From Nesterenkonia populi (lineage in GTDB: Bacteria; Actinomycetota; Actinomycetes; Actinomycetales; Micrococcaceae): a DNA stretch of 64,000 nucleotides. The notes under the pieces are model-generated. The model was not told the origin of the DNA, made no database searches, and saw nothing but the letters and a program-made list of their open reading frames with translations. Below, one piece after another: positions 1 to 64,000 of this stretch (the stretch's first letter is position 1; each line of letters begins with the position of its first letter). The stretch is from positions 682,001-746,000 of the forward strand of contig NZ_VOIL01000001.1 of assembly GCF_007994735.1 (NCBI RefSeq), in the 5' to 3' direction. The position numbers and the translations under genes were made by a program.

Positions 1-255
1 GAGCATCATCCGCAGCTGGCCCTCTACTGTGAGCACCTCAGCTTCTCCTACGCCACCGGTGCGCCCAGCGCCCGAATGCTCGAAGCCGCCGCAGCTCAGG
101 CCCGCGCCCGGCAGCGGCACGAAGCCGAGCGCGCCGCCGGGGAGCTCGGCGTGAAGATGATGCTGCCGCTGGGCGCCTGCTTCCTCCCCGCCTTCATTCT
201 GCTGGGAGTGGTCCCGGTGATCATCAGCATGCTCCCGGAGACGCTCGGACTGTGA
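1..255 (+). CDS. TadC-like type II secretion F-family membrane protein, C-terminal part
   Basis: This is an open frame from the first base of the window to a TGA at 253-255, so only the last 84 residues are seen. The sequence has a charged, Ala/Arg-rich amphipathic stretch followed by a hydrophobic C-terminal segment (MLPLGACFLPAFILLGVVPV), the usual ending of TadB/TadC inner-membrane platform proteins of Flp pilus systems. The family role (platform protein for pilus assembly) is established knowledge. The assignment also rests on the pilin and TadE genes about 1 kb away. Those lie on the opposite strand, which is unusual. The gene ends one base before the convergent PIG-L gene. Confidence 0.7.
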   Translation, partial: EHHPQLALYCEHLSFSYATGAPSARMLEAAAAQARARQRHEAERAAGELGVKMMLPLGACFLPAFILLGVVPVIISMLPETLGL

Positions 256-256
256 T

Positions 257-988
257 CTACATCCGGTATGCCGCTACCCCGAGGGCGTGGGTGATGCTCG
301 GGTCTTCGCCGCGCCGGGCTGCCGCCGACATCATCCCTTCCAGCATTCCGCGGGCGTCGAAGTCCCCGCCCAGGGCAGCCAGGTACTGCTCATGGGCCTC
401 CAGCGAGGCGACTGCACGCTCCAGGGGCTCCCCGGTGACGTTGATCAGGTGGGTGGGCTCGCCCCCGAAGCTCAGCAGCCAGCTCGCACCCCAAGCCTTG
501 AGCCCCTCCTGCTCGGCCAGGTGCGGGAAGACCCACGGGTTGTCGGCGTCGCGCACTGCGTCCACGGCCGCGAGGCCAGCGGCCCGGTGATCAGCGTGGT
601 TGAGGCCCCAGCTGACCTCGAGCTCCCAGGTCTGGGTGAGCACCACGTCGGGCTTCACCCGGCGAATATGGCGGGCGATCGCCTCCCGCACGACCAGATC
701 GGCCTGCAGGGCGCCGTCCGCGAAGTCCAGGATCACAAGGTCCTTGACCCCCACCTCAGCGCAGGCGGCCCGCTGCTCCTCAGCGCGCAGCACGGCGACC
801 TCGGAGGGGAGCTCCTCCCGCATCCCCGCCTCCCCGGCGGTCAGCAGCAGGTAGGACACTTCGATGCCGTGCTCAGCCCATCGGGCGGCGGCGGCCGAGC
901 CCCCGTACTCCATATCGTCCGGGTGGGCGACCACGCACAGCACCCTGCGGACGTCAGCATCGTCAAAGAGCGCAAGAGCGTCAGACAT
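257..988 (-). CDS. PIG-L family (LmbE-like) metal-dependent deacetylase
   Basis: The 243-residue protein carries the family signature AHPDD at residues 21-25, with a later NHADH motif typical of the zinc site. PIG-L enzymes remove an N-acetyl group from sugar conjugates such as N-acetylglucosaminyl-inositol (MshB) or act on small-molecule glycosides. The exact substrate cannot be read here, and length and motifs do not single out MshB or the mycothiol-conjugate amidase. I chose the ATG at 988 because the ORF extension to 1006 adds a Cys/Trp-rich tail not expected in the family, and a TGTGAT hexamer lies six bases upstream of 988. It is the last gene of the minus-strand run that starts with the helicase. 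Confidence 0.85.
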   Translation of the reverse strand: MSDALALFDDADVRRVLCVVAHPDDMEYGGSAAAARWAEHGIEVSYLLLTAGEAGMREELPSEVAVLRAEEQRAACAEVGVKDLVILDFADGALQADLVVREAIARHIRRVKPDVVLTQTWELEVSWGLNHADHRAAGLAAVDAVRDADNPWVFPHLAEQEGLKAWGASWLLSFGGEPTHLINVTGEPLERAVASLEAHEQYLAALGGDFDARGMLEGMMSAAARRGEDPSITHALGVAAYRM

Positions 989-1030
989 GCGCCCATCACA
1001 CCACATCAGGTGCGTTCGTCGTCGCCGGAG

Positions 1031-1294
1031 CTATCTGTCCTTGTGCTTGATGCGCAGGCCGGAGTCGCGCAGGATCCGGGCCAGGTCACGCCCGGTGACC
1101 TCCACCGCCCCGCAGGCCACCAGCCGTTCGTAGTGGTGGGCCGCGACGTCATAGTGGTCCAGGTCGAAGGCGCGCGGGCTGATCCCCGCCGCGCCGGCGA
1201 ACGTGTGCAGCTCCACCAGGGAGAAGTCAGAGATCAGGTGCCCGAACGCAGTTTCGTGCGCGGGCCAGATCGGCGGGTCGATATAGACGGTCAT
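1031..1294 (-). CDS. DUF4031 domain protein
   Basis: An 87-residue protein starting MTVYIDPPIWPAHE, which matches my recollection of the DUF4031 family: small proteins with an N-terminal V-Y-I-D-x-P segment, a conserved H-x-x-S-D motif (here GHLISDFS) and a DLDHYDV segment. Its function is unknown. The neighbouring genes are PIG-L downstream and TadE-like upstream on the same strand, with short spacers of 42 and 14 bases, so co-transcription is likely. Nothing in the sequence suggests a signal peptide or membrane segment. Confidence 0.75.
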   Translation of the reverse strand: MTVYIDPPIWPAHETAFGHLISDFSLVELHTFAGAAGISPRAFDLDHYDVAAHHYERLVACGAVEVTGRDLARILRDSGLRIKHKDR

Positions 1295-1308
1295 CAGAGC
1301 ATGGGAGC

Positions 1309-1728
1309 CTACTCCACATGCCCTGCCTGCAGAGCCTCCGGCGGGCCGGCCCGGCTGGTGCGCTCCGCCCGAGTGCCCGGCATCGAAAGCTGCGCCGGCA
1401 GGAGGAGAAGCTCCGCTTCCACGCTCACGGTCACCCGCACTTCGGTCTCGTGCTCGCCGCCCACTCTGCAGTCCAGTACGGCGGCACTGTTGCGCACCGC
1501 GACCTGCTCAGCCGCAGCGCACGGGTCGCCCGTTGCCAGACCGCGGGCGGTGTCAGCCGCGGCCAGCGCCGCCAGATCCGCCGCACGGGCAGCCTGGGCG
1601 CCGGCCGCAGCCGCAGCAGTGATCAGATGGACCACCGCGAACAGCACCATGAGCCCCGCGATCACCCCGATGGCCGCCACTGTCCCGGAGCCGTCCTCGT
1701 CCGGCGTCGCGGCCCCGCCGCGCCTCAT
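1309..1728 (-). CDS. TadE-like (Rv3654c-type) pilus minor protein
   Basis: A 139-residue protein with one N-terminal hydrophobic segment at about residues 16-40, preceded by DEDGSGT. It resembles the helicase/secretion-neighbourhood TadE-like family (Rv3654c type) seen in actinobacterial Tad loci. Unlike the pilin and TadE next door it lacks a Glu five residues after the conserved Gly (GSGTVAAIG), so processing by the prepilin peptidase is less certain. It overlaps the upstream TadE gene by ATGA (1725-1728), indicating translational coupling. The likely location is the membrane or pilus base. Confidence 0.75.
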   Translation of the reverse strand: MRRGGAATPDEDGSGTVAAIGVIAGLMVLFAVVHLITAAAAAGAQAARAADLAALAAADTARGLATGDPCAAAEQVAVRNSAAVLDCRVGGEHETEVRVTVSVEAELLLLPAQLSMPGTRAERTSRAGPPEALQAGHVE

Positions 1729-2096
1729 CGGCCTGATCCTCCGACGTGCTCGGTGAGGGCCGAGGCTTCGGCCTCGTAGACGGAGGACACCTCGATCAGC
1801 CCAGCGATCCGGACAGGACGAGTCAGGAGCACCCGGGTGTAGGCCCCGTCGGGGGACAGCGTGACGGTGACGCTGTCGCCGGCGGCACGGACAGCGGCCT
1901 CCTCCACGACGGCCGCCGGCTCCCCGCGAGCCAGCTCCCGGGCCGCCTCGCGCGCCGCGGACTCCAGGGCGACCGCCTGGACACCGTGGGATCCCAGGCT
2001 CAGCACCAGCAGCAGCACCGCCACGATGGACGGAAGCGCCAGGGCGAACTCCGCCGTCACTGACCCCCGGTCCCCGGGATCCTCCGCGAGGCTCAT
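1725..2096 (-). CDS. TadE family pseudopilin-like protein
   Basis: A 123-residue protein with the motif RGSVTAEFALALP followed by a hydrophobic helix of about 20 residues. The G-x4-E-F arrangement is the prepilin-peptidase recognition pattern of TadE pseudopilins, which are accessory subunits of Flp/Tad pili. The gene starts five bases after the stop of the DUF4244 pilin gene and overlaps the following TadE-like gene by four bases. The three form one transcription unit. Confidence 0.8.
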   Translation of the reverse strand: MSLAEDPGDRGSVTAEFALALPSIVAVLLLVLSLGSHGVQAVALESAAREAARELARGEPAAVVEEAAVRAAGDSVTVTLSPDGAYTRVLLTRPVRIAGLIEVSSVYEAEASALTEHVGGSGR

Positions 2097-2101
2097 GATG
2101 C

Positions 2102-2317
2102 TCAGTGGCTCAGCGCAGACTCGACCACACTGCTCAGCAGGCCCTGGACGGTGTCCGAGGTGAGGATCACCGTGAGCAGCCCGGCGAACCCGACCGCGGC
2201 GAGCATCACGATGCCGTACTCAGCGGTGGCCAGGCCGTCCTCGTCCTGATGGAGGGCCTTCAGCGCGTCCTCAGCCTGCTCCCGCTGCAGCGGGGCGGGC
2301 CAGCCGGTGTTCTTCAT
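2102..2317 (-). CDS. Flp-type pilin, DUF4244 family
   Basis: A 71-residue protein. Residues 1-28 form a charged leader ending DEDG. The mature part would begin LATAEYGIVMLAAVGFAGLL, giving the G-x4-E-Y cleavage motif of Flp pilins (cut after Gly28) followed by a single hydrophobic helix. DUF4244 is the actinobacterial pilin partner of TadE in helicase-linked Tad loci. A good ribosome site (AAGGAG) precedes the ATG at 2317. Its position immediately downstream of the helicase gene mirrors the known Rv3649-Rv3660c neighbourhood, but in a different orientation. Confidence 0.85.
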   Translation of the reverse strand: MKNTGWPAPLQREQAEDALKALHQDEDGLATAEYGIVMLAAVGFAGLLTVILTSDTVQGLLSSVVESALSH

Positions 2318-2525
2318 AGGGTGTCTCCTTCACGATGGGAAAGCCCCGGCGGTGGTGCCGGGACCCTGCCCACCATCCGCGCCCGGGCCGCCCAGAGGCG
2401 GCGAGGGCGAGGGCCCTGTGGAGAGGCCGGAGCGTCGTCGTGCTTTCTCGCCCGCACGTGCAAAACCCCGGCTTCCGCCGCCGGCCGAGAGCGGGGCTCG
2501 CCGCGCAAGCGCCCGCGGAACTCGC
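2318..2525. other. Non-coding spacer between helicase and pilin genes
   Basis: About 208 G+C-rich bases between the helicase stop and the pilin start, both on the minus strand. A Shine-Dalgarno sequence adjoins the pilin start. No convincing gene, hairpin terminator or operator is visible, although it is the natural place for a pilin promoter. Confidence 0.4.
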
Positions 2526-4985
2526 TCAGCCCCAGCCGCGCACGGCTCGCGTGTGCCCCCACGCGGGCCGGCCTGCCTCACCTGCCTGCTCGGCGTCATG
2601 GTGCTTCAGCGCGGTGCGCAGAAGATTCAGCGCCCCCTGCTTGCTCAGCGGGCTGTTCCGGCTGCCGCATTTGGGGGACTGCACGCAGGAGGGACAGCCG
2701 TCCGAGCAGCCGCACGCCTCGATCGCCTCAGCGGTGGCACGCACCCAGTCCGCCGCCAGCTCAAAGCCGCGCTGGGCGAACCCGGCGCCCCCGGGATGGC
2801 CGTCATAGACGAAGATGCTCGGCAGCTCCGTGTCTGCATGCAGAGCAGTGGAGACCCCGCCGATGTCCCAACGGTCCGAGCTGGAGAGCAGCGGCAGCAG
2901 CCCGATCATGGCGTGCTCAGCGGCGTGCAGCGCTCCCGGCACGTGCTCCACGATCACCCCGCCCTCCTGCAAGGTGGTCTCGGCAGCGGTCAGCCACACC
3001 GCCTGGGTGCGCAGAGTCGACGGCGGCAGCTCCAGCGGCTCATCCGAGAGCACCTCGGAGGACCCCAGAGCCTTGCGCTGAAAGCCGACCACGGCGCTGG
3101 TGACCTCCACGGCCCCGAAGCAGAGGCTGAACCCGCCCCAGGGCTCGGTGCGCTGGGTCTCGATCACGCTGATCGTCGTCGTCTCCCGGGCCTGGGTGTA
3201 GTAGGGAGGGTTCGCCGGTGCCACCAGCACCGTGCTCTGCTCCAGGTCCAGCTCCTCCACCACATAGGTGCGGCCCTGGTGGACGTAGACCGCCTGCGGG
3301 TGGGCCTGCGGCTGAGCCTGTGCGGCCCCCATATCCCCGACCACAGTGCCGTCCTCCACGTTGACGATCGTGTACGGGCCGGCCCCGTCGGAGCGCAGCC
3401 TCACCCACGAGGCGGCCGAGGCGTCGTCGTGGTTGAAGAACCAGCCCCGGGGCCGCCGCCGCAGGTGCCCCTGCTGGGTCAGCGCCTCAGCCAGCCAGCG
3501 CAGTCCGGCGAACAGGCCAGCCTCCTCGATGTCCGCCGGAGTCAGGGGAAGCTCCTGGGCTGCGGCCAGCAGGTGCGGAGCGGCCACATGCGGGTTGGAG
3601 GGGTCGGTGACCGCGTCCTCCACCGGACGGTCGAAGATCGCCTCCGGGTGGGCGAGCAGGTAGGAGTCCAGCGGCTCGTCCCCGCCGATGAAGAACGCCG
3701 CCCCCCGCTGCCCGGATCGTCCGGCGCGCCCCAGCTGCTGGAAGAAGGACGCACGAGTCCCCGGCCAGCCGGCGATCACGACGACGTCGAGCCCCGAGAT
3801 GTCGATGCCCAGCTCCAGGGCAGGAGTGGAGGCGACGCCGAGCAGCTGCCCGCTGCGCAGCTGCCGCTCCAGCTCCCGGCGCTCCTCCTTCAGGTACCCG
3901 GACCGGTAGGCCGAGACCCGCTCAGTGAGGGAGGCGTCCACCTCGGACAGGCTCTCCCCGGCGATCCGGGCGATCGTCTCCGCGCCGCGCCGGGACTTGA
4001 TGAAGGCGAGGCTGCGCCGGCCCGCCACCACCAGATTGGTCAGCAGGTCCGCAGCCTCCACGGTGAGCGAACGCTTCACCGGTGCACCGCGGTCCCCGCT
4101 GATCCCGACGGCGTCGGCCGCCTCCCAGAGGTATACGTCCACCGCACCATGGGGCGAGGCGTCCTCGGTCACCGCCGTCACGCCGTCCGAGGGCTCGCCG
4201 ATCAGCCGGGCGAAGGAGGCTGCCGGGTCGCCGCTGGTGGCGCTCGCCCCGGCGAACACCGGATCAGCGCCGTAGGCGCGCGCCACGCGCCGCAGCCGGC
4301 GCAGCAGCAGCGCCAAGTGGGAGCCGAAGATCCCGCGCGCAGTGTGCGCCTCATCGATGATCACGTAACGCAGGCGAGCGAAGAACCGGGCCCAGCCCCG
4401 GTGATTGGGCAGGATTCCGGCGTTGAGCATGTCTGGGTTGGAGAGGACGAAGTTGGCGTGCTGCCGCACCCAGGAGCGGGACTCCGGGTCAGTGTCGCCG
4501 TCGTAGGCCTCTGGTCGAATGCCGCCGGCCGGGCCCCCGGCCCCGACCGTCTCGGCGAGCTCCCTGAGGCTGTCGAGCTGGTCGGCGGCCAGGGCCTTGG
4601 TGGGGGAGAGGTAGAGGACGGCGGCCTCGCCGGTGGGATGCGCCGCGGCTGCCGCCCCGGCTGGGGCGCCGAGGATCGCCGCGAGACCAGGGAGCTGGGT
4701 GGCCAAGGACTTTCCCGACGCCGTCCCGGTCGCCAGGATCATGTGCCGCCCGGCGTGGAGCGCCTCGGCGGCCTGGACCTGGTGAGCGTAGGGCGCCGGG
4801 GCGCCGGTCTGCCGGTAGGCGGCCCGCAGCGGCCCCGGCACCCAGTCCGGCCATTCGGCGGTGACCGCCTCGCGTGCCGGGAGAGTGCGCAGGTGCCGCA
4901 GCGAGGAGGCCTCCGCGCCCAGGTCGGCGGACAGCCCCGCCTCACGCAGCAGTGTCAGCGGGTCATCCGGGTCGAGGTCATGCAC
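2526..4985 (-). CDS. DEAD/DEAH-box helicase with C-terminal DUF1998 zinc region (Rv3649/MrfA-like)
   Basis: An 819-residue superfamily 2 helicase. Motif I is ATGTASGKS (85-93), motif II is DEAH (211-214), and motifs IV-VI (LELGIDISGLDVVV, QQLGRAGRSGQ) form the second RecA domain. The C-terminal part has a Cys cluster C-x-C-x3-C-x2-C-x5-C at about residues 758-773, matching the DUF1998/MrfA zinc site. MrfA (YprA) of Bacillus subtilis is a 3'-5' DNA helicase in mitomycin C repair, and the actinobacterial homologue Rv3649 sits beside the Tad genes. Here it is on the same strand as the pilin genes. The start is the ATG giving MHDLDPDDPL. A link between helicase and pilus is a genomic association only. 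Confidence 0.88.
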   Translation of the reverse strand: MHDLDPDDPLTLLREAGLSADLGAEASSLRHLRTLPAREAVTAEWPDWVPGPLRAAYRQTGAPAPYAHQVQAAEALHAGRHMILATGTASGKSLATQLPGLAAILGAPAGAAAAAHPTGEAAVLYLSPTKALAADQLDSLRELAETVGAGGPAGGIRPEAYDGDTDPESRSWVRQHANFVLSNPDMLNAGILPNHRGWARFFARLRYVIIDEAHTARGIFGSHLALLLRRLRRVARAYGADPVFAGASATSGDPAASFARLIGEPSDGVTAVTEDASPHGAVDVYLWEAADAVGISGDRGAPVKRSLTVEAADLLTNLVVAGRRSLAFIKSRRGAETIARIAGESLSEVDASLTERVSAYRSGYLKEERRELERQLRSGQLLGVASTPALELGIDISGLDVVVIAGWPGTRASFFQQLGRAGRSGQRGAAFFIGGDEPLDSYLLAHPEAIFDRPVEDAVTDPSNPHVAAPHLLAAAQELPLTPADIEEAGLFAGLRWLAEALTQQGHLRRRPRGWFFNHDDASAASWVRLRSDGAGPYTIVNVEDGTVVGDMGAAQAQPQAHPQAVYVHQGRTYVVEELDLEQSTVLVAPANPPYYTQARETTTISVIETQRTEPWGGFSLCFGAVEVTSAVVGFQRKALGSSEVLSDEPLELPPSTLRTQAVWLTAAETTLQEGGVIVEHVPGALHAAEHAMIGLLPLLSSSDRWDIGGVSTALHADTELPSIFVYDGHPGGAGFAQRGFELAADWVRATAEAIEACGCSDGCPSCVQSPKCGSRNSPLSKQGALNLLRTALKHHDAEQAGEAGRPAWGHTRAVRGWG

Positions 4986-5014
4986 CCGCCCAACTTACAA
5001 GGCGGAGGGGCTGC

Positions 5015-6064
5015 CTACGCCCGGGCGCCGAGGGCGGCGATGTTCTCGGCCAGACGGTCGTGGCTGCCGTACATGAAGTGGTTGCGCATGTTCTCGGAGA
5101 ACCTGCTGGCCTCGGTGGTGAGCCCCACCGCTTCGGCGACCTCCCGGATGTGCATGGGGGAGGCCCCGCAGCACACGCCGAGATAGTTCACGCCGAGGTC
5201 GTAGGCCTCCTTCGCCCAGGCGCCGATCTCGTACCGGTTGGTGAACAGGGGGTCCAGGGCGGTGGGGAAGGTCCGGCCGTGCGGGGAGGGCACGGTGGCG
5301 CGCACATCGGAGAGGCTGAAGAAGGTGGGCTCCTCCGCGGTGGTGCGGTAGGGGATGGGCAGGGCGCCCACGTGGCATGAGACCTTCTCCCGGATCTGCC
5401 TCAGCCAGGGCATGATCGTCTCGGGGCCGCGGAAGCAGTTGAGCCCGACGACGTCTGCTCCGGCCTGCTCGAGCTGCTGGGCGGTCTCCACGACGCCCAC
5501 GCCGTCGGCCATCTCCTCGAAGGCCATCGGGGCCAGGGTCAGCACCACGGGCAGGCCGCTGGCCTTGGCGACCTCGAGGCCGGCGAGCGCCTCACCGGCG
5601 TAGTAGAAGGTCTCGCCGATGATGAGGTCGGCTCCCTCCTCGACGGCCCAGCCGACCATCTCCTCGAACATTCCGCGGACCTCAGCCTGCTTGGCCGGGT
5701 CGGAGGGGTCCCAGATGTTGGTGTTGGAGATGTTGCCGGCCATGAAGTTGCCGGGCTCGGCGTCAGCGACGTCTCGGGCGATCCGCAGGGCGGAGCGGTT
5801 CAGCGGCTCGAGGAGGTCCTCCTTGCCGATGACCCGCATCTTTTCGCGGTGCCCGTTGTAGGTGAAGGCCTGGACGATGTCGGAGCCTGCGCGCTGGAAG
5901 TCCACGTGCAGGGACTTCAGGGCTTCGGGGTGCTCCAGGGCGACTTCCGGGACGAACTCCCCGGCGGTGAGGTAGCCGCGGCGCTCGAGCTCGAAGAGGA
6001 ATCCTTCGGCGCAGATCACGGGGCCGGCGTCGAGGCGTTCGGTCAGAGAGGTGTGGGCGGGCAT
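5015..6064 (-). CDS. Homocysteine S-methyltransferase family protein (BHMT-like)
   Basis: A 349-residue TIM-barrel protein of the Pfam S-methyl_trans family. The three zinc-binding cysteines are visible: Cys210 in GLNCF, and Cys298-Cys299 in GVCCG. These enzymes transfer a methyl group from betaine, S-methylmethionine or a corrinoid to homocysteine to make methionine. The FLFELERRGY start and overall length resemble betaine-type enzymes, so glycine betaine is a plausible donor in a salt-adapted organism, but this is inference. The ATG at 6064 follows GGAAAGGAG, whereas the longer upstream frame has no ribosome site. A long imperfect inverted repeat lies upstream (6147-6215). Confidence 0.85.
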   Translation of the reverse strand: MPAHTSLTERLDAGPVICAEGFLFELERRGYLTAGEFVPEVALEHPEALKSLHVDFQRAGSDIVQAFTYNGHREKMRVIGKEDLLEPLNRSALRIARDVADAEPGNFMAGNISNTNIWDPSDPAKQAEVRGMFEEMVGWAVEEGADLIIGETFYYAGEALAGLEVAKASGLPVVLTLAPMAFEEMADGVGVVETAQQLEQAGADVVGLNCFRGPETIMPWLRQIREKVSCHVGALPIPYRTTAEEPTFFSLSDVRATVPSPHGRTFPTALDPLFTNRYEIGAWAKEAYDLGVNYLGVCCGASPMHIREVAEAVGLTTEASRFSENMRNHFMYGSHDRLAENIAALGARA

Positions 6065-6146
6065 TGCCGCTCCTTTCCGTCGTGGACGTGAAGCTGCCAC
6101 GTGCAGGAGCGGCCGAGGCGAGGCCTCGCATATACGGCCGTGAAAT

Positions 6147-6215
6147 TTTGAACTCTTTGTGGCAGTGCCCGCCAATATAGTCGACGAAGGCCCTCAGCGC
6201 CACATTATGTTCAAA
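6147..6215 (-). promoter_or_regulatory. Imperfect inverted repeat upstream of the homocysteine methyltransferase gene
   Basis: Two 17-base arms, 6147-6163 and 6199-6215, share TTTGAAC and GTGGC (the latter read as GCCAC in the second arm) around a variable five-base centre. They face each other with centres 52 bases apart, about five helical turns. The second arm covers the stop codon of the upstream GNAT gene. The form suggests paired operator sites or a promoter element with a mirrored copy. The regulator is unknown. Confidence 0.4.
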
Positions 6216-6909
6216 TATTGTCCACTTGGGAGTGGGAGGGGCGACGGCGGTCGGTGGCGCCGGGTGCGCCGAAGACATGGACGTCGCCGACGAGCTCCCA
6301 CCCGAGGTACTCGTAGAGCTCCCGGCCGTCATGAGTGGCCACGAGCAGCCCGTGCTCCACCTCCTGCTCGTGGGCGAGGGCGAGCAGGGCCCGGGTGACG
6401 AAGGTGCCCAGTCCCTGGCGGCGGTAGTCGGGGGCGGTGTAGATCCGGTCGAGGATGGCGAACCCGTCGACGACGGCGAGCCGCCCCCGGGCCGCGGTGC
6501 TCTCCCCCTGATGGACGGTGAACAGCGTCCACTCGCCGAAGTCCTCGCGGGAGGTCGTGAAATCCTCCGGCGTGATGGGGTCCTCCACGTCCTGGTGCGC
6601 CATATCGGCGATCATGATGACCTCCTCGTCGGAGATCAGCTCGAGTCCGTCGATGCTGCGCAGCCCCATGACGTCGTCCTTGGGGTCCGCAATGACGGTC
6701 AGCAGACGTTCGGGCGACTTGCCGACGGCGGAGGCGATCTTGCGCAGCTCCACCTCTTCGGGTGCGTAGAGCACGTACTCCCAGGCTTCGGAGTCGCCGG
6801 TGGGCCTGGCGGTGTGGACCCGCCCCTCGTGCGTCACCTCGTAGTTGTGGGTGCGCGCCCATCCTGTCACCCAGGTGCCTACCAGCTCGTCAGTCAGTTC
6901 CACGCCCAT
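6211..6909 (-). CDS. GNAT family N-acetyltransferase
   Basis: A 232-residue protein with a divergent N-terminal half and a C-terminal GNAT fold. The acetyl-CoA pyrophosphate loop is RRQGLG at residues 163-168, followed by the helix FVTRALLALAHEQ and the terminal segment ELYEYLGWELVGDVHVF. The substrate is unknown. An alternative ATG at 6927 would add six residues; neither has a clear ribosome site, and I prefer the inner start because GVELTDELV looks like a natural N-terminus. It is transcribed toward the homocysteine methyltransferase gene with a 146-base gap. Confidence 0.8.
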   Translation of the reverse strand: MGVELTDELVGTWVTGWARTHNYEVTHEGRVHTARPTGDSEAWEYVLYAPEEVELRKIASAVGKSPERLLTVIADPKDDVMGLRSIDGLELISDEEVIMIADMAHQDVEDPITPEDFTTSREDFGEWTLFTVHQGESTAARGRLAVVDGFAILDRIYTAPDYRRQGLGTFVTRALLALAHEQEVEHGLLVATHDGRELYEYLGWELVGDVHVFGAPGATDRRRPSHSQVDNI

Positions 6910-6965
6910 ACAGCCACGATATGGCATGGGTCACATTTTGACCAGGGGTTTTGCGGCCTGCCGCT

Positions 6966-6971
6966 TATCCT
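6966..6971 (+). promoter_or_regulatory. -10 hexamer of trhO (leaderless-type start)
   Basis: TATCCT lies six bases before the GTG at 6978. The GGAGGG between them is too close to serve as a normal Shine-Dalgarno, so transcription may begin at or next to the start codon. Confidence 0.45.
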
Positions 6972-6977
6972 GGAGGG

Positions 6978-7952
6978 GTGAGCCAGTCCCGCATCGTTCT
7001 CTACTACCTCTTCACCCCGCTGTCCGACCCGGAGGCGGTGAAGCTCTGGCAGCGCACCCTGTGCGAGCACCTGAACCTGCGCGGGCGGATCATCGTCTCC
7101 GAGCACGGGATCAACGGGACCGTCGGCGGTGAGATGAAGGCGGTCAAGCAGTACGTGAAGCAGACCCGCGCCTACGCCCCGTTCAAGGGGATGGAGTTCA
7201 AATGGTCGGAAGGCGACGTGGAGGACTTTCCCCGGCTGAGCGTCAAGGTGCGGCCGGAGCTGGTGGCCTTCGGAGTGCCCGGCGAGGTGAAGGTGGACGA
7301 GTCCGGCGTGGTCGGCGGAGGCGAGCATCTCGAGCCGGAGCAGGTCCACGAACTGATCGATGCCAAGAGGCGCGACGGCCTGGAGGTGACCTTCTTCGAC
7401 GGCCGCAACGCGATGGAGGCTCAGATCGGCAGGTTCAAGGACGCCGTGGTGCCCGATACCCAGACGACTCGTGACTTCATCGCCGAGCTCGACTCAGGGA
7501 AGTACGACCACCTGAAGGACCAGCCGATCGTCACCTACTGCACCGGCGGCATCCGCTGCGAGGTGCTCTCCGCGCTGATGAAGAACCGCGGGTTCGATGA
7601 GGTCTACCAGATCGCCGGCGGCATCGTCCGCTACGGGGAGGCCTACGGCGACGCCGGCTGCTGGGAGGGTGAGCTGTACGTCTTCGACGGACGGATGAAC
7701 ACCCGGTTCAGCGAGGACGCCAGAACCATCGGCGAATGCACGAGCTGCGGCGGCGCGACGTCGACCTTCTTCAACTGCATGGACCGCGGCTGCTCCACTC
7801 TGCGGCTCTACTGCGAGAGGTGCGCCCACATTCCGGAGACCACCCGGTGCGAGAACTGTGCGGCCCGGCTGGAGGCCGACCCGGCTGACCCCAACTCGGG
7901 TGAGCTGGGCAAGCCCCGCCGTCCGCACCAGGCCTCTGCTGCCTCCGCCTGA
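6978..7952 (+). CDS. trhO: tRNA uridine(34) 5-hydroxylase TrhO (rhodanese-type, YceA family)
   Basis: A 324-residue protein with the YceA/TrhO layout: an N-terminal acylphosphatase-like domain ([11 protein letters not shown] at 41-51), a rhodanese domain with catalytic Cys188 in YCTGGIRCE, and a C-terminal Cys-rich zinc-finger region (C-x2-C, C-x3-C and further pairs). TrhO makes 5-hydroxyuridine at the wobble position of certain tRNAs using molecular oxygen. The GTG at 6978 is preferred because residues encoded upstream (from a TTG at 6951) do not fit the family. It is a single gene, divergent from the GNAT gene. Confidence 0.9.
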
Positions 7953-8059
7953 TCTCATCCAATCGTGCGTTGGACGCAGTGTGAGGGCCGACGGCGCGCA
8001 ATCCGATGAGACAGCCCGGCCTCAGCGCCTGAGACATCTCATCCCAAAAGCCGCGCGAC

Positions 8060-8065
8060 TAGGCT
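8060..8065 (+). promoter_or_regulatory. -10 hexamer of the methyltransferase gene (leaderless-type)
   Basis: TAGGCT ends six bases before the ATG at 8072. No Shine-Dalgarno is visible. The spacing supports ATG 8072 over the GTG at 8066. Confidence 0.5.
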
Positions 8066-8071
8066 GTGAGC

Positions 8072-9823
8072 ATGCCGGAGACCTCCCCTGCCCCGCCGTC
8101 GTGCTCTGATCTGGAGCTGATCGCCGCCCTGCGTGAGGATCTCGCCGCGGCGAACTTCACCAACGACGGCGTGGCGCAGCTCCTCGGCACTGAGGCGGTG
8201 GGGGCCCTGGACCGTGAGCAGGTGGTCCCCGGCCAGCTGCGCATCCTTGAGCTGCTCGAAGACCCCTCCCCTCAACACGGCAGGAACGATGCGGCGTGCG
8301 CGGCGCTGACCGCGCTGTGGCTGGTCTCCGTGGAGGTCACCGCCGAGCAGATCGATGCCGCTCTGCCCCGGACCCGCACACAGGGGCTGGTCCGGCTCGG
8401 CCTCGCCGAGATCACCGGCCCCGGCCCTGAGGACACTGCCATCACACCCCAGGAGGGGCCCCACGCTGCACCGAGCGAGGCTGCGAGGGAGCGACGCCGC
8501 GTGCGCCCCTCAGCTGACCTGCGCCCTTACCAGGTGCAGGGGGGCGAGGCTGCCCATGACCTCTGGGTGACCAGCGACCTCTCCGCGCACCAAGTCTCCG
8601 GCGCGCTTCCGCACGACCATGTCCTCGGCGTCGGGCAGGCCAGCCTCACCCTGGCGGCCGGCACCCACCGCCGGCCGGTGGGCTCCGCCCTGGACATCGG
8701 GACCGGCTGCGGGATTCAGCTGCTTCACCTGCTGGACCATGCCGAGCACGTGGTGGGAACGGATGTCTCGGAGCGGGCCCTGGTGTTCGCCCGCTTCAAC
8801 CTTCTGCTCAACGCGCCCGCGCTGAGCCTGGACCCGCATCGCCTCGAGGACCGGGTGGAGCTGCTGCACGGCAGCCTGCTGGAGCCGGCGGCGGGCCGCA
8901 CCTTTGACCTGGTGGTCTCCAACCCGCCGTTCGTCATCACCCCGCGCACTGGTGCCGCCGAGGAGGAGCGGTACGTCTACCGGGACGGCGGCCGGGAGGG
9001 TGACACCCTCATGGCGGAGCTGATCACCGGCATCCCCGAGGTGCTGAACTCGGGGGCGGCCGTCCAGATGCTCGGAAACTGGGAGGTTCCCGCGGCGGCT
9101 CAGGCCTCCGCTTCGGCGAGCACGGGCACCCCTTCCGCTGCGGAAGCGCCTGATGGTGACACGTTTCTCCGTCCTCGGCAGTGGGCCGAGCGCTCAGGGC
9201 TGTCTGCCTGGTTCATCCAGCGGGATCTGCAGACTCCGCCGCAGTATGCGGAGACCTGGCTGCGGGACGCCAGCGAGGAGCGTGACCTGGCAGAGTACCG
9301 ACGTCGCTACGCGGCCTATCTGCGTGACTTCGAGCAGCGGGGCGTGCAGGGAGTCGGCTTCGGAATGATCTGGCTGTCCAAGCCCCGGGTCGGGCAGGAA
9401 GCCTGGAGACGCTTCGAGGAGCTGACCGGAGAGGTCCAGCAGCCCTTGGGTCCGGTGATCGGGCAGACCGCGGCACGGGCCGCTGAGGATCCGGAGTCTC
9501 TCCTCGCCCACCGCCTGACCGTGGCCGGAGACGTCACCGAGGAGCGGTATCAGCGCTTCGGCTCTGAGCACCCGGAGGTGATCATCGCCCGTCAGGGTGC
9601 GGGCCTGCGCCGGGCCCGTCCGATCAGCAGCGCGGCAGCGGGGTTCATGGCTGCCTCCGACGGTGAACTGGCGGCCGGGCAGATCATCACCGCGGTCTGC
9701 GCCCTCACCGACGCGGACGACGATTCCCTGAAGGCTGAGGTTCTGGACCTTTACGTTGACGGATACCTCAACCTATATAGTGAGGCGCAGCCGCCAAGCA
9801 GCCGCACCGTTGCACCCAAGTAG
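8072..9823 (+). CDS. DUF7059 / small-domain methyltransferase
   Basis: A 583-residue protein with an N-terminal winged-helix-like region (about 1-130) and a central class I methyltransferase fold. The SAM motif is DIGTGCG at 208-214, and the amino-substrate motif NPPF at 284-287 is typical of enzymes that methylate Gln or adenine nitrogen (HemK, RsmC, N6-adenine types). The C-terminal 250 residues have no motif I recognise. Proteins of this architecture are common in Actinomycetota and annotated DUF7059 domain-containing; the substrate is not known. It directly precedes topA, with a 15-base gap. Confidence 0.8.
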   Translation: MPETSPAPPSCSDLELIAALREDLAAANFTNDGVAQLLGTEAVGALDREQVVPGQLRILELLEDPSPQHGRNDAACAALTALWLVSVEVTAEQIDAALPRTRTQGLVRLGLAEITGPGPEDTAITPQEGPHAAPSEAARERRRVRPSADLRPYQVQGGEAAHDLWVTSDLSAHQVSGALPHDHVLGVGQASLTLAAGTHRRPVGSALDIGTGCGIQLLHLLDHAEHVVGTDVSERALVFARFNLLLNAPALSLDPHRLEDRVELLHGSLLEPAAGRTFDLVVSNPPFVITPRTGAAEEERYVYRDGGREGDTLMAELITGIPEVLNSGAAVQMLGNWEVPAAAQASASASTGTPSAAEAPDGDTFLRPRQWAERSGLSAWFIQRDLQTPPQYAETWLRDASEERDLAEYRRRYAAYLRDFEQRGVQGVGFGMIWLSKPRVGQEAWRRFEELTGEVQQPLGPVIGQTAARAAEDPESLLAHRLTVAGDVTEERYQRFGSEHPEVIIARQGAGLRRARPISSAAAGFMAASDGELAAGQIITAVCALTDADDDSLKAEVLDLYVDGYLNLYSEAQPPSSRTVAPK

Positions 9824-9838
9824 GTTCCAAGGAGATCA

Positions 9839-12589
9839 GTGCCTGAAGGCAAGAAGCTCGTCATCGTCGAGTCCCCGGCAAAATCCCGCTCCATCGCGAA
9901 GTACATGGGCGACGATTTCATCGTGGATGCCTCGGCGGGGCACATCCGTGACCTCCCGCAGCCCTCGGAGCTGCCGGATGACATGAAGAAGGGCCCCTTC
10001 GGCAAGTTTGCCGTGAACCCCGATGAGGGGTTCGAGCCCTACTATGTGATCTCCGACTCCAAGAAGTCCAAGGTTCGGGAGCTCAAGCAGCGGCTGAAAG
10101 AGGCCGACGAGCTCTACCTCGCAACGGATGCTGATAGGGAGGGCGAGGCGATCGCCTGGCACCTCTACGAGGTGCTCAAGCCCAAAGTCCCCACCTACCG
10201 GCTGACCTTCACGGAGATCACCAAGGAGGGGATCCGTCGTGCGATGGAGTCCCCCCGGGAGATCGACACGGACCTGGTGGACGCCCAGGAGACCCGCCGG
10301 ATCCTGGACCGGCTGTTCGGCTATGAGATCTCTCCGGTGCTCTGGCGCAAAGTGGGCCGCGGGCTCTCCGCGGGCCGTGTGCAGTCCGTGGCGACCCGTC
10401 TGGTGGTGGACCGCGAGCGGGAACGGATGGCGTTCGTTCCGGCCTCGTACTGGGATCTCACCGGTGAGTTCGCCACGACGTCCGGTGAGCCCTTCACCGC
10501 GAAGCTGAACGCGGTCAGCGGTGACCGGATCGCCCAGGGCAGCGACTTTGACGAGACCGGTGAGCTGAAGACGTCTCGGCGCGACGTCGTCGTGCTCACC
10601 AAGGATGATGCCGAGTCCCTGGCCGAGGGGCTCACCGACGCTCCGTTCAGCGTGGACTCACTGGAGGAGAAGCCCTACAGCCGTCGCCCGCAGCCGCCGT
10701 TCATCACCTCTACCCTGCAGCAGGACGCGGCCCGCCGGCTGCGGTTCTCCTCCCGGGTGACGATGCAGGTGGCGCAGCGGCTGTACGAGAACGGCTACAT
10801 CACCTACATGCGTACGGATTCGACCACCCTGTCGAACGAGGCGCTGAACGCGGCCCGGAAGCAGGCCACTGAGCTGTACGGCGGGGAGTCCGTCCCGGCG
10901 AAGCCGCGCGTGTACGGCAAACGCAGCCAGACCGCGCAGGAGGCCCACGAGGCGATCCGTCCCGCCGGAGACTCCTTCCGGACCCCCAAGCAGGTCAGGA
11001 GCGAGCTGTCTGCGGACGAGTTCCGGCTCTATGAGCTGATCTGGAAGCGGACCGTGGCCTCCCAGATGGAGGACGCCAAGGGCTTCACCGCCAGCGTCCG
11101 CCTCACCGGCGCCGCGAAGGACGGACGCAGCGCCACCTTCGGAGCGTCCGGAACGGTGATCACCTTCCCGGGCTTCCTCGCCGCCTACGAGGAGGTCGCC
11201 GATGACTCCGAGAAGAAGGACGACGACGCCAAGTCCGCGAAGGACAAGCGTCTGCCCCAGCTGGAGGAGGGTCAGGCCCTCACCGGCACGGATGTGGAGG
11301 CGAAGGGGCACGAGACCACCCCGCCGGCTCGCTACACTGAGGCCAGCATCGTCGCGGAGCTGGAGAAGCGGGAGATCGGCCGTCCTTCCACCTACGCTCC
11401 CACGATCTCCACCATCATGGACCGCGGGTACGTGACCAAGCGCGGCTCCGCCCTGGTGCCCTCCTGGACTGCGTTCAGCGTGATCCGGCTGCTGGAGGAG
11501 CACTTCGGCCGGTACGTCGACTATGACTTCACCGCCCGGCTTGAGGGCGACCTGGACCAGATCGCCCGCGGGGACGTGGAGCGTGAGGCCTGGCTGCAGG
11601 GCTTCTACTTCGGCGCGGAGACCGCTGAGGAGGGTCTGAAGAACGTGGTGGAGAACCTGGGGGAGATCGACGCCCGGGCCATCAACACGATCAGGGTCGC
11701 TGACGGCGTGGAGCTGCGGGTGGGCCGCTACGGCCCCTACCTGGAGCGCCCCAGCCCGGACGGGGAGGCGGACGAGAACGGCGAGCTGAAGATGCTGCGC
11801 GCCAACGTCCCTGAGGACATTGCTCCGGACGAGCTCACTGCGGAGAGGGCCGAGGAGCTGTTCGAGCAGGCCGCCCACTCCGGCCGCGTGCTTGGCACCG
11901 ACCCGGAGACTGGCCGGGAGATCGTCGGGAAGGACGGACGGTTCGGCCCCTACGTCACCGAGGTCATCCCGGAGATGACGGAGGATGAGATCCAGGCGCA
12001 CCTGGACGCTCAGCCCACCGAGTACTACAAGAACGGCAAGCCCAAGCCGAAGAAGAAGCCGAAGCCGCCCAAACCGCGCACAGGCTCCCTGCTGAAGTCG
12101 ATGTCCCTGGAGACCGTGACCCTGGAGGACGCGCTGAAGCTGCTGTCGCTGCCGCGGGTCGTCGGCGCTGACGAGGACGGCCAGGAGATCACCGCGCAGA
12201 ACGGTCGTTTCGGCCCCTACCTGAAGAAGGGCAGCGACTCCCGCTCCTTGGAGTCCGAGGAGCAGCTCTTCACCATCACCGAGGGTGAGGCCCGGAAGAT
12301 CTACGCCCAGCCCAAGCAGCGCGGCCGTCAGGCCGCCAAGCCGCCCCTGGCCGAGTTCGGCGCGGACCCCACCACGGAGAAGAGCGTGGTGGTCAAGGAC
12401 GGCCGTTTCGGCCCCTACGTCACCGACGGGGAGACGAACGTCACGGTGCCGCGCAGCGTCTCCCTGGAACAGCTCACCAAGGAGCAGGCGTTCTCCCTGC
12501 TGGCAGAGAAACGAGCCAAGGCACCAGCCAAAGGTGCCAAGAAGAGCAGCGGCGGGGCACGCAAGAAGACCGCCGCCAAGAAGTCCTAG
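9839..12589 (+). CDS. topA: DNA topoisomerase I (type IA)
   Basis: A 916-residue type IA topoisomerase that relaxes negative supercoils. The TOPRIM domain opens with KLVIVESPAKS and has the metal site DADRE at 97-101. The active tyrosine is Tyr322 in YITYMRTDS, and RPSTYAPTIS is conserved. The C-terminal half carries repeated (D/N)GRFGPY modules, which replace the zinc fingers found in the Escherichia coli enzyme, and a lysine-rich tail as in other actinobacterial TopA proteins. The start is GTG after AAGGAGATCA, a good ribosome site. The tail is expected to aid processive relaxation. Confidence 0.97.
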   Translation: MPEGKKLVIVESPAKSRSIAKYMGDDFIVDASAGHIRDLPQPSELPDDMKKGPFGKFAVNPDEGFEPYYVISDSKKSKVRELKQRLKEADELYLATDADREGEAIAWHLYEVLKPKVPTYRLTFTEITKEGIRRAMESPREIDTDLVDAQETRRILDRLFGYEISPVLWRKVGRGLSAGRVQSVATRLVVDRERERMAFVPASYWDLTGEFATTSGEPFTAKLNAVSGDRIAQGSDFDETGELKTSRRDVVVLTKDDAESLAEGLTDAPFSVDSLEEKPYSRRPQPPFITSTLQQDAARRLRFSSRVTMQVAQRLYENGYITYMRTDSTTLSNEALNAARKQATELYGGESVPAKPRVYGKRSQTAQEAHEAIRPAGDSFRTPKQVRSELSADEFRLYELIWKRTVASQMEDAKGFTASVRLTGAAKDGRSATFGASGTVITFPGFLAAYEEVADDSEKKDDDAKSAKDKRLPQLEEGQALTGTDVEAKGHETTPPARYTEASIVAELEKREIGRPSTYAPTISTIMDRGYVTKRGSALVPSWTAFSVIRLLEEHFGRYVDYDFTARLEGDLDQIARGDVEREAWLQGFYFGAETAEEGLKNVVENLGEIDARAINTIRVADGVELRVGRYGPYLERPSPDGEADENGELKMLRANVPEDIAPDELTAERAEELFEQAAHSGRVLGTDPETGREIVGKDGRFGPYVTEVIPEMTEDEIQAHLDAQPTEYYKNGKPKPKKKPKPPKPRTGSLLKSMSLETVTLEDALKLLSLPRVVGADEDGQEITAQNGRFGPYLKKGSDSRSLESEEQLFTITEGEARKIYAQPKQRGRQAAKPPLAEFGADPTTEKSVVVKDGRFGPYVTDGETNVTVPRSVSLEQLTKEQAFSLLAEKRAKAPAKGAKKSSGGARKKTAAKKS

Positions 12590-12615
12590 GACTACTGAGG
12601 GGATCGCACAGACTC

Positions 12616-13701
12616 ATGCGACTGGGTGTGCTCGACATCGGATCGAACACCGTCCACCTGGCTCTGGTCGATGCGCACATCGGCGCAAAGCCGGAGCCGT
12701 TCGCCTCCCATAAGCGCCCTCTCTCGCTGGTGCAGCACCTTGACGAGGACGGCGCGATCACAGAGGAGGGTCAGCAGCAGCTGCTGGAGTTCATCAACGA
12801 TGCGATGCGCTTCGCCACTCGGCACCGGGCCGAGGACCTGCTGGCCTTCTGCACCTCGGCGATCCGGGAGTCCGCCAATGGTGAGCAGGTGCTGCAGCGG
12901 GTCCAGGCGGAGGCTGACATCGAGCTGACCGAGCTCACCGGCGCCCAGGAGTCGGCGATGACGTTCTTCGCCGTGCGACGCTGGCGCGGCTGGTCCGCCG
13001 GCCACATCCTGAACTTCGACATCGGCGGCGGCTCCCTGGAGATCGCCTACGGGCAGGATGAGCTGCCCTCCACGGCCCTGAGCGTGCCGCTGGGCGCGGC
13101 CCGGCTGACCCGTGAGTGGCTGCCGGAGGAGCTGCAGAGCCCAGGCCGGCTTCGGGACAAGGCGCCGTCGAAGTCCCAGGTCAAGGAGCTGCGCGCCTAC
13201 GCCGCGGAGGAGATCGCCGCCGCCCGGCGGGAGTTCCCCCAGAACCTGGAGATCCCCACCACTCCCAAGACCATGGTGACGGCCACCTCGAAGACGTTCC
13301 GGTCCCTCGCCCGGCTCACCGGGTCGGCGCCCTCTGCGGAGGGGCCGTACGTGCTGCGGGTCCTGAGGCACAAGGACCTCAAGGCGCTGGTGAAGAAGCT
13401 CGGCGACCTCTCCGCCAAGGAGCGGGCCGAGCTGCCCGGCGTCTCGGAGACCCGCGCCCCGCAGGTCCTCGCCGGCGCGATCGCCGCCGAGGCGGCCATG
13501 AAGGCGTTCGGCGTGGAGGAGCTGACGATCTGTCCCTGGGCGCTGCGTGAGGGCCTGATCCTGCGCAGGCTGGACACGCTCTCCCGCACCAACGGGGTCA
13601 CGCTGCCCTCCGCGCCCGGCGTCGGGCACGTGGACCTCGCCCGGGAGCTGCGCCGGCCCAACCATAAGGACGTCAAGCAGATCACTGTGGAGCACGCCTG
13701 A
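12616..13701 (+). CDS. Ppx/GppA family exopolyphosphatase / pppGpp phosphatase
   Basis: A 361-residue protein of the actin-like ASKHA fold. The phosphate-1 loop is DIGSNTVHL at residues 7-15, and the phosphate-2 loop with catalytic region is FDIGGGSLE at about 134-142. The family hydrolyses inorganic polyphosphate or pppGpp. The short, single-domain form (no C-terminal HD domain) is typical of actinobacterial Ppx1/Ppx2, and sequence alone does not decide which substrate is preferred. The stop TGA shares its last base with the next ATG (13701), so the downstream isomerase gene is translationally coupled. Confidence 0.9.
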   Translation: MRLGVLDIGSNTVHLALVDAHIGAKPEPFASHKRPLSLVQHLDEDGAITEEGQQQLLEFINDAMRFATRHRAEDLLAFCTSAIRESANGEQVLQRVQAEADIELTELTGAQESAMTFFAVRRWRGWSAGHILNFDIGGGSLEIAYGQDELPSTALSVPLGAARLTREWLPEELQSPGRLRDKAPSKSQVKELRAYAAEEIAAARREFPQNLEIPTTPKTMVTATSKTFRSLARLTGSAPSAEGPYVLRVLRHKDLKALVKKLGDLSAKERAELPGVSETRAPQVLAGAIAAEAAMKAFGVEELTICPWALREGLILRRLDTLSRTNGVTLPSAPGVGHVDLARELRRPNHKDVKQITVEHA

Positions 13702-14525
13702 TGAGTGAGCGGACCTCCCGGATCCCGGTTGCCCTGTCGACCTCCTCGATCTACCCGCTCGGCCTGGATGCTGGGTTCGCCGTCGCCCAGGACCTCGGCT
13801 ATGACGGGATGGAGGTGATGGTCACCCACCGCGCCGATACCCAGCAGGCGAGGGTGATCAACGACGCCGTGCAGCGGTTCGGGCTGCCGGTGATGGCGAT
13901 CCACGCCCCGACTCTGCTGCTGACCCAGCAGGTGTGGGGCACCGCGGACGAGAAGCTGTGGAAGTCTGCCCGCCTGGCACAGGATGTCGGCGCGTCCGCC
14001 GTCGTCGCGCACCCGCCCTTCCGCTGGCAGGGAGCGTACGCTGTGCGGTTCCCGGAGCTGGTCCACCAGATCGAGCAGGAGACCGGGATCATGTTCGGCG
14101 TGGAGAACATGTACCCGTGGCGGGCAGGCGGGCGTGAGGCCAAGATGTACCTTCCGCACTGGAATCCGGTGGCCTATGGGTACAAGCACGTCACCTGGGA
14201 CTTCTCCCATGCCGCCACCGCCGAGGACGACTCCTATGAGGCGGTGAAATCCCTGGGCTCCCGGCTGCGGCACGTGCATCTTACTGACGGGTGGTCCAAC
14301 GGGTTCAAGGATGACCACCTGGTCCCCGGCCATGGGAATCAGCGGGTGGCCGAGGCCATGGAGCTGCTCGCCGAGCCGGACTTCGGCGGCACCGGATTCG
14401 ACGGAGTGGTCGCCGTGGAGGTCTCCACCCGCAGCGCCCGGAAGGTGGGGGAGCGGGAACGGATGCTCGCCGAGTCCCTCAGCTTCGCCCGCTACCACCT
14501 CGGCCAGGAGGCTGGGGGCCTGTAA
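13701..14525 (+). CDS. Sugar phosphate isomerase/epimerase (AP endonuclease 2-like TIM barrel)
   Basis: A 274-residue TIM-barrel protein. The metal-site segments typical of the family are present: GVENM, WDFSH, RHVHLTDG and VAVEVSTR. The true substrate is unknown; the family spans xylose isomerase-like and endonuclease IV-like proteins. In many Micrococcales genomes this gene sits between ppx/gppA and proC (from memory). Here proC is about 21.8 kb away, with the island inserted directly after this gene. The start ATG overlaps the ppx stop by one base. Confidence 0.85.
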   Translation: MSERTSRIPVALSTSSIYPLGLDAGFAVAQDLGYDGMEVMVTHRADTQQARVINDAVQRFGLPVMAIHAPTLLLTQQVWGTADEKLWKSARLAQDVGASAVVAHPPFRWQGAYAVRFPELVHQIEQETGIMFGVENMYPWRAGGREAKMYLPHWNPVAYGYKHVTWDFSHAATAEDDSYEAVKSLGSRLRHVHLTDGWSNGFKDDHLVPGHGNQRVAEAMELLAEPDFGGTGFDGVVAVEVSTRSARKVGERERMLAESLSFARYHLGQEAGGL

Positions 14526-14563
14526 GTGGGTCTAAGCACATCCTTACCCCCACTTAAGGGATT

Positions 14564-14597
14564 TAACTGGGAGCAAGAGGTTCGATACTCCCAGTTA
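14564..14597. terminator. Hairpin at the left edge of the island
   Basis: Arms TAACTGGGAG (14564-14573) and CTCCCAGTTA (14588-14597) are perfect complements around a 14-base loop containing GGTTCGATA. It lies between two convergent genes, so a bidirectional terminator is the simplest reading, although no strong T-run follows on either strand. A shorter AAGTGGG / CCCACTT pair lies just before it. Confidence 0.4.
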
Positions 14598-14645
14598 TGG
14601 TTGCCCTGGTTCTGTGAGACGTTCGCTGAACCGCGGCGTGGACCT

Positions 14646-16067
14646 CTAGAGCTTTGTAAGCTGCTGGCCTAGTTGACGGCCAAGAGTGAGTGCCGGGGTG
14701 AGGCTCATTCCGCCGATGAACGCGTCACCGCTCAGAGGAGCTCCTCCGAGGAGCTCGCCCACAGCGTAAATATTGGGGGCAGAGTCCTTATCCGAAAAGT
14801 GTACCTTCAGGTTTTCCTCGACGCGGATACCTGCGAAGCTCTTCAGGACGGTCGCGTGGTTCCGTACAGCGAAGAATGGAGGAGACTGGATCGCTTGCGG
14901 AGTATGGACTCGCCCATACTCGTCTGGAGCCCCGTCTAGGGCGACTCGGTTATACGAACTCACGGTATTGGTGAGCGCAGCAGGAGGCATTGATGTTCTT
15001 CGTGCGAGAGCTTCAAGAGTGTCGGCGCGTACGAAGTCGGGATGCACATTCCACGCGCGTTCAATGTCCTGGGTGGCCCATTTTGGGAACAGTGGAGGTG
15101 CAGACTCCTGGATGGTTCTGTCGAAGATGACCCAGAAGTGCATAGGACGCAGATCCCGAAGGGCCTTTTCTCGATAGTGGACGCTGGCTGCATCTTCCCT
15201 GAGAAACCGCCGTCCGTTCTCGTCGACGTAGACTTCCCATGGAGGCCTCTCCTGGGGAACCAGGGCGGGGATACACGATCGGGAAGTGCGGTGCGAGCCA
15301 GGCGGATCTTCAACCCCACCAAACGTGGGGACGAAGATTCTCTCCCCCCAGATAGCAGCCCCTTCTCTGCGAAGAAGAGTAAGTGCGTTGCCATCCGCTT
15401 TGGGCCATGCTGCAGAGAGTACGGGCTCTTGAATTGTAAGTTCACGAAACATTTCTGAGTTCGCGGCGTACCCGCCTGTGGCAAATACCACGTGATTTGC
15501 GCTGATGGTTTGATCACCATTGGAGGTAGTTACTTGAAGGTCCACGCGCCTCCCCCTGCTCACCTTAATCCCAATAACCCTAGAATTGAGGCTAAGGGTC
15601 ACTTGCTGAGATACGATGTGCGGTTTTAAAAGGTTGACAAGGACCTTGAGAATGGAATTCCCCCCATCAACGCCCCAATAGGTGCGGGGCTTTGAGTAGG
15701 TTTCGTGGAAGTGATAGAAGGCTGGGCAGGAATGGTGTATCTCAAGTCCTTCATCTAATAGCCAGTCCACAGTTTGAGGCGCACCGCTGACGGCTCTCTG
15801 CACGAGCGGAAGGTGAAGGGATGCTGGATCCGCGATGCGGAGCACATCTGCAAGGTGCTCTTCTGGACTGTCACTGATTCCGCACTGAGCTTGCAGTCTG
15901 GTGCCGCCGGCGCTCAACTGGCCGGAGGACACGTGCAGAGCCCCGCCAACTTTGTTGTCGGATTCGAGTAGCAGTGTTTGTATGCCCCCTCCCGCTGCTT
16001 CAATGGCCGTAGTAAGCCCAGCCGCGCCGGCCCCGACTATCACGAGGTCATAATTCCCTGGTGACAT
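14646..16067 (-). CDS. FAD-binding dehydrogenase (fumarate reductase / 3-ketosteroid dehydrogenase-like flavoprotein)
   Basis: A 473-residue flavoprotein of the FAD_binding_2 family. The dinucleotide loop GAGAAG is at about residues 12-17, and the C-terminal FAD contact IYAVGELLGG...GDAFIGGMSL is intact. Relatives include soluble fumarate reductases, KstD and other enzymes that introduce or remove a C=C next to a carbonyl. No heme domain or signal peptide is seen. It is the last gene of the minus-strand operon GntR - acyl-CoA ligase - amidohydrolase - this gene, and overlaps the stop region of the preceding gene. A role as an alpha,beta-dehydrogenase acting on an acid or ketone intermediate fits the context but is inferred. 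Confidence 0.8.
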   Translation of the reverse strand: MSPGNYDLVIVGAGAAGLTTAIEAAGGGIQTLLLESDNKVGGALHVSSGQLSAGGTRLQAQCGISDSPEEHLADVLRIADPASLHLPLVQRAVSGAPQTVDWLLDEGLEIHHSCPAFYHFHETYSKPRTYWGVDGGNSILKVLVNLLKPHIVSQQVTLSLNSRVIGIKVSRGRRVDLQVTTSNGDQTISANHVVFATGGYAANSEMFRELTIQEPVLSAAWPKADGNALTLLRREGAAIWGERIFVPTFGGVEDPPGSHRTSRSCIPALVPQERPPWEVYVDENGRRFLREDAASVHYREKALRDLRPMHFWVIFDRTIQESAPPLFPKWATQDIERAWNVHPDFVRADTLEALARRTSMPPAALTNTVSSYNRVALDGAPDEYGRVHTPQAIQSPPFFAVRNHATVLKSFAGIRVEENLKVHFSDKDSAPNIYAVGELLGGAPLSGDAFIGGMSLTPALTLGRQLGQQLTKL

Positions 16068-16921
16068 CAGTTATCCAAGGCATAGACCCGGCGTGCATTT
16101 TCAGAGAGAATCATCTTTAATGAGGCATCTCTCAATTCAAGGCTAGAAAATTCTGAAACAGCACGACGTGGATCTATAACAGGGTAGTCCGTTCCGAAAA
16201 GAACTTTCTTGTTACCGAATGTATTCATATAATGAACAAGTTTAGAATCAAGGTGTTTAGGGGAGTAGGCATCCGTTCCTATGTATACGTTCGGGTGCTT
16301 ATAAGCTATTGCCACCATTTCTTCTGCCCATGGCCACCCTGTGTGGATGCCAATGACCTTAAGATCGGGGAAGTCACAGGCGATCTTGTCAAGTGTGATG
16401 GGGCGACCGACTGATCGTAGGGGTTTCTCCGATGTGTACAGGAGGCAGTGTCCGACCTGCATCTGGATCGGAATATCCAGTTCACAGCACTTGGCGTAGA
16501 TCGGATACCAAAGGGCATCATCCGGTGGGAGACCGAACCAATGCGGATAAATGTGGGCACCGATGAAGCCCAGGGATGAGACCGCGTACTCAAGTTCAGC
16601 CAGCGCTTGCATGGGTTTAGTGGGGTCTAGGCCGATCAGGCCCCGAAAGCGATCGGGGTACGACTCGACGGCACGCGCGACGATTTTAGGATCAGGTCTA
16701 TAACTAGTCGGCTCGTGCTTGGGCCCAGCCTTAGGAGAGAAGAGGAGAGACACATCAACGTCTGCCTCATCCATGATGTCTACGTAGTCGGCCAGTGGAA
16801 CACCTTGAACTGTGCTGTTCGCAGCTTTGAACGTCCCTTCAAAGAAACGTTTCGCCCAGTCTGGCCGCAACTTGACTGTTTCGGGCGTCTGAAGCCCGAC
16901 GCAAATATCGATCGCTCCCAT
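16067..16921 (-). CDS. Amidohydrolase-2 family protein lacking the N-terminal HxH metal motif
   Basis: A 284-residue protein of the amidohydrolase-2 superfamily (family of ACMSD, gamma-resorcylate decarboxylase and some beta-ketoacyl-CoA hydrolases). The barrel features HIYPHW, VIGIHTGWPW and the late FGTDYP aspartate are present. The usual opening D-x-H-x-H is replaced by IDICVGL at residues 4-10, so two metal ligands are missing. It overlaps its neighbours by about one base on each side, showing tight coupling with the acyl-CoA ligase. A decarboxylase, C-C hydrolase or hydratase role is possible; I cannot choose. Confidence 0.75.
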   Translation of the reverse strand: MGAIDICVGLQTPETVKLRPDWAKRFFEGTFKAANSTVQGVPLADYVDIMDEADVDVSLLFSPKAGPKHEPTSYRPDPKIVARAVESYPDRFRGLIGLDPTKPMQALAELEYAVSSLGFIGAHIYPHWFGLPPDDALWYPIYAKCCELDIPIQMQVGHCLLYTSEKPLRSVGRPITLDKIACDFPDLKVIGIHTGWPWAEEMVAIAYKHPNVYIGTDAYSPKHLDSKLVHYMNTFGNKKVLFGTDYPVIDPRRAVSEFSSLELRDASLKMILSENARRVYALDN

Positions 16922-18381
16922 TATCTGATCTCCTCGGTTAGTTGAGCAGCTAGTGCTCGACGGTTGATCTTTCCGATGCTGGTCATGGGCAAGGTCTGCC
17001 GCACATGGATGGCCTTGGGCCTTTTAGCAGGAGAGAGCTGAGGGCGCAAAAAGTCGAGAAAGTCATTGCCATCACCTGGACCGTCGTGGGTCACAACAGC
17101 TGCCTCAACCCTCTGTCCCCATTCAGCACACGAAACGCCAACTACAGCCGCCATCTGAACCTCCGGGTGGGACTCCAGCAGAGACTCGATCTCTCCTGGA
17201 TGGATGTTCACTCCTCCGCTAATAATGGTGTCATCAGTGCGCCCGTGGAGGTGGAGGTAGCCACTCTCATCCAGCCGCCCAAGATCATTCAGGTGCAGTT
17301 CGGTCAGTAGCTCTCCTGAACGGGCAGTATCCCCTTCCTGACCGCTCGAGATGCACGGGCCGCTAACAACTATCCGACCGATACCCTTTTCATCGGGCTC
17401 ACTGATGCGCACATCTACGCCGAATGCTGGCCTGCCGACACAACCGACTGGAAGGTTCGTGTCGAATGGATGTTTGACCGTAACGGGTCCGCTCTCTACG
17501 GATGCGTAATAGTCGTAGAAGTTATCGCTTAGAATTTCTCGGACGGTCTTTGCTAGCTGCGGATCAATTGGGGCGCCACCAGTCAGCAGGCGCATTTCAT
17601 CGGGTAGCTTCCGGGCTTTTGGATGTCGAACCAGTCGATGGAGCATGGTTGGGACACAGAAGGTTGCAGTTGCACCTGCCACATCCTCGAACCACCTGTC
17701 GACGTCGAATGCGGGGGTGACGCGGAGGCTCCCTCCTGCGTAGAGGTAGCCAAGTCCTAACGATCTGGCACTTCCATGATAAAGAGGTGTTGAGGCCAGA
17801 AAAGTTCCCTGAGATGGAATGCCGAATTCCACCAATTGTGTGACGATGCGAGCGACAGAAGCTTCGTGGGTTATTCGGGAGCCTTTGATCTTACCACTGG
17901 TTCCGCCGCTCGGTGATATGAGGAAAGTGTCACTGGGATTTCCCTTAGTGCGTAGGTCGGGGAACCTTTGCTCAGCACGTTGCAATGATTTCTGAATCAA
18001 GTGGGTGTGAAAGTCAGCTCGCTCCAGTTCGAGAGACTGTGCATCTATCAGAACATGCTGAACATCGAATGCTCGCCGGGCTGCTTTGAGCTCCATCGAC
18101 TTCCACTTGGGGTCGAAGATCACCCCGATTCGTCCTGCAGAAGCCATGGCATACAGAGCTGCAACGTGGAATATATTGTTGCCCGCACTAATGCCGATTC
18201 GTTGTGGTAGTGCGGAGTTCTCGATGAAGTAGGTGAGCTCCTGAACTATCGATGCCAAATCCCTGAAAGTGTGTGTGCCGTTTTCGTCCTGCAAAGCAAT
18301 GTCTTCCGGCCTGACACGGGCATGAAAAGCTAGTGACTCGGCTAATAAGGGTGTTCTCGTGGAGACAGTCGGTTTAGTCAT
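16921..18381 (-). CDS. Acyl-CoA synthetase (AMP-forming, adenylate-forming family)
   Basis: A 486-residue ANL-superfamily ligase expected to activate a carboxylic acid with ATP and CoA. The P-loop is SPSGGTSGKIKGS, the hinge motif is GRTDDTIISGGVNIHPGEIE, and the C-terminal catalytic lysine is in SIGKINRRAL. The A5 motif reads YYASVESG rather than the usual Y-G-x-T-E, which may mark an unusual substrate. I start at the ATG at 18381, which follows GGGAGGAG; it overlaps the end of the GntR gene by eight bases. It is the first enzyme gene of the left catabolic operon. The acid activated is unknown. Confidence 0.85.
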   Translation of the reverse strand: MTKPTVSTRTPLLAESLAFHARVRPEDIALQDENGTHTFRDLASIVQELTYFIENSALPQRIGISAGNNIFHVAALYAMASAGRIGVIFDPKWKSMELKAARRAFDVQHVLIDAQSLELERADFHTHLIQKSLQRAEQRFPDLRTKGNPSDTFLISPSGGTSGKIKGSRITHEASVARIVTQLVEFGIPSQGTFLASTPLYHGSARSLGLGYLYAGGSLRVTPAFDVDRWFEDVAGATATFCVPTMLHRLVRHPKARKLPDEMRLLTGGAPIDPQLAKTVREILSDNFYDYYASVESGPVTVKHPFDTNLPVGCVGRPAFGVDVRISEPDEKGIGRIVVSGPCISSGQEGDTARSGELLTELHLNDLGRLDESGYLHLHGRTDDTIISGGVNIHPGEIESLLESHPEVQMAAVVGVSCAEWGQRVEAAVVTHDGPGDGNDFLDFLRPQLSPAKRPKAIHVRQTLPMTSIGKINRRALAAQLTEEIR

Positions 18382-19114
18382 TTTGGTCTCCTCCCTGGGA
18401 GATCCCATGAAGGTCACGAAGATGCGCCATCATGGCATGTGCTGCACCGTCCTCGTCCCCTGCCTCGACGCACTGGAGGATACGTCCGTGGTCATGGTCG
18501 ATCGTCGACCACCGGTGTGGGCTGCTCTGATCCCTCCAGCTCAAAGTGAGCGCCGCCCAGACCGGAGGAGCGATGATCGACAGCACGCGGTTGCCCGCTA
18601 TTTCAAAAATGGCTTGGTGGAAGTCTTCACTGTTCTCCGTGCGCTCGAGAGTATTGCCAGCATGCTGAACTCGTGCTTCTAGTTGGCGAAGTCGGTCGAT
18701 ATCTTCTGGCGTTCGGTGGCGTGCTGCGTTACGAACCGTCGGAATTTCGAGTAACGCCCTTGCCTCGAATAGTTCGTCGTGATCTATCTCATTACTCCCT
18801 GTGAGTAGACGCAGACTGGTTTGAAGACGTTCCTGGATGCTCAGAACGTCCGGGGCGGTAACGAACGTTCCACCGCCCGCTCCCCGCACGGCGTAGATGA
18901 GGTGATCTGAACTGAGGATGCGCAGCGCTTCGCGGACAGTATTGCGGCTGACGCCGAAGCGACTGCATAGCTTGTCCTCGTTCGGCAACCTATCCCCGGG
19001 CGCAAGGTTGCCGTCGATGATCAAGGCACGCAATTGATTGGCCACCTGCTGGTAGGCAGGATCTATACGTTTCACGGGGAGTGCGTCTTCGCCTCCTTGA
19101 ACGCGGTCACTCAT
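18374..19114 (-). CDS. GntR family transcriptional regulator (FadR/FCD subfamily)
   Basis: A 246-residue regulator with an N-terminal winged helix-turn-helix (about 17-85: YQQVANQLRALIIDG ... SRNTVREALRIL ... GTFV) and an all-helical C-terminal FCD ligand domain (about 95-240). FCD regulators typically bind an organic acid. It is the first gene of the minus-strand operon and diverges from the peptide-type ABC operon. Two matching palindromes in the 213-base divergent region (19178-19192 and 19300-19314) are likely operators, so it probably controls both directions and itself. Confidence 0.88.
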   Translation of the reverse strand: MSDRVQGGEDALPVKRIDPAYQQVANQLRALIIDGNLAPGDRLPNEDKLCSRFGVSRNTVREALRILSSDHLIYAVRGAGGGTFVTAPDVLSIQERLQTSLRLLTGSNEIDHDELFEARALLEIPTVRNAARHRTPEDIDRLRQLEARVQHAGNTLERTENSEDFHQAIFEIAGNRVLSIIAPPVWAALTLSWRDQSSPHRWSTIDHDHGRILQCVEAGDEDGAAHAMMAHLRDLHGISQGGDQND

Positions 19115-19177
19115 GGAATCTCAGCCTTCCTATAGATCAGTAACAGCCATCATACCCAGCCTATCGGTCGCACCGTA

Positions 19178-19192
19178 ATTCATCGGATGAAT
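19178..19192. promoter_or_regulatory. Perfect palindrome, probable GntR operator 1
   Basis: ATTCATCGGATGAAT is a perfect 15-base palindrome with a central G, 64 bases upstream of the GntR start. Its core ATCGGATG recurs at 19300-19314. FCD-type GntR sites are commonly short AT-flanked palindromes of this size. Confidence 0.6.
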
Positions 19193-19299
19193 AGACGGAC
19201 TGTAGTCGCGATCTTTCTGTTCCGCGTGATTTCAGGGTTCTAGAGCCGTAATGCTCTCGTAACACCAGGTCACTACTCTGATCAGAACGCAATAGGCGA

Positions 19300-19314
19300 A
19301 TATATCGGATGTAT
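19300..19314. promoter_or_regulatory. Near-perfect palindrome, probable GntR operator 2
   Basis: ATATATCGGATGTAT keeps six of seven symmetric pairs and the same ATCGGATG core as site 1. It ends three bases before the AGGAGG ribosome site of the first ABC permease gene, a position suited to repression of that operon. Confidence 0.55.
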
Positions 19315-19327
19315 GACAGGAGGCGTT

Positions 19328-20248
19328 GTGATCCGGTTCATCACAGCTCGTGCAGCAAGGGCGGTAGCGACCCTGCTCGTGGTAGTTATTGTTGCCTTCG
19401 TTCTTGCGCGAATGGCTGGAGATCCAGTCTTGCTCATGCTGCCTCCAGAGGCGCCGCCGGACCAGGTAGAGGCCACTCGTGCCTCTTTGGGGCTTGACGA
19501 ACCGATCGTCATCCAGTTTTTCTATTTCCTCGGCGGGGCGATGACTGGAGATTTCGGAGATTCGATAAGACAGGGTGCGCCTGCGCTTGACATCGTTCTT
19601 GAGCGGCTTCCCTACACTCTTGAGTTAGCTATCGGTTCGTTCCTGCTGGGATTCGGCGCTGCAGTTGCTGTAGCGGTCTGGGGTGAGCTTTCTCCTTATC
19701 CTGCAGTACGAAACGCAATGTTGTGGGTCGCCACTGCCCGACAAGCGATCCCTCCGTATCTGTTCGGGATCTTGATGATTCTGGTTTTTTCGATCTGGCT
19801 GGGCATGCTGCCTGCCATCGGCCGGACCTCGTACGCCTCATATGTGCTGCCTATCGTCACTATCGCTACTTTCGAGGTCGCTCTGTACTTACGCCTGATC
19901 AACGGTTCTTTCGCAAAGAGCAGGAACGAAGATTATGTGCGGACAGCGCTAGCCAAGGGCGCTTCCCGTACCCGGGTGGTTCTTACACATCAGCTTCCTA
20001 ATGCCTTGGTGCCGCTGATCACAGTGGCGGGTGTAAATCTAGGCGTGCTGCTCGGTGGACTTGTCGTGCTGGAGACGGTCTTCAACTGGCCCGGACTCGG
20101 ACGACTGATTGTCCAGGGGGTCGAGCAACGTGACTATCCGGTCGTTCAAGCAGGAGTGTTGGTTATCGCCATTATTTTTGTGGTCATTAACTTCGTCGTT
20201 GACATGCTCTATGCAGTGATCGATCCGCGAGTGAGGGTGACAAAGTGA
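19328..20248 (+). CDS. ABC transporter permease, DppB/OppB type
   Basis: A 306-residue inner-membrane permease of the peptide/nickel family: an N-terminal helix, a periplasmic loop (DPVLLMLPPEAPPDQ), then a binding-protein-dependent transport domain with the EAA-like loop RTALAKGASRTRVVLTHQLPNAL. I start at the GTG at 19328, which follows AGGAGG by four bases; the ATG at 19313 overlaps the putative operator and has no ribosome site. It heads the operon DppB-, DppC-, substrate-binding protein, amidohydrolase, fused ATPase. The substrate may be an acid, amide or small peptide; the co-transcribed hydrolase hints at a nitrogen compound. Confidence 0.88.
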   Translation: MIRFITARAARAVATLLVVVIVAFVLARMAGDPVLLMLPPEAPPDQVEATRASLGLDEPIVIQFFYFLGGAMTGDFGDSIRQGAPALDIVLERLPYTLELAIGSFLLGFGAAVAVAVWGELSPYPAVRNAMLWVATARQAIPPYLFGILMILVFSIWLGMLPAIGRTSYASYVLPIVTIATFEVALYLRLINGSFAKSRNEDYVRTALAKGASRTRVVLTHQLPNALVPLITVAGVNLGVLLGGLVVLETVFNWPGLGRLIVQGVEQRDYPVVQAGVLVIAIIFVVINFVVDMLYAVIDPRVRVTK

Positions 20249-21120
20249 GCGAGGTTACGGCAGTAGAAGAGGTTGAAGGTAAACAAAAGAGCCCGCTACG
20301 GGGAAATGTGCTGGGACGGTTCACCCCGACGGGCCTGTTATCGATGTTGTTCCTTGCGGTCGTGCTCATACTTGCTTTCGTTGTGCCCTTGCTCCCGAAC
20401 ACTGATCCGTTCGCACAACAACTTGGAGCCTCACTGGTGGCCCCATTTGTAGATGCCACCCACGTGTTGGGGACAGATCAACTAGGGCGGGACATACTGA
20501 GCCGGGTTGCAGTCGCTACTCGAACCTCATTTTTGATTGGGGTTGGGTCTGTGGCAATTAGTGCTCTCCTAGGGTTGCTTCTGGGGCTTATTTCGGGTTA
20601 TCGAGGCGGGCGACTGGATAACTTCCTCATGGCCACTGCGGATATCACTCTGGCTATTCCGACGATGTTGCTACTGATCGTCGTTGTCGCTGCTCTAGGG
20701 CCTGACATCTGGATGCTTACCATTCTTTTAGGCATCATGAACTGGGTCGTTTTTGGTCGGTTAGTCCGCTCCATGGTGCTTTCTCTTCGTGAGCAGGACT
20801 TCGTGGCGGCAGCAAGATCTGCAGGCGGTTCTGCACCCTGGATAATTCGTAAGCATTTGCTCCGTGCCGTTACACCAGAGCTATTGGTTACAGCCGGTTA
20901 TCAATTAGGAATTGTCATAACTATTGAGTCTTCACTGAGCTATTTGGGACTCGGGGTACCGCCCCCTAATCCCAGTCTTGGGCTGCTAATCGCTGAAGGC
21001 CAAGCGTATTTACAAACATCGCCGCACCTGGTTATTGCGCCGGCAACAGTTGCTTTTCTCTTAATCGCAGGCGCGCAGTTTCTATCGCAGGGGGTTCGTG
21101 CAGGTAACAGGCGGCAGTAA
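20245..21120 (+). CDS. ABC transporter permease, DppC/OppC type
   Basis: A 291-residue second permease of the same importer. It has an N-terminal cytoplasmic tail, a transmembrane helix at about 30-52, the family loop HVLGTDQLGRDILSRV and the EAA loop AARSAGGSAPWIIRKHLLRA. It starts with a GTG that overlaps the stop of the first permease by four bases (GTGA), so the two are translationally coupled and expected to form a heterodimer. Confidence 0.9.
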   Translation: MSEVTAVEEVEGKQKSPLRGNVLGRFTPTGLLSMLFLAVVLILAFVVPLLPNTDPFAQQLGASLVAPFVDATHVLGTDQLGRDILSRVAVATRTSFLIGVGSVAISALLGLLLGLISGYRGGRLDNFLMATADITLAIPTMLLLIVVVAALGPDIWMLTILLGIMNWVVFGRLVRSMVLSLREQDFVAAARSAGGSAPWIIRKHLLRAVTPELLVTAGYQLGIVITIESSLSYLGLGVPPPNPSLGLLIAEGQAYLQTSPHLVIAPATVAFLLIAGAQFLSQGVRAGNRRQ

Positions 21121-21178
21121 ATGTCTGAAAATAACCAAAGAGAAATTAAATCGCAATATTAATATAGAGAGGTTATCC

Positions 21179-22723
21179 ATGAGTGTTCGCTCAAGGGCAG
21201 TAAAAATAGGATCTGCATTTATTCTTTCAGGGGCCTTCGTTGTTACCGGCTGTACTGGTGGGTTTGACGACGATTCAGACGTGAATGATGACAATGGCGA
21301 GGGGGGCGCGGGGGAGGCTGACTCTGGTGACTCCATCAACGTGGCCTTGAACGGTGAACCGTCTACTTTGGATCCTCTTTACGACATCGGTATCCCGGCC
21401 GTTAGTGTTTTCCGCTCTGTGTTCTCGGCGCTAACCGTGATTGACGAAAATGGGGAGGTCGGGCCGGGCCTGGCTGAGAGTTGGGATACTGATGAAACTG
21501 CGGAGACGTGGACATTCGTTCTCCGAGATGATGCTACTTTCCACAACGGTGAACCTGTGACGGCTGAAGACGTAGTCTTCAGCTATGAGCAAGGTCTGGA
21601 GCGTGATGATGCTGCGATTGGCTCCTATGTCTCCTCCATAGGGGCTGTCGAGGCTACGGGGGAGTTCGAGGTCACCTTCACCATGGACGCCCCGTACGCA
21701 GCGTTCGATAGACAAGCCACCCTTATCTCGATCCTTCCTCAGGATGTCTACGAGGAGGATCCGGAGGGGTTCGCGAATGATCCGGTCGGGTCTGGCCCTT
21801 ATGTTGTAGAGAACTGGAACGGGGGCGACGGTCTCAGTCTCAGTCAGTATGGGGACTACCACGGGGACCATGGGCCTTATTCAGAGGTCGAAATCCGATT
21901 CATTACAGATGAATCTACTCGAGCCAACTCTTTGCAGGCGGGTGACCTGGACATTGCGCAACTCGGTGTTGCGAATGTGGACACTTTGCGGGATACAGAA
22001 GGCGTTGAGGTGATGGAGCAGGAAAGCAACAGGGTTTTGTATCTGGGCTTCAATGTCGAGGGGGGGCCGCTTGCGGACCCTCAGGTTCGTGAAGCTATTG
22101 ACCTGGCGCTGGATCGAGGAGCCATCAGTTCTGATCTTTATCAAGGTCTTGCGGAGCCCACGGGACAGATGGTGGCCCCGACTGTGTTCGGTTATAACGA
22201 TGACATCTTGCCCACAGATTATGATGCTGACTCGTCTGCTGAGCTGCTGGAAGATGCTGGCTATGACGGTACGCCCATCGTCCTGAGTTATCCCGCAACA
22301 GAGCTACCTCAGGTCTCCCAGCTTGCACAGACAGTTGGCGGTTACCTAGAAGAGGCAGGGCTGACAATAGAACTTGATCAACAGGAGACTGGCAACTTCA
22401 GGTCGGCATGGTTGAACAATGAACTACCTGGGATCTATATTTGGCAGTTCGCCCCCTCGATTATGGATGCTGACTTACCACTTTCTCTGTTAGCAGCGCC
22501 TGACAGTACTCGATATTTCAATGATGATCAGATCGATGATCTGATGGTTGAACAGATTGCTACAGTAGATGCTGAGGAGCGCGCAGAGCTACTTGGGCAG
22601 ATTTTGCAGGTCATTAACGACGAGTCGTATTACGCGCCCTTGTTTACTGACGTGTACACGTTCGGAGCAAGCGAGGGGACTGACTGGGAACCTCGTCCCG
22701 ATGGACTATTCATTTTTGACTAA
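21179..22723 (+). CDS. ABC transporter substrate-binding lipoprotein (SBP_bac_5 family)
   Basis: A 514-residue extracellular solute-binding protein. The N-terminus is a lipoprotein signal ending in VVTGC, followed by an acidic Asp/Gly-rich linker. The body has family features: NVALNGEPSTLDPLYD, GLAESWDTDETAETWTFVLRDDATFHNGEPVTAEDVVFSYE and ANDPVGSGPYVVENW. This family binds peptides, nickel, opines or small organic compounds. The ATG at 21179 follows AGAGAGG; an upstream in-frame extension lacks a signal peptide. It lies between the permease and hydrolase genes in the operon. Confidence 0.9.
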   Translation: MSVRSRAVKIGSAFILSGAFVVTGCTGGFDDDSDVNDDNGEGGAGEADSGDSINVALNGEPSTLDPLYDIGIPAVSVFRSVFSALTVIDENGEVGPGLAESWDTDETAETWTFVLRDDATFHNGEPVTAEDVVFSYEQGLERDDAAIGSYVSSIGAVEATGEFEVTFTMDAPYAAFDRQATLISILPQDVYEEDPEGFANDPVGSGPYVVENWNGGDGLSLSQYGDYHGDHGPYSEVEIRFITDESTRANSLQAGDLDIAQLGVANVDTLRDTEGVEVMEQESNRVLYLGFNVEGGPLADPQVREAIDLALDRGAISSDLYQGLAEPTGQMVAPTVFGYNDDILPTDYDADSSAELLEDAGYDGTPIVLSYPATELPQVSQLAQTVGGYLEEAGLTIELDQQETGNFRSAWLNNELPGIYIWQFAPSIMDADLPLSLLAAPDSTRYFNDDQIDDLMVEQIATVDAEERAELLGQILQVINDESYYAPLFTDVYTFGASEGTDWEPRPDGLFIFD

Positions 22724-22740
22724 GGTGAATTGGTGATTAT

Positions 22741-23349
22741 ATGAATATGATTCCCTGCGAGGACACGTGCCTGATCGTAGTTGATATGCAAGGAGCTTTC
22801 CTCGATGCAAGCCTGGGCGCTCTTAGTGGGGGACCGTCGGTAGGGCCTCTCCGGAAGGCACTGCCAGGAACGCAGACGCTAGTAGAGCACGCACGCGACG
22901 CAGGTATTCCTGTCATCTTTACACGCTACGTCTACAGTCCCGGGCTTGTAGACTTCGGGGCAATCCGGACAGAGCGGGCGCGGAAGCGGTATGAAGCGCG
23001 CGCCCTGTCTCCTGAAGATCCAGGAGTGGATATAGTCCCCGAGCTTGCTCCGCGTCAGGGTGAGGTAGTCATCGACAAGTCACGTCCTAGTGCCTTCTAT
23101 GGAACGCGTCTCGAACCGGTCCTGACAGGCCTGGGCATACGCAACTTAGTAATTTGCGGCGTTACAACAAATATTTGTGTTGAAAGTACTGCTCGCGATG
23201 CCGGCCAGAGAGATTATGGAACATTCGTCGCCCGGGATGCTGTGGCGGAGTTCACTCAAGACCGTAATGATCACTCCCTTTTTGCCATCGAATGGTTTTT
23301 CGGAAAAGTTCTCTCGGTAAAAGAGATCGTAAATTGCTGGGAGGCGTGA
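22741..23349 (+). CDS. Isochorismatase-fold cysteine amidohydrolase (RutB / biuret hydrolase-like)
   Basis: A 202-residue cysteine hydrolase. The family catalytic triad is in place: Asp15 (LIVVDMQGAF), Lys113 (IDKSRPSAFYGT) and Cys146 (GVTTNICVEST). The TTNICVEST-x-RDA segment is characteristic of RutB (ureidoacrylate amidohydrolase), biuret hydrolase and related amidases that cleave C-N bonds of ureido or amide compounds. Its place inside a peptide-type ABC operon suggests it acts on the imported compound or a product of it. The substrate cannot be decided from sequence. Confidence 0.83.
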   Translation: MNMIPCEDTCLIVVDMQGAFLDASLGALSGGPSVGPLRKALPGTQTLVEHARDAGIPVIFTRYVYSPGLVDFGAIRTERARKRYEARALSPEDPGVDIVPELAPRQGEVVIDKSRPSAFYGTRLEPVLTGLGIRNLVICGVTTNICVESTARDAGQRDYGTFVARDAVAEFTQDRNDHSLFAIEWFFGKVLSVKEIVNCWEA

Positions 23350-23352
23350 CTA

Positions 23353-24975
23353 ATGAATAACCATCATCGGCTTGAAATTCAAGATTTAAGCGTGGACTTT
23401 GAAACAGCTGGAGGGATGATCCCGGGACTCCGAGAGGTCTCCTTCACCATCGGTGCCGGACACAATCTTGCAGTGGTTGGGGAATCCGGCTCTGGTAAAT
23501 CGACAACTGCCTCCTGCGTCAACGGGCTGCTGGCTGCAAATGGTTCCATTACAGCGGGGTCGATCCTCTTCGAGGGTAAAGACCTGTGCACGATGTCCCC
23601 GCGTGAGATGAGATCGATTCGTGGAAGAGAGATCGGCCTCGTCCCGCAGGATCCGATGTCCAATTTGGATCCCCTGCAGCGCGTAGGTCGGCAGATTAAG
23701 GAGGCACTCAAGGTTCATGGCCTACGGGGCAAGGCCCAAGTTGAAGAGCGGGTCGTCGAACTGTTGGATATGGTGGGTATCCCAGAACCTCGTCGACGTG
23801 CCAAGCAATTCCCTCACGAACTTTCTGGCGGAATGCGACAGCGAGTCCTGATCGCCATTGGCATGGCGTGCAGGCCAAAGCTTCTTATCGCAGACGAACC
23901 TACGAGTGCCTTGGATGTCACCGTTCAACGCTCCATCCTGGAGAGGATGGAGGAGCTTGCGGAACAGATGGGGACAGCGCTCTTGATGATCACACATGAC
24001 CTTGAACTCGCTGCTGAGCACAGCGACTACGTGGTCGTGATGAAGAACGGTCGTGTTGTCGAGGAAGGGTCTGCTAAGCATCTTTTACGGTCGCCGAGCC
24101 ATGACTACACGAGAAAGCTCATTCAAGCCTCGCCCAGTCTTGATAGTGAACCTCTCGTTAAAGTACGTGGGGAGGACCAGTCGGAGGACCCGCTCCTCGT
24201 AGTGGACAGCTTAAAGAAAGTCTATCGAACTCGAGGCGGAGGTGGTGGCTTCACTGCGGTGGAGGATTCATCCTTCGTGATCAGAGAGGGTGAAACCATA
24301 GCCATTGTGGGCGAGTCGGGCTCCGGAAAGTCGACGACTGCGAAGATGGTCCTGGGGCTCGAGGTGCCCACCGAGGGTGACGTCCTGCTAAGGGGAACAT
24401 CACTCGCAAAGATGCAGGGTAGATCACTAGTTGACTTCCGCCGCCGAGTGCAACCTGTCTTTCAGAATCCTTATGGCTCGCTCGACCCCTATTTCACTGT
24501 GCGTGACAGTATTAAAGAGCCACTGGATATTCACGAAATCGGAAACCCGGCTCAGCGGCAGGAACGCGTGCGCTGTCTCTTGGACCTGGTTGCGCTTCCT
24601 CCTACCCTTGCAGATCGCCTTCCATCAGAGCTTTCCGGAGGACAACGTCAACGCGTCGCCATAGCCCGAGCCTTAGCGCTCGATCCTGAGCTCGTTGTAC
24701 TTGATGAAGCAGTATCAGCTCTCGATGTAGTGGTGCAGAAACAGGTTCTGGAGCTTTTGGTGAGGCTGCAGGAAGAACTTGGCCTGAGCTATCTATTTAT
24801 TAGTCACGATTTGGCCGTCGTGCGGCTCATCTCCCATCGAGTTCATGTTATGAACCAGGGATATATTATTGAATCTGGTCACCCTAATACTATATTTAGT
24901 GCGCCGAAAGAGGAATATACTCGGAAGCTCGTCAGTGCTGTCCCAGGTGGCAGGGACAGCACTCTCGTTCACTGA
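23353..24975 (+). CDS. Fused ABC transporter ATPase (DppD-DppF type)
   Basis: A 540-residue protein with two complete nucleotide-binding domains. The first has GESGSGKS (43-50) and LSGGMRQR; the second has GESGSGKS at about residue 317 and LSGGQRQR. Walker B motifs are LLIADEPTSALD and LVVLDEAVSALD. The second carries Ala in place of the usual Pro and Thr region, a mild change. It powers the importer encoded just upstream. Fusion of the D and F ATPases into one chain is common in Actinomycetota. It starts after GGGAGGCG, three bases beyond the hydrolase stop. Confidence 0.92.
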   Translation: MNNHHRLEIQDLSVDFETAGGMIPGLREVSFTIGAGHNLAVVGESGSGKSTTASCVNGLLAANGSITAGSILFEGKDLCTMSPREMRSIRGREIGLVPQDPMSNLDPLQRVGRQIKEALKVHGLRGKAQVEERVVELLDMVGIPEPRRRAKQFPHELSGGMRQRVLIAIGMACRPKLLIADEPTSALDVTVQRSILERMEELAEQMGTALLMITHDLELAAEHSDYVVVMKNGRVVEEGSAKHLLRSPSHDYTRKLIQASPSLDSEPLVKVRGEDQSEDPLLVVDSLKKVYRTRGGGGGFTAVEDSSFVIREGETIAIVGESGSGKSTTAKMVLGLEVPTEGDVLLRGTSLAKMQGRSLVDFRRRVQPVFQNPYGSLDPYFTVRDSIKEPLDIHEIGNPAQRQERVRCLLDLVALPPTLADRLPSELSGGQRQRVAIARALALDPELVVLDEAVSALDVVVQKQVLELLVRLQEELGLSYLFISHDLAVVRLISHRVHVMNQGYIIESGHPNTIFSAPKEEYTRKLVSAVPGGRDSTLVH

Positions 24976-25218
24976 CGCCAGTACAGTGGTAGGAAATCCG
25001 CGATTTTTTCCTGATAAGACAGACTGGCCTAGTTGGCACCGGCAGGGAGCAGTTCGTGGTACCTGTCCATGGGCTGGTTCTCCAGCCGATCGGCAAGAAA
25101 GACACTGCGCGGTGCACCAAGGGGGCACTCCGTCAGGTGCGACGATCCCATGGGAGAGCACTACATGCTGCGGCCGGTCGCCCTGTTAAACAGTGGTTCT
25201 CACTCGATCGAGTGAAAA
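24976..25218. other. Convergent intergenic region
   Basis: About 243 bases between the ABC ATPase stop and the IclR stop. No gene with a ribosome site is visible. It contains a T-run near 25007 after the ATPase gene and a perfect palindrome at 25200-25215. Confidence 0.4.
25200..25215. repeat. Perfect 16-base palindrome next to the IclR stop codon
   Basis: TCACTCGATCGAGTGA, four bases from the IclR stop. It could fold as a short hairpin (stem CACTC/GAGTG) and act as a weak terminator, but has no T-run on the IclR strand; a protein-binding site is the alternative. Confidence 0.4.
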
Positions 25219-26055
25219 TCAGCCGGCACCTGTTGGGTCGTGAGCGCTTGTTCTTCCATGAGTTTCTGTTCCATATTCGGCTTCCGTTAGTCTTCGCTGG
25301 TAGGCCTGACTCGCGCGTTTGGCAGCTTCCACAACTAGGGCTGCATACTTATCGATTGCTTGGCCTTCTAGTCGGCTTGCCAGAAAACCGATGCTGAGAG
25401 AACCAGCCGGAAGCCCATCCGCGTTAGTGATGGGGGCAGCGATGCCTTGGGACAGGGGGACGTGTTCTGAGCGAGTTGTAGCCCACCCCTGCTCTTTGAT
25501 GCTTTCTAAGCGATTCCTCAGGACCTCTGGGTCCGTTGGGGTGCGTGGCGTGAGAGACGGGATGGGAAGCGAGAGCACATCGTTGACCTGCTCTGAAGGA
25601 AGCTGGGCGAGCATACAGATTCCGCTGGCTCCGACCGTCAGGGGTGTATGTTCGCCGATCGATACGGTGATTCGAATGCGTTGCATGCTTTCAATCTGCG
25701 CCACGTAGCAGCGCCTGTAGCCGATTCGGGCAGAGAGCGTAGTTGTTTCACCAGTTACTTCAGCAAGTTTTGATATTGCAGGCATGGCTGCTGCCCTTAG
25801 GTCGTCTTCTGCAGACGCGCGCATGCCTAGAGCAACAGATGCAGGACCAAGGGCATAAGCCCTTCGGGTGGTGTCATAGCGGACTAGGCCTGTCTGTACC
25901 AGCTGCTGCAGGATTCGATGCACTACAGACTTGCTCAGCCCTAGCTCACGCGCCAGCTCGGAGACGCCTTGCCATCGTCCTGCGCCGTTGAAGGCCAGCA
26001 GTGTCTGCGCGACTCGCCCAGTGACAGATGGAGAAGTTGTTGAAGTGTGTTCCAA
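25219..26055 (-). CDS. IclR family transcriptional regulator
   Basis: A 278-residue regulator with an N-terminal winged helix-turn-helix (about 14-75: RVAQTLLAFNGAGRWQGVSELARELGLSKSVVHRILQQLVQTGLV) and a C-terminal IclR effector domain (about 85-255). It reads from a TTG at 26055 preceded by GAAGGGAG at proper spacing. It is divergent from the ten-gene operon starting at 26230, and the 174-base region between them holds two IclR-like palindromes. It most likely controls that operon in response to a small aromatic or carboxylic effector (inference from the family). Confidence 0.88.
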   Translation of the reverse strand: MEHTSTTSPSVTGRVAQTLLAFNGAGRWQGVSELARELGLSKSVVHRILQQLVQTGLVRYDTTRRAYALGPASVALGMRASAEDDLRAAAMPAISKLAEVTGETTTLSARIGYRRCYVAQIESMQRIRITVSIGEHTPLTVGASGICMLAQLPSEQVNDVLSLPIPSLTPRTPTDPEVLRNRLESIKEQGWATTRSEHVPLSQGIAAPITNADGLPAGSLSIGFLASRLEGQAIDKYAALVVEAAKRASQAYQRRLTEAEYGTETHGRTSAHDPTGAG

Positions 26056-26094
26056 CGTGGGGGCTCCCTTCGTACTGCAAGAAGCATAACCTCT

Positions 26095-26113
26095 TGTTCT
26101 ATTCAGTGGAACA
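26095..26113. promoter_or_regulatory. Imperfect palindrome, possible IclR operator
   Basis: TGTTCTATTCAGTGGAACA pairs TGTTC with GAACA with one mismatch in the seven-base arms. It lies 40 bases upstream of the IclR start, within the divergent region, where autoregulation sites are usual. Confidence 0.45.
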
Positions 26114-26196
26114 CTAGTTTACAGTTCACCATTCCGTAACAAGCGAGTAATGCCAGCTAAACGCCTCTTTTCTAGCATTAGAGAAGTCTCACAAGG

Positions 26197-26209
26197 TCCG
26201 CTCAGCGGA
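26197..26209. promoter_or_regulatory. Perfect short palindrome, possible IclR operator for the transport/catabolic operon
   Basis: TCCGCTCAGCGGA is a 13-base palindrome with a single central base. It lies just upstream of the ribosome site (AGGGAG) of the ABC ATPase gene. The TCCGC...GCGGA form resembles reported IclR-family sites. Confidence 0.45.
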
Positions 26210-26229
26210 ACGCAATTTAGGGAGTCGCA

Positions 26230-27039
26230 ATGTCTGCCACTGCAGTGGAGCAATCGATCCTGGAGATCGATGATGTTTCGTACGCCTATAAGCCGTCTCT
26301 GCCTTCAGTGATGGAACATGTCTCCCTTGCCCTCAGGGAGGGCGAGTTCTTCGTGCTTCTGGGTCCTTCCGGTTGTGGGAAGACGACAATCCTCAATCAG
26401 GTGGCAGGGTTTGAGCTCCCCAGCGCTGGGGAGATTCGACTGCAAGGAAAGCCCATCAGTGCTCCTGGGCCCGATAGGTCAGTTGTTTTTCAGGGACATG
26501 ATTCGCTCCTTGGATGGCTCACTGTGCGGCAGAACGTGGACTTCCCCCTGAAGGTGGCAGGTCTTGCTCCGGGCAAGAGGAAAGAGCAGGTCAAACGGGC
26601 GCTGACGCTGGTGGAGTTAGAGAAACAGGCAGACAAGTACCCGCATGAACTCTCGGGCGGCATGAAGCAGCGAGTCCAAATTGCTCGGGGCCTCGCCACT
26701 GATGCGCCGACGGTGCTAATGGACGAGCCGTTCGGCGCGCTGGACGCCCAGACGCGAGCTACTTTGCAGCATGAGCTTTCCGACATTTGGTCTCGGGAGC
26801 GTCGAACGATTCTGTTTATTACCCATGACATTGCCGAGGCGGTGATTCTTGCGGACCGTGTCGGAGTAATGAGCGCCGGGCCGGCCGCTTATCTGCATTC
26901 AGTGATGGAGATCGGTCTGGAGCGGCCCAGGCAGAGGACGTCTGAGTTTACAGAGCGCGTCAACGAGCTGGAGGCGAGGGTGACAGCGGCTAAAGCACGT
27001 CAGCCATTTGGCGTTCCGAATGAGCGGGCAGCTGCATGA
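26230..27039 (+). CDS. ABC transporter ATPase, taurine/nitrate/sulfonate (SsuB/TauB) type
   Basis: A 269-residue ATPase with GPSGCGKT (Walker A), LSGGMKQR (signature) and [11 protein letters not shown] (Walker B), as in SsuB/TauB/ThiZ proteins. It is the first gene of the right-hand operon, with AGGGAG before the ATG. Its partners are the two permeases that follow and the lipoprotein at 30200. The family imports sulfonates, nitrate, pyrimidine precursors, phthalate-like acids and other small compounds, so the class does not define the substrate. Confidence 0.9.
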   Translation: MSATAVEQSILEIDDVSYAYKPSLPSVMEHVSLALREGEFFVLLGPSGCGKTTILNQVAGFELPSAGEIRLQGKPISAPGPDRSVVFQGHDSLLGWLTVRQNVDFPLKVAGLAPGKRKEQVKRALTLVELEKQADKYPHELSGGMKQRVQIARGLATDAPTVLMDEPFGALDAQTRATLQHELSDIWSRERRTILFITHDIAEAVILADRVGVMSAGPAAYLHSVMEIGLERPRQRTSEFTERVNELEARVTAAKARQPFGVPNERAAA

Positions 27040-27884
27040 GTGCGCTCCTTGCTGAGGGCTCGGGGCCGAGGGCTGGCTATAAGCCAGTTGTTTCTTCGGG
27101 GCACTCTCTTCGTAAACGCCTGTCTGATTCTCCTAAAGTTTTAGGAGTTTTAGGAATCTTTTTGGCCACTATGGCATGGCAGATTACCGCGCTGTCAATC
27201 GATAATTCAATGGTACTTCCAGCCTTTTCTTCGGTGGTCGTGGCAGTAACATCAATGGCGGTAGAATCCGGCATGCGGGAACATCTTTTCGATACGCTTT
27301 GGCGAGTAGTCGTGGGGTTCGGTGCGGGCTCAGGAGCAGGGCTTTTGGTCGGTGCCGCTATTGGTTCCTTTGGTCTAGCCAGGCGAATTCTTAACCCCTA
27401 TCTGAATTTCCTGCGATCTGTCTCTCCTATAGCTTGGATTGTGCCGGCCACGATCTGGTTGGGGATCGGAGAGCCGCCCATCCAATTTGTTGTCATTTAC
27501 GCAACGGTCTTCCCGGTGGCTATTAACACCATCTCGGGGATCGCCTCGGTGCACAACGATAAGATTCGAATGGCGCGTACTTTTGGAATGAGTTCGCTCG
27601 GAATTTTCCGTTCGGTTCTTATCCCCTCCGCGGTGCCGTACACGCTCGTGGGGGCGCGTCTTGCGCTCGGATTAGCGTTTATGGCCGTTGTCGGTGCCGA
27701 AATGATTATTGGACGGTCAGGTTTGGGGTTCCTGATCTTTGACGCTCGAACAACGTTCAGTACGGACCTGATGTTCGCATGCATCCTCATTCTTGGCGTT
27801 ATCGGTTACCTGGGAGATCTTCTCTTCGTGATGCTTAGAAAGACGATCTTTGGCCGCTATTACGCAGGGAGCGCAGACCTATGA
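27036..27884 (+). CDS. ABC transporter permease 1, SsuC/TauC type
   Basis: A 282-residue permease with about six hydrophobic helices and an EAA-type loop (ARTFGMSSLGIFRSVLIPSAVPYTLVG) that contacts the ATPase. It overlaps the ATPase gene by ATGA. Two different permeases in one such importer are less common than a homodimer, so this and the next protein probably form a heterodimer. Confidence 0.88.
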   Translation: MSALLAEGSGPRAGYKPVVSSGHSLRKRLSDSPKVLGVLGIFLATMAWQITALSIDNSMVLPAFSSVVVAVTSMAVESGMREHLFDTLWRVVVGFGAGSGAGLLVGAAIGSFGLARRILNPYLNFLRSVSPIAWIVPATIWLGIGEPPIQFVVIYATVFPVAINTISGIASVHNDKIRMARTFGMSSLGIFRSVLIPSAVPYTLVGARLALGLAFMAVVGAEMIIGRSGLGFLIFDARTTFSTDLMFACILILGVIGYLGDLLFVMLRKTIFGRYYAGSADL

Positions 27885-28729
27885 CAGCAGGAACCGTGCA
27901 AACTGTGCAGAAGGGGTCAGCAATCCATGGAGGAGCTGAGCTTCGAGGTCTTCTGGTGCGTTGGGGGCGTAGCAGCGTGATGCTTCTGACCTCACTGTTC
28001 GTCATAGGGGTTGTCTGGGAGGTGCTTTCGCGCAGCTACGGTGTCCCCTTCTTGTTCCCAAGACCCATGGACGTTGTCGACAATCTGGTGGCGAACACGG
28101 CTAATGGACGTCTCATCGAAGCGACCGGCGCAAGCCTCGGCCGTATCTTCTCCGGATTCCTGCTCGGATCATTGTTAGGGGTGTTATTAGGTCTACTCTT
28201 CGGCGCAAGCAAGATCTTCCTCGGGCTCACGGCACCTTTCGTGACGTTCTTCCGCTTCGTTCCTCCGTTGGCGTGGTTTGCGCCAGCCCTCGTCTGGTTC
28301 GGTGCAGGCGAAACCTCAAAGATCGTTCTGGTCATGTACACCAGTGTGTTCGTCGTTGCCCTTAGCACCTTGGAGGCGCGGACCGGAATTCCTCAGGATA
28401 TGCAGAGAATGGCTAGCGCGACGGGAATTTCCTGGTGGCAACGCATGATGTGGGTCACCTTGCCAGGAAGTGTGCCTTATATCATCGCAGGTGCACGCAT
28501 CGCTCTGGGCAACGCCTACATGACTATCGTCTCGGCGGAGATGCTGGGAGCCGCCTCGGGCCTCGGCGTCACCATCAACAACGGTATGACCACCACGAAC
28601 ATCCCCTCGGTCTTCAGCGCGATACTCGTTCTGGGAATCCTCGGGCTCGTAAGCGACCGAATCTTCGTCATCCTGATGAACACTCTAGGCCGGAAGTATC
28701 AGAGCAGCCCTGGCCAGGCAGTCGCATGA
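27881..28729 (+). CDS. ABC transporter permease 2, SsuC/TauC type
   Basis: A 282-residue permease related to the previous one, with the EAA-type loop ASATGISWWQRMMWVTLPGSVPYIIAG. It overlaps the upstream permease gene by four bases and the downstream MFS gene by ATGA (28726-28729). Part of the same importer. Confidence 0.88.
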   Translation: MTAGTVQTVQKGSAIHGGAELRGLLVRWGRSSVMLLTSLFVIGVVWEVLSRSYGVPFLFPRPMDVVDNLVANTANGRLIEATGASLGRIFSGFLLGSLLGVLLGLLFGASKIFLGLTAPFVTFFRFVPPLAWFAPALVWFGAGETSKIVLVMYTSVFVVALSTLEARTGIPQDMQRMASATGISWWQRMMWVTLPGSVPYIIAGARIALGNAYMTIVSAEMLGAASGLGVTINNGMTTTNIPSVFSAILVLGILGLVSDRIFVILMNTLGRKYQSSPGQAVA

Positions 28730-30213
28730 GCCCGTCCCTGACCCTCGAAGCATCGGGCAAGGCTGCATGGTGGGTGCTAATCGCCACCAGTGTGAATGTG
28801 ATTCTGGTCTTCGTCAATGCTACAAGTCTTATCATTGTGATGCCTGTCGTCGCGAATGATTTTCAGGCTTCCCCAGCGCAATCAACGTGGTTCATCCTCG
28901 CCTATCAGCTTGTGCTGACGGCCTTCATAGTGGTCTTCGGCCGTTTGGCAGACATTTTCGGTCGGAAGGCACTCTATGTCTTCGGGGTAGGTGTCTTCGC
29001 CGTTTCCAGCGTTGTTGCGGGAGTGGTCGGCAACGTTGATCTGTTCGTACTCGCTCGGCTGGTCCAAGGTCTCGGAGCGGCGGCGATCATCTCCAACACC
29101 ACCGCCATCCTCACGGATGTCTTCCCGCAGGGAAAGATGCCGATGGCGCTGGGGATGAATGCCACCTCGGCAGCCTTGGGGCAGGTGCTGGGACCGGTGG
29201 TCGGCGGCATAACAACGGAGTACTTCAGCTGGCGGTGGATCTTTATCGCCTCCTCTGCTCTGACAGTGTTCAGTCTGCTTCTGTCCTGGAAACTGGTTCC
29301 GGGAAGGACTGGCAGAGGCCGGGACAAGTTTGATGTATTCGGATCAGTGCTCCTAATTTCCAGCCTGGGAGCGTTCGTCGCTGGGATGGCGGACGGGTCT
29401 GCCACAGGATGGAGCTCCGCTCAAGGGCCAATACTCATCATGGTTGCCGTGGCCCTGATGGTGGCCTTCATCTATACACAGGCAAAGCGCAGCACCCCCC
29501 TAGTCGACCTGTCTCTGTTCCGAATCCCGAAGCTTGGGCGACGCTATACCGCAGTCTTTCTCTGCGGCTTCAGCCACTACGCGGTGATATTGCTGCTGTC
29601 TATCTATCTTCAAGCGGTTGAAGAGCTCTCTGCTTTTGAAGTGTCGCTCATCGCTATTGCCTCGCCCCTGGCGACGATGGCAGCCGCTCAGTGCGCTGGA
29701 CGACTTGTGGGAAAAGTCTCTACCGGATTCTTAGCCTCACTTGGAATGGCATTGGTCTCAACGGCATCTTTAACTCTCATCGTCTTGCTTCAGCTGGGAC
29801 ACCTGGGCGGATACACGTATATCGCGCTGGTTGCGCTAGGACTGGGAATTGGGCTGTTCATGACTCCCAACACCAGCCTCATCATGTACATCACGCCTGT
29901 GGAACGTCGAGGAGTATCGAACGGCATACGCTCGACGGCCCTCAACCTTGGCTTCCTCACGACGACAGCCGTATCGCTGGCCTCCGCCACGCTTTTCCTT
30001 AGTCCTGGGGCGAGAGCTGCGATCTATGCCGGCGAATATCCCTTGCCCAGCAGCGTGCACCCGGACTTCGTCCTAGGGCTGCAAGCAGCGTTTGCCCTCC
30101 TTGCGCTGACTGCGCTCATCGGAGCTGTGCTTGGCAGCGATCGCCGCCCCCGGAAAACCCCCGAGATACCCCCCAACCCATCACTCGCAGGAGGAAATGA
30201 TGCACATTTCTAA
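28726..30213 (+). CDS. MFS transporter, DHA2 (14-helix) type
   Basis: A 495-residue major facilitator. The N-terminal half contains the antiporter-type pattern SLIIVMPVVANDFQASPAQSTWFILAYQL and the cytoplasmic loop GRLADIFGRKALY between helices 2 and 3. The length and the number of hydrophobic stretches fit the 14-helix DHA2 group, usually proton-driven exporters. The start is the ATG overlapping the permease stop. An exporter in an uptake and breakdown operon could remove a product or protect against a toxic substrate or intermediate (inference). Confidence 0.87.
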   Translation: MSPSLTLEASGKAAWWVLIATSVNVILVFVNATSLIIVMPVVANDFQASPAQSTWFILAYQLVLTAFIVVFGRLADIFGRKALYVFGVGVFAVSSVVAGVVGNVDLFVLARLVQGLGAAAIISNTTAILTDVFPQGKMPMALGMNATSAALGQVLGPVVGGITTEYFSWRWIFIASSALTVFSLLLSWKLVPGRTGRGRDKFDVFGSVLLISSLGAFVAGMADGSATGWSSAQGPILIMVAVALMVAFIYTQAKRSTPLVDLSLFRIPKLGRRYTAVFLCGFSHYAVILLLSIYLQAVEELSAFEVSLIAIASPLATMAAAQCAGRLVGKVSTGFLASLGMALVSTASLTLIVLLQLGHLGGYTYIALVALGLGIGLFMTPNTSLIMYITPVERRGVSNGIRSTALNLGFLTTTAVSLASATLFLSPGARAAIYAGEYPLPSSVHPDFVLGLQAAFALLALTALIGAVLGSDRRPRKTPEIPPNPSLAGGNDAHF

Positions 30214-31213
30214 GCAGAATCCCATGAAGGCAGCTGTAGCAACCGTTTCAGCCGCGTCGCTTCTGACGCTTTCGGCATGCGGCGACGGCGGTGGCAACGC
30301 CGATCACCCAGAGCCTGATGCCTCTATCGTGGTCGGAGTAGCACCAGACTTTTTCTTCACCCATCTCTATGTGGCAGTGCAAGAAGACTTCTTTGCTGCG
30401 GAGGGGATCGAGGCAGAGCTCGTCGAATTCCCTTCCGGGATGGAAGCTACTGAGGCCATCACCGCGGGGCAGGCCGACATCACCAGCACCACCTCCTCCA
30501 CCCTCAGCCTGCTGGCGGGATCAGGCAGCGACGTGACAGCGCTGGCTTCCAACCTTGTGGGCGACGGCTGGTACGGCATCGTTGCCAACGAGGAGGCGGG
30601 AGACGTCAGTGACTCTTCAGACCTTGAGGGTCTGACCCTTGCAGCTCCTCACGGTTCGGTGCTCGACATGCACGTGCGCAATTTCCTCGAAAGTCACAAC
30701 CTCAGCGCCGAAGACATTGATTACGAAGACGTCAACGCGGCTCAGCTGGTTACAGGCCTAACGCGGGGGGACTTTGACGCGGCATCCATGTGGGAGCCGA
30801 ATGTCAGCCAGTCCCTTGCAGAGACCGAGGGTTCCAGCGTGGTCCTGGACTCGGAAGAGACGATGCCCGTCACCGGCTATACCGTCGGTGGTTCAGACGT
30901 CGTAGAAGACGAAGAGCTTGCTGTTCGTGTCCTCACCGCGTTGGACAACGCCATTGACTGGATCGAGGAGAACCCGGACGAGGTGCTTGACCTGGTGATG
31001 GAGAACAGCGGCATCGACGATGAGAGTCTCGCACAGACCGTTCAGGACAAGGTCAGCTACCGGCTCGACTTCAGTGAGGAAGAAGTTGATGAGATTTATG
31101 AGTCTCGCGACTTCTACGAAAGCCTCGGTATGACGGACGCTACGGATGACGACGTGACCCAAATGTATGACACCAGCACCTTCGAAGAGTGGAACTCTTC
31201 CGGAGACTCATGA
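30200..31213 (+). CDS. ABC transporter substrate-binding lipoprotein (SsuA/NMT1/THI5-like)
   Basis: A 337-residue protein with a lipoprotein signal ending LTLSAC and a body of the NMT1/SsuA family (ASIVVGVAPDFFFTHLYVAVQEDFFAAEGIEAELVEF, in two parts; ITAGQADITSTTSSTLSLLAG). It would capture the solute outside the membrane for the two permeases and the ATPase upstream. The start at 30200 is five bases from AGGAGG; an adjacent ATG at 30197 is possible. It overlaps the end of the MFS gene by 14 bases. Known ligands of the family include alkyl sulfonates, pyrimidines, nitrate and aromatic acids. Confidence 0.9.
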   Translation: MHISKQNPMKAAVATVSAASLLTLSACGDGGGNADHPEPDASIVVGVAPDFFFTHLYVAVQEDFFAAEGIEAELVEFPSGMEATEAITAGQADITSTTSSTLSLLAGSGSDVTALASNLVGDGWYGIVANEEAGDVSDSSDLEGLTLAAPHGSVLDMHVRNFLESHNLSAEDIDYEDVNAAQLVTGLTRGDFDAASMWEPNVSQSLAETEGSSVVLDSEETMPVTGYTVGGSDVVEDEELAVRVLTALDNAIDWIEENPDEVLDLVMENSGIDDESLAQTVQDKVSYRLDFSEEEVDEIYESRDFYESLGMTDATDDDVTQMYDTSTFEEWNSSGDS

Positions 31214-32592
31214 GCATTCTCTCCCAGAAAAGTGCGAGGCCTCCTGCCCCGGAGGTTGCCACGTCAATTCCCTCAGTGGCGGAAGGCCTCGCCGAGTTTG
31301 CGGCTGAGTACTCCAGCCCCGATCGTTCGCTGCCCCCAGAGGTATCTGACGCTCTCGACCGGGTCTTGGAGAATACACTGGCCGTGATGCTGGCGGGAGC
31401 CAGCACGGAGCATTGCGTCGCTTTGGCTCAAGCATGGGGAGGACGTAATGGAGTGCCCCTGCCTGTAGATCTTTCGTTGGAGAGCGCGTGCTGGCTAGGG
31501 GGTGTCGCTGCGGTCTCGATGGAGATGGACGAGGGGCACCGGGAAGCTGGAGGTCATCCGGCAGCACAATGCTTCCCCGCAGTTCTGTCTCTGGCTGCCG
31601 TTCGAAATGCGCCTGGCTGGCTTCTCCAAAGGGCACTGCTTATCGCCTATGAAGTGACCGCGAGGATAGGCAGCGTAGCGGACCTTCCTCCTGAAGCGCA
31701 CCCGCACGGTACGGCGGGAGCCGTAGGAGCTGCCGCAGGATGTGCTGCGCTTCTGGGACTTCCTCGTGCCCAGGTTAAGGAGGCGATTCGGGCTGGCCTG
31801 GCTATGCCAATTGCCACGTCGTGGTCTGCCGTTCACGCAGGCGGTGCCGTAAGGGACCAGTGGGTAGGTGCGGCCAACCTCAACGGTCTCAACGCCAGCA
31901 GGTTCGCTGCCTCAGGCCTGCAAGCGGGTGAGGCGCTCGGCCTTGGAGGGTTAGGGCGTCTGGACCGGGCGCACGTCGGAGGTTCCCACTCCAGCCAGTG
32001 GTTTATCACCGGAAACTACTTCAAGAGGCACAGTGCTTGTGCCTATCTGCACGGCTCCATCGACGCTGTGCTCAAGCTCCGCCAGGAAATGCACATGGGC
32101 AGACAAGAACTGGCCACCGTAAGAGAACTGACTGTGGAAGTGCCGCCTTTTGCGACTGACTTCTGCCGTGAAGAGCTCACGACCCGGCACAGTGCATGGT
32201 TCTCGATCCCGTTTGCCGTAAGTTCCGCTCTTCTGTACGGCGATGTCAGCTACGTCCGCTCGACACCCGAGGCATGGACACAGGAGTTCAGGAAGGCCGT
32301 CAGCCGCGTCAGGGTGAGGCCCAGCCACGATTTTTCCGGTCTCACCTCCGCCTCGCGTCCCGCCCGTGTCACTGCAGAGCTGGAAGACGGTCGAGCCATC
32401 GCCGTAAGCGTCGATCACCCCTGCGGGGACCAGGAGCTTACGCCGTTCGAACAGAATGAATGGGACGCACTGACCAGCGCCCACCTGGCTATGTCTCCTA
32501 CCAGCCTCACTAAGGAAGAGCTCCGGCTGCTGATTGCATCGCTGGATACCAGATCATCGCGCGCGCTCACTGATGTGCTGACCCAGCAGTAA
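31210..32592 (+). CDS. MmgE/PrpD family protein
   Basis: A 460-residue protein of the family of 2-methylcitrate dehydratase, cis-aconitate decarboxylase and the more recent iminodisuccinate epimerase. Recognisable segments are ENTLAVMLAGAS near residue 50, EMDEGHREAGGHPAAQCFPAVL at about 98-120, and HGTAGAVGAAAGCAALLGL. These place it in the family but not in a subgroup. It overlaps the lipoprotein stop by ATGA. A dehydratase/hydratase, decarboxylase or epimerase step on a small di- or tricarboxylate-like intermediate is the expected type of chemistry. Confidence 0.85.
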   Translation: MSILSQKSARPPAPEVATSIPSVAEGLAEFAAEYSSPDRSLPPEVSDALDRVLENTLAVMLAGASTEHCVALAQAWGGRNGVPLPVDLSLESACWLGGVAAVSMEMDEGHREAGGHPAAQCFPAVLSLAAVRNAPGWLLQRALLIAYEVTARIGSVADLPPEAHPHGTAGAVGAAAGCAALLGLPRAQVKEAIRAGLAMPIATSWSAVHAGGAVRDQWVGAANLNGLNASRFAASGLQAGEALGLGGLGRLDRAHVGGSHSSQWFITGNYFKRHSACAYLHGSIDAVLKLRQEMHMGRQELATVRELTVEVPPFATDFCREELTTRHSAWFSIPFAVSSALLYGDVSYVRSTPEAWTQEFRKAVSRVRVRPSHDFSGLTSASRPARVTAELEDGRAIAVSVDHPCGDQELTPFEQNEWDALTSAHLAMSPTSLTKEELRLLIASLDTRSSRALTDVLTQQ

Positions 32593-32621
32593 CCCCTCTA
32601 CCTCCGACAGGAGAAAACAGC

Positions 32622-33299
32622 ATGACACTATCCCAAGACCACGACTGGAATAACGAAGTGGCCAAGATTCAAGAACTGCGTGAACAACGGACGAAGATCG
32701 GCTCGGGGCGAAAGCCCGCCGTCGTGGTTGTTGACTTCCAGAGAGCATTCACACAGCACGAGAAGATTGGTGAGTCGACTGCGACGGTGCTCAAAAACAC
32801 GGCGGTCCTCCTGGAGAGAGCTCGTCAGGCGGGGGTCCCAGTGATCTACCTCGCGATGATCCTTGACTCACTGGAAGACAGGATGCTTGCCCAGCGCGTT
32901 AGGTCCTCTCTTACAGAACGCTGCGAAAGAGGAAATCCGTGGACAGACTTCGACGAGCGGGTCGCCCCGCAGCCCGGGGACCATGTGGTGGAGAAGACCG
33001 TTGCTTCAGGCTTCTACAAGACAAGCTTGGAAGACCTTCTCGAAGAACTGAATGTTGATGAGCTCGTGATGACAGGCACTTCTACAAGCGGGTGTGTGCG
33101 AGCCACCGTGGTCGACGCCGCCTATAGAAGCTACCGAGTCAGCGTGGTTGAAGAATGCTGCGACGACTTCCGCACGCTCTCTGGAGAAGTTTCCCTGTGG
33201 GATATGCAGGATCGTTTCGGAGACGTAGTCTCCCTTGAGGAGACGCTCCAGCGTTTCAAAGCTTTGACAGGGAGTGCTTCTGTAGGGACTGCCGCATGA
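32622..33299 (+). CDS. Isochorismatase-fold amidase (N-carbamoylsarcosine amidase / maleamate amidase-like)
   Basis: A 225-residue cysteine hydrolase with the full triad: Asp38 (VVVVDFQRAF), Lys125 (VVEKTVASGFYKT) and Cys158 (GTSTSGCVRATVVDA). The STSGCVRAT-x-VDA block is the hallmark shared by N-carbamoylsarcosine amidohydrolase and maleamate amidase NicF, so the likely reaction is removal of ammonia from a carbamoyl or half-amide group. It has its own AGGAGAAA ribosome site. The gene order (just before two deacetylase-fold proteins) suggests consecutive ring opening and amide hydrolysis. Confidence 0.85.
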   Translation: MTLSQDHDWNNEVAKIQELREQRTKIGSGRKPAVVVVDFQRAFTQHEKIGESTATVLKNTAVLLERARQAGVPVIYLAMILDSLEDRMLAQRVRSSLTERCERGNPWTDFDERVAPQPGDHVVEKTVASGFYKTSLEDLLEELNVDELVMTGTSTSGCVRATVVDAAYRSYRVSVVEECCDDFRTLSGEVSLWDMQDRFGDVVSLEETLQRFKALTGSASVGTAA

Positions 33300-34228
33300 T
33301 CGCCACCGATGACCGACTGATCTATGCGCCTATGCCCGGGCGCCCTCAGGTGACTTGGCCAGAGGGAAAAACCGTTGCGGTATGGCATGCCCCCAACGTA
33401 GAGCATTACGACTATGTTCCTGCGTACAGTGCTTCTCCGCAGGGACGTGTTCCTGCCCCTGACGTGCAGCACTATATGCATCGGGACTACGGAAACCGGG
33501 TAGGTTTCTGGCGGATGCTTCGAGCGGTGGATCGGTTTGAGATTCCTTCCACTGTTTCGCTGAGTTTGGCTCTGCTCGAGGAAGTTCCAGAGGTAAGAGA
33601 GGCCATGCTTGAACGTGACTGGGAGATCATGAGCCACGGTATCTCTAACCTCCGCACCGTCTATGGGTACACCGAAGAACAAGAGAGTGAGTTCTTCGAC
33701 ATTTCTCAGCGATTGGCTGAAACTTACGCCGGTCGGCGAATCAAGGGAATGCTCGGGCCTAAAATTTCCGGAACTGTGCAGACCAGCGATCTAATGGTTA
33801 AGCACGGAATGACATATCACGCCGACTGGGTCCATGACGAACAGCCCCGACCGCTGCGGGTCGAGAGTGAGCAGCCGCTGGTCTCTATCCCGTACAGCTA
33901 CATGCTGAACGACGTGCCCCTTCTCTTCGCCAAGCATTATTCCGGCGAGTACTTCGTGCAGATGGTGATTGCCCAGATCAGCAGGATGCTCAGAGATGCA
34001 GAGGAAGATGGGCAGGGCCGCGTGGCATGTGTCGCGACTCATCCCTTCATCATCGGGCAGCCTGGCATGCAGAAGCACCTTGAAGAGATTTTCGACTACC
34101 TCCGCAGGGATGGCCGTGTCTGGTTGGCCACGGCGGGGCAGATCACCGACCACTACATCGCACACCACTACAAGGACCAGGTATCACATGCGATGTCTTT
34201 GGATACTAAGACGACCGGGGGTGCATAA
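33296..34228 (+). CDS. Polysaccharide deacetylase-fold protein, PuuE/HpPgdA-like (catalytic-type)
   Basis: A 310-residue NodB/polysaccharide-deacetylase-fold protein of the subgroup containing the metal-independent allantoinase PuuE and Helicobacter PgdA-type proteins. The subgroup features are kept: NVEHYDY with Glu36, YGNRVGFWRML at 65-75, the MSHG histidine His114, and the late motif ATHPFIIGQP with His249. There is no signal peptide, so it should act in the cytoplasm and not on cell wall. Family members open cyclic amides or ureides as well as deacetylate sugars. It overlaps the amidase stop by ATGA. I favour a cyclic amide hydrolase role. Confidence 0.8.
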   Translation: MIATDDRLIYAPMPGRPQVTWPEGKTVAVWHAPNVEHYDYVPAYSASPQGRVPAPDVQHYMHRDYGNRVGFWRMLRAVDRFEIPSTVSLSLALLEEVPEVREAMLERDWEIMSHGISNLRTVYGYTEEQESEFFDISQRLAETYAGRRIKGMLGPKISGTVQTSDLMVKHGMTYHADWVHDEQPRPLRVESEQPLVSIPYSYMLNDVPLLFAKHYSGEYFVQMVIAQISRMLRDAEEDGQGRVACVATHPFIIGQPGMQKHLEEIFDYLRRDGRVWLATAGQITDHYIAHHYKDQVSHAMSLDTKTTGGA

Positions 34229-34230
34229 CA

Positions 34231-35193
34231 ATGACAAGCAGGAAGATTGTGGACAATCGGGGCGTCACGGTTTACGCCCCAGACTTGCAACGCACCTATG
34301 AGCCGGCTCGTGCAGACTGGTTCCTTCCCAGCGGAAAGAAGCTCGCCGTCAGCATCCTCATGCATGCTCCAGCATATATGGACAACGTTCCTGAGGGAGC
34401 CTTGAAGCCGCTGGAGATGCAGGGAGGCGTCGGAAGGGACACCAGTGAACCTCGGATCGGCCAGGTTGTCAGGCTGTCCCAATGGGACTTCGGTCTCACC
34501 GTAGGTATTTTTCGGCTTATGTCCATCGCAGAAGCCGTAGGAGTGCCCTTTGCAGTAACGCTTGACCAATATGGTGTGGAGCATGCACCCGGCCTGGCCG
34601 GAGAAGTAGGGCGTAGGGCCCCCGAAATTGTTGCTAGGGGGCGTGCCGCGAACCTCGTTTTCAGCGAGGAAATCTCACCCGAAAAGGAGCTCATCACCAT
34701 CCGAGAGTGTCTGGGCACGATTCGTGAGGCGACAGGGCGGACGCCTGCCGGGTGGTTCTCTCCGGAGCGTGCAACCTCCAGCCGCACCCATGCCCTGTTA
34801 GCTCAGGCAGGGATTTCTTGGTTCGGTGAGTGGCCTGTTGATGAGACCCCTGTGGTGGTTCCGACTGAGCCGAGTGAGGTGGTAAGCCTGCCCTTCTCAC
34901 TGGAGGCTGAGGACATGTTCGCACTTTATACGCGCGGTATGAGATTTGACGACTACGAGCAGTTCCTTAAAGACACGGTGCAGCAGCTGCTTGAAGACGC
35001 GGATATCGTAGGATCTCGTTTCTTAGGGCTCAGCTGGTTCGGCTGGGTGCTCGGGCAGGCGTGCTTCGCCGATGTTGCGGAGAGATTCCTTGCCTGGCTG
35101 GTGGAGCAACCTGAGGTTGAGATTCTCCTTCCTTCCGAGGTCGCCCCGTTAGCAGGCCGCGCTGTATCGGCAGACTCTGCAGGAGGCGTATGA
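34231..35193 (+). CDS. Polysaccharide deacetylase-fold protein with degenerate active site
   Basis: A 320-residue paralogue of the preceding protein, lying two bases after it. The two align through FGLTVGIFRLMSIAEAVGVPFAVTL (given here in overlapping family terms: region 87-111) and the following helix. The functional positions have changed: the NVEHY segment is APAYM, the MSHG histidine is Arg136 in IVARGRAAN, and the late ATHPFI histidine region is LSWFGWVLGQ. No replacement histidines line up. It is therefore probably a non-catalytic partner or regulator of the first protein, or an enzyme with different chemistry. No signal peptide is present. Confidence 0.75.
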   Translation: MTSRKIVDNRGVTVYAPDLQRTYEPARADWFLPSGKKLAVSILMHAPAYMDNVPEGALKPLEMQGGVGRDTSEPRIGQVVRLSQWDFGLTVGIFRLMSIAEAVGVPFAVTLDQYGVEHAPGLAGEVGRRAPEIVARGRAANLVFSEEISPEKELITIRECLGTIREATGRTPAGWFSPERATSSRTHALLAQAGISWFGEWPVDETPVVVPTEPSEVVSLPFSLEAEDMFALYTRGMRFDDYEQFLKDTVQQLLEDADIVGSRFLGLSWFGWVLGQACFADVAERFLAWLVEQPEVEILLPSEVAPLAGRAVSADSAGGV

Positions 35194-36272
35194 ATCCCAA
35201 GATTTTCAGCCCCATCACCCTGCGAGGCATCGAAGTGTCCAACCGCGTGTGGTTGTCCCCCATGTGCATGTATGCCTGCCCTGATGAAGATGGAGCCGTC
35301 GGTGATTTCCATCTTGCTCATTATGGGGCGGTAGCCCTTGGTGGGTCAGGGATGCTCATCACGGAGGCCACTGCGGTGCGCCCAGAAGGAAGAGTCACTC
35401 CCCAGGACGCCGGGCTGTGGGCGGCAGAGCAGATGTTTGCGTGGAAAAGAGTGACAGACTTCGTGCATGCGGCTGGCTCTCGAATCGCAGTGCAGCTGGC
35501 GCATGCCGGCCGAAAAGGAAGCAAATATCGCAACCTCCCTGGTGACGCGCCCGATCGAGGGAGTGTGGCCGCCGAACAAGGTGGTTGGAAAACCAAAGGA
35601 GCTACAAGGCAGGCATTTGGGTATTTGTCCGCTCCTGAAATTCTCTCTGAGGAAGAAGTTTGGGAGATCATCCGAAGTTTCGCGGACGCTGCTGAAAGAG
35701 CCGAAAAAGCGGGTTTCGATGCTGTGGAGCTTCATGGAGCACATGGCTACCTCCTTCACGAGTTCCTCTCCCCCTTGACTAATCAACGTGATGATCAATG
35801 GGGTGGAAGTCCCGAGGCGAGGGAATCTTTCCTTCTGAAGACGGTCCGGGCAGTGCGTGAAGTGTTGTCTCCTGAGACGCCGCTGTTGGTGCGCCTCTCA
35901 GTCAGCGACGTCACTGACGGGGGTATGACTGCGGAAGCATCGGCAACGCTTGCTGAGCGACTTGCAGAACAGGGTGCCGACTTCATCGATTGCTCCTCCG
36001 GTGGGTTGCTTCCCAACGTGGACTACAAGGCCTACCCGGGGTATCAGGTAGCTGACGCTCGCACAGTACGCAGCTCCGGCGTGCCGGTCGGAGCAGTTGG
36101 CCTGATCACAGAGCCCGAGCAGGCAGCTGAGATTGTTGAGGATGGAAGTGCAGATGTCGTACTGCTCGGCAGGGCAATGCTGAGAGACCCGCACTGGCCG
36201 CGTCGAGCAGCGAACGCTCTTGGAGCAACGCAAGCAGTGCCTCCGCCACCCCAATATCACCGAGCCTGGTGA
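35190..36272 (+). CDS. Old Yellow Enzyme family NADH:flavin oxidoreductase (YqjM-like)
   Basis: A 360-residue FMN enzyme of the class II (YqjM-type) ene-reductases. Key residues are Cys26 and Tyr28 in SPMCMYA, His105 in VQLAHAGRKG, and the substrate-binding pair His182/His185 in ELHGAHGYLLHEFLSP. These enzymes reduce activated C=C bonds next to carbonyl, imide or nitro groups with NAD(P)H; maleimides are classic good substrates in vitro. Overlaps the preceding gene by ATGA and is the last gene of the ten-gene operon and of the island. No terminator is visible before proC. Confidence 0.9.
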   Translation: MNPKIFSPITLRGIEVSNRVWLSPMCMYACPDEDGAVGDFHLAHYGAVALGGSGMLITEATAVRPEGRVTPQDAGLWAAEQMFAWKRVTDFVHAAGSRIAVQLAHAGRKGSKYRNLPGDAPDRGSVAAEQGGWKTKGATRQAFGYLSAPEILSEEEVWEIIRSFADAAERAEKAGFDAVELHGAHGYLLHEFLSPLTNQRDDQWGGSPEARESFLLKTVRAVREVLSPETPLLVRLSVSDVTDGGMTAEASATLAERLAEQGADFIDCSSGGLLPNVDYKAYPGYQVADARTVRSSGVPVGAVGLITEPEQAAEIVEDGSADVVLLGRAMLRDPHWPRRAANALGATQAVPPPPQYHRAW

Positions 36273-36285
36273 AGCAGGGGCCCAG

Positions 36286-36291
36286 TAGGGT
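36286..36291 (+). promoter_or_regulatory. -10 hexamer of proC (leaderless-type)
   Basis: TAGGGT ends six bases before the ATG at 36298. The matching -35 region would fall in the end of the island's last gene, so the right edge of the island probably lies within the proC promoter. Confidence 0.45.
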
Positions 36292-36297
36292 TGGAAT

Positions 36298-37137
36298 ATG
36301 ACTTCTGCGAAGATTGCGATGCTTGGCCTCGGGTCCATGAACGGGGCGATCCTCGCCGGGCTGCTGGGCTCCGGGGTGTCACCCGCCGACGTGACCGTCA
36401 CCAACCGGTCTGAGGCCTCCGCGCAGCGGGCCCGGGACGAGCACGGCGTCACTGCCCTGTCCGAGGAGAGCACCCCGGAGGCCAACCTGAAGGCTGCTGC
36501 CGAGGCCGACGTCGTCTTCCTCGGGGTGAAGCCCCACCAGATTACCGACCTCTGCGCCGAGATCCGTGAGGCGCTCAAGCCCGGCGCCGTCGTCGTCTCC
36601 GTAGCCGCCGCCGTCACCCTCGAGATGATGCAGGAGGCTCTGCGCGAGGGGCAGCCGGTGATCCGCACCATGCCGAACACCCCGATGTCCGTCGGCCTCG
36701 GCGTCGTCGGGCTGGCTCCCGGCGCCCACACCATGCGCGAGCAGACGGAGACGGTGGCTGAGCTGCTGGGCGCCTCCGGCAGTGTCCACATCCTCGATGA
36801 GCCGCAGATCGACGCGCTCACCGGGGTCGCCGGCTCCGGGCCCGCCTACGCGTTCTACCTCGCTGAGCACATGGCTGCGGCGGGCGTGGAGATGGGCCTG
36901 GCCCCTGAGCTCGCGGCGGACCTCGCCGCCCAGACCCTCTACGGTGCCGGGAGGATGCTTGTGGAGAACGGGGGTGCCGCCGACGCCGCCCAGCTGCGCC
37001 GCAACGTCAGCAGCCCCAACGGCACCACCGAGCAGGCGATCCGCACCTTCGACGATGCCGGGATGGCAGAGACCATCCGCGCCGGCGCCAAAGCCTCCGC
37101 CGCCCGGGCAGGAGAGATCAGCCGGTCGCTTTGCTGA
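36298..37137 (+). CDS. proC: Pyrroline-5-carboxylate reductase
   Basis: A 279-residue enzyme that catalyses the last step of proline synthesis, reducing 1-pyrroline-5-carboxylate with NAD(P)H. The Rossmann loop MLGLGSMNGAI and the C-terminal signature region (DALTGVAGSGPAYAFYLAEHM ... SSPNGTTEQAI) are intact. It returns to high G+C right after the island. Its last 20 bases overlap the convergent glutaredoxin-like gene. Confidence 0.95.
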   Translation: MTSAKIAMLGLGSMNGAILAGLLGSGVSPADVTVTNRSEASAQRARDEHGVTALSEESTPEANLKAAAEADVVFLGVKPHQITDLCAEIREALKPGAVVVSVAAAVTLEMMQEALREGQPVIRTMPNTPMSVGLGVVGLAPGAHTMREQTETVAELLGASGSVHILDEPQIDALTGVAGSGPAYAFYLAEHMAAAGVEMGLAPELAADLAAQTLYGAGRMLVENGGAADAAQLRRNVSSPNGTTEQAIRTFDDAGMAETIRAGAKASAARAGEISRSLC

Positions 37138-37363
37138 GCAGGCGGCGCAGGCGGGCCGAGTCGAACCTCCAGAAGTCCCGCGGCACCCCGTCGATCCGCA
37201 GCACCGGGATCTCTTCGGCGAACTGCTCCGCCAGCACCGCATCCTGGGTGATGTCCGTGGTCCGGTGCTCCAGCCCGAACTCCTCGCACACCTGTGCGGT
37301 GACCGCCAGCGCGTCCTGGCACAGGTGGCAGCCCGGCTTGACCAGCACCTCAACATCTCTCAC
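37118..37363 (-). CDS. Glutaredoxin-like thioredoxin-fold protein
   Basis: An 81-residue protein of the DUF836/glutaredoxin-like family. The redox motif CHLC is near the N-terminus (KPGCHLCQDA), and the cis-proline segment is EEIPVLRIDG. These small thiol proteins are common in actinobacteria; the reaction partner is unknown. I use the GTG at 37363, which follows GGAGGCCAC, in preference to a longer frame with no ribosome site. It converges on proC with a 20-base overlap. Confidence 0.82.
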   Translation of the reverse strand: MRDVEVLVKPGCHLCQDALAVTAQVCEEFGLEHRTTDITQDAVLAEQFAEEIPVLRIDGVPRDFWRFDSARLRRLLSKATG

Positions 37364-37401
37364 GTGGCCTCCTTCGGAAACAGCAGGCAGATACAACAAG
37401 A

Positions 37402-37430
37402 CCCCGGGGCCTCTGTGCGAGGATCCGGGG
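37402..37430 (-). terminator. Hairpin terminator of the bS22 gene
   Basis: CCCCGGGGCCTC (37402-37413) pairs with GAGGATCCGGGG (37419-37430) with two central mismatches around the loop TGTGC. On the minus strand the stem is followed by TCTTGTTGT, a T-rich tail. Confidence 0.6.
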
Positions 37431-37445
37431 CCCTGAATGAAGCTG

Positions 37446-37544
37446 CTACTTCTTATTGCGTCGCTGGTGGCGAGTCTTACGCAGACGCTTACGGTGCTTC
37501 TTCTTCGCCATGCGCTTGCGGCGCTTCTTGATCACTGAACCCAT
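37446..37544 (-). CDS. Small basic ribosomal protein bS22 (AURKAIP1/COX24 domain)
   Basis: A 32-residue, extremely basic peptide beginning MGSVIKKRRKRMAKKKH and ending RRNKK. This is the conserved actinobacterial short protein with the AURKAIP1/COX24 domain, found in mycobacterial ribosomes as bS22. It is too short for many gene finders. A GGGGG-containing leader lies upstream and a hairpin terminator downstream, so it is probably a strongly expressed single-gene unit. Its position near proC is a conserved neighbourhood in Micrococcales (from memory). Confidence 0.93.
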   Translation of the reverse strand: MGSVIKKRRKRMAKKKHRKRLRKTRHQRRNKK

Positions 37545-37655
37545 AGGGCGACAGTCCTTGTCTATAGGGGGTAGGCCAAATGGTCTCGGAGCAGTTTACA
37601 GACCCGCCCCCCAGCAGACGAAACCGGAGGCGAGGCTGCCGCCGCTGGGACCGCT

Positions 37656-38849
37656 TCAGTCATAGTAGGGGTCGAGGCCCCACAGGGGGAAGATCTCCTT
37701 GCGGGTCTGGATGATGGCACGGTCCACAGCGTTCTCCGGGTCATAGCCGTCCTCCCAGCTGCGGAAGACGGGCTCCGCGCCGTCGCCCATGCTCGTCGGA
37801 GGGTCGACGCCGAGGTGAGTCAGCTCCTCCTGCCAGCCCCGCGGAACCTTGGCGTCTGGGGGGATGGGGGATCCGGCGACCACGGCGGTCAGGTGGGTCC
37901 AGGCTCGCGGGACGATGCCGTGCACCGCGTAGCCCCCGCCGCCGGTGGCGAGCCAGCGTCCGGCGCAGTGCCTCTCGGCGAGCTCAGCGATGTCGAGGGC
38001 GATCCGCCGCTGCCCTTCCAGGCTCAGCCGCAGGTCGCTCATCGGGTCCTGAGCGTGGGCGTCGGCGCCGTGCTGAGAGAGGATCACCTCCGGCTCGAAC
38101 GCGTCCAGCACTGCGGGTACGAGGGCGTGGAAACCCCGGAGGAAGCCGGCGTCGTCCGTCTCCTCCGGCAGGGCAAGGTTCACGCTCATCCCCGCGGCCT
38201 CCCCGGTGCCCGTCTCGTTGGGGTACCCCGAGAACGGAAAGAGGTTCGCGCCCGACTGGTGCACCGATACTGTCATCACCCGCGGGTCCGCGTAGAAGAT
38301 CTGCTGGGTGCCGTCCCCGTGGTGTGCGTCCACGTCGATGTAGGCGATGCGGCGGAACCCGGCATCCAGGAGCGTCTGAGCAGCGAGGGCGACGTCGTTG
38401 TAGATGCAGAACCCGCCCGCCCGGCCGGCGTGGGCGTGGTGCATGCCGCCGGCGAAGTTCACGCCCCGGGCGAACCGGCCCGACGCGATCCCCTCAGCCA
38501 GCGCGGCCGTGCCCCCGGCGATCCGTGCTGCTCCCTGGTGCATCTGCGGGAACACGGGAGTGTCCTCGGTGCCCAGTCCGTGCTCCTCCGAGGCGACCCC
38601 GTTCGCGTCAGCCTCTCGCACCGCGTCCAGGTAGCCGGCTTCGTGGATGCTGCCCAGCTGCTCAGCGGTGGCGAGCTCCGGGGTGATGGTGATGACATTC
38701 TCCGCGTCGAGCACCCCCAGCTGGGCGCACAGCTGCTCGGTCAGCTCCAGCCGCACCGGGTCCATCGGGTGGGCGGCGGTGAATCGGTAGTCCAGCAGGG
38801 CTGGGTCCCACACCACGGCGGTGGACGGGAGGGCTGCTGTGCGAGTCAC
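37656..38849 (-). CDS. Acetoin utilization protein AcuC / histone deacetylase family
   Basis: A 397-residue zinc-dependent deacetylase-fold protein. The catalytic segments are present: GGMHHAHAGRAGGFCIYNDVALA (active His pair; read as positions around 130-150), DVDAHHGDGTQQIFY and a late GADAHAQDPM. AcuC-type enzymes deacetylate proteins such as acetyl-CoA synthetase in Bacillus. In this organism the role is likely protein deacetylation in carbon metabolism, with the target unknown. The GTG at 38849 is preceded by a leaderless-type -10. Confidence 0.88.
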   Translation of the reverse strand: MTRTAALPSTAVVWDPALLDYRFTAAHPMDPVRLELTEQLCAQLGVLDAENVITITPELATAEQLGSIHEAGYLDAVREADANGVASEEHGLGTEDTPVFPQMHQGAARIAGGTAALAEGIASGRFARGVNFAGGMHHAHAGRAGGFCIYNDVALAAQTLLDAGFRRIAYIDVDAHHGDGTQQIFYADPRVMTVSVHQSGANLFPFSGYPNETGTGEAAGMSVNLALPEETDDAGFLRGFHALVPAVLDAFEPEVILSQHGADAHAQDPMSDLRLSLEGQRRIALDIAELAERHCAGRWLATGGGGYAVHGIVPRAWTHLTAVVAGSPIPPDAKVPRGWQEELTHLGVDPPTSMGDGAEPVFRSWEDGYDPENAVDRAIIQTRKEIFPLWGLDPYYD

Positions 38850-38856
38850 ACGGTCA

Positions 38857-38862
38857 ACTCTA
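38857..38862 (-). promoter_or_regulatory. -10 hexamer of the acuC-like gene (leaderless-type)
   Basis: On the minus strand TAGAGT ends seven bases before the GTG at 38849; no Shine-Dalgarno is present. Confidence 0.5.
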
Positions 38863-38870
38863 TGACAGCT

Positions 38871-39542
38871 CTACGCGTGGTCCGCGAAGTACTCCAGTCT
38901 GCTGACGTCGCCGGAGACGACGATGGTGTCGCCTGCGGAGACGAGGGTGTCGGGCTGGGCGTAGACGAAGTCCTCGCCGGGGGACTTCACGCCCACCACG
39001 TTGACGCCGAGCTTCTTGCGGGGCTGGGCCTGGTCGATGGTCTTGCCGTGCAGGACCTTGGGCGGGCGCATCTTCACGATGGCGAAATCGTCGTCGAACT
39101 TGATGAAGTCCAGCATCTGGCCCGAGACCAGGTGGGCGGCACGGACCCCGGCGTCGTGCTCGGGGTAGATGACGTGATGGCAGCCGATGCGGGTGAGGAT
39201 CTTGCCGTGCGTGGGGTTGATGGCTTTGGCCCACACCTGTTTGACGCCGAGGTCCACGAGGTTCGCGGCAATCAGCACGGAGGACTCGATGGATGTGCCG
39301 ACGCCGACCACCGCGGAGTCGAACTCCTCGGCGCCGAGCTGCCGCAGCGCCTCCATGTCGGTGGCGTCGGCCTGGACGGTGTGGGTGAAGATGTCCGCGA
39401 ACTTCTGGACGAGACGGCCGTCGCTGTCCACGGCCAGGACTTCCTTCTCCTGGAAGACGAGCTGCTCGCCCAGGGCGATGCCGAACCGGCCCATCCCCAC
39501 CATGAGGATCGGCTTGTTGGGGGTGCGTCGTTGTCTAGCCAA
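38871..39542 (-). CDS. TrkA/KtrA family K+ channel regulatory subunit
   Basis: A 223-residue RCK protein: an N-terminal NAD(H)/nucleotide-binding Rossmann domain with GMGRFG at about 16-21 and a C-terminal TrkA_C domain (DTLVSAGDTIVVSGDV). It gates the partner TrkH/KtrB channel. It starts at a TTG that overlaps the end of the channel gene by eight bases, so the pair is co-translated. Confidence 0.92.
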   Translation of the reverse strand: MARQRRTPNKPILMVGMGRFGIALGEQLVFQEKEVLAVDSDGRLVQKFADIFTHTVQADATDMEALRQLGAEEFDSAVVGVGTSIESSVLIAANLVDLGVKQVWAKAINPTHGKILTRIGCHHVIYPEHDAGVRAAHLVSGQMLDFIKFDDDFAIVKMRPPKVLHGKTIDQAQPRKKLGVNVVGVKSPGEDFVYAQPDTLVSAGDTIVVSGDVSRLEYFADHA

Positions 39543-40899
39543 TGATCGGCCGTCCTTCCGGGTAGCGGTAGCGGATGCGGCTCTGCCGCAGGGTCAGGGC
39601 TGCGGCGAAGGTCATGATGCCCACACGTCCAGCAAACATCAGTGCGGAGAGCACGTACAGGCCGGACGGCGGCAGCTCGGAGCTCAGCCCGGAGGTGAGC
39701 CCGCATGTGGCGAAGGCGCTGATCGATTCGAACAGCGGCCGTTCGAGGTCCTCGTCGCTGATGATCATCAGCGCCATGGTGGAGACCAGGATGAACGTGG
39801 CCCCCATGGCGACCACGCTGACTGCCACCCGGACAGCCTGGGCGGGAATGGTGCGGCCGTGGGCGGTGGACTCGCCGTGGCCTCGGGCCTCGGCGAGGAA
39901 CGCCAGGAAGATCACCGCCAAGGTGGTGACCTTGATGCCGCCCGCGGTGGACGCCGAGCCGCCGCCCACGAACATCATCGCGCTGGTGAGCAGCATCGTC
40001 TCGGAGTGCTCTATCGCATTTTCAACCACGGAGAAGCCGCCCGAGCGCATCATCACCGAGGCGAACAGGGAGTTCTGCAGCTTCTCCCCGGCGGTCATCT
40101 GCCCGATGGTCTCGGTGTGGTTCCATTCCAGCAGGGCGTAGCCGACGGCGCCCAGCACCATCAGCAGCACGGTCACCTCCATGGTGAGCTTGGCGTGCAG
40201 GCCCCAGCGCTTGACGTGCCAGCGGCACCGCCACAGCACCAGCAGCACTGGGAATCCGAGCGAGCCGAGGAAGACGCCGATCATGATTGTCCAGAGGACG
40301 ACGGGGTCGTGGCTGACGCCGTCGAGCCCGTCAGGGTGGATGATGAACCCGGCGTTGTTGAACGCGGAGACCGAGTAGAAGAGCCCGTGCCAGATGCCGG
40401 CGAGCACGTCCTGCTCCAGCTGGATGAGCCGAGGAACCAGAACGACGGCGAGGGCCGCCTCCACGACGAGGGAGCAGATCACCACGGTGCGGATGAGGGA
40501 GCCGACCTCGCCCAGGGAGCCGGTGGGCATTCCCTGCTCGGCGACCAGCCGGGTGCGCAGTCCGAGGTGGTGCGTGACGGAGAGCGCGACCAGGGAGGCG
40601 AGGGTGAGAATGCCGAGTCCGCCGATCTGGATGCCGGCGAGGATGACGATCTGTCCGGCCGGAGACCAGTGCTCGGCGGTGTTCACTGAGGTCAGTCCGG
40701 TGACGGAGACTGCTGAGGTGGCGGTGAACAGGGCGTCGTGGAAGGCGGGGGAGCGGCCGTCGGCGGTGGACCAGGGGGCCAGCAGCAGCGCGGTGAACAC
40801 CATGATCACCGCTGCGAAGATCAGCAGCGCGGTGCGCGGCGGGGATGACTGGGCCATCCGGCTGACCAGTCGCTTGGTTCCCTCCCAGGCTTCGCGCAC
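39535..40899 (-). CDS. TrkH/KtrB family potassium uptake channel
   Basis: A 454-residue membrane protein with four pore loops; examples of the selectivity segments are SAVSVTGLTSV, SAFNNAGF, GGGSASTAGGIK and ISAFATCGLTSGLS, each centred on a Gly. It imports K+ together with the RCK subunit encoded downstream. K+ uptake is the first response to osmotic upshift, which fits the ectoine genes immediately upstream. The GTG start at 40899 is preceded by TACAGT at leaderless spacing. Confidence 0.93.
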   Translation of the reverse strand: MREAWEGTKRLVSRMAQSSPPRTALLIFAAVIMVFTALLLAPWSTADGRSPAFHDALFTATSAVSVTGLTSVNTAEHWSPAGQIVILAGIQIGGLGILTLASLVALSVTHHLGLRTRLVAEQGMPTGSLGEVGSLIRTVVICSLVVEAALAVVLVPRLIQLEQDVLAGIWHGLFYSVSAFNNAGFIIHPDGLDGVSHDPVVLWTIMIGVFLGSLGFPVLLVLWRCRWHVKRWGLHAKLTMEVTVLLMVLGAVGYALLEWNHTETIGQMTAGEKLQNSLFASVMMRSGGFSVVENAIEHSETMLLTSAMMFVGGGSASTAGGIKVTTLAVIFLAFLAEARGHGESTAHGRTIPAQAVRVAVSVVAMGATFILVSTMALMIISDEDLERPLFESISAFATCGLTSGLSSELPPSGLYVLSALMFAGRVGIMTFAAALTLRQSRIRYRYPEGRPIIG

Positions 40900-40905
40900 G
40901 CACCT

Positions 40906-40911
40906 ACTGTA
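40906..40911 (-). promoter_or_regulatory. -10 hexamer of the trkH-like gene (leaderless-type)
   Basis: On the minus strand TACAGT ends six bases before the GTG at 40899. Confidence 0.5.
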
Positions 40912-40920
40912 GACACGCAG

Positions 40921-40949
40921 CGGGCCCGGCCGAAGTGCGACCGGGCCCG
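40921..40949 (-). terminator. G+C-rich hairpin after ectC
   Basis: CGGGCCCGG (40921-40929) and CCGGGCCCG (40941-40949) form a perfect nine-base stem around an 11-base loop. It stands 31 bases after the ectC stop and just before the trkH-like promoter. There is no T-run. Confidence 0.6.
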
Positions 40950-40979
40950 AAGGTTGAAGGTTAGCTTCAGAGGAAGAGC

Positions 40980-41372
40980 TCAGTCCTCTTCGATGATCAG
41001 CGGGTAGACGCCGTTCTCGTCGTGGACTTCGCGGCCGGTGACCGGGGGGTTGAAGACGCAGACCATGCGCATCTCCTCCTCCACGGACACATGGTGCTTC
41101 TCGTGCCCGTCGAGGAGGTACAGGAACCCGTCGGTGATCGGGTACTCCTTGCCGGTCTCCTTGTCGGTGAGGGTGCCCTTGCCGCCCACGCAGTAGACGG
41201 CCTCCACATGGTTTGCGTACCAGAAGTCGTTCTCGGTGCCAGCCCGCAGCGTGGTCTCGTGCAGGGAGAAGCCGACCTTCTCCTTGGCGAGGACCATTCG
41301 GCGGGATCGCCAGTTGGGCTCGTTGATGTCGCGGTCGGTGCCGTTGAGGTCATCGATGTGCAGGGTGTACAT
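40980..41372 (-). CDS. ectC: L-ectoine synthase
   Basis: A 130-residue cupin enzyme that cyclises N-gamma-acetyl-L-2,4-diaminobutyrate to ectoine. Family segments are [20 protein letters not shown], the metal/active region [19 protein letters not shown], and [11 protein letters not shown]. Start ATG after AAGGAGCG. Last gene of ectABC; no ectoine hydroxylase gene (ectD) follows. Confidence 0.96.
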
Positions 41373-41500
41373 ACACGCTCCTTAAAGTTTGGGGAGGGAC
41401 GACGCCGTCGTGCCTGAGGTCATGCTCCCAGGCGAACGTTGCGCCCCGGTTACCGAGCACGGGGCACGTCAGGGAGGCCCGCCGCCGGGCCAGCTGCCGG

Positions 41501-42787
41501 TCAGTGGGGTGCCCGGAGGCGGCTGGGCTCCCCCATCTGGCCTGTGGCGGCCAGCACGGCCTCCTCCAGGATGGCCAGGCCCTTCTGCAGATCCTCGTCC
41601 GGGATGTTCAGAGCGGGCATCAGCTTGACGACCTCGTCCTGGGGGCCTGAGGTCTCAACGAGCATGTTGCGCTTGTACGCCTCGGCGGCGACCTTTCCGG
41701 CGGTGTCCGGGTCCGGGAAGCTGACGCCGGTGAGGAAGCCGCGGCCCTTGATGTAGGAGCCCTTGACGTGCTCGGTGATCTTCTCCATGCCGGTGCGGAG
41801 GGTCTCGATCTTGCCGGCGAGCTCCTTCTGGAAGGAGCCGTCGGACCAGAAGAGCTCCAGGGCGCGGGCGGCGGTGACGAAGGCGAGGTTGTTGCCCCGG
41901 AAGGTCCCGTTGTGCTCGCCGGGCTCCCAGACGTCCAGCTCGGACTTGAACAGGGTCAGCGCCATGGCGAGGCCATAGCCGGAGATCGACTTGGAGACGC
42001 AGACGATGTCGGGGTAGATGCCTGCTTCTTCGAAGGAGAAGAAGGTGCCGGTGCGACCGCAGCCTGCCTGCACGTCGTCGACGATCAGCAGAATCTTGTG
42101 CCGCTTGAGCAGGTCGGCCAGGGCCTTCAGCCACTCCATGCGGGCCGCGTTGAGGCCGCCTTCGCCCTGGACGGTCTCGACGATGACGGCGGCGGGCTTG
42201 TCCACGCCGGAGCCGGAGTCCTCAAGGACCTTCTCCAGCCAGAGAAAGTCAGGGATGTCCCCGTCGAAGTAGTCGTCGTAGGGGATCTTGGAGCTGTTGG
42301 TCAGCGGAATGCCTGCGCCGCGGCGCTTCATCGAGTTGCCGGTCACGGACAGGGCGCCCAGGGTCATCCCGTGGAACGCGTTGGTGAAGGACAGGATGTG
42401 CTGCCGCCCGGTGACCTTGCGGGCCAGCTTCAGCGCGGCCTCCACAGTGTTGGTTCCTGTGGGGCCGGGGAACATCACCTTGTAGTCCAGGTTGCGGGGC
42501 TCGAGGATGACCCGATCGAAGGTCTCCAGGAAGCGCCTCTTTGCGGGGGACTTCATGTCCATGGAGTGGGTGACCCCGGAGTTGGCCACATACTCGACCA
42601 CCAGGTCGCGCAGCTCGGGATGGTTGTGCCCGTAGTTCAGCGCGCCCGCCCCGGAGAAGAAGTCCAGGTACTTGGTGCCGTCCTCGGACCACTGATAGGG
42701 GCCCTCTGCCTTCTCGAAGACGGCGGGCCAGCTCATGCAGTAGCTCCGCACCTGGGATTCGCGGGTATCAAAAATGTCTGTAGCCAT
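41501..42787 (-). CDS. ectB: L-2,4-diaminobutyrate-2-oxoglutarate transaminase
   Basis: A 428-residue class III aminotransferase that makes diaminobutyrate from aspartate semialdehyde and glutamate. The PLP lysine is in [16 protein letters not shown], with [17 protein letters not shown] upstream. It is the middle gene of ectABC, with gaps of 82 bases to ectA and 128 bases to ectC. The ribosome site is AGGAAAG. Confidence 0.96.
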
Positions 42788-42869
42788 GCTTCTTTCCTGG
42801 GTTACCTAACGGGTTGCGAACAGAAACTTAGAGTACGACGACAAAGCTTGGGAGAACCTGGGGGTTCGA

Positions 42870-43397
42870 CTACGTCGCCGGGGCGTGCAGCGGCTCCACG
42901 GTGTAGAGGTCCTCGGCGGCGTGCTCCTCACCAGTCTCCTCCTGATGCGGGAAGAGGTCTTCGGTGAACAGGGAGGTGCGGGTCATCTCGGTGCCGTGTG
43001 CGCGGGCCAGGGCCCCGAAGAGCGCCAGGGAGGCCTCATTGTCGATGGTGACCGTAGTCTCCAGCCGGGAGACGTCGTCGGCAGTGCGCTCGACCAGGTC
43101 GAAGAGCATCTTCTTGGCCAGCCCGCGGCCTCGGAACCGGGAGTCCACTGCGACCTGCCACACGAACAGGGTGGAGGGGTCTGTCGGTTTGCGGTAGCCG
43201 GTGATGAAGCCCGCCGGCTCTCCTTCCACCTCAGCGATCACTGAGGTCCCGGCGAAGTCTCGCGCCCACAGCAGGTACGCGTAGGGGGTGTTGGTGTCCA
43301 GCACCCCCGTGCCCTCCGCAAGGCGCCAGAGGTCTGCCCCGTCGGCCACCGTGGGTGGCCGCAGGATGATCAGCTCATTGCTCTGTTGGTCGCTCAT
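42870..43397 (-). CDS. ectA: L-2,4-diaminobutyric acid acetyltransferase
   Basis: A 175-residue GNAT enzyme that acetylates diaminobutyrate from acetyl-CoA. Family features are IILRPPTVADGADLWRLAE, the acetyl-CoA loop SRFRGRGLAKKML and TVTIDNEASLALFGALAR. I use the ATG at 43397, since a TAATCT hexamer seven bases upstream points to a short or absent leader and the longer frame is not family-like. It is divergent from csbD. Confidence 0.94.
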   Translation of the reverse strand: MSDQQSNELIILRPPTVADGADLWRLAEGTGVLDTNTPYAYLLWARDFAGTSVIAEVEGEPAGFITGYRKPTDPSTLFVWQVAVDSRFRGRGLAKKMLFDLVERTADDVSRLETTVTIDNEASLALFGALARAHGTEMTRTSLFTEDLFPHQEETGEEHAAEDLYTVEPLHAPAT

Positions 43398-43404
43398 CGC
43401 TCCA

Positions 43405-43410
43405 AGATTA
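43405..43410 (-). promoter_or_regulatory. -10 hexamer of ectABC
   Basis: On the minus strand TAATCT ends seven bases before the ectA ATG. The remaining divergent region to csbD (43411-43607) is where osmotic control would act; I see no clear operator in it. Confidence 0.45.
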
Positions 43411-43607
43411 GTAAGACCCGGTGACGATTCCAACAGCGCTGCACAAAGCTTGAAAGTTCCTCAGCAGATTGGTATGCGACGACGTCTGGAGTCTGGGTGT
43501 CGGCCCAGAGCTTGCCATGAATCCCCTTGAGAGTGCTGACAAGGCGTAAACCGCTCAGTAACATGATTCCTGAAATTGTCCGCAGACAGAAAGAGGAGGT
43601 TCCGCTG

Positions 43608-43826
43608 ATGGGACTCGAGGACAAGGCAGACGCAGGCAAGGACAAGGTGGCCGGCAGCGCCAAGGAGGGCGCAGGAAAGCTCACCGGTGACGAGCGCACC
43701 GAGGCCGAGGGCAAGGGCCAGAATCTTCAGGGCAAGCTGAAGGACGCCGGCGAGTCCGTGAAGGACGCAGCGGGCGACGCCCGCGACTCGGTGAAGGGCT
43801 TCGCCGACGGCATGAAGAAGGACTGA
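43608..43826 (+). CDS. CsbD family stress-response protein
   Basis: A 72-residue hydrophilic, Lys/Glu/Asp/Gly-rich protein (MGLEDKADAGKDKVAGSAKEG) of the CsbD family, which is induced by general stress in many bacteria; its molecular function is unknown. AGAGGAGG gives a strong ribosome site for the ATG at 43608. Its position divergent from ectA fits a shared salt-stress response. Confidence 0.9.
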   Translation: MGLEDKADAGKDKVAGSAKEGAGKLTGDERTEAEGKGQNLQGKLKDAGESVKDAAGDARDSVKGFADGMKKD

Positions 43827-43852
43827 GGCCAGCCTCCGCGCTGAGCTCCCGA

Positions 43853-43881
43853 GGCCGGGCAGGACACGCTCCTGCCCGGCC
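43853..43881 (+). terminator. Terminator of csbD
   Basis: GGCCGGGCAGGA (43853-43864) and TCCTGCCCGGCC (43870-43881) form a perfect 12-base stem with loop CACGC, followed by CTTCTGCGTCT. Confidence 0.75.
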
Positions 43882-43901
43882 CTTCTGCGTCTACGGCCGG
43901 T

Positions 43902-43907
43902 TAGACT
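43902..43907 (+). promoter_or_regulatory. -10 hexamer of the permease gene (leaderless-type)
   Basis: TAGACT ends eight bases before the GTG at 43916; no Shine-Dalgarno is present. Confidence 0.5.
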
Positions 43908-43915
43908 CGTCCGCC

Positions 43916-45295
43916 GTGACAAAAAGCTTCGTGCCCGGCTTCGGCTGGAAGATCCACGGTGACGGAAAGACCATCAGGCCCGGCGACGTCGTTGCCCCGG
44001 AGGAGCGGCTGAGCTGGCCGCAGACCGCCGGAGTCGGCATGCAGCACGTGGTCGCGATGTTCGGCGCCACGTTCCTCGTCCCGGTGATCACCGGGTTCCC
44101 GCCGTCCACCACGCTGCTCTTCTCCGGGATCGGCACCCTGCTCTTCCTGGTCATCACCGCGGGCCGGGTCCCCAGCTATCTCGGCTCGTCCTTCGCGTTC
44201 CTCGCCCCCGTGGGCGCGGCGAGCGCACAGTACGGGATGTCAGGAGCGCTCGGCGGCATCCTCACGGCCGGCCTGGGACTGTTCCTGGTGGGACTGATCG
44301 TCCATTTCGCCGGACCCGCCTGGATCCAGAAGCTGATGCCCCCGGTGGTCACCGGATCCATCGTGGCGCTCATCGGCCTGAACCTGGCGCCGGCCGCCTG
44401 GGACAACGTCCAGGAGGGGCCGGTGACCGCCACGGTGACGATCGTGGCGATGCTCGTCGCCGGGGTGCTATTCCGCGGGATGCTCGGCCGCCTCTCTATC
44501 CTGGTCGGCGTCGTCGTGGGCTACTTGGTGGCTGTGGTGCGCGGCGAGGTGGACTTCTCTGAGGTCGACGGCGCCGGGTGGGTGGGCCTGCCGGAGTTCG
44601 CCTCCCCCACCTTCCACCCCGGCGTCTTGGTGCTCTTCATTCCCGTGGTGCTGGTGCTCGTGGCGGAGAACGTCGGGCATGTGAAGTCGGTGGCGCTGAT
44701 GACTAAGCGGGACCTCGATCCGATCACCGGCCGGGCGCTGATGGCCGACGGCGCGGCGACGATGCTCGCCGGCTCCGGCGGCGGCTCCGGCACCACCACC
44801 TACGCGGAGAACATCGGTGTGATGGCCTCCTCGAAGGTCTACTCCACCGCCGCCTACTGGGTGGCCGGCATGTTCGCGATCCTGCTGGCCCTGGTGCCGA
44901 AGTTCGGCGCCCTGGTCAACACGGTTCCCGACGGCGTCCTCGGGGGCGCCGGCACCGTGCTCTACGGGATGATCGGCATCCTTGGGGTGAGGATCTGGGT
45001 GCAGAACAAGGTGGACTTCTCCCATCCGATCAACTTGGCCGTCGCTGGGGTGCCTCTGATCATCGCGATCGCCGACTACACGATGCTCTTCGGCGAGATC
45101 GTCTTCACCGGCATCGCTCTGGGGTCCGTCGCCGCCCTCGTCATCCACCACGGGATGAGCGCGATCGCCCGTTGGCGCGGCACCGACGCCGGCTTCGAGG
45201 ACACCGAGGCTGACCTGGCCGTCCCCGTGAACCAGGACGACGCCGCACACCTCGAGACCGGTGGCAGCTGGGACGAGGACACCTCCGGGAGGTAA
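43916..45295 (+). CDS. Uracil/xanthine permease family (NCS2) transporter
   Basis: A 459-residue membrane protein of the nucleobase-ascorbate transporter family, with about 14 hydrophobic segments. Typical segments are MQHVVAMFGATFLVPVITG, the carrier motif region VLVAENVGHVKSV, and GGGSGTTTYAENIGVM, all close to UraA. Proton-coupled uptake of uracil or another nucleobase is expected. The C-terminus is an acidic cytoplasmic tail. The start is GTG at 43916. Confidence 0.9.
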   Translation: MTKSFVPGFGWKIHGDGKTIRPGDVVAPEERLSWPQTAGVGMQHVVAMFGATFLVPVITGFPPSTTLLFSGIGTLLFLVITAGRVPSYLGSSFAFLAPVGAASAQYGMSGALGGILTAGLGLFLVGLIVHFAGPAWIQKLMPPVVTGSIVALIGLNLAPAAWDNVQEGPVTATVTIVAMLVAGVLFRGMLGRLSILVGVVVGYLVAVVRGEVDFSEVDGAGWVGLPEFASPTFHPGVLVLFIPVVLVLVAENVGHVKSVALMTKRDLDPITGRALMADGAATMLAGSGGGSGTTTYAENIGVMASSKVYSTAAYWVAGMFAILLALVPKFGALVNTVPDGVLGGAGTVLYGMIGILGVRIWVQNKVDFSHPINLAVAGVPLIIAIADYTMLFGEIVFTGIALGSVAALVIHHGMSAIARWRGTDAGFEDTEADLAVPVNQDDAAHLETGGSWDEDTSGR

Positions 45296-45348
45296 GGGGG
45301 CAGCAGCGGGCGGGGATCAGCTGCTCTGCCTGAAGGCCGTCCTCGCTC

Positions 45349-46866
45349 TCATTCCTGCATGAGGGTGGCTGCCAGGGCCAGCAGGTGCTCCTCGGTCCTC
45401 GGCCTGCCGATGAGCTGGATGCTCCAGCTCAGCCCGTCGGCATCGGTGTGCACCGGCACGCTGATGGCAGGAAGGCCCAGCACGTTGACGATGGCGGTGT
45501 ATGGGGTGAACCGGCACTGCTCGGCCCCGTTCGCGGCAGGCTCCAGGCGGTCGAACCAGCCGACCTCCGGGGGTGCGTACCCGAGCACCGGGGTCATGAT
45601 CAGGTCCCAGGGGCCGAAGATGTCCCCGGCGGCGTCGGCGGCCTGCTGAAGGCGAGCCTCGGCGGCCTCTGCCTCACCGGCTGGGCGAGCCTCGGCGGTC
45701 TCGAGGTAGTGGCGGGTGAGCGGCTCCATCTGTTCCCGCTGGTCCTCCTGAAAGTTCCCGCGGGCAAGCCGTGAGGTCCACAGGGCGGTGAAGTCGCTGT
45801 AGAACTGTGCGGGCCAGAAGCGTTCCGAGCCCGTGCAGTGATCCGTGCCCTGAACGCTGTGGCCTCGGCGGCTCAGCCGGAGGATGCCCTCCTCCAGGGC
45901 GGCGACGGCTCCCTCCGCGAGGGTGATCTCCAGCTCCGGGGAGAAAGGCGATTCAGCGGTCACGCCCACCCTCACCGGTGCCGTGCCGTGCTGCTGTGCG
46001 TGGTGGACGGCACGGGAGGCCGGGCCGTAGGCGAGGCCGAGGCGGTCCTTGGCCCCGTCTGCAGGCTCGGTGCGGAACCGGCTTCCTGCCATCGCGTCGA
46101 AGAGCAGGGCGGCATCCTGGGGGATGGTGGCCAGAGGTCCGTTGACCCCGACGTTCGCGGCCAGCGGGGCCTGCGGGTCGTCGGGAAGGCGCCCGCGGCC
46201 GGGCTTCAGCCCGACCAGCCCGCAGGCGGCAGCGGGGATGCGGATAGAGCCGCCGCCGTCGCTGCCCGGGGCGAACGGCAGGATTCCGGCTGCCACCGCG
46301 GCGGCGGCCCCGCCTGAGGAGCCCCCGGCGGTCCGGGAAGGATCCAGCGGATTCCGGGCGGGCGGGCCCACCCGGTTCTCCGAGTAGCAGTGCAGTCCGA
46401 ACTCGGGCACCTGCGTCTTGCCGATGCTGACGGCGCCGGCGGCATGCGTGCGGCGCACCAGCGGCTCGTCCCGGGCGGGGATGTCCGCTGGGATCGCGAG
46501 GGTTCCGCGAGTCCTCGGCAGCCCGCCGACCCGGCTGAGGTCCTTGAACGCCAGCGGCAGCCCCAGCAGGGGCGTCTTCGCTGAGAGCTCGGCGAGCGAC
46601 CCGTGCCGGCGGACCATCTGGACGACCTCGTCGAGCTGCTCTGCCTTCGCCAGCGCGTACTCCGGATCCATCGAAATGAACGCGCCGAGCTCGGTGAGGG
46701 TCGCAGCGGCGGTCAGCGCCGTGCCGGTCAGCTCCACCGCGCTCACATCCCCGGTCAGGATCGCGGCCCTCCACTGGTCTGCCGTGGAAGCGCGGAAGTC
46801 GGCTCGGGTGCGGTCCGTGATGTGCTCAGCCGAGGGTGCGGGGTGCGGGGAGCTGAGCTGTGCCAT
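45349..46866 (-). CDS. Amidase signature family enzyme
   Basis: A 505-residue amidase. The Ser-cisSer-Lys triad can be placed: Lys108 ([11 protein letters not shown]), the cis-Ser in GGSSGG (181-186) and the nucleophile Ser207 in [13 protein letters not shown]. The closest types are aliphatic amidases and 6-aminohexanoate-cyclic-dimer-hydrolase-like enzymes; the substrate is unknown. It is not GatA, as no gatCB genes are beside it and the N-terminus differs. ATG 46866 is supported by a leaderless-type -10. Confidence 0.88.
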
Positions 46867-46873
46867 AGGCCTC

Positions 46874-46879
46874 ACTCTA
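46874..46879 (-). promoter_or_regulatory. -10 hexamer of the amidase gene (leaderless-type)
   Basis: On the minus strand TAGAGT ends seven bases before the ATG at 46866. Confidence 0.5.
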
Positions 46880-46914
46880 TGCACATCGTCGTGCCGCGGG
46901 GAGGCTCAGCGCGC

Positions 46915-46920
46915 TATCGT
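46915..46920 (+). promoter_or_regulatory. -10 hexamer of the rhodanese gene (leaderless-type)
   Basis: TATCGT ends six bases before the ATG at 46927. Confidence 0.45.
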
Positions 46921-46926
46921 GACGGC

Positions 46927-47253
46927 ATGAGCGACGTCGAGACTGTTCCCGCCGCAGAGGTCCCCGCCGACGCCCAGCTGCTGGACGTCCGGGAGGTCTA
47001 CGAGTTCCGGGCCGGGCATGCCCCCGGCGCCCTTCACATACCGGTGGAGGAGGTCCCTGTGAGGTTCGACGCCGAGCTTGACCCGGACGAGGACTATTAC
47101 GTGATCTGCCGGACGGGGGGCCGCAGCATTCAGATCGCCGGCTGGCTGACCCAGCAGGGGTACTCGGTGCTCTTCGTCGGCGGCGGGTATGACGGCTGGG
47201 TCACCTCCGGCCGCCCCATCGAGGGTGAGGATGGGGAGCCCCGCATCCTCTGA
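46927..47253 (+). CDS. Rhodanese-like domain protein
   Basis: A 108-residue single rhodanese domain with CH2A-like DVREVYEFRAGHAPGALHIP and active-loop cysteine in VICRTGGRS. It may carry a persulfide sulfur in the cytoplasm; the partner is unknown. It is divergent from the amidase, separated by 60 bases, and 18 bases upstream of pheA. Confidence 0.87.
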   Translation: MSDVETVPAAEVPADAQLLDVREVYEFRAGHAPGALHIPVEEVPVRFDAELDPDEDYYVICRTGGRSIQIAGWLTQQGYSVLFVGGGYDGWVTSGRPIEGEDGEPRIL

Positions 47254-47257
47254 GGGG

Positions 47258-47263
47258 TAGGCT
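47258..47263 (+). promoter_or_regulatory. -10 hexamer of pheA (leaderless-type)
   Basis: TAGGCT ends eight bases before the GTG at 47272, right after the rhodanese stop. Confidence 0.45.
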
Positions 47264-47271
47264 TCATCCCT

Positions 47272-48204
47272 GTGACCGGCACACTCCGCTACTCCTACCT
47301 GGGCCCCGCGGGCACCTTCACCGAGGCCGCCCTGGCCCAGATGCCCGGCGCCGAGCAGGCTGAACGCATCCCCACCTCCAGCGTGCTGGCCGCACTGACC
47401 ATGGTTGACGATGGGGAGGCCGACGCGGCCGTCGTCCCCATTGAGAACTCCGTGGAGGGCGGGGTCACCGCCACCTTGGACGCCGTCTCGGTGGCTCACC
47501 ACCTGCAGATCACCGCCGAGACGCTTGTTCCGATCACCTTCGTGCTGGCCTCCGGGCAGCCGATGGAGCTCTCCGAGGTGTCCTCGGTGGCCACCCACTC
47601 CCACGCCTGGGCGCAGGTCCGCTCCTGGGCTGAGAATGTGCTGCCTCGGGTGGAGTATGTTCCCGCGTCGTCCACCGCCGCCGGCGCGCACAGCCTGACC
47701 ACGGACATCCCGGTGGCGGATGCGGCGATCTGCGCCCCCCTGGTGGCCGAGCAGCTGGGCCTGCATGTGATCGCCTCCGGGATCGAGGATGTCCCTGGGG
47801 CGGTGACCCGCTTTGTGCTGGTCGCCAAGCCGGGCCCGGTGCCTGCGATGACCGGGGCCGACAAGACCACGGTGACCATCCCCCTGCCCGAGGACCGGGC
47901 GGGCGCGCTGATGGAGCTGCTGGAGCACTTCGCCACCCGCGGGGTGAACATCTGCCGCATCGAGTCCCGCCCCACCGGCAGCGCGATGGGCGACTACTTC
48001 TTCTCCATGGACCTGGAGGGCCACATCCGCGAGCCGCGGGTCGCGGACGCGCTCGCCGGCATCCACCGGGTCTCCCCGGCGGTCCGGTTCCTCGGCTCCT
48101 ACCCGCGGGCGGACGGCAAAGCCCAGCAGATGCGCCCGGACGTCTCTGAGGAGGCGTTCGACGCCGCCCAGCAGTGGGTGGCCTCCCTCATTCAGCACGG
48201 GTGA
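47272..48204 (+). CDS. pheA: Prephenate dehydratase
   Basis: A 310-residue monofunctional enzyme that converts prephenate to phenylpyruvate for phenylalanine synthesis. The catalytic domain starts YLGPAGTFTEAAL and contains PIENSVEGGVTATLD and the TRFVLV motif. A C-terminal ACT domain has GALMELLEHFATRGVNICRIESRP, where the ESRP motif binds phenylalanine for feedback control. GTG start, with no separate chorismate mutase domain. Confidence 0.95.
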   Translation: MTGTLRYSYLGPAGTFTEAALAQMPGAEQAERIPTSSVLAALTMVDDGEADAAVVPIENSVEGGVTATLDAVSVAHHLQITAETLVPITFVLASGQPMELSEVSSVATHSHAWAQVRSWAENVLPRVEYVPASSTAAGAHSLTTDIPVADAAICAPLVAEQLGLHVIASGIEDVPGAVTRFVLVAKPGPVPAMTGADKTTVTIPLPEDRAGALMELLEHFATRGVNICRIESRPTGSAMGDYFFSMDLEGHIREPRVADALAGIHRVSPAVRFLGSYPRADGKAQQMRPDVSEEAFDAAQQWVASLIQHG

Positions 48205-48228
48205 GGCTTCTCATCAGCCGCCCGTGGA

Positions 48229-48234
48229 TACACT
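48229..48234 (+). promoter_or_regulatory. -10 hexamer of the lipid kinase gene (leaderless-type)
   Basis: TACACT ends seven bases before the ATG at 48242 and supports that start over the GTG at 48224. Confidence 0.5.
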
Positions 48235-48241
48235 CGGGCCT

Positions 48242-49177
48242 ATGAGTCTGGTCGGCGTGGTCCTGAATGTGACCAAGGAGCATGCGGCTGAGGCGGTCCG
48301 GCTCATCGAGTTCGTCTGCTCCGAGGCCGGCATGGACACCCCGCTGATCATGGCTTCCACCGTTGATGACCCGGGCCATGTGATGACCCGCCGGGCGCTG
48401 GATGCCGGCTGCGACGTCGTCATCGCAGCCGGAGGCGACGGCACCGTCCGGGCGGTCGCCGCAGAGATCGCCGGCACGGACATCGCCCTGGGCGTGGTGC
48501 CGATGGGGACGGGGAACCTCTTCGCCCGCAACATCGGCCTGCCGCATGATGACCTGCTGTTCTGCGTCCAAGAAGCCATTCATGGTCAGGCTCACGCGGT
48601 GGACACGCTGCAGCTTCAGCTCAAGCGTGCTGATGGGTCCATCGACGAAGAGCTGTCCATGGTGATCGCTGGAGGAGGGCTCGACGCTGAGGTGATGGCA
48701 GACACCCGTGAGGCTCTGAAAGCACGGGCTGGGTGGCTCGCCTACGGAGAGTCCGGGCTGCGGCACGTGGCCGGACGTCGCAAGGACGTCACCGTGGAGC
48801 TCGACCACGGTGATCGTGCCGAGGTCCGGATCCGCTCCGTCCTGCTCGCCAACTGCGGAACCCTGCAGGGGGGAGTGCGTCTGGTGCCGACCGCCCTCTT
48901 CGACGACGGGCAGATGGACGTGGTGCTTCTCTCCCCGCGGAACCCGTGGGACTGGGCGCGCATCGTGGCGAAGACGGCGCTGCGCTTCGGTGAGGACATC
49001 CCGGTGATGACGGTCAAGCAGACCGCCGGGTGCTCTCTGGAGATGCAGGAGCCGATGCCGTTCCAGATCGACGGCGACGCCGTGGGAGAGGTGGTCGGGG
49101 TGAAGGCCGAGGTGGTGCCGTCCTCACTGAAGGTCAACGGTGTGGCCCGCGCCGTGACCGACCAGACCGCTGGATGA
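48242..49177 (+). CDS. Diacylglycerol kinase family (DagK-like) lipid kinase
   Basis: A 311-residue protein of the DAGK catalytic domain family. The nucleotide motif is AAGGDGTVRAVA, followed by LGVVPMGTGNLFARNIGLP, and the C-terminal domain has the typical beta-rich part (QIDGDAVGE). It would phosphorylate diacylglycerol or a related lipid at the membrane surface. Substrate choice cannot be read. Confidence 0.9.
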   Translation: MSLVGVVLNVTKEHAAEAVRLIEFVCSEAGMDTPLIMASTVDDPGHVMTRRALDAGCDVVIAAGGDGTVRAVAAEIAGTDIALGVVPMGTGNLFARNIGLPHDDLLFCVQEAIHGQAHAVDTLQLQLKRADGSIDEELSMVIAGGGLDAEVMADTREALKARAGWLAYGESGLRHVAGRRKDVTVELDHGDRAEVRIRSVLLANCGTLQGGVRLVPTALFDDGQMDVVLLSPRNPWDWARIVAKTALRFGEDIPVMTVKQTAGCSLEMQEPMPFQIDGDAVGEVVGVKAEVVPSSLKVNGVARAVTDQTAG

Positions 49178-49295
49178 CCCCTCCTGCAGGGGACACGCTG
49201 ACCTCGTTGCATCCCCTTTATGGGTCGCTCGCACGAGGCATCACTATGAGGACTTCGGTGTGAAAGCGGCTGTTTCGACACTAACGGGAGGAAAA

Positions 49296-49382
49296 ATGTA
49301 TAGATGTCCCATTGCCTGCCGAAATAAATGTTGGGCCCGGATCCGACAGACATCGTGTGTGACGCATTGTGAGGCGAGTTGA
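49296..49382 (+). CDS. Cys-rich 28-residue micro-ORF coupled to a lipoprotein gene
   Basis: ATG 49296 follows a strong GGGAGG at ideal spacing. The predicted peptide has 28 residues with five cysteines (positions 4, 8, 12, 21 and 25) in a basic background. Its TGA (49380-49382) shares one base with the ATG of the following lipoprotein gene, giving the TGATG arrangement used for translational coupling. It could be a regulatory leader peptide sensitive to Cys-tRNA, or a small metal- or redox-active peptide. No homologue is known to me. Coding potential is judged only from the ribosome site and coupling. Confidence 0.5.
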   Translation: MYRCPIACRNKCWARIRQTSCVTHCEAS

Positions 49383-49765
49383 TGTTGCGAAGAGTGACGG
49401 CGCGCGTCTTCACCCTCGTTTGCTTTGCGCTGCTGCTTGCATCATGCACTTCTGATACTGATGCAGGCCCTTCGGGAGACGCGGCCGGAGACCTTGTAGG
49501 GGTGAATGAGGGAGACGTCAGGGAAGAGCTTTCGGCTCAGACGCAGGTCATCGTTCAGGACGCGTCACCCATTGTCGGCGAGGAGCCCAGCTACGCCCCC
49601 GATGGTGGTGCAGCGTGGACAATCGTCCAGGCGTGCAGCGACCAGGCCACCCTCGGGGGGTCAGACCTGGTGGAGTACGCCGTTGTGCCTTCTGATGAGT
49701 ACGATGAGCAGCTCCAGGATGAGGTGGAGGCTGGGGGTCACGGTGATCTGATCAGCGGGTGCTGA
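49382..49765 (+). CDS. Small secreted lipoprotein, function unknown
   Basis: A 127-residue protein with a lipoprotein signal (ARVFTLVCFALLLASC, lipobox LASC), an acidic Asp/Gly linker and a short domain containing two further cysteines (QACSD and the last residue, SGC) that could form a disulfide. I do not recognise a family. It is probably anchored to the outer face of the membrane. The gene has no ribosome site of its own and appears to depend on the upstream Cys-rich micro-ORF. The segment is somewhat AT-richer than its neighbours. Confidence 0.7.
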   Translation: MLRRVTARVFTLVCFALLLASCTSDTDAGPSGDAAGDLVGVNEGDVREELSAQTQVIVQDASPIVGEEPSYAPDGGAAWTIVQACSDQATLGGSDLVEYAVVPSDEYDEQLQDEVEAGGHGDLISGC

Positions 49766-49798
49766 GCCGTAATGATGATCGCATGGCGGGCCGCCCGA

Positions 49799-49804
49799 TA
49801 GGCT
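49799..49804 (+). promoter_or_regulatory. -10 hexamer of serS (leaderless-type)
   Basis: TAGGCT ends seven bases before the GTG at 49812. Confidence 0.5.
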
Positions 49805-49811
49805 GGTCCCC

Positions 49812-51104
49812 GTGATCGACATTAAGGACCTCATCGAGAACCCGGAGCAGTACAAGGCCTCGCAGCGCGCCCGGGGCGCCTCTGAGTCTGCGGTGGACGA
49901 GCTCATGGCCGCTCACGAGGTCCGCTCCGCAGCGATCACCCGCTTCGAGTCCCTCCGTGCCGAGCAGAAGGTCCACGGCAAGAAGGTCGCCAAGGCCCAA
50001 GGCGATGAGAAGCAGCAGCTGCTGGAGGAGGTCAAGCAGCTCAGCCAGGACGTCAAAGCCGCCGAGGCCGCCTCCGGGGAGGCCCAGGCGGAGCTGCGGC
50101 GGCTGCAGGCCGGCTTCCCCAATCTCATCCACGACGGCGTCCCCGCCGGCGGTGAGGACGACTTCATCACCCTGCGCACCGAGGGCGCCCCGCGTGACTT
50201 CGCCGCAGAGGGCTTCGAGCCCAAGGACCACCTCGAGCTCGCCGAGGCCCTCGGAGCGGTGGACATGGAGCGCGGAGCGAAGGTCTCCGGCGCCCGGTTC
50301 TACTTCCTCAAAGGCATCGGCGCCCGCCTTGAGCTCGCCATCATGCAGTTGGGGCTGGACCAGGCGCTCGCCGCCGACTTCACCCCCATGATGACCCCCA
50401 CCCTGGTCCGCCCCGACACCATGGCCGGCACCGGGTTCGACGTCGAGCACGACGACGAGATCTACCGCCTCGAGCGCGACGAGCTCTACCTCGTCGGCAC
50501 CTCCGAAGTGGCGCTGGCCGGCTACCACGCCGACGAGATCCTCGACCTCTCCGCGGGCCCGCAGCGCTACGCCGGCTGGTCCACCTGCTACCGGCGCGAA
50601 GCCGGCTCCCACGGAAAGGACACCCGCGGCATCATCCGCGTCCACCAGTTCAACAAGCTGGAGATGTTCGTCTACTGCTCCGCCGAGGAGTCCGAGGCTG
50701 AGCACGCGCGGCTGCTGGAATGGGAGGAGCAGATGCTCACCAAGCTGGAGCTGCCCTACCGGGTGATCGACACCGCCGCCGGGGACCTCGGCCTCTCCGC
50801 GGCCCGCAAATTCGACTGCGAAGCCTGGGTCCCCACCCAGGGCACCTACCGGGAGCTGACCTCCACCTCGGACACCACCACGTTCCAGGCCCGGCGTCTG
50901 AACATCCGTGAGCGCACCGTCAAAGAGGACGGCACCAAGGGTCCGACGGCGCCCGTCGCCACCCTCAACGGCACCCTGGCCACCACGCGGTGGATCGTCG
51001 CGATTCTGGAGAACCACCAGCAGGCCGACGGCTCCATCCGCATCCCCGAGGCGCTGCGCCCCTACCTGGGCGGCATCGACGTCGTGGAGCCTTCCGGGAA
51101 ATAA
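49812..51104 (+). CDS. serS: Seryl-tRNA synthetase
   Basis: A 430-residue class II synthetase. The N-terminal coiled-coil arm spans about residues 30-100. Motif 2 is [25 protein letters not shown] and motif 3 is [18 protein letters not shown]. It charges tRNA-Ser and gives the substrate for selenocysteine tRNA where present. GTG start. Confidence 0.97.
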
Positions 51105-51264
51105 TCAGGTTCTGCACACCTTCGCTCGTTAGCAAAGAGGCATGGGCTCAGCACCGCTGTCGGCAAGGACAGCCTCATCTTGCTGGCAGAAGTTATTCTG
51201 AGTTTCTAAGATCTAGGTGTTGGCACAAGCCAGCACCCTGACCCTCTTAAGCGAAGGAGCGGAT

Positions 51265-51762
51265 ATGTCCGACAAGTACGCAGACTACACAGTCCCCGGC
51301 ATCAGCCAGGAGAACGGACGTGAGCTCGCAGGTCTGCTGCAGGCCCGCCTCCACGCCCTCAACGACCTCCACCTGGTGCTCAAGCACGTGCACTGGAACG
51401 TGGTGGGACCCAACTTCATCGCCGTCCACGAGATGCTCGACCCCCAGGTGAGCAAGGTCCGTGAGTTCGCCGATGAGGTGGCCGAGCGCATCGCCACCCT
51501 CGGCGTGGCTCCCTCCGGCCTCACCGGCGAGCTGGTCTCCGAGCGCAGCTGGGCCGACTACCCCCTGTACAAGGCCCCCGTGGAGGACCACCTCAAGGAG
51601 CTGGACAAGGTCTACGCCGGCGTCCTGGGTGACCACCGCGAGGTCATGGGCAAAGTCGGCGACGTCGACCTCGTCACTGAGGACCTGCTCATCGGTCAGA
51701 TCAAGGAGCTGGAGCTCTTCCAGTGGTTCATCCGCAGCCACATCGAGAAGGTATCCGCCTGA
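51265..51762 (+). CDS. dps: Dps family ferritin-like DNA-protection protein
   Basis: A 165-residue protein of the Dps family. The inter-subunit ferroxidase ligands are in HVHWNVVGPNFIAVHEMLD (His and Asp) followed by the helix SKVREFADEVAERI. It oxidises and stores iron and shields DNA in oxidative stress or stationary phase. ATG 51265 follows GAAGGAG. A strong terminator follows. Confidence 0.93.
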   Translation: MSDKYADYTVPGISQENGRELAGLLQARLHALNDLHLVLKHVHWNVVGPNFIAVHEMLDPQVSKVREFADEVAERIATLGVAPSGLTGELVSERSWADYPLYKAPVEDHLKELDKVYAGVLGDHREVMGKVGDVDLVTEDLLIGQIKELELFQWFIRSHIEKVSA

Positions 51763-51780
51763 TCTGAACCGCACAGCGCC

Positions 51781-51812
51781 AAGGCCCGGCTCAGCGAACT
51801 GAGCCGGGCCTT
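51781..51812 (+). terminator. Strong rho-independent terminator of dps
   Basis: A perfect 14-base stem, AAGGCCCGGCTCAG (51781-51794) with CTGAGCCGGGCCTT (51799-51812), has loop CGAA and tail TTTT. Confidence 0.9.
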
Positions 51813-51841
51813 TTCGTGCGCCCAGGTCGAAAATGTGGCGC

Positions 51842-51886
51842 TTGACACACCCGGCTCGAGATATTTAGTCTTTCGATAAGACGAAA
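51842..51886 (+). promoter_or_regulatory. Promoter and possible operator of the sugar ABC / GH3 operon
   Basis: A -35 TTGACA lies at 51842-51847. About 14-17 bases on lies an AT-rich -10 region (TATTTA/TTTAGT). It overlaps an interrupted palindrome GTCTTTCGATAAGAC (51868-51882), itself overlapping a TTTCG...CGAAA pair to 51886. Sugar operons are often repressed from such positions by LacI or ROK proteins; no regulator gene is adjacent. Confidence 0.45.
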
Positions 51887-51961
51887 TGTGGGCCACATCA
51901 CGCCGGCACCCAAAACGGGCAGCCGTTCGGGTCCGCAGGATCACCCGAAAGGACATACGCA

Positions 51962-53254
51962 ATGGCGCGTAAGCACTCACTCACAGCTGGCATCTCTGGT
52001 CTTTCGATCACCTCCCTGGTCGCACTGACTGCCTGCGGCGACGACAGCGGCGACGGCGGGGGAGACGCCAATGCATGGGTCCTCACCGGAGGCGGCTGGC
52101 CTCAGATCGAGGAGGACTTCGAGCGGTGGAACGATGAGAGCCCCGAGCAGGCGATCGACGTCGAGGCCTACGAGAACGACGCCTACAAGGAGCAGATCCG
52201 CACCGCCGTCGGCGCCGGCGAAGCCCCTACTCTCATCATGAGCTGGACCGGCGGCGCACTCCTGGAGTACGTCGAGTCCGACCGCGTCATCCCGCTGACC
52301 GAGCACACCGGAGAGCTGGAGGACCGCGTCCACGAGGCTGTCTGGCAGAACGGCGTGATCGACGACGAGACCTACGCCGTCCCCCTGAACGACGTCCAGC
52401 CCGTGGTCATGTACTACAACCAGGAAGTCTTCGACGAGGTCGGCCTGGACATTCCGGAAACATGGTCGGACGTCGAGGAGGCCATCGAGGTCTTCAACGA
52501 CAACGACATCGCTCCCTTCTCCCTGGCGGGCGGCTCCACCTGGCCCGCCCTGATGTGGCTGCAGTACCTGACTGACCGCCACGGCGGCGAGGAGCAGTTC
52601 GCCGGCGTGATCGAGGACGGCGAGTCCTGGAGCAACGAGTCCATCCTCTTCGCCCTGGAGACCATCCAGGAGCTGGGCGAGAACGGCGGCTTCATCGACA
52701 CCTACAACGGGATCTCCGCCGCTCAGAACGAGGACGCCCAGCTGCTGGCCGACGGCCAGGCCGCCATGCTGCTGCAGGGCTCGTGGGTCTACGCCACCAT
52801 CAACATGGACTTCCCCGAGTTCGCCGAGTCCGGAGACTTCGGGTTCACCACCTTCCCGGAGCTGGAGGAGGGGCAGGGCGACCCGAGCAACATCGTCGGA
52901 AACCCCGCCAACTACTGGTCGGTCTCTGCCGATGCCCCCGAGGAGGAGCAGGAGGACGCCATCGCCTACCTCAGTGAGCACCTCTACAACGACGAGGCGG
53001 TGGACGCCATGCTCGACGCCGGCTCCCTGCCGCCGCTGAATGACATCAGCGACCGCATCGAGGGCACCGAAGCCGAAGACTTCCTGACCTTCGCCGACGA
53101 ACTGGTCGCCGAGGCCAATCATTTCCAGCTGTCCTGGGACCAGGCCGTGATGCCTGAGCATGAGCAGGTCCTGATGGACAACCTCTCCGAGATCCTCTCC
53201 GGGAACATCACCCCGGAGGAGTTCGCGGAGAACATGGACAGCGCGACCAGCTGA
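51962..53254 (+). CDS. Carbohydrate ABC transporter substrate-binding lipoprotein
   Basis: A 430-residue extracellular solute-binding protein of the SBP_bac_1 type. It has a lipoprotein signal ending LVALTAC and a Gly/Asp-rich linker; the two-lobed body contains NDVQPVVMYYNQEVFDEVGL and ETWSDVEEAIEVFNDNDIAPFSLAGG (read in parts), typical of sugar binders. The GH3 glycosidase at the end of the operon points to an oligosaccharide, probably a beta-glucoside or xyloside. Confidence 0.9.
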   Translation: MARKHSLTAGISGLSITSLVALTACGDDSGDGGGDANAWVLTGGGWPQIEEDFERWNDESPEQAIDVEAYENDAYKEQIRTAVGAGEAPTLIMSWTGGALLEYVESDRVIPLTEHTGELEDRVHEAVWQNGVIDDETYAVPLNDVQPVVMYYNQEVFDEVGLDIPETWSDVEEAIEVFNDNDIAPFSLAGGSTWPALMWLQYLTDRHGGEEQFAGVIEDGESWSNESILFALETIQELGENGGFIDTYNGISAAQNEDAQLLADGQAAMLLQGSWVYATINMDFPEFAESGDFGFTTFPELEEGQGDPSNIVGNPANYWSVSADAPEEEQEDAIAYLSEHLYNDEAVDAMLDAGSLPPLNDISDRIEGTEAEDFLTFADELVAEANHFQLSWDQAVMPEHEQVLMDNLSEILSGNITPEEFAENMDSATS

Positions 53255-53277
53255 CACAGGACCAAGACACCTCACCC

Positions 53278-54270
53278 ATGACTGAGACTGCCGCACCCCG
53301 CTCCACGGACGCCCCGGAGAGCCCGCAGGGCCCAAAGGTCGCAGACGAGGCAAAACGTCCCAGGCCGACGACTCCGCCCAAGAAGTCGGGCATCCACCGC
53401 CAAGGACCTTCCTTCCTGATGGCGGTGCCCGCAGTGGCGCTGTTCGGGCTCTTCGCCCTCGTGCCGCTCTTCGGCGTGATCGCCATCTCCTTCCTGGACT
53501 GGCAGACGGTCCGGGGCACCGTGGAGTGGGTCGGCACCAGCAACTGGGAGACCGTCCTGTCCGACCGCAGCTTCACGTGGCGGGCCCTGGAGCTGACGGT
53601 CTACTTCGTCGTCGGCTCCTACCTCTTCCAGATGCCGACGGCACTGCTCCTGGGCGTATTCATGGCAGGGGCCCAGAAGTACCGGGCGCTCCTGTCGGTC
53701 CTGTACTTCCTGCCGCTGCTGTTCAGCTCAGTGGCGGTCGGGCTGACCTTCCAGTCGCTGTTCTCCCCGAACTATGGGATCTCGGCGGCGCTGTCCTGGC
53801 TGCCGCTGCCCAATGACTGGCTGTCCAACCCGAACCTGGTCATGTTCGTGATGGTGTTCGTGGTCGGCTGGTGCTTCATCCCCTTCCACGCGCTGCTGTA
53901 CCAGGCCGGCGTCCGGCAGATCCCCCAGACGATGTACGAGGCGGCCACGCTTGACGGCGCCGGCCGGGTGCGCCAGTTCTTCTCCATCACCCTGCCCCAG
54001 CTGCGCTACACCTTCATCACCTCATCCACGCTGATGCTGGTGGGCTCGCTGACCTACTTCGACCTGATCTATGTGCTGACCGGCGGGTCTCCGGCCAACG
54101 CCGTCCGAATTCTTCCGCTGGACATGTACATCGAGGGCTTCAGCTCCCATAACCTGGGCAACGCCTCGGTGATCGCGGTGATCCTGGTGGCGATCGGGCT
54201 GGCGCTCTCGCTGCTGCTGAACGTGCTCTCCGGCTCCACCAAGATGCAGTCCGACAAGGCAGGTGCCTGA
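53278..54270 (+). CDS. Carbohydrate ABC transporter permease (MalF/UgpA type)
   Basis: A 330-residue permease. A Pro/Lys-rich cytoplasmic N-tail of about 45 residues is followed by six membrane helices, with EAA loop YEAATLDGAGRVRQFFSITLPQL. It works with the next gene product. No ATPase gene is in the operon, so a shared MsiK-type ATPase encoded elsewhere is expected. Confidence 0.9.
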   Translation: MTETAAPRSTDAPESPQGPKVADEAKRPRPTTPPKKSGIHRQGPSFLMAVPAVALFGLFALVPLFGVIAISFLDWQTVRGTVEWVGTSNWETVLSDRSFTWRALELTVYFVVGSYLFQMPTALLLGVFMAGAQKYRALLSVLYFLPLLFSSVAVGLTFQSLFSPNYGISAALSWLPLPNDWLSNPNLVMFVMVFVVGWCFIPFHALLYQAGVRQIPQTMYEAATLDGAGRVRQFFSITLPQLRYTFITSSTLMLVGSLTYFDLIYVLTGGSPANAVRILPLDMYIEGFSSHNLGNASVIAVILVAIGLALSLLLNVLSGSTKMQSDKAGA

Positions 54271-54274
54271 ACCG

Positions 54275-55225
54275 ATGACCCATACCGCATCCACCGAGGC
54301 CAAGATGCCGGACGCTGGGCAGGGCCTGAACCCCGCTGAGCCCGAGGGTGGAGCCCAGGGCACCAAAGCCTTCGGACCCAAGGGACGCGGCACCAAGCCC
54401 GCCCGCCCCTACGAGTCCCCCAACGTGCTGGGCGGCATCCTGGGCTGGGTGTGGCTCGGCATCATCATTCTGCCGATCTACTTCATCGTCATCACCTCGT
54501 TCCGCTCCCGGCAGGATCTGGCAGCGAATAACCAGCTGGTCCCCACCGCTGAGCCGACCCTGCAGAACTTCGTCCGGGTCATCGAGAACGACTTCTTCCA
54601 CTTCTTCCTGAACTCGGTGATCGTGACGATCTCGACGGTCGCTGTGGTGCTGGCGGTCTCGGTGATGGCCGCCTACTACATCACCCGCTCCACCAGCTGG
54701 GGCGGCGGCCGCCTCTTCCAGATGATCCTGCTGGGCATCGCGATCCCGGTGCAGGCCACCATCATCCCCGTCTACTACCTGATCCAGTACCTGGGCCTGT
54801 ATGACACCCTGTGGGCGCTCATCCTGCCGCAGATCGCCTTCGCCATCCCGCTGAGCGTGCTGATCATCGTCAACTTCGTCCGCGACATCCCCAACGAGCT
54901 CTTCGAATCGATGCGGGTGGACGGCGCCGGCGAGTGGAAGATCCTCACCTCCCTGGTGCTGCCGATGTCCAAGCCGGCCCTGATGACCGTGGGGATCTAC
55001 CAAGCCCTCCAGGTGTGGAACGGCTTCCTGTTCCCTCTGGTGCTCACCCAGTCCCGGGACGTCCGAGTGCTGCCGCTGAGCCTCTGGGAGTACCAGGGCC
55101 AGTTCGGCGTGGACACTCCAGCGACCCTGGCTGCCGTGGTGCTGTCCGCGCTGCCGCTGCTGGCCGCCTACATCGTGGGCCGCCGCTACATCGTCGCCGG
55201 GCTGACCGCCGGCTTCTCCAAGTAA
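54275..55225 (+). CDS. Carbohydrate ABC transporter permease (MalG/UgpE type)
   Basis: A 316-residue permease with a hydrophilic N-tail, about six helices and the EAA loop FESMRVDGAGEWKILTSLVLPMSKP. The ATG at 54275 lies just after the previous stop; a GTG at 54263 that overlaps it is an equally possible start. Forms a heterodimer with the upstream permease. Confidence 0.9.
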   Translation: MTHTASTEAKMPDAGQGLNPAEPEGGAQGTKAFGPKGRGTKPARPYESPNVLGGILGWVWLGIIILPIYFIVITSFRSRQDLAANNQLVPTAEPTLQNFVRVIENDFFHFFLNSVIVTISTVAVVLAVSVMAAYYITRSTSWGGGRLFQMILLGIAIPVQATIIPVYYLIQYLGLYDTLWALILPQIAFAIPLSVLIIVNFVRDIPNELFESMRVDGAGEWKILTSLVLPMSKPALMTVGIYQALQVWNGFLFPLVLTQSRDVRVLPLSLWEYQGQFGVDTPATLAAVVLSALPLLAAYIVGRRYIVAGLTAGFSK

Positions 55226-55236
55226 GAAGGACCACT

Positions 55237-57606
55237 ATGACTGTTCGCGGACCCTGGAATGACACGTCTCTGAGCGCCGAGGAGCGCGCGGAAGCGCTGC
55301 TGGCACAGATGACCCTGGAGGAGAAGGTCTCCCAGCTGGGCGCCCACTGGGAGATGCAGGCTGACACCGAGGACGTCGAGGGCGACGTCGCCCCGATGGA
55401 GGACGCGATGTCGGCGGGGAAGCTTCCCTTCGAGGAGGAGATCCTCGACGGGCTCGGGCATCTGACCCGCACTTACGGCACTGAGCCGCTGAGCGTCCCC
55501 GAGGCTGCGAAGGATCTGCGCGAGCGGCAGGCCGCCGTGGCTGCGAACAGCCGGTTCGGCATTCCGGCGATCGCCCACGAGGAGTGCCTCACCGGGTTCA
55601 CCGCCTACCAGGCCACCGTCTACCCGACCTCGCTGGCCTGGGGCGCCACCTTTGACCCGGAGCTGATCGAGCGCATGGCCCAGGCCATCGGCGAGGATAT
55701 GGCCGCCGTGGGCGTGCAGCAGGGGCTCTCCCCGGTGCTGGACGTGGTGCGCGACGCCCGCTGGGGCCGAGTCGAAGAATCCATCGGCGAGGACCCCTAC
55801 GTCATCGGAACCCTCGCCACCGCGTATGTGAAGGGCCTGCAGAGCGCAGGGGTCATCGCCACCCTGAAGCATTTCGCCGGATACGCTGCGTCCCGGGCCG
55901 CACGCAACCACGCTCCGGTGCACATGGGCCGGCGCGAGCTGATGGACCTGATCCTCGTCCCCTTCGAGATGGCGGTCCGCGAGGGCAGGGCCGGCTCGGT
56001 GATGAACTCCTACGCCGACATCGACGGTGAGGCCCCGGCGACCTCGCACTGGCTGCTCACCGAAGTGCTGCGTCAGCAGTGGGGCTTCGAGGGCACTGTG
56101 GTCGCCGACTACTGGTCCGTCGCCTTCCTGGAGAAGATGCACCGGGTCGCTGCGGACCAGGCCGAGGCCGCCCGCTTGGCCGTCTCCGCAGGGCTGGACA
56201 TCGAGCTTCCTCACACCGGCGGCTACCGAACCCTGCCTGCCCAAGTCCGCGAAGGCCTGCTCGAGGAGGCCGTCATCGACACCGCCGCTGCCCGGGTGAT
56301 CCGTCAGAAGATCGAGCTCGGCCTGCTGGATGCCCCGAAGGGCGAGTCGCACTGGCAGCCGCAGATCGATGAGAGCCGGGACCTCGACTCCGCGGCCAAC
56401 CGGCGGATCGCCCGCGAGGTCGCTCAGAAGTCCCTCGTCCTGCTGAGGAACGACGGCACCCTCCCGGCGGCGCCCGCCGACCTGGCCGGGAAGCGGATCG
56501 CCGTCGTCGGCCCCTCAGCCGATGACGCCCGCACCATGATGGGCTGCTACTCCTTCCCCAACCATGTGCTCGTCAAGTACCCGGAGGGGACCTTCCCGCA
56601 CCACGGCCTCGGTGTTCCCGTGCCCACGATCCTCGAGGCTCTGCGCGAGACCTACGCCCAGGCTGAGATCACCCACACCCCGGGCGTGCCCATCGTCGAA
56701 TACGACGACGCCGGGGTCCCGGCCGCCGCGAACGCCGCCGCTGCCGCAGACCTCGCCGTCATCACCGTGGGCGATCTCGCAGGCATGTTCGGCAGAGGCA
56801 CCTCCGGCGAAGGCTGCGACGCCGAGGACCTCAAGCTGCCCGGAGCCCAGCAGGAGCTCATCGAAGCGGTGCTCGCCGCCGGCACCCCCGTGGTCCTGGT
56901 GCTCATCACCGGCCGCCCCTACGCCCTCGGCGGCATCGCCGAACGCTGTGCCGCCGTGGTGCAGGGGTTCTTCCCCGGGCAGGAGGGCGGTCCGGCACTC
57001 GCGGAGCTGCTCTCAGGGTCGATCGAACCGACGGGCCGCCTGCCCATCGGCGTCCCCGCCCGTCCCGGCGGACAGCCCGTAGGCTACATCGCTGCGCCGC
57101 TGGGGCAGAACAGCCAGGGCGTCTCCAACCTGGACCCCACTCCGCTGTACCCCTTCGGCCACGGGCTGAGCTACACCACCGTGAAGTACAGCGGCCTGGC
57201 CGTGGAGCCCGGGGAGATCGACGTCGACGGCACTGCCGACATCCGTGTCACCGTGACCAACACCGGCGAGCGCCCGGCTGAAGAGGTCGTCCAGCTCTAC
57301 TTCGGCGACCGGCACGCTCAGGTCACCCGCCCGGTGAAGCAGCTGCTGGGCTACCAGCGAGTGTCGCTGGCCCCGGGGGAGGCGAGGGAGGTCACGTTCT
57401 GGGTGCACGCGGACCGCTTCGCCTTCACCGGAGCCGGCTTCCGGCGGATCGTGGAACCGGGCGCCATCGACGTCTGGGCCGGGCCCAGCGCGGAGGACCT
57501 GCCGCTGGCGGCTGAGCTGAGCCTCACCGGTGAGATCCGGCACGTCACCGGCCGCCGGGTGCTGGACACCCCCGCCCGCGTGGGGGAAGCACTGGCCCAA
57601 GGTTGA
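55237..57606 (+). CDS. Glycoside hydrolase family 3 (beta-glucosidase/xylosidase type)
   Basis: A 789-residue three-domain GH3 enzyme. The N-terminal barrel has the KHF segment (211-213) and the catalytic nucleophile Asp291 in GTVVADYWSV. The alpha/beta sandwich follows (residues about 390-600, with the ETYAQAE and DLAVITVGD regions), then a C-terminal fibronectin III-like domain (EVVQLYFGDRHAQVTRPVKQLLGY). No signal peptide is present, so it cleaves imported oligosaccharide in the cytoplasm. ATG 55237 follows AGAAGGA. Confidence 0.93.
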   Translation: MTVRGPWNDTSLSAEERAEALLAQMTLEEKVSQLGAHWEMQADTEDVEGDVAPMEDAMSAGKLPFEEEILDGLGHLTRTYGTEPLSVPEAAKDLRERQAAVAANSRFGIPAIAHEECLTGFTAYQATVYPTSLAWGATFDPELIERMAQAIGEDMAAVGVQQGLSPVLDVVRDARWGRVEESIGEDPYVIGTLATAYVKGLQSAGVIATLKHFAGYAASRAARNHAPVHMGRRELMDLILVPFEMAVREGRAGSVMNSYADIDGEAPATSHWLLTEVLRQQWGFEGTVVADYWSVAFLEKMHRVAADQAEAARLAVSAGLDIELPHTGGYRTLPAQVREGLLEEAVIDTAAARVIRQKIELGLLDAPKGESHWQPQIDESRDLDSAANRRIAREVAQKSLVLLRNDGTLPAAPADLAGKRIAVVGPSADDARTMMGCYSFPNHVLVKYPEGTFPHHGLGVPVPTILEALRETYAQAEITHTPGVPIVEYDDAGVPAAANAAAAADLAVITVGDLAGMFGRGTSGEGCDAEDLKLPGAQQELIEAVLAAGTPVVLVLITGRPYALGGIAERCAAVVQGFFPGQEGGPALAELLSGSIEPTGRLPIGVPARPGGQPVGYIAAPLGQNSQGVSNLDPTPLYPFGHGLSYTTVKYSGLAVEPGEIDVDGTADIRVTVTNTGERPAEEVVQLYFGDRHAQVTRPVKQLLGYQRVSLAPGEAREVTFWVHADRFAFTGAGFRRIVEPGAIDVWAGPSAEDLPLAAELSLTGEIRHVTGRRVLDTPARVGEALAQG

Positions 57607-57625
57607 ACTTATAAATGAACACTTA

Positions 57626-57675
57626 AATGGGATCTGTGACGCCGCGTGACGATGCGCGGCGTCACAGATCCCATT
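57626..57675. terminator. Long perfect inverted repeat between GH3 and sulfate operons
   Basis: Two 21-base arms (57626-57646 and 57655-57675) are exact complements around the eight-base loop TGACGATG. The stem starts AATGGGATC and its partner ends GATCCCATT, then CTCCTTT. It should terminate the GH3 operon efficiently; the length is unusual for a simple terminator. Confidence 0.75.
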
Positions 57676-57721
57676 CTCCTTTAATGTGAGGCGTAATCAC
57701 CTGACATGGAGAGGAGGGCCG

Positions 57722-58750
57722 ATGCGCCGGGCACAAAAATATGTTCACAGCTATGGGCGCCCTGGCCTCGCTCTCCTGGCTCTCAACGCGCTCGCCGGCT
57801 GCGCTGCCGGCGGCGGCGAGGAGCAGATCACCATGGTCGGGTTCGCCGTGCCGGCCGAGGCCAATGCCGCCGTCGGCGACGCCTTCTCCCAGACCCCCGA
57901 GGGCGAAGGCGTCACCTACGCCACCTCCTACGGCGCCTCGGGCGACCAGTCCCGCGCCGTCGCCAACGGCCTCCCCGGCGAGTTCGTCCACTTCAGCATC
58001 GAGCCGGACGTCACCCGCCTGGAGGAGGCGGGCATGGTCGCTGAGGACTGGGACGAAGGGCCCAGCAGCGGGATGGTGACTGACTCGGTCGTCGTCCTGG
58101 TGGTCCGGGAGGGAAATCCCAAGGACATCACAGACTGGGAGGACCTCATCCGTGACGACGTCGGCATCGTCACCCCCAACCCCGGCTCCTCCGGCGCAGC
58201 CCGGTGGAACATCCTGGCCGCCTGGGGATCGGTGCTTCAGGACGGCGGAACCGAGGATGAGGCCGCCGAGTACATGGAGCAGATGATCGCGAACGTCCAG
58301 GCCTTCCCGGGGTCGGGACGCGACGCCACCACCGCCTTCCTCGACGGCACCGGCGACGTGCTGCTCTCCTACGAGAACGAGGCCATCCTGGGACGCCAGG
58401 CGGGGGAGGACTACGAGTACATCGTGCCGGACCGCAACCTGCTCATCGAGAACCCCGCTGCCGTCACCGAAGACTCCCCGCAGGCTGCCCAGGACTTTCT
58501 GGAGTTCGCCCTGAGCCCCGAGGGTCAGCAGATCTACGCCGGCTACGGCTTCCGGCCGCTGCGCCACGTCGCCGACGAGATGGAGATCGACGACGTCGAG
58601 GGCGCCGAGGACCCCACCGACCCCTACCCCGAGGTGGAGACGCTGTGGACCATCGACGATGACTTCGGCGGCTGGGACCAGGTCGTCGAGGACTACTTCG
58701 ACACCGACGGGATCATCACGGAGATCATCGAACAGTCAGGGATGAGCTGA
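57722..58750 (+). CDS. Sulfate-type ABC transporter substrate-binding lipoprotein
   Basis: A 342-residue protein of the Sbp/CysP family with a lipoprotein signal ending NALAGC. The conserved sulfate-binding segments are SYGASGDQSRAVANG, TPNPGSSGAARWN and FLDGTGDVLLSYENEA. It captures sulfate or thiosulfate for the CysT/CysW/CysA complex encoded directly downstream. The ATG at 57722 follows GGAGAGGAGGG. Confidence 0.92.
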   Translation: MRRAQKYVHSYGRPGLALLALNALAGCAAGGGEEQITMVGFAVPAEANAAVGDAFSQTPEGEGVTYATSYGASGDQSRAVANGLPGEFVHFSIEPDVTRLEEAGMVAEDWDEGPSSGMVTDSVVVLVVREGNPKDITDWEDLIRDDVGIVTPNPGSSGAARWNILAAWGSVLQDGGTEDEAAEYMEQMIANVQAFPGSGRDATTAFLDGTGDVLLSYENEAILGRQAGEDYEYIVPDRNLLIENPAAVTEDSPQAAQDFLEFALSPEGQQIYAGYGFRPLRHVADEMEIDDVEGAEDPTDPYPEVETLWTIDDDFGGWDQVVEDYFDTDGIITEIIEQSGMS

Positions 58751-59547
58751 TGCGCGCCACCACACTCACCCGCCCCGCCTCCCTGGCCCTGGGCATCTCC
58801 GTGCTCTGGTTCTCCCTGCTGGTGCTGCTGCCGCTGGCACTGGTCATCGTCGCCTCCTTCGACGACGGGTGGGAGGTCTTCTGGGGAACCCTCACCAACG
58901 TCCAGACCGCCAACGCCATACAGCTCACCCTCACCTCAGCGCTGGCCGCCACCGCGGTGAACATCGTGGTCGGCACCCTGATCGCCTGGGTGCTGGTCCG
59001 TGACCGGTTCCCCGGCAAGCGAATCATCGAGCTCCTCATCGACATCCCCTTCGCCCTGCCCTCCCTGGTGGCGGGCCTGGTGCTGCTGAGCCTCTACGGG
59101 CCCACCAGCCCCCTGGGCATCAACGTGCTCGGCACCCCCTACTCTGTTTTCCTCGCCGTGCTGTTCGTGACCCTTCCCTTCGTGGTCCGGACCGTGGAGC
59201 CGGTGCTCATCGAACTCGACACCGAGGTGGAGCAGGCCGCCGAATCCCTCGGCGCCTCCAAGGTCACCACCTTCCGGCGAGTGATCCTCCCCGCCCTGAC
59301 CCCGGCCATCGCCGCCGGAGCCACGCTCTCCTTCGCCCGCGGCGTCGGCGAGTTCGGCGCCCTTGTCCTGCTCACCGGCAATCGGCCCAACGTCTCAGAG
59401 GGCGCGCCCATCCGCATCCAGTCCTACATCGAGACCGACAACACCGCCGCGGCCGCCTCAGTCGCGGTCTTCCTGCTGCTGGTCGCGCTGGCCGCCATCG
59501 GCATTCTCGACGTGATCTCCCGGAGGGTGGCCCGCCATGGTGAGTAG
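58750..59547 (+). CDS. cysT: Sulfate ABC transporter permease CysT
   Basis: A 265-residue permease with six helices and the EAA loop AAESLGASKVTTFRRVILPAL. It shares one base with the preceding stop region (TGATG) and overlaps cysW by 11 bases. Family knowledge: the CysTW heterodimer forms the sulfate channel. Confidence 0.93.
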   Translation: MRATTLTRPASLALGISVLWFSLLVLLPLALVIVASFDDGWEVFWGTLTNVQTANAIQLTLTSALAATAVNIVVGTLIAWVLVRDRFPGKRIIELLIDIPFALPSLVAGLVLLSLYGPTSPLGINVLGTPYSVFLAVLFVTLPFVVRTVEPVLIELDTEVEQAAESLGASKVTTFRRVILPALTPAIAAGATLSFARGVGEFGALVLLTGNRPNVSEGAPIRIQSYIETDNTAAAASVAVFLLLVALAAIGILDVISRRVARHGE

Positions 59548-60343
59548 GGCCGCATACCTGCGCGTCGGCGTCGTCGTGGTCTACCTGTTCCTGCTGGTGG
59601 GCTGGCCGCTGGCAATGGTCGTCCAGGAGACCTTCCTCTCCGGCGAGAACTACCTGGCGATCGCCCTGAGCGACCCCTCCGTGCGCAGCGCCGTATGGGT
59701 GACCCTGGGCGCAGCGGCCTGCGCGGTGGTGCTGAACACGATGCTCGGCGTGGCCCTGGGCATCCTCCTGGTCCGCTACGAGTTCCCCGGCCGGCGGCTG
59801 CTCTCCGCGCTCGCCGACCTGCCTGCCTCCGTCTCCCCGATCGTCGTCGGGCTGGCCCTGCTGCTCGCCTACGGGCCGGTGCACGGACTGCTCGGCGCTC
59901 CGCTCGCCGAGGCGGGCGTGCAGCTGATCTTCAGCTTCCCCGGCATCGTGCTGGCTGTGACCTTCGTGTCCTTGCCGCTGGTGCTGCGGGCTGTCATGCC
60001 GGTGCTGCAGGAGGTCGGCACTGACCAGGAGACCGCCGCGCAGTCGCTCGGCGCCTCGGGCCGGCAGGTGCTGGTGAGAATCACCCTGCCCTCCATCAAG
60101 TGGGCGGTGGCCTACGGGCTGGTGCTCACCCTCGCCCGGGCCGTGGGCGAGTTCGGGGCGGTGCTGATCGTCTCCGGCGGCATCGTCAACCAGACCGAAA
60201 CCGCAACCATCGCCGTCCAGCGCCTCCACCAGGGCTTCGAGACCGGCCAGGCCTACGCCGTCGGCTTCCTGCTGGCCCTCGTCGCCGTCGCGGCCCTGGC
60301 CATCGTGACCATCCTGCGCCCGCACGAGCGGGACCGACCCTGA
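59537..60343 (+). CDS. cysW: Sulfate ABC transporter permease CysW
   Basis: A 268-residue permease with EAA loop [21 protein letters not shown] and the family segment [17 protein letters not shown]. It overlaps cysT and ends eight bases before cysA. Confidence 0.93.
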
Positions 60344-60351
60344 GGAGAGCC

Positions 60352-61329
60352 ATGGGGATTGAGATCTCTCAGCTGAACAAGAACTACGGCGACTTCGCCG
60401 CGCTGAAGGACATCAGCCTTTCGGTGCCCTCCGGGGGCCTGACCGCGCTGCTGGGCCCCTCCGGCTCCGGCAAGACCACGCTGCTGCGGATCCTCGGCGG
60501 GCAGGAGTCCGCCGACTCCGGCACCGTGCAGATCGACGGCAAGGACGTCACCGTGCTGCCTGCCCAGAAGCGCAACATCGGGTTCGTCTTCCAGCACTAC
60601 GCCGCCTTCAAGCACATGTCCGTGGCCAAGAACGTGGCCTTCGGGCTCGAGATCCGCAAGGTTCCCAAGGACCGGATCAGGCAGCGGGTGGACGAGCTGC
60701 TGCAGCTGGTGCAGCTCTCGCAGCACGGAGACAAGCTGCCCTCCCAGCTCTCCGGCGGGCAGCGTCAGCGCATGGCTCTGGCTCGGGCGCTGGCGATCGA
60801 CCCGACCGTTCTGCTGCTGGATGAGCCCTTCGGAGCCCTGGACGCCAAAGTTCGCAAGGAGCTGCGGGACTGGCTGCGCCGCCTTCACGACGACGTCCAT
60901 GTCACCAGTGTCTTCGTCACCCACGACCAGGAGGAGGCCCTCGAGGTCGCCGACACCATCGTGGTGGTCAACGAGGGCCGCATCGAGCAGGTCGGCACCC
61001 CTGAGGACATCTACGACAAGCCCGCCACTGACTTCGTCTTCCACTTCATCGGCGAGGCGACCCGGCTGGGGAATGTGCTGCTGCGCCCGCACGACGTCGT
61101 CATCCGCCCGGAGCATGAGGGCGAAGGCTTAGCGGGGGAGATCACCCGCTGGAACCGGGTCGGCTTCGAGATCCGCCTGGAAGTCACTCTGGACGAGGCC
61201 GTCCAGCCCGGCCCGGTGCACGTGCAGCTCACCCGCACAGAGGCCCAGGGGCTGGGGATCAGCCGGGGTGACCGAGTCCAGGCCGCCCCTCACCCCAGCG
61301 CGGAGCTGCGGGCTGCCGCCGGACGGTGA
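60352..61329 (+). CDS. cysA: Sulfate ABC transporter ATPase CysA
   Basis: A 325-residue ATPase with GPSGSGKT (Walker A), LSGGQRQR (signature) and [11 protein letters not shown] (Walker B), then a C-terminal TOBE-like region ([11 protein letters not shown]...) that often senses or restrains transport. ATG 60352 follows GAGGAGAG. Last gene of the operon; it converges on the ATP-grasp gene with a 32-base gap. Confidence 0.93.
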
Positions 61330-61361
61330 AGCGGCAGCCGCTGCTTGACGGCGAGCCCGCC

Positions 61362-62267
61362 TCAGAGGCGATCGGCGATCGCTTCGGCGAGGGAGCGGGC
61401 GGCGTCGGGGACACGGTGCAGGTTCAGCGCCGGCTCAAAGAGCTCGACCTCCAGCAGGACGATGCCGTGCTCGGCTGAGCTCACCATGTCGACCCTGCCG
61501 TAGAGCGGTGCTTCGCCGCCGGTCGCTGTCTCGACGGCGCGCATCACCTCGGCGCCGAAGGCGGTCTCCTCCTCGCTCGCCGTCACCGGCTGCGGGTTCT
61601 CCAGGTACTGGCCTCCGCGGAAGCCCCCGCCGCGGGCGAGAAGCGCCCCCTTGGCGATCGTATGCGTGTGGGCCCCATCGATGAAGTAGAGCGCCTTCTC
61701 CATCCCTTCGGAGAGCTCGGGGATCTCCGGCTGGATCATCACCGTCCGTCCGAGGCCCAGAATCCGCTCGCCGAGGCTCTTCGCCGCCGGGGAGTCGGCA
61801 CGCAGCAGCTCAGTGTCCTCGGCGCCGGCAGAGACGGAGGGCTTGATCACCGCCCAGTCGCTGCCGCGGCGCGCGAGGGCGGCGTCGAGCTCCGAGGCGT
61901 CCGTGACCCACTCGGTGGGAACGAGGGCGATCCCTCGCTCCTCGAGCTCGCGGAGGTAGAGCTTGTCGAGGTTCCAGGTCACCAGCGCGGGAGGGTTCAG
62001 CACGGTGACGTGCTCCTGCGCCTGCTGGAGCCAGCGGCGGAACTCCTGCTCCCGCTGCGGGTAGTCCCAGGGGGAGCGCAGCACCAGCAGGCTGAACCGC
62101 GCGGCGTCCTCAGCATCAGCCGGCCACCGGTGCCACACCACAGGCTCCGCAGAGACGCCGCGCTCCTCCAGGGCCCGGATCAGCGGGCCGGTGTCGTTGT
62201 CCTCATCGTCGGGCCGGTATCGGTCGGTCACGACGATGCCCACCTGCACAACGCTCACACGCCTCAT
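61362..62267 (-). CDS. ATP-grasp domain protein
   Basis: A 301-residue protein with an ATP-grasp-like fold: N-terminal Rossmann-like part (VGIVVTDRYRPDDEDND), the segment VTWNLDKLYLRELEERG, WAVIKPSVSAGAEDT and the late metal-binding LLEVELFEPALNLH. Proteins like this resemble glutathione-synthetase-type ligases such as the RimK/ATPGRASP group and occur singly in Actinomycetota. The acid and amine joined are unknown. ATG 62267 is used; a GTG at 62258 has better spacing from GAAGGG and is possible. Confidence 0.82.
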   Translation of the reverse strand: MRRVSVVQVGIVVTDRYRPDDEDNDTGPLIRALEERGVSAEPVVWHRWPADAEDAARFSLLVLRSPWDYPQREQEFRRWLQQAQEHVTVLNPPALVTWNLDKLYLRELEERGIALVPTEWVTDASELDAALARRGSDWAVIKPSVSAGAEDTELLRADSPAAKSLGERILGLGRTVMIQPEIPELSEGMEKALYFIDGAHTHTIAKGALLARGGGFRGGQYLENPQPVTASEEETAFGAEVMRAVETATGGEAPLYGRVDMVSSAEHGIVLLEVELFEPALNLHRVPDAARSLAEAIADRL

Positions 62268-62355
62268 CCCTTCGCTGTTCTTCGTCGGCGCCGTCGGAGC
62301 CGGGCCCCAGGCTATCCCTATCTCCGCGCAGCGAAGCTCAAGCGCCTCATTTTGT

Positions 62356-62369
62356 ACTGACCGGTCAGT
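62356..62369. promoter_or_regulatory. Perfect 14-base palindrome, TetR-type operator
   Basis: ACTGACCGGTCAGT, a perfect palindrome of the form typical for TetR-family repressors, lies nine bases before the ATG of the YhgE-linked operon. The cognate regulator gene is not in the window and may lie beyond its right end. Confidence 0.65.
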
Positions 62370-62377
62370 TCAGTAAC

Positions 62378-62974
62378 ATGGCGGCCATGTTCAAACTGGT
62401 GGATGCAGGGGTGGAGGACCACCACGGGGTTCTGCTGAGCGATGTCAGCGTGGAGCTCGGCAGCGCTGAGGCGGGCACCGTCGTCGTCCCCTCGCCGCTG
62501 GGCCGGAACGCCCTGGGGCTGGTGGCCTCCGGCCGGATGGTGCCCGATGCCGGGCTGGTCCTCATCGATGAGCAGGAGGACCTCGCCGCTCTGCGCCGGG
62601 CATCTGCGCTGGTGGACGCCCCGGGGCTCACCGCGGCCGAGCACCACATGAAGGTCAAGGACCTGGTGGCCGAGACGCTCGGCCTCCAGCCGCGCTCCCG
62701 AAGGCACAGGCGCCCCTCTGCCGCTGAGTGGCTGAAGCAGCACGACGCCGCAGACCTCGCCGGGGAGCCCGTCGAAGCGATCGATGCGCAGCTGCGGCTC
62801 TGGCTGCTGACCGAGCTCGCCTTCAGCGACCCAGCCGTGCGTCTCGCCGTCGTCGAGTCTCCGGACCGGCGCGGCCTGCCCGGCACTGAGCTGGCGGAGA
62901 CTCTGCACGGCGCCGCAGGTGAGGGCAGAGCCGTTCTCGCGATCCTCAGCGACGCCCCCGAGGTGCCCCTGTGA
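62378..62974 (+). CDS. ABC-ATPase-like protein without a P-loop, partner of YhgE/Pip
   Basis: A 198-residue protein that reads like the first half of an ABC ATPase (GVLLSDVSVELGSAEAGTVVV ... SGRMVPDAGLVLID). The Walker A lysine loop is replaced by SPLGRNAL at 39-46, and no signature or Walker B motif follows. The second half (VKDLVAETLGL and a charged helix) is not recognised. It overlaps the YhgE/Pip gene by GTGA, so the two are co-translated. It is probably a scaffold derived from an ABC ATPase that works with the YhgE membrane protein. There is no clear ribosome site; ATG 62387 is an alternative. Confidence 0.7.
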   Translation: MAAMFKLVDAGVEDHHGVLLSDVSVELGSAEAGTVVVPSPLGRNALGLVASGRMVPDAGLVLIDEQEDLAALRRASALVDAPGLTAAEHHMKVKDLVAETLGLQPRSRRHRRPSAAEWLKQHDAADLAGEPVEAIDAQLRLWLLTELAFSDPAVRLAVVESPDRRGLPGTELAETLHGAAGEGRAVLAILSDAPEVPL

Positions 62975-64000
62975 GCCTGTTCGCCCACCCGCTGTCCGAG
63001 GTCAAGCGCCTGCTCAGCGGGCTTGACCCCATCAAAACCGTCATCGGCCTCGCTGTGATCCCAGTCCTCTACGGCGCCGTCTACCTCTACGCGAACTGGG
63101 ACCCCTACGGGAGCATGGAGGACGTCGACGCCGCCGTGGTGAACCTCGACGCCGGTGCGGAGTTCGACGGCGAGCATCGGGTGATCGGCGATGAGGTCGT
63201 TGAGGACCTCTTCGAGGACGCCTCCTTCGGCTGGCAGGCCGTCGAGACCGAGGAGGCCGCGGAAGCCAGCACCTACCGCGGGGACCACCAGTTCGCGCTC
63301 ATCATCCCGGAGGGCTTCTCCGAGGCGCTCGCCTCGCCGGAGGATCTTGAGTCGGCCGAGCAGGCCGAGCTGGAGATCCTCGTCAACGAGGCCAACAACT
63401 ATCTGCTCTCCAGCGTGGTGGAGGTCTTGGCGGGGGAGCTGCACGAATCGATCAGCGAGGAGGTCGGCCGAGAGACCGCCGACCAGATCCTCACCGGATT
63501 CGGCCGCATCCGCCAGGAGCTGCTCGACGCGGAGGAGGGGGCCGGCGAGCTGCACTCCGGCAGCGAGGAGCTTGAGGAGGGGACCGCTGAGCTGCGTGAG
63601 GGTGCCGCAGAGCTCACCGAGGGCACCAGCGAGCTCGACGAGGGCGTGGGCGAGCTCAGCAGCAGCCTCGTCACCCTCCGCGATGCCGCAGGCGCGCTCG
63701 AAGACGGGGCGGAGGAGCTTCAGACCGGTGCCGGTGAGCTCCACACCGGGCTCGGGGCCGTCAGCACCGGCGTCGGAGAGCTTCAGGAGGGAGTCGGTGA
63801 GCTCGCCGAGGGCGCGGAGGAGCTCGACGAGGGACTCGGTGAGCTGAGCACCGGCGCCGAGCAGGTCGCCGAAGGCAACGAGCAGCTCGCTGACGCGTCC
63901 CAGGAGGCCGCAGAGACGCTCCAGGAGGTGGAGGGCGCCGCCGCAGACCGCGCGGAGGACAGTGCGCAGAGTCTCATCGACGCAGGGGTCATCGAGGAGG
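62971..64000 (+). CDS. YhgE/Pip family membrane protein, N-terminal part
   Basis: An open frame from the GTG at 62971 through the end of the window (343 residues seen). After a cytoplasmic start (MSLFAHPLSEVKRLLSGLDP) comes one membrane helix (about 23-44, VIGLAVIPVLYGAVYLYANW) and a large extracellular region. Residues about 180-330 are a repetitive helical rod with recurring EL-x-(E/T)G heptad-like units, the hallmark of YhgE/Pip proteins. ABC-2-type membrane helices should follow beyond the window. Relatives act as phage receptors and in type VII-linked or lipid export roles; the substrate is unknown. Confidence 0.88.
   Translation, partial: MSLFAHPLSEVKRLLSGLDPIKTVIGLAVIPVLYGAVYLYANWDPYGSMEDVDAAVVNLDAGAEFDGEHRVIGDEVVEDLFEDASFGWQAVETEEAAEASTYRGDHQFALIIPEGFSEALASPEDLESAEQAELEILVNEANNYLLSSVVEVLAGELHESISEEVGRETADQILTGFGRIRQELLDAEEGAGELHSGSEELEEGTAELREGAAELTEGTSELDEGVGELSSSLVTLRDAAGALEDGAEELQTGAGELHTGLGAVSTGVGELQEGVGELAEGAEELDEGLGELSTGAEQVAEGNEQLADASQEAAETLQEVEGAAADRAEDSAQSLIDAGVIEE

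Follow-up and report, generated by a model that had tools for sequence, protein, structure and literature searches.

What compound does the ten-gene operon at positions 26230-36272 of the window act on? Here, the window is the whole 64,000-nucleotide stretch of Nesterenkonia populi DNA that was analyzed. The operon's probable role is to import a small nitrogen-containing ring, cleave it and feed the cell on the nitrogen set free. The cyclic-imide reading offered by an earlier note on this DNA is the best supported, and we lean slightly toward the view that the operon was horizontally acquired and assimilates a small nitrogen heterocycle that is, or becomes, a cyclic imide. The operon and its regulator are as follows.

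25219-26055, minus strand: IclR-family regulator, divergent from the operon (PF01614, 113.7 bits; PF09339, 44.7 bits)
26230-27039, plus strand: ABC ATPase of the Ssu/nitrate/taurine type (profile matches)
27036-27884, plus strand: ABC permease 1 (PF00528)
27881-28729, plus strand: ABC permease 2 (NCBIfam SaoP/NtrB-type matches, below cut-off)
28726-30213, plus strand: MFS transporter, DHA2/EmrB-like (TIGR00711, 179.4 bits against a cut-off of 230.2; PF07690)
30200-31213, plus strand: NMT1/SsuA-like solute-binding protein (PF09084, PF13379)
31210-32592, plus strand: MmgE/PrpD protein of the dehydratase/decarboxylase/epimerase superfamily (PF03972 and PF19305)
32622-33299, plus strand: Iso2, isochorismatase-superfamily amidohydrolase (PF00857, 134.2 bits)
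33296-34228, plus strand: PuuE-like protein A, presumed to be the catalytic subunit that opens the ring (TIGR03212, 101.8 bits)
34231-35193, plus strand: PuuE-like protein B, putative degenerate partner (TIGR03212, 49.7 bits)
35190-36272, plus strand: YqjM-class ene-reductase of the OYE family (PF00724, 266.9 bits)

All ten frames are open, on the plus strand and where the earlier note had placed them, with two starts refined: that of the solute-binding protein to 30200, with AGGAGG upstream, and that of the MmgE/PrpD protein to 31210, which gives an ATGA overlap. With these starts, neighboring genes overlap in an ATGA at six of the nine junctions and by 14 bases at a seventh, and they stand 2 and 29 bases apart at the remaining two; 174 bp separate the operon from the IclR gene. 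The description of a one-strand operon, mostly coupled by ATGA overlaps behind an IclR regulator, is thus borne out, and the family assignments made for its genes hold in profile searches and in searches for PDB relatives. As a control on frame length, 200 shuffles gave a longest stop-free run of 302 codons, so length alone is no proof of the shorter genes; homology supplies that proof. Promoter and terminator scans gave 2 and 9 sites, roughly chance level (shuffles average 3.7 and 8.2), and an Rfam search of 14400-37000 matched no RNA element.

The operon forms only the right half of a 21.8-kb insert with low GC3, which also carries a second gene group; the earlier note had missed both facts.

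14526-36297, no strand: insert flanked by an isomerase-like gene (13701-14525) and proC (36298-37137), marked by the GC3 step and by a short gap at this place in most congeners
14646-24975, both strands: other half of the insert, with an FAD_binding_2 protein, an Amidohydro_2 protein, an acyl-CoA ligase and a GntR gene on the minus strand, and, on the plus strand, a Dpp-type ABC importer together with another isochorismatase (22741-23349)

GC3 is 0.51-0.68 in 20 insert genes versus 0.83-0.92 in nine flanking genes. Among 24 other same-genus genomes with the isomerase-like gene and proC on one contig, the two are less than 300 bp apart in 17, and the slot holds inserts of 7-12.5 kb in five, with type I restriction-modification genes in all four of those five that were checked. 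Horizontal acquisition is one part of the explanation that we slightly favor for the operon as a whole. In 11 related genomes searched (a set without that of locus L007), the other half of the insert is not clearly associated with the A/B pair: under the thresholds applied, two have a match to its Amidohydro_2 protein (34-39% identity) and seven to its isochorismatase, at only 30-37% identity. We therefore treat it as a presumably separate module and not as part of the operon's pathway.

Proteins A and B are homologous in sequence to the PuuE superfamily by profile and PDB-relative searches. Among NCBI families, A matches only the allantoinase PuuE model TIGR03212, and both proteins fall far short of its cut-off of 424.6 bits; a Pfam search gave no match for B. 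For A, the match to PuuE (3e-14) is stronger than that to 3qbu (1.5e-9), which is given as the solved relative of the fungal protein HxnM (PMC9304392), and this tells against the imide reading. All 25 A rows retain the two histidines, assumed to be catalytic, that align with PuuE allantoinase. The window's B has R and F at these positions, and across 21 pairs B has lost one or both histidines in 20, lacks both in 13 and keeps both in one; an underlying A/B alignment leaves out L008, a near neighbor of L007, as well as L014, whose frames are split, and L041-L052. The AF2 models are confident, with pLDDT 80.8 and pTM 0.85 for A, and 79.6 and 0.82 for B. The pattern suggests an enzyme with a degenerate partner, the loss of histidines in B being new here, and does not support a view of the two as equivalent enzymes. 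A PADLOC search matched none of A, B, Iso2 and MmgE, and a defense function was rejected on that basis.

Iso2 has the aligned D, K and C that we take to be the triad residues of isochorismatase-superfamily amidohydrolases. It lies below the equivalog cut-offs of RutB (55.8 against 378 bits), BiuH (53.4 against 370) and bifunctional nicotinamidase (33.2 against 174). Its nearest solved relatives are the N-carbamoylsarcosine amidohydrolases 26st (9e-29) and 1nba (3.8e-25), followed by 3ot4/3uao (2.8e-21); the former would suit a ureide too, and this counts against the imide reading. Identity to its relatives reaches 78% among the matches listed. The MmgE/PrpD protein, the only PF03972 match in the genome, has B. 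subtilis IRG1 (1.5e-11) and IDS-epimerase (2.2e-10) as PDB relatives; it scores 20.3 bits against a cut-off of 950 for 2-methylcitrate dehydratase PrpD (NF042438), and it matches at the level of Pfam superfamily domains alone. The ene-reductase is similar over its full length to 7o0t, 3gr7 and 1z41 (each E at most 5e-89) and carries MCMY and HGAHGY, presumably the MCMY and HxxHxY motifs of YqjM-class enzymes. Sulfonate or taurine uptake was rejected because the binding protein, at 127 bits, does not reach the cut-off of 163.5 for the aliphatic sulfonate binding protein SsuA (TIGR01728).

Other bacteria also carry the core trio of isochorismatase-type amidase, A and B, as well as operons made up of these families, so that the grouping noticed in the window is more than chance. 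In 12 relatives from one genome scan, A is always immediately 5' of B, and the neighbor of the pair is Iso2 in nine and a nitrilase-type hydrolase in three. Counterparts of the ABC ATPase in L012-L014 are 72-73% identical, the IclR protein has matches of at least 46% identity in 9 of 12 related loci, and an ABC importer of Ssu or branched-chain type occurs in 10 of 13 loci, the window included. More broadly, a C-N hydrolase directly adjoins the pair in 22 of 24 tandem loci and is no more than about 4 kb away in the remaining two, versus 1 of 14 loci with a single PuuE-like gene (Fisher p = 2.5e-7, for loci that are related and partly hand-picked). These hydrolases come from four non-homologous families (PF00857, PF00795, PF00710 and PF01425), a pattern that suggests an opening of the ring and then hydrolysis of an amide. 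Diacid-type enzymes (MmgE, LeuCD, PEP-mutase/ICL, HMGL, CaiB, EutA/arylmalonate-decarboxylase type and HpcH), a reference set chosen after some loci had been seen, occur in 15 of 24 tandem loci, were not found in the other nine, and occur in 3 of 14 single loci.

These counts favor the PuuE-type ring opening and subsequent amide hydrolysis of the earlier note, and leave its exact order of steps unsupported. A reductase that removes the C=C leaves no bond for a hydratase-type MmgE to hydrate, and both are awkward in one linear route. Among the 12 relatives, OYE is present in eight and MmgE in six, and L007 (Microbacterium arborescens DSM 20754) has both; neither occurs in the stretches examined for L004, L006 (Arthrobacter citreus DSM 20133) and L010, nor in that for L013, which stops 2.6 kb past B. 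These two enzymes therefore are not obligatory.

We infer a route, in its reactions, their order and the substrate as well as in the A-B complex, in which the NMT1-type ABC importer would take up the substrate and the ene-reductase would saturate a C=C where the ring has one. A, catalytic, with B as a probably structural partner, would hydrolyze the imide to a half-amide, from which the isochorismatase-type amidase would free ammonia, leaving a dicarboxylate that MmgE/PrpD may rearrange, dehydrate or decarboxylate. The MFS protein might export excess acid or else a toxic intermediate, and IclR might sense substrate or product. More tentatively, at less than even confidence, we propose that an obligate A-B heteromer, a catalytic subunit plus a pseudoenzyme without the histidines, forms with a swappable amide hydrolase a widespread, uncharacterized bacterial module. 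This would convert cyclic imides (for example, alkyl-maleimides or hydroxypyridine tautomers) to dicarboxylates and ammonia, feeding a reductive branch (OYE, MmgE) or a hydrating/lyase branch (LeuCD, PEP-mutase/ICL-type, HMGL-type).

Within the cyclic-imide explanation, and sharing its probability, the ring may possibly be a six-membered glutaconimide or glutarimide that arises from a hydroxypyridine, on the model of the fungal hxn pathway, rather than a five-membered maleimide or succinimide. That pathway opens 3-hydroxypiperidine-2,6-dione (PMC9304392), a Mo-hydroxylase precedes the pair on an Arthrobacter plasmid (L016), where an asparaginase follows it, and matches in L017 to HMG-CoA lyase (276.8 bits, above the cut-off of 246) and succinate-glutarate CoA-transferase (229.2 bits, below that of 750) would suit methylglutaconate. 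However, lyases of the PEP-mutase/methylisocitrate-lyase type and LeuCD equally suit substituted maleate or malate, and no ring hydroxylase is seen in the window operon.

A cyclic ureide of the hydantoin, allantoin or methylhydantoin type is an unlikely substrate. The PuuE pair would then yield an N-carbamoyl acid for Iso2 acting as an N-carbamoylsarcosine-type amidase, in keeping with the allantoinase family of A, with the solved relatives of Iso2 and with a Kocuria plasmid on which a gene annotated as N-carbamoylsarcosine amidohydrolase and a lone A-like gene are separated by about 3.7 kb. A half-amide, however, better fits the asparaginase (L016) or amidase-signature enzymes (L019 and L022) beside the pair; a route ending in an amino acid leaves no place for diacid hydratases and lyases, and many relatives of Iso2 are named maleamate amidohydrolase by jgi, albeit as annotation only. 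With A and B far below the allantoinase cut-off and diacid enzymes recurring, purine or allantoin degradation was rejected as the main reading. Improbable is detoxification of a reactive compound such as an electrophilic maleimide, with nutrition secondary: the MFS pump matches efflux families (below cut-offs) and solved relatives of the OYE include xenobiotic reductases, but the operon opens with an importer of a kind that recurs among the loci.

If the cyclic-imide explanation is true, a trio that now bears the annotations "polysaccharide deacetylase," "hypothetical protein" and "isochorismatase" would turn out to be a general module for converting imides to diacids; many annotations would be corrected, the breakdown of imides and pyridine-type compounds would have a marker gene set, and the PuuE superfamily would acquire an enzyme/pseudoenzyme pair. 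Open-access literature, screened largely by title, gave no description of this cluster and no biochemistry for A or B.

Known systems resemble parts of the operon. Iso2 shares its superfamily and D-K-C residues with N-carbamoylsarcosine amidohydrolase (1nba, 26st) and maleamate amidohydrolase (3ot4/3uao, which we take to be NicF), but is distant from both (best E 9e-29, in pairwise matches). In the methylcitrate cycle, MmgE/PrpD and aconitase-type proteins replace one another as PrpD and AcnD; by analogy, MmgE and LeuCD may substitute for one another beside the A-B pair, although the operon's MmgE is far from PrpD itself. PuuE allantoinase (3cl6) is homologous to A, which retains the two aligned histidines, but differs in that the operon has an A/B tandem far under the family cut-off and no purine genes were seen in it. 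To our knowledge, the Pseudomonas putida cyclic imide hydrolase has no paired degenerate subunit. That enzyme (AAY98498, cited in PMC9304392) is likened here by description, in its PuuE-related superfamily and proposed chemistry.

The nicotinate (hxn) catabolism of Aspergillus nidulans, with the OYE HxnT, the cyclic imide hydrolase HxnM and the amidase HxnN, is eukaryotic and has one imidase, and HxnN is modeled on FAAH1 rather than on an isochorismatase (PMC9304392). It has the upstream hydroxylases HxnS, HxnX and HxnV, plus HxnW, and no MmgE or ABC importer is described in the part of that article drawn on here; Pfam or NCBIfam scans of operon and island proteins found no upstream pyridine hydroxylases. 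HxnM, a relative of PuuE, shares 64.2% identity with a cyclic imide hydrolase homolog from P. putida (PMC9304392). The statement that the set matches no known pathway was therefore too strong: as in the operon, the lower part of hxn brings together, within a single co-regulated pathway, an OYE-family reductase, a cyclic imide hydrolase related to PuuE and an amidase (PMC9304392).

All ten open reading frames of the operon that an earlier note had read as a ring-opening pathway for cyclic imides or ureides were borne out on the plus strand, and, with gene starts refined to 30200 and 31210, ATGA overlaps occur at six of the nine junctions. The operon makes up the right half of an insert (window 14526-36297), and the features concerned are as follows.

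14525 (end): isomerase-like gene bordering the insert
25219-26055, divergent from the operon: IclR gene
26230-36272, + strand: operon encoding, in order, an ABC ATPase, two permeases, an MFS protein, a solute-binding protein, an MmgE/PrpD protein (MmgE), an isochorismatase-superfamily amidohydrolase (Iso2), two PuuE-like proteins (A and B) and a YqjM-class ene-reductase (OYE)
36298 (start): proC, bordering the insert

Imperfect palindromes in the region between the IclR gene and the operon (26056-26229), for example at 26167-26186, are possible operators.

GC3 is 0.51-0.68 in the 20 insert genes (14646-36272) versus 0.83-0.92 in nine flanking genes. Across 30 genomes of the genus, counting that of the window, the isomerase-like gene was matched in 28 and proC in 29. 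The two share a contig and strand in 25 genomes; the remaining five have the two genes on different contigs (three genomes), proC alone (one) or neither (one). The gap between them is 21.8 kb in the window's genome. It is less than 300 bp in 17 of the 24 other genomes, 0.6 and 1.1 kb in two, and 7.0-12.5 kb in five. Four of the genomes with large inserts (L034, L036, L037 and L038) carry HsdM- and HsdR-type genes, as identified with Pfam; the L035 insert has ORF sizes nearly those of L034 (the Pfam scan covered L034 and L036-L038). Given these gap sizes and the Hsd-type genes, the slot is a hotspot for insertions in the genus, holding type I restriction-modification genes in at least four genomes and a catabolic insert in the window. 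Since proC starts only 25 bp past the operon's last stop (36272-36298), it may be cotranscribed with the insert or may have been severed by it from its old promoter. The stretch at 14646-24975, which encodes a FAD_binding_2 protein (flavocytochrome c or TcuA-like, below cut-offs), an Amidohydro_2 protein, an acyl-CoA ligase, a GntR regulator, a Dpp-type ABC importer and another isochorismatase, is apparently a second catabolic module unlinked to the operon.

A profile of B had no match at E <= 1e-40 in 97 other genomes of the genus, family and order; at E <= 1e-30 it matched 5 of 395 other genomes of the phylum, none of them coming close to the strength of the match in the window. Searching with B at the protein level returned 93 proteins, 87 of which, including the window's own, have at least 50% identity. 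Scanning a genome collection with the B alignment and two peptide patterns yielded 12 loci, which with the window make 13 (L-numbers denote loci from other genomes or plasmids). The co-occurrence of operon families raised by the earlier note holds for the A-B tandem, found in all 13, and for Iso2, immediately 5' of A in 10 including the window; it is incomplete for OYE (9 of 13; L013, whose sequence stops 2.6 kb past B, is not judgeable), MmgE (7 of 13) and the Ssu importer. A is directly upstream of B in all 12 scanned loci (in two pieces in L014), and in the three loci of the 13 other than the 10 with Iso2, a nitrilase-type hydrolase is immediately 3' of B. A close IclR (at least 46%) is present in 10 of the 13. 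Neither OYE nor MmgE occurs within the stretch examined in L004, L006 (Arthrobacter citreus DSM 20133) or L010. Importer type differs, being Ssu in four loci and branched-chain in six by clustering and sequence matches, with Pfam applied to members from L003, L005 and L011. Puerhibacterium (L012, 13614-15455) has a second, diverged A-B pair within the same cluster. In Cellulosimicrobium sp. CUA-896 (L014, 8205-11887 and 15919-17207), a permease, A, nitrilase and amidase were matched in split pieces, reflecting decay or sequencing errors.

Plasmid records with a match to B numbered 62, of which 20 were listed; for A there were 490, of which 30 were listed. We examined 20 plasmid loci, 8 hand-picked among the A matches listed and 12 among the B matches listed (the other eight listed B matches being four already covered, three near-duplicates and one unannotated record), and added five distant phylum genomes with B profile matches, for 25 further loci. 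Eleven of these contain a tandem A-B pair, giving 24 tandem loci overall. A C-N hydrolase gene directly adjoins the pair in 22 of the 24; of the remaining two, L022 has an amidase and L030 an isochorismatase within approximately 4 kb. A single PuuE-like gene is found in 14 loci, counting L047, where a second, B-like match is not in tandem, and a C-N hydrolase is directly beside it only in L033. The difference between tandem and single loci (Fisher p = 2.5e-7) is indicative only, because the loci are related to one another and some were picked by hand. Four unrelated families occupy the position beside the pair: isochorismatase, nitrilase, asparaginase (in L016) and amidase (in L019, where an isochorismatase is present too). 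Hydrolase folds replace one another while the gene position stays, which is the strongest evidence for this step and makes an amide the likely product of the A/B pair.

Both PuuE-allantoinase-aligned histidines are kept in A (25 rows, four from single loci), as H114 and H249 in the window. Among 21 B rows from 20 loci, both are retained in one locus (L029) and both are absent in 13; the window's B has R and F at these positions, and a profile alignment concurs. The fold assigned to A and B is a prediction from sequence, with fair to good AlphaFold mean pLDDT values (80.8 and 79.6). Every A row falls on one side of a tree branch whose support, 93/78, is not firm, and this separation suggests that the B rows represent old paralogues and not copies made locally. 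Over 21 pairs, the distances among A proteins correlate with those among B proteins (r = 0.94, a value reached in 0 of 2000 permutations), as is also expected from co-inheritance alone. B may be a pseudoenzyme that binds A.

We also compared the loci with diacid-type references (MmgE, LeuCD, PEP-mutase/ICL-type, HMGL-type, CaiB-type, EutA/arylmalonate-decarboxylase-type and HpcH-type). At least one match was found in 15 of the 24 tandem loci (the window by Pfam; L029 and L030 at only 29-38% identity), none in the other nine (L003, L010, L013, L014, L016, L019, L021, L022 and L050), and matches at 29-31% in 3 of the 14 single loci (L047, L048 and L051); these counts are descriptive, as stretch lengths are unequal and references were partly drawn from compared loci L006, L017 and L023. 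LeuCD is near the pair in L017, L018, L023 and L044, accompanied by PEP-mutase/ICL-type lyases in L017 and L023. HMGL-type proteins occur in L017 (above the NCBI cut-off) and L018, CaiB-type CoA-transferases in the same two loci, and a EutA/arylmalonate-decarboxylase-like protein with a PEP-mutase-type match in L004 and L006. With such neighbors, an unsaturated or hydroxylated dicarboxylate fits as the carbon product. Upstream oxidation is seen in a few loci, as a Mo-hydroxylase (L016) or a FAD_binding_3 monooxygenase-type protein (L006). In L006, 4508-6601 joins FAD monooxygenase-type and PEP-mutase/methylisocitrate-lyase-type domains in one open frame.

We consider it somewhat probable that the core performs ring opening and amide hydrolysis, on an imide rather than a ureide. 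A full pathway in which OYE and MmgE act in a fixed order appears doubtful. Candidate substrates are hydroxypyridine tautomers and the maleimides that arise when tetrapyrroles are broken down.

The cluster is similar in logic to nicotinate degradation in Aspergillus nidulans, which includes the OYE-family reductase HxnT, the cyclic imide hydrolase HxnM and the amidase HxnN (PMC9304392). The authors relate HxnM to PuuE and give its identity to a cyclic imide hydrolase homolog from P. putida as 64.2% (PMC9304392). However, no pyridine hydroxylase was seen in the window cluster, which has MmgE, an ABC importer and a second PuuE-like protein, and it is therefore not a member of the hxn pathway.
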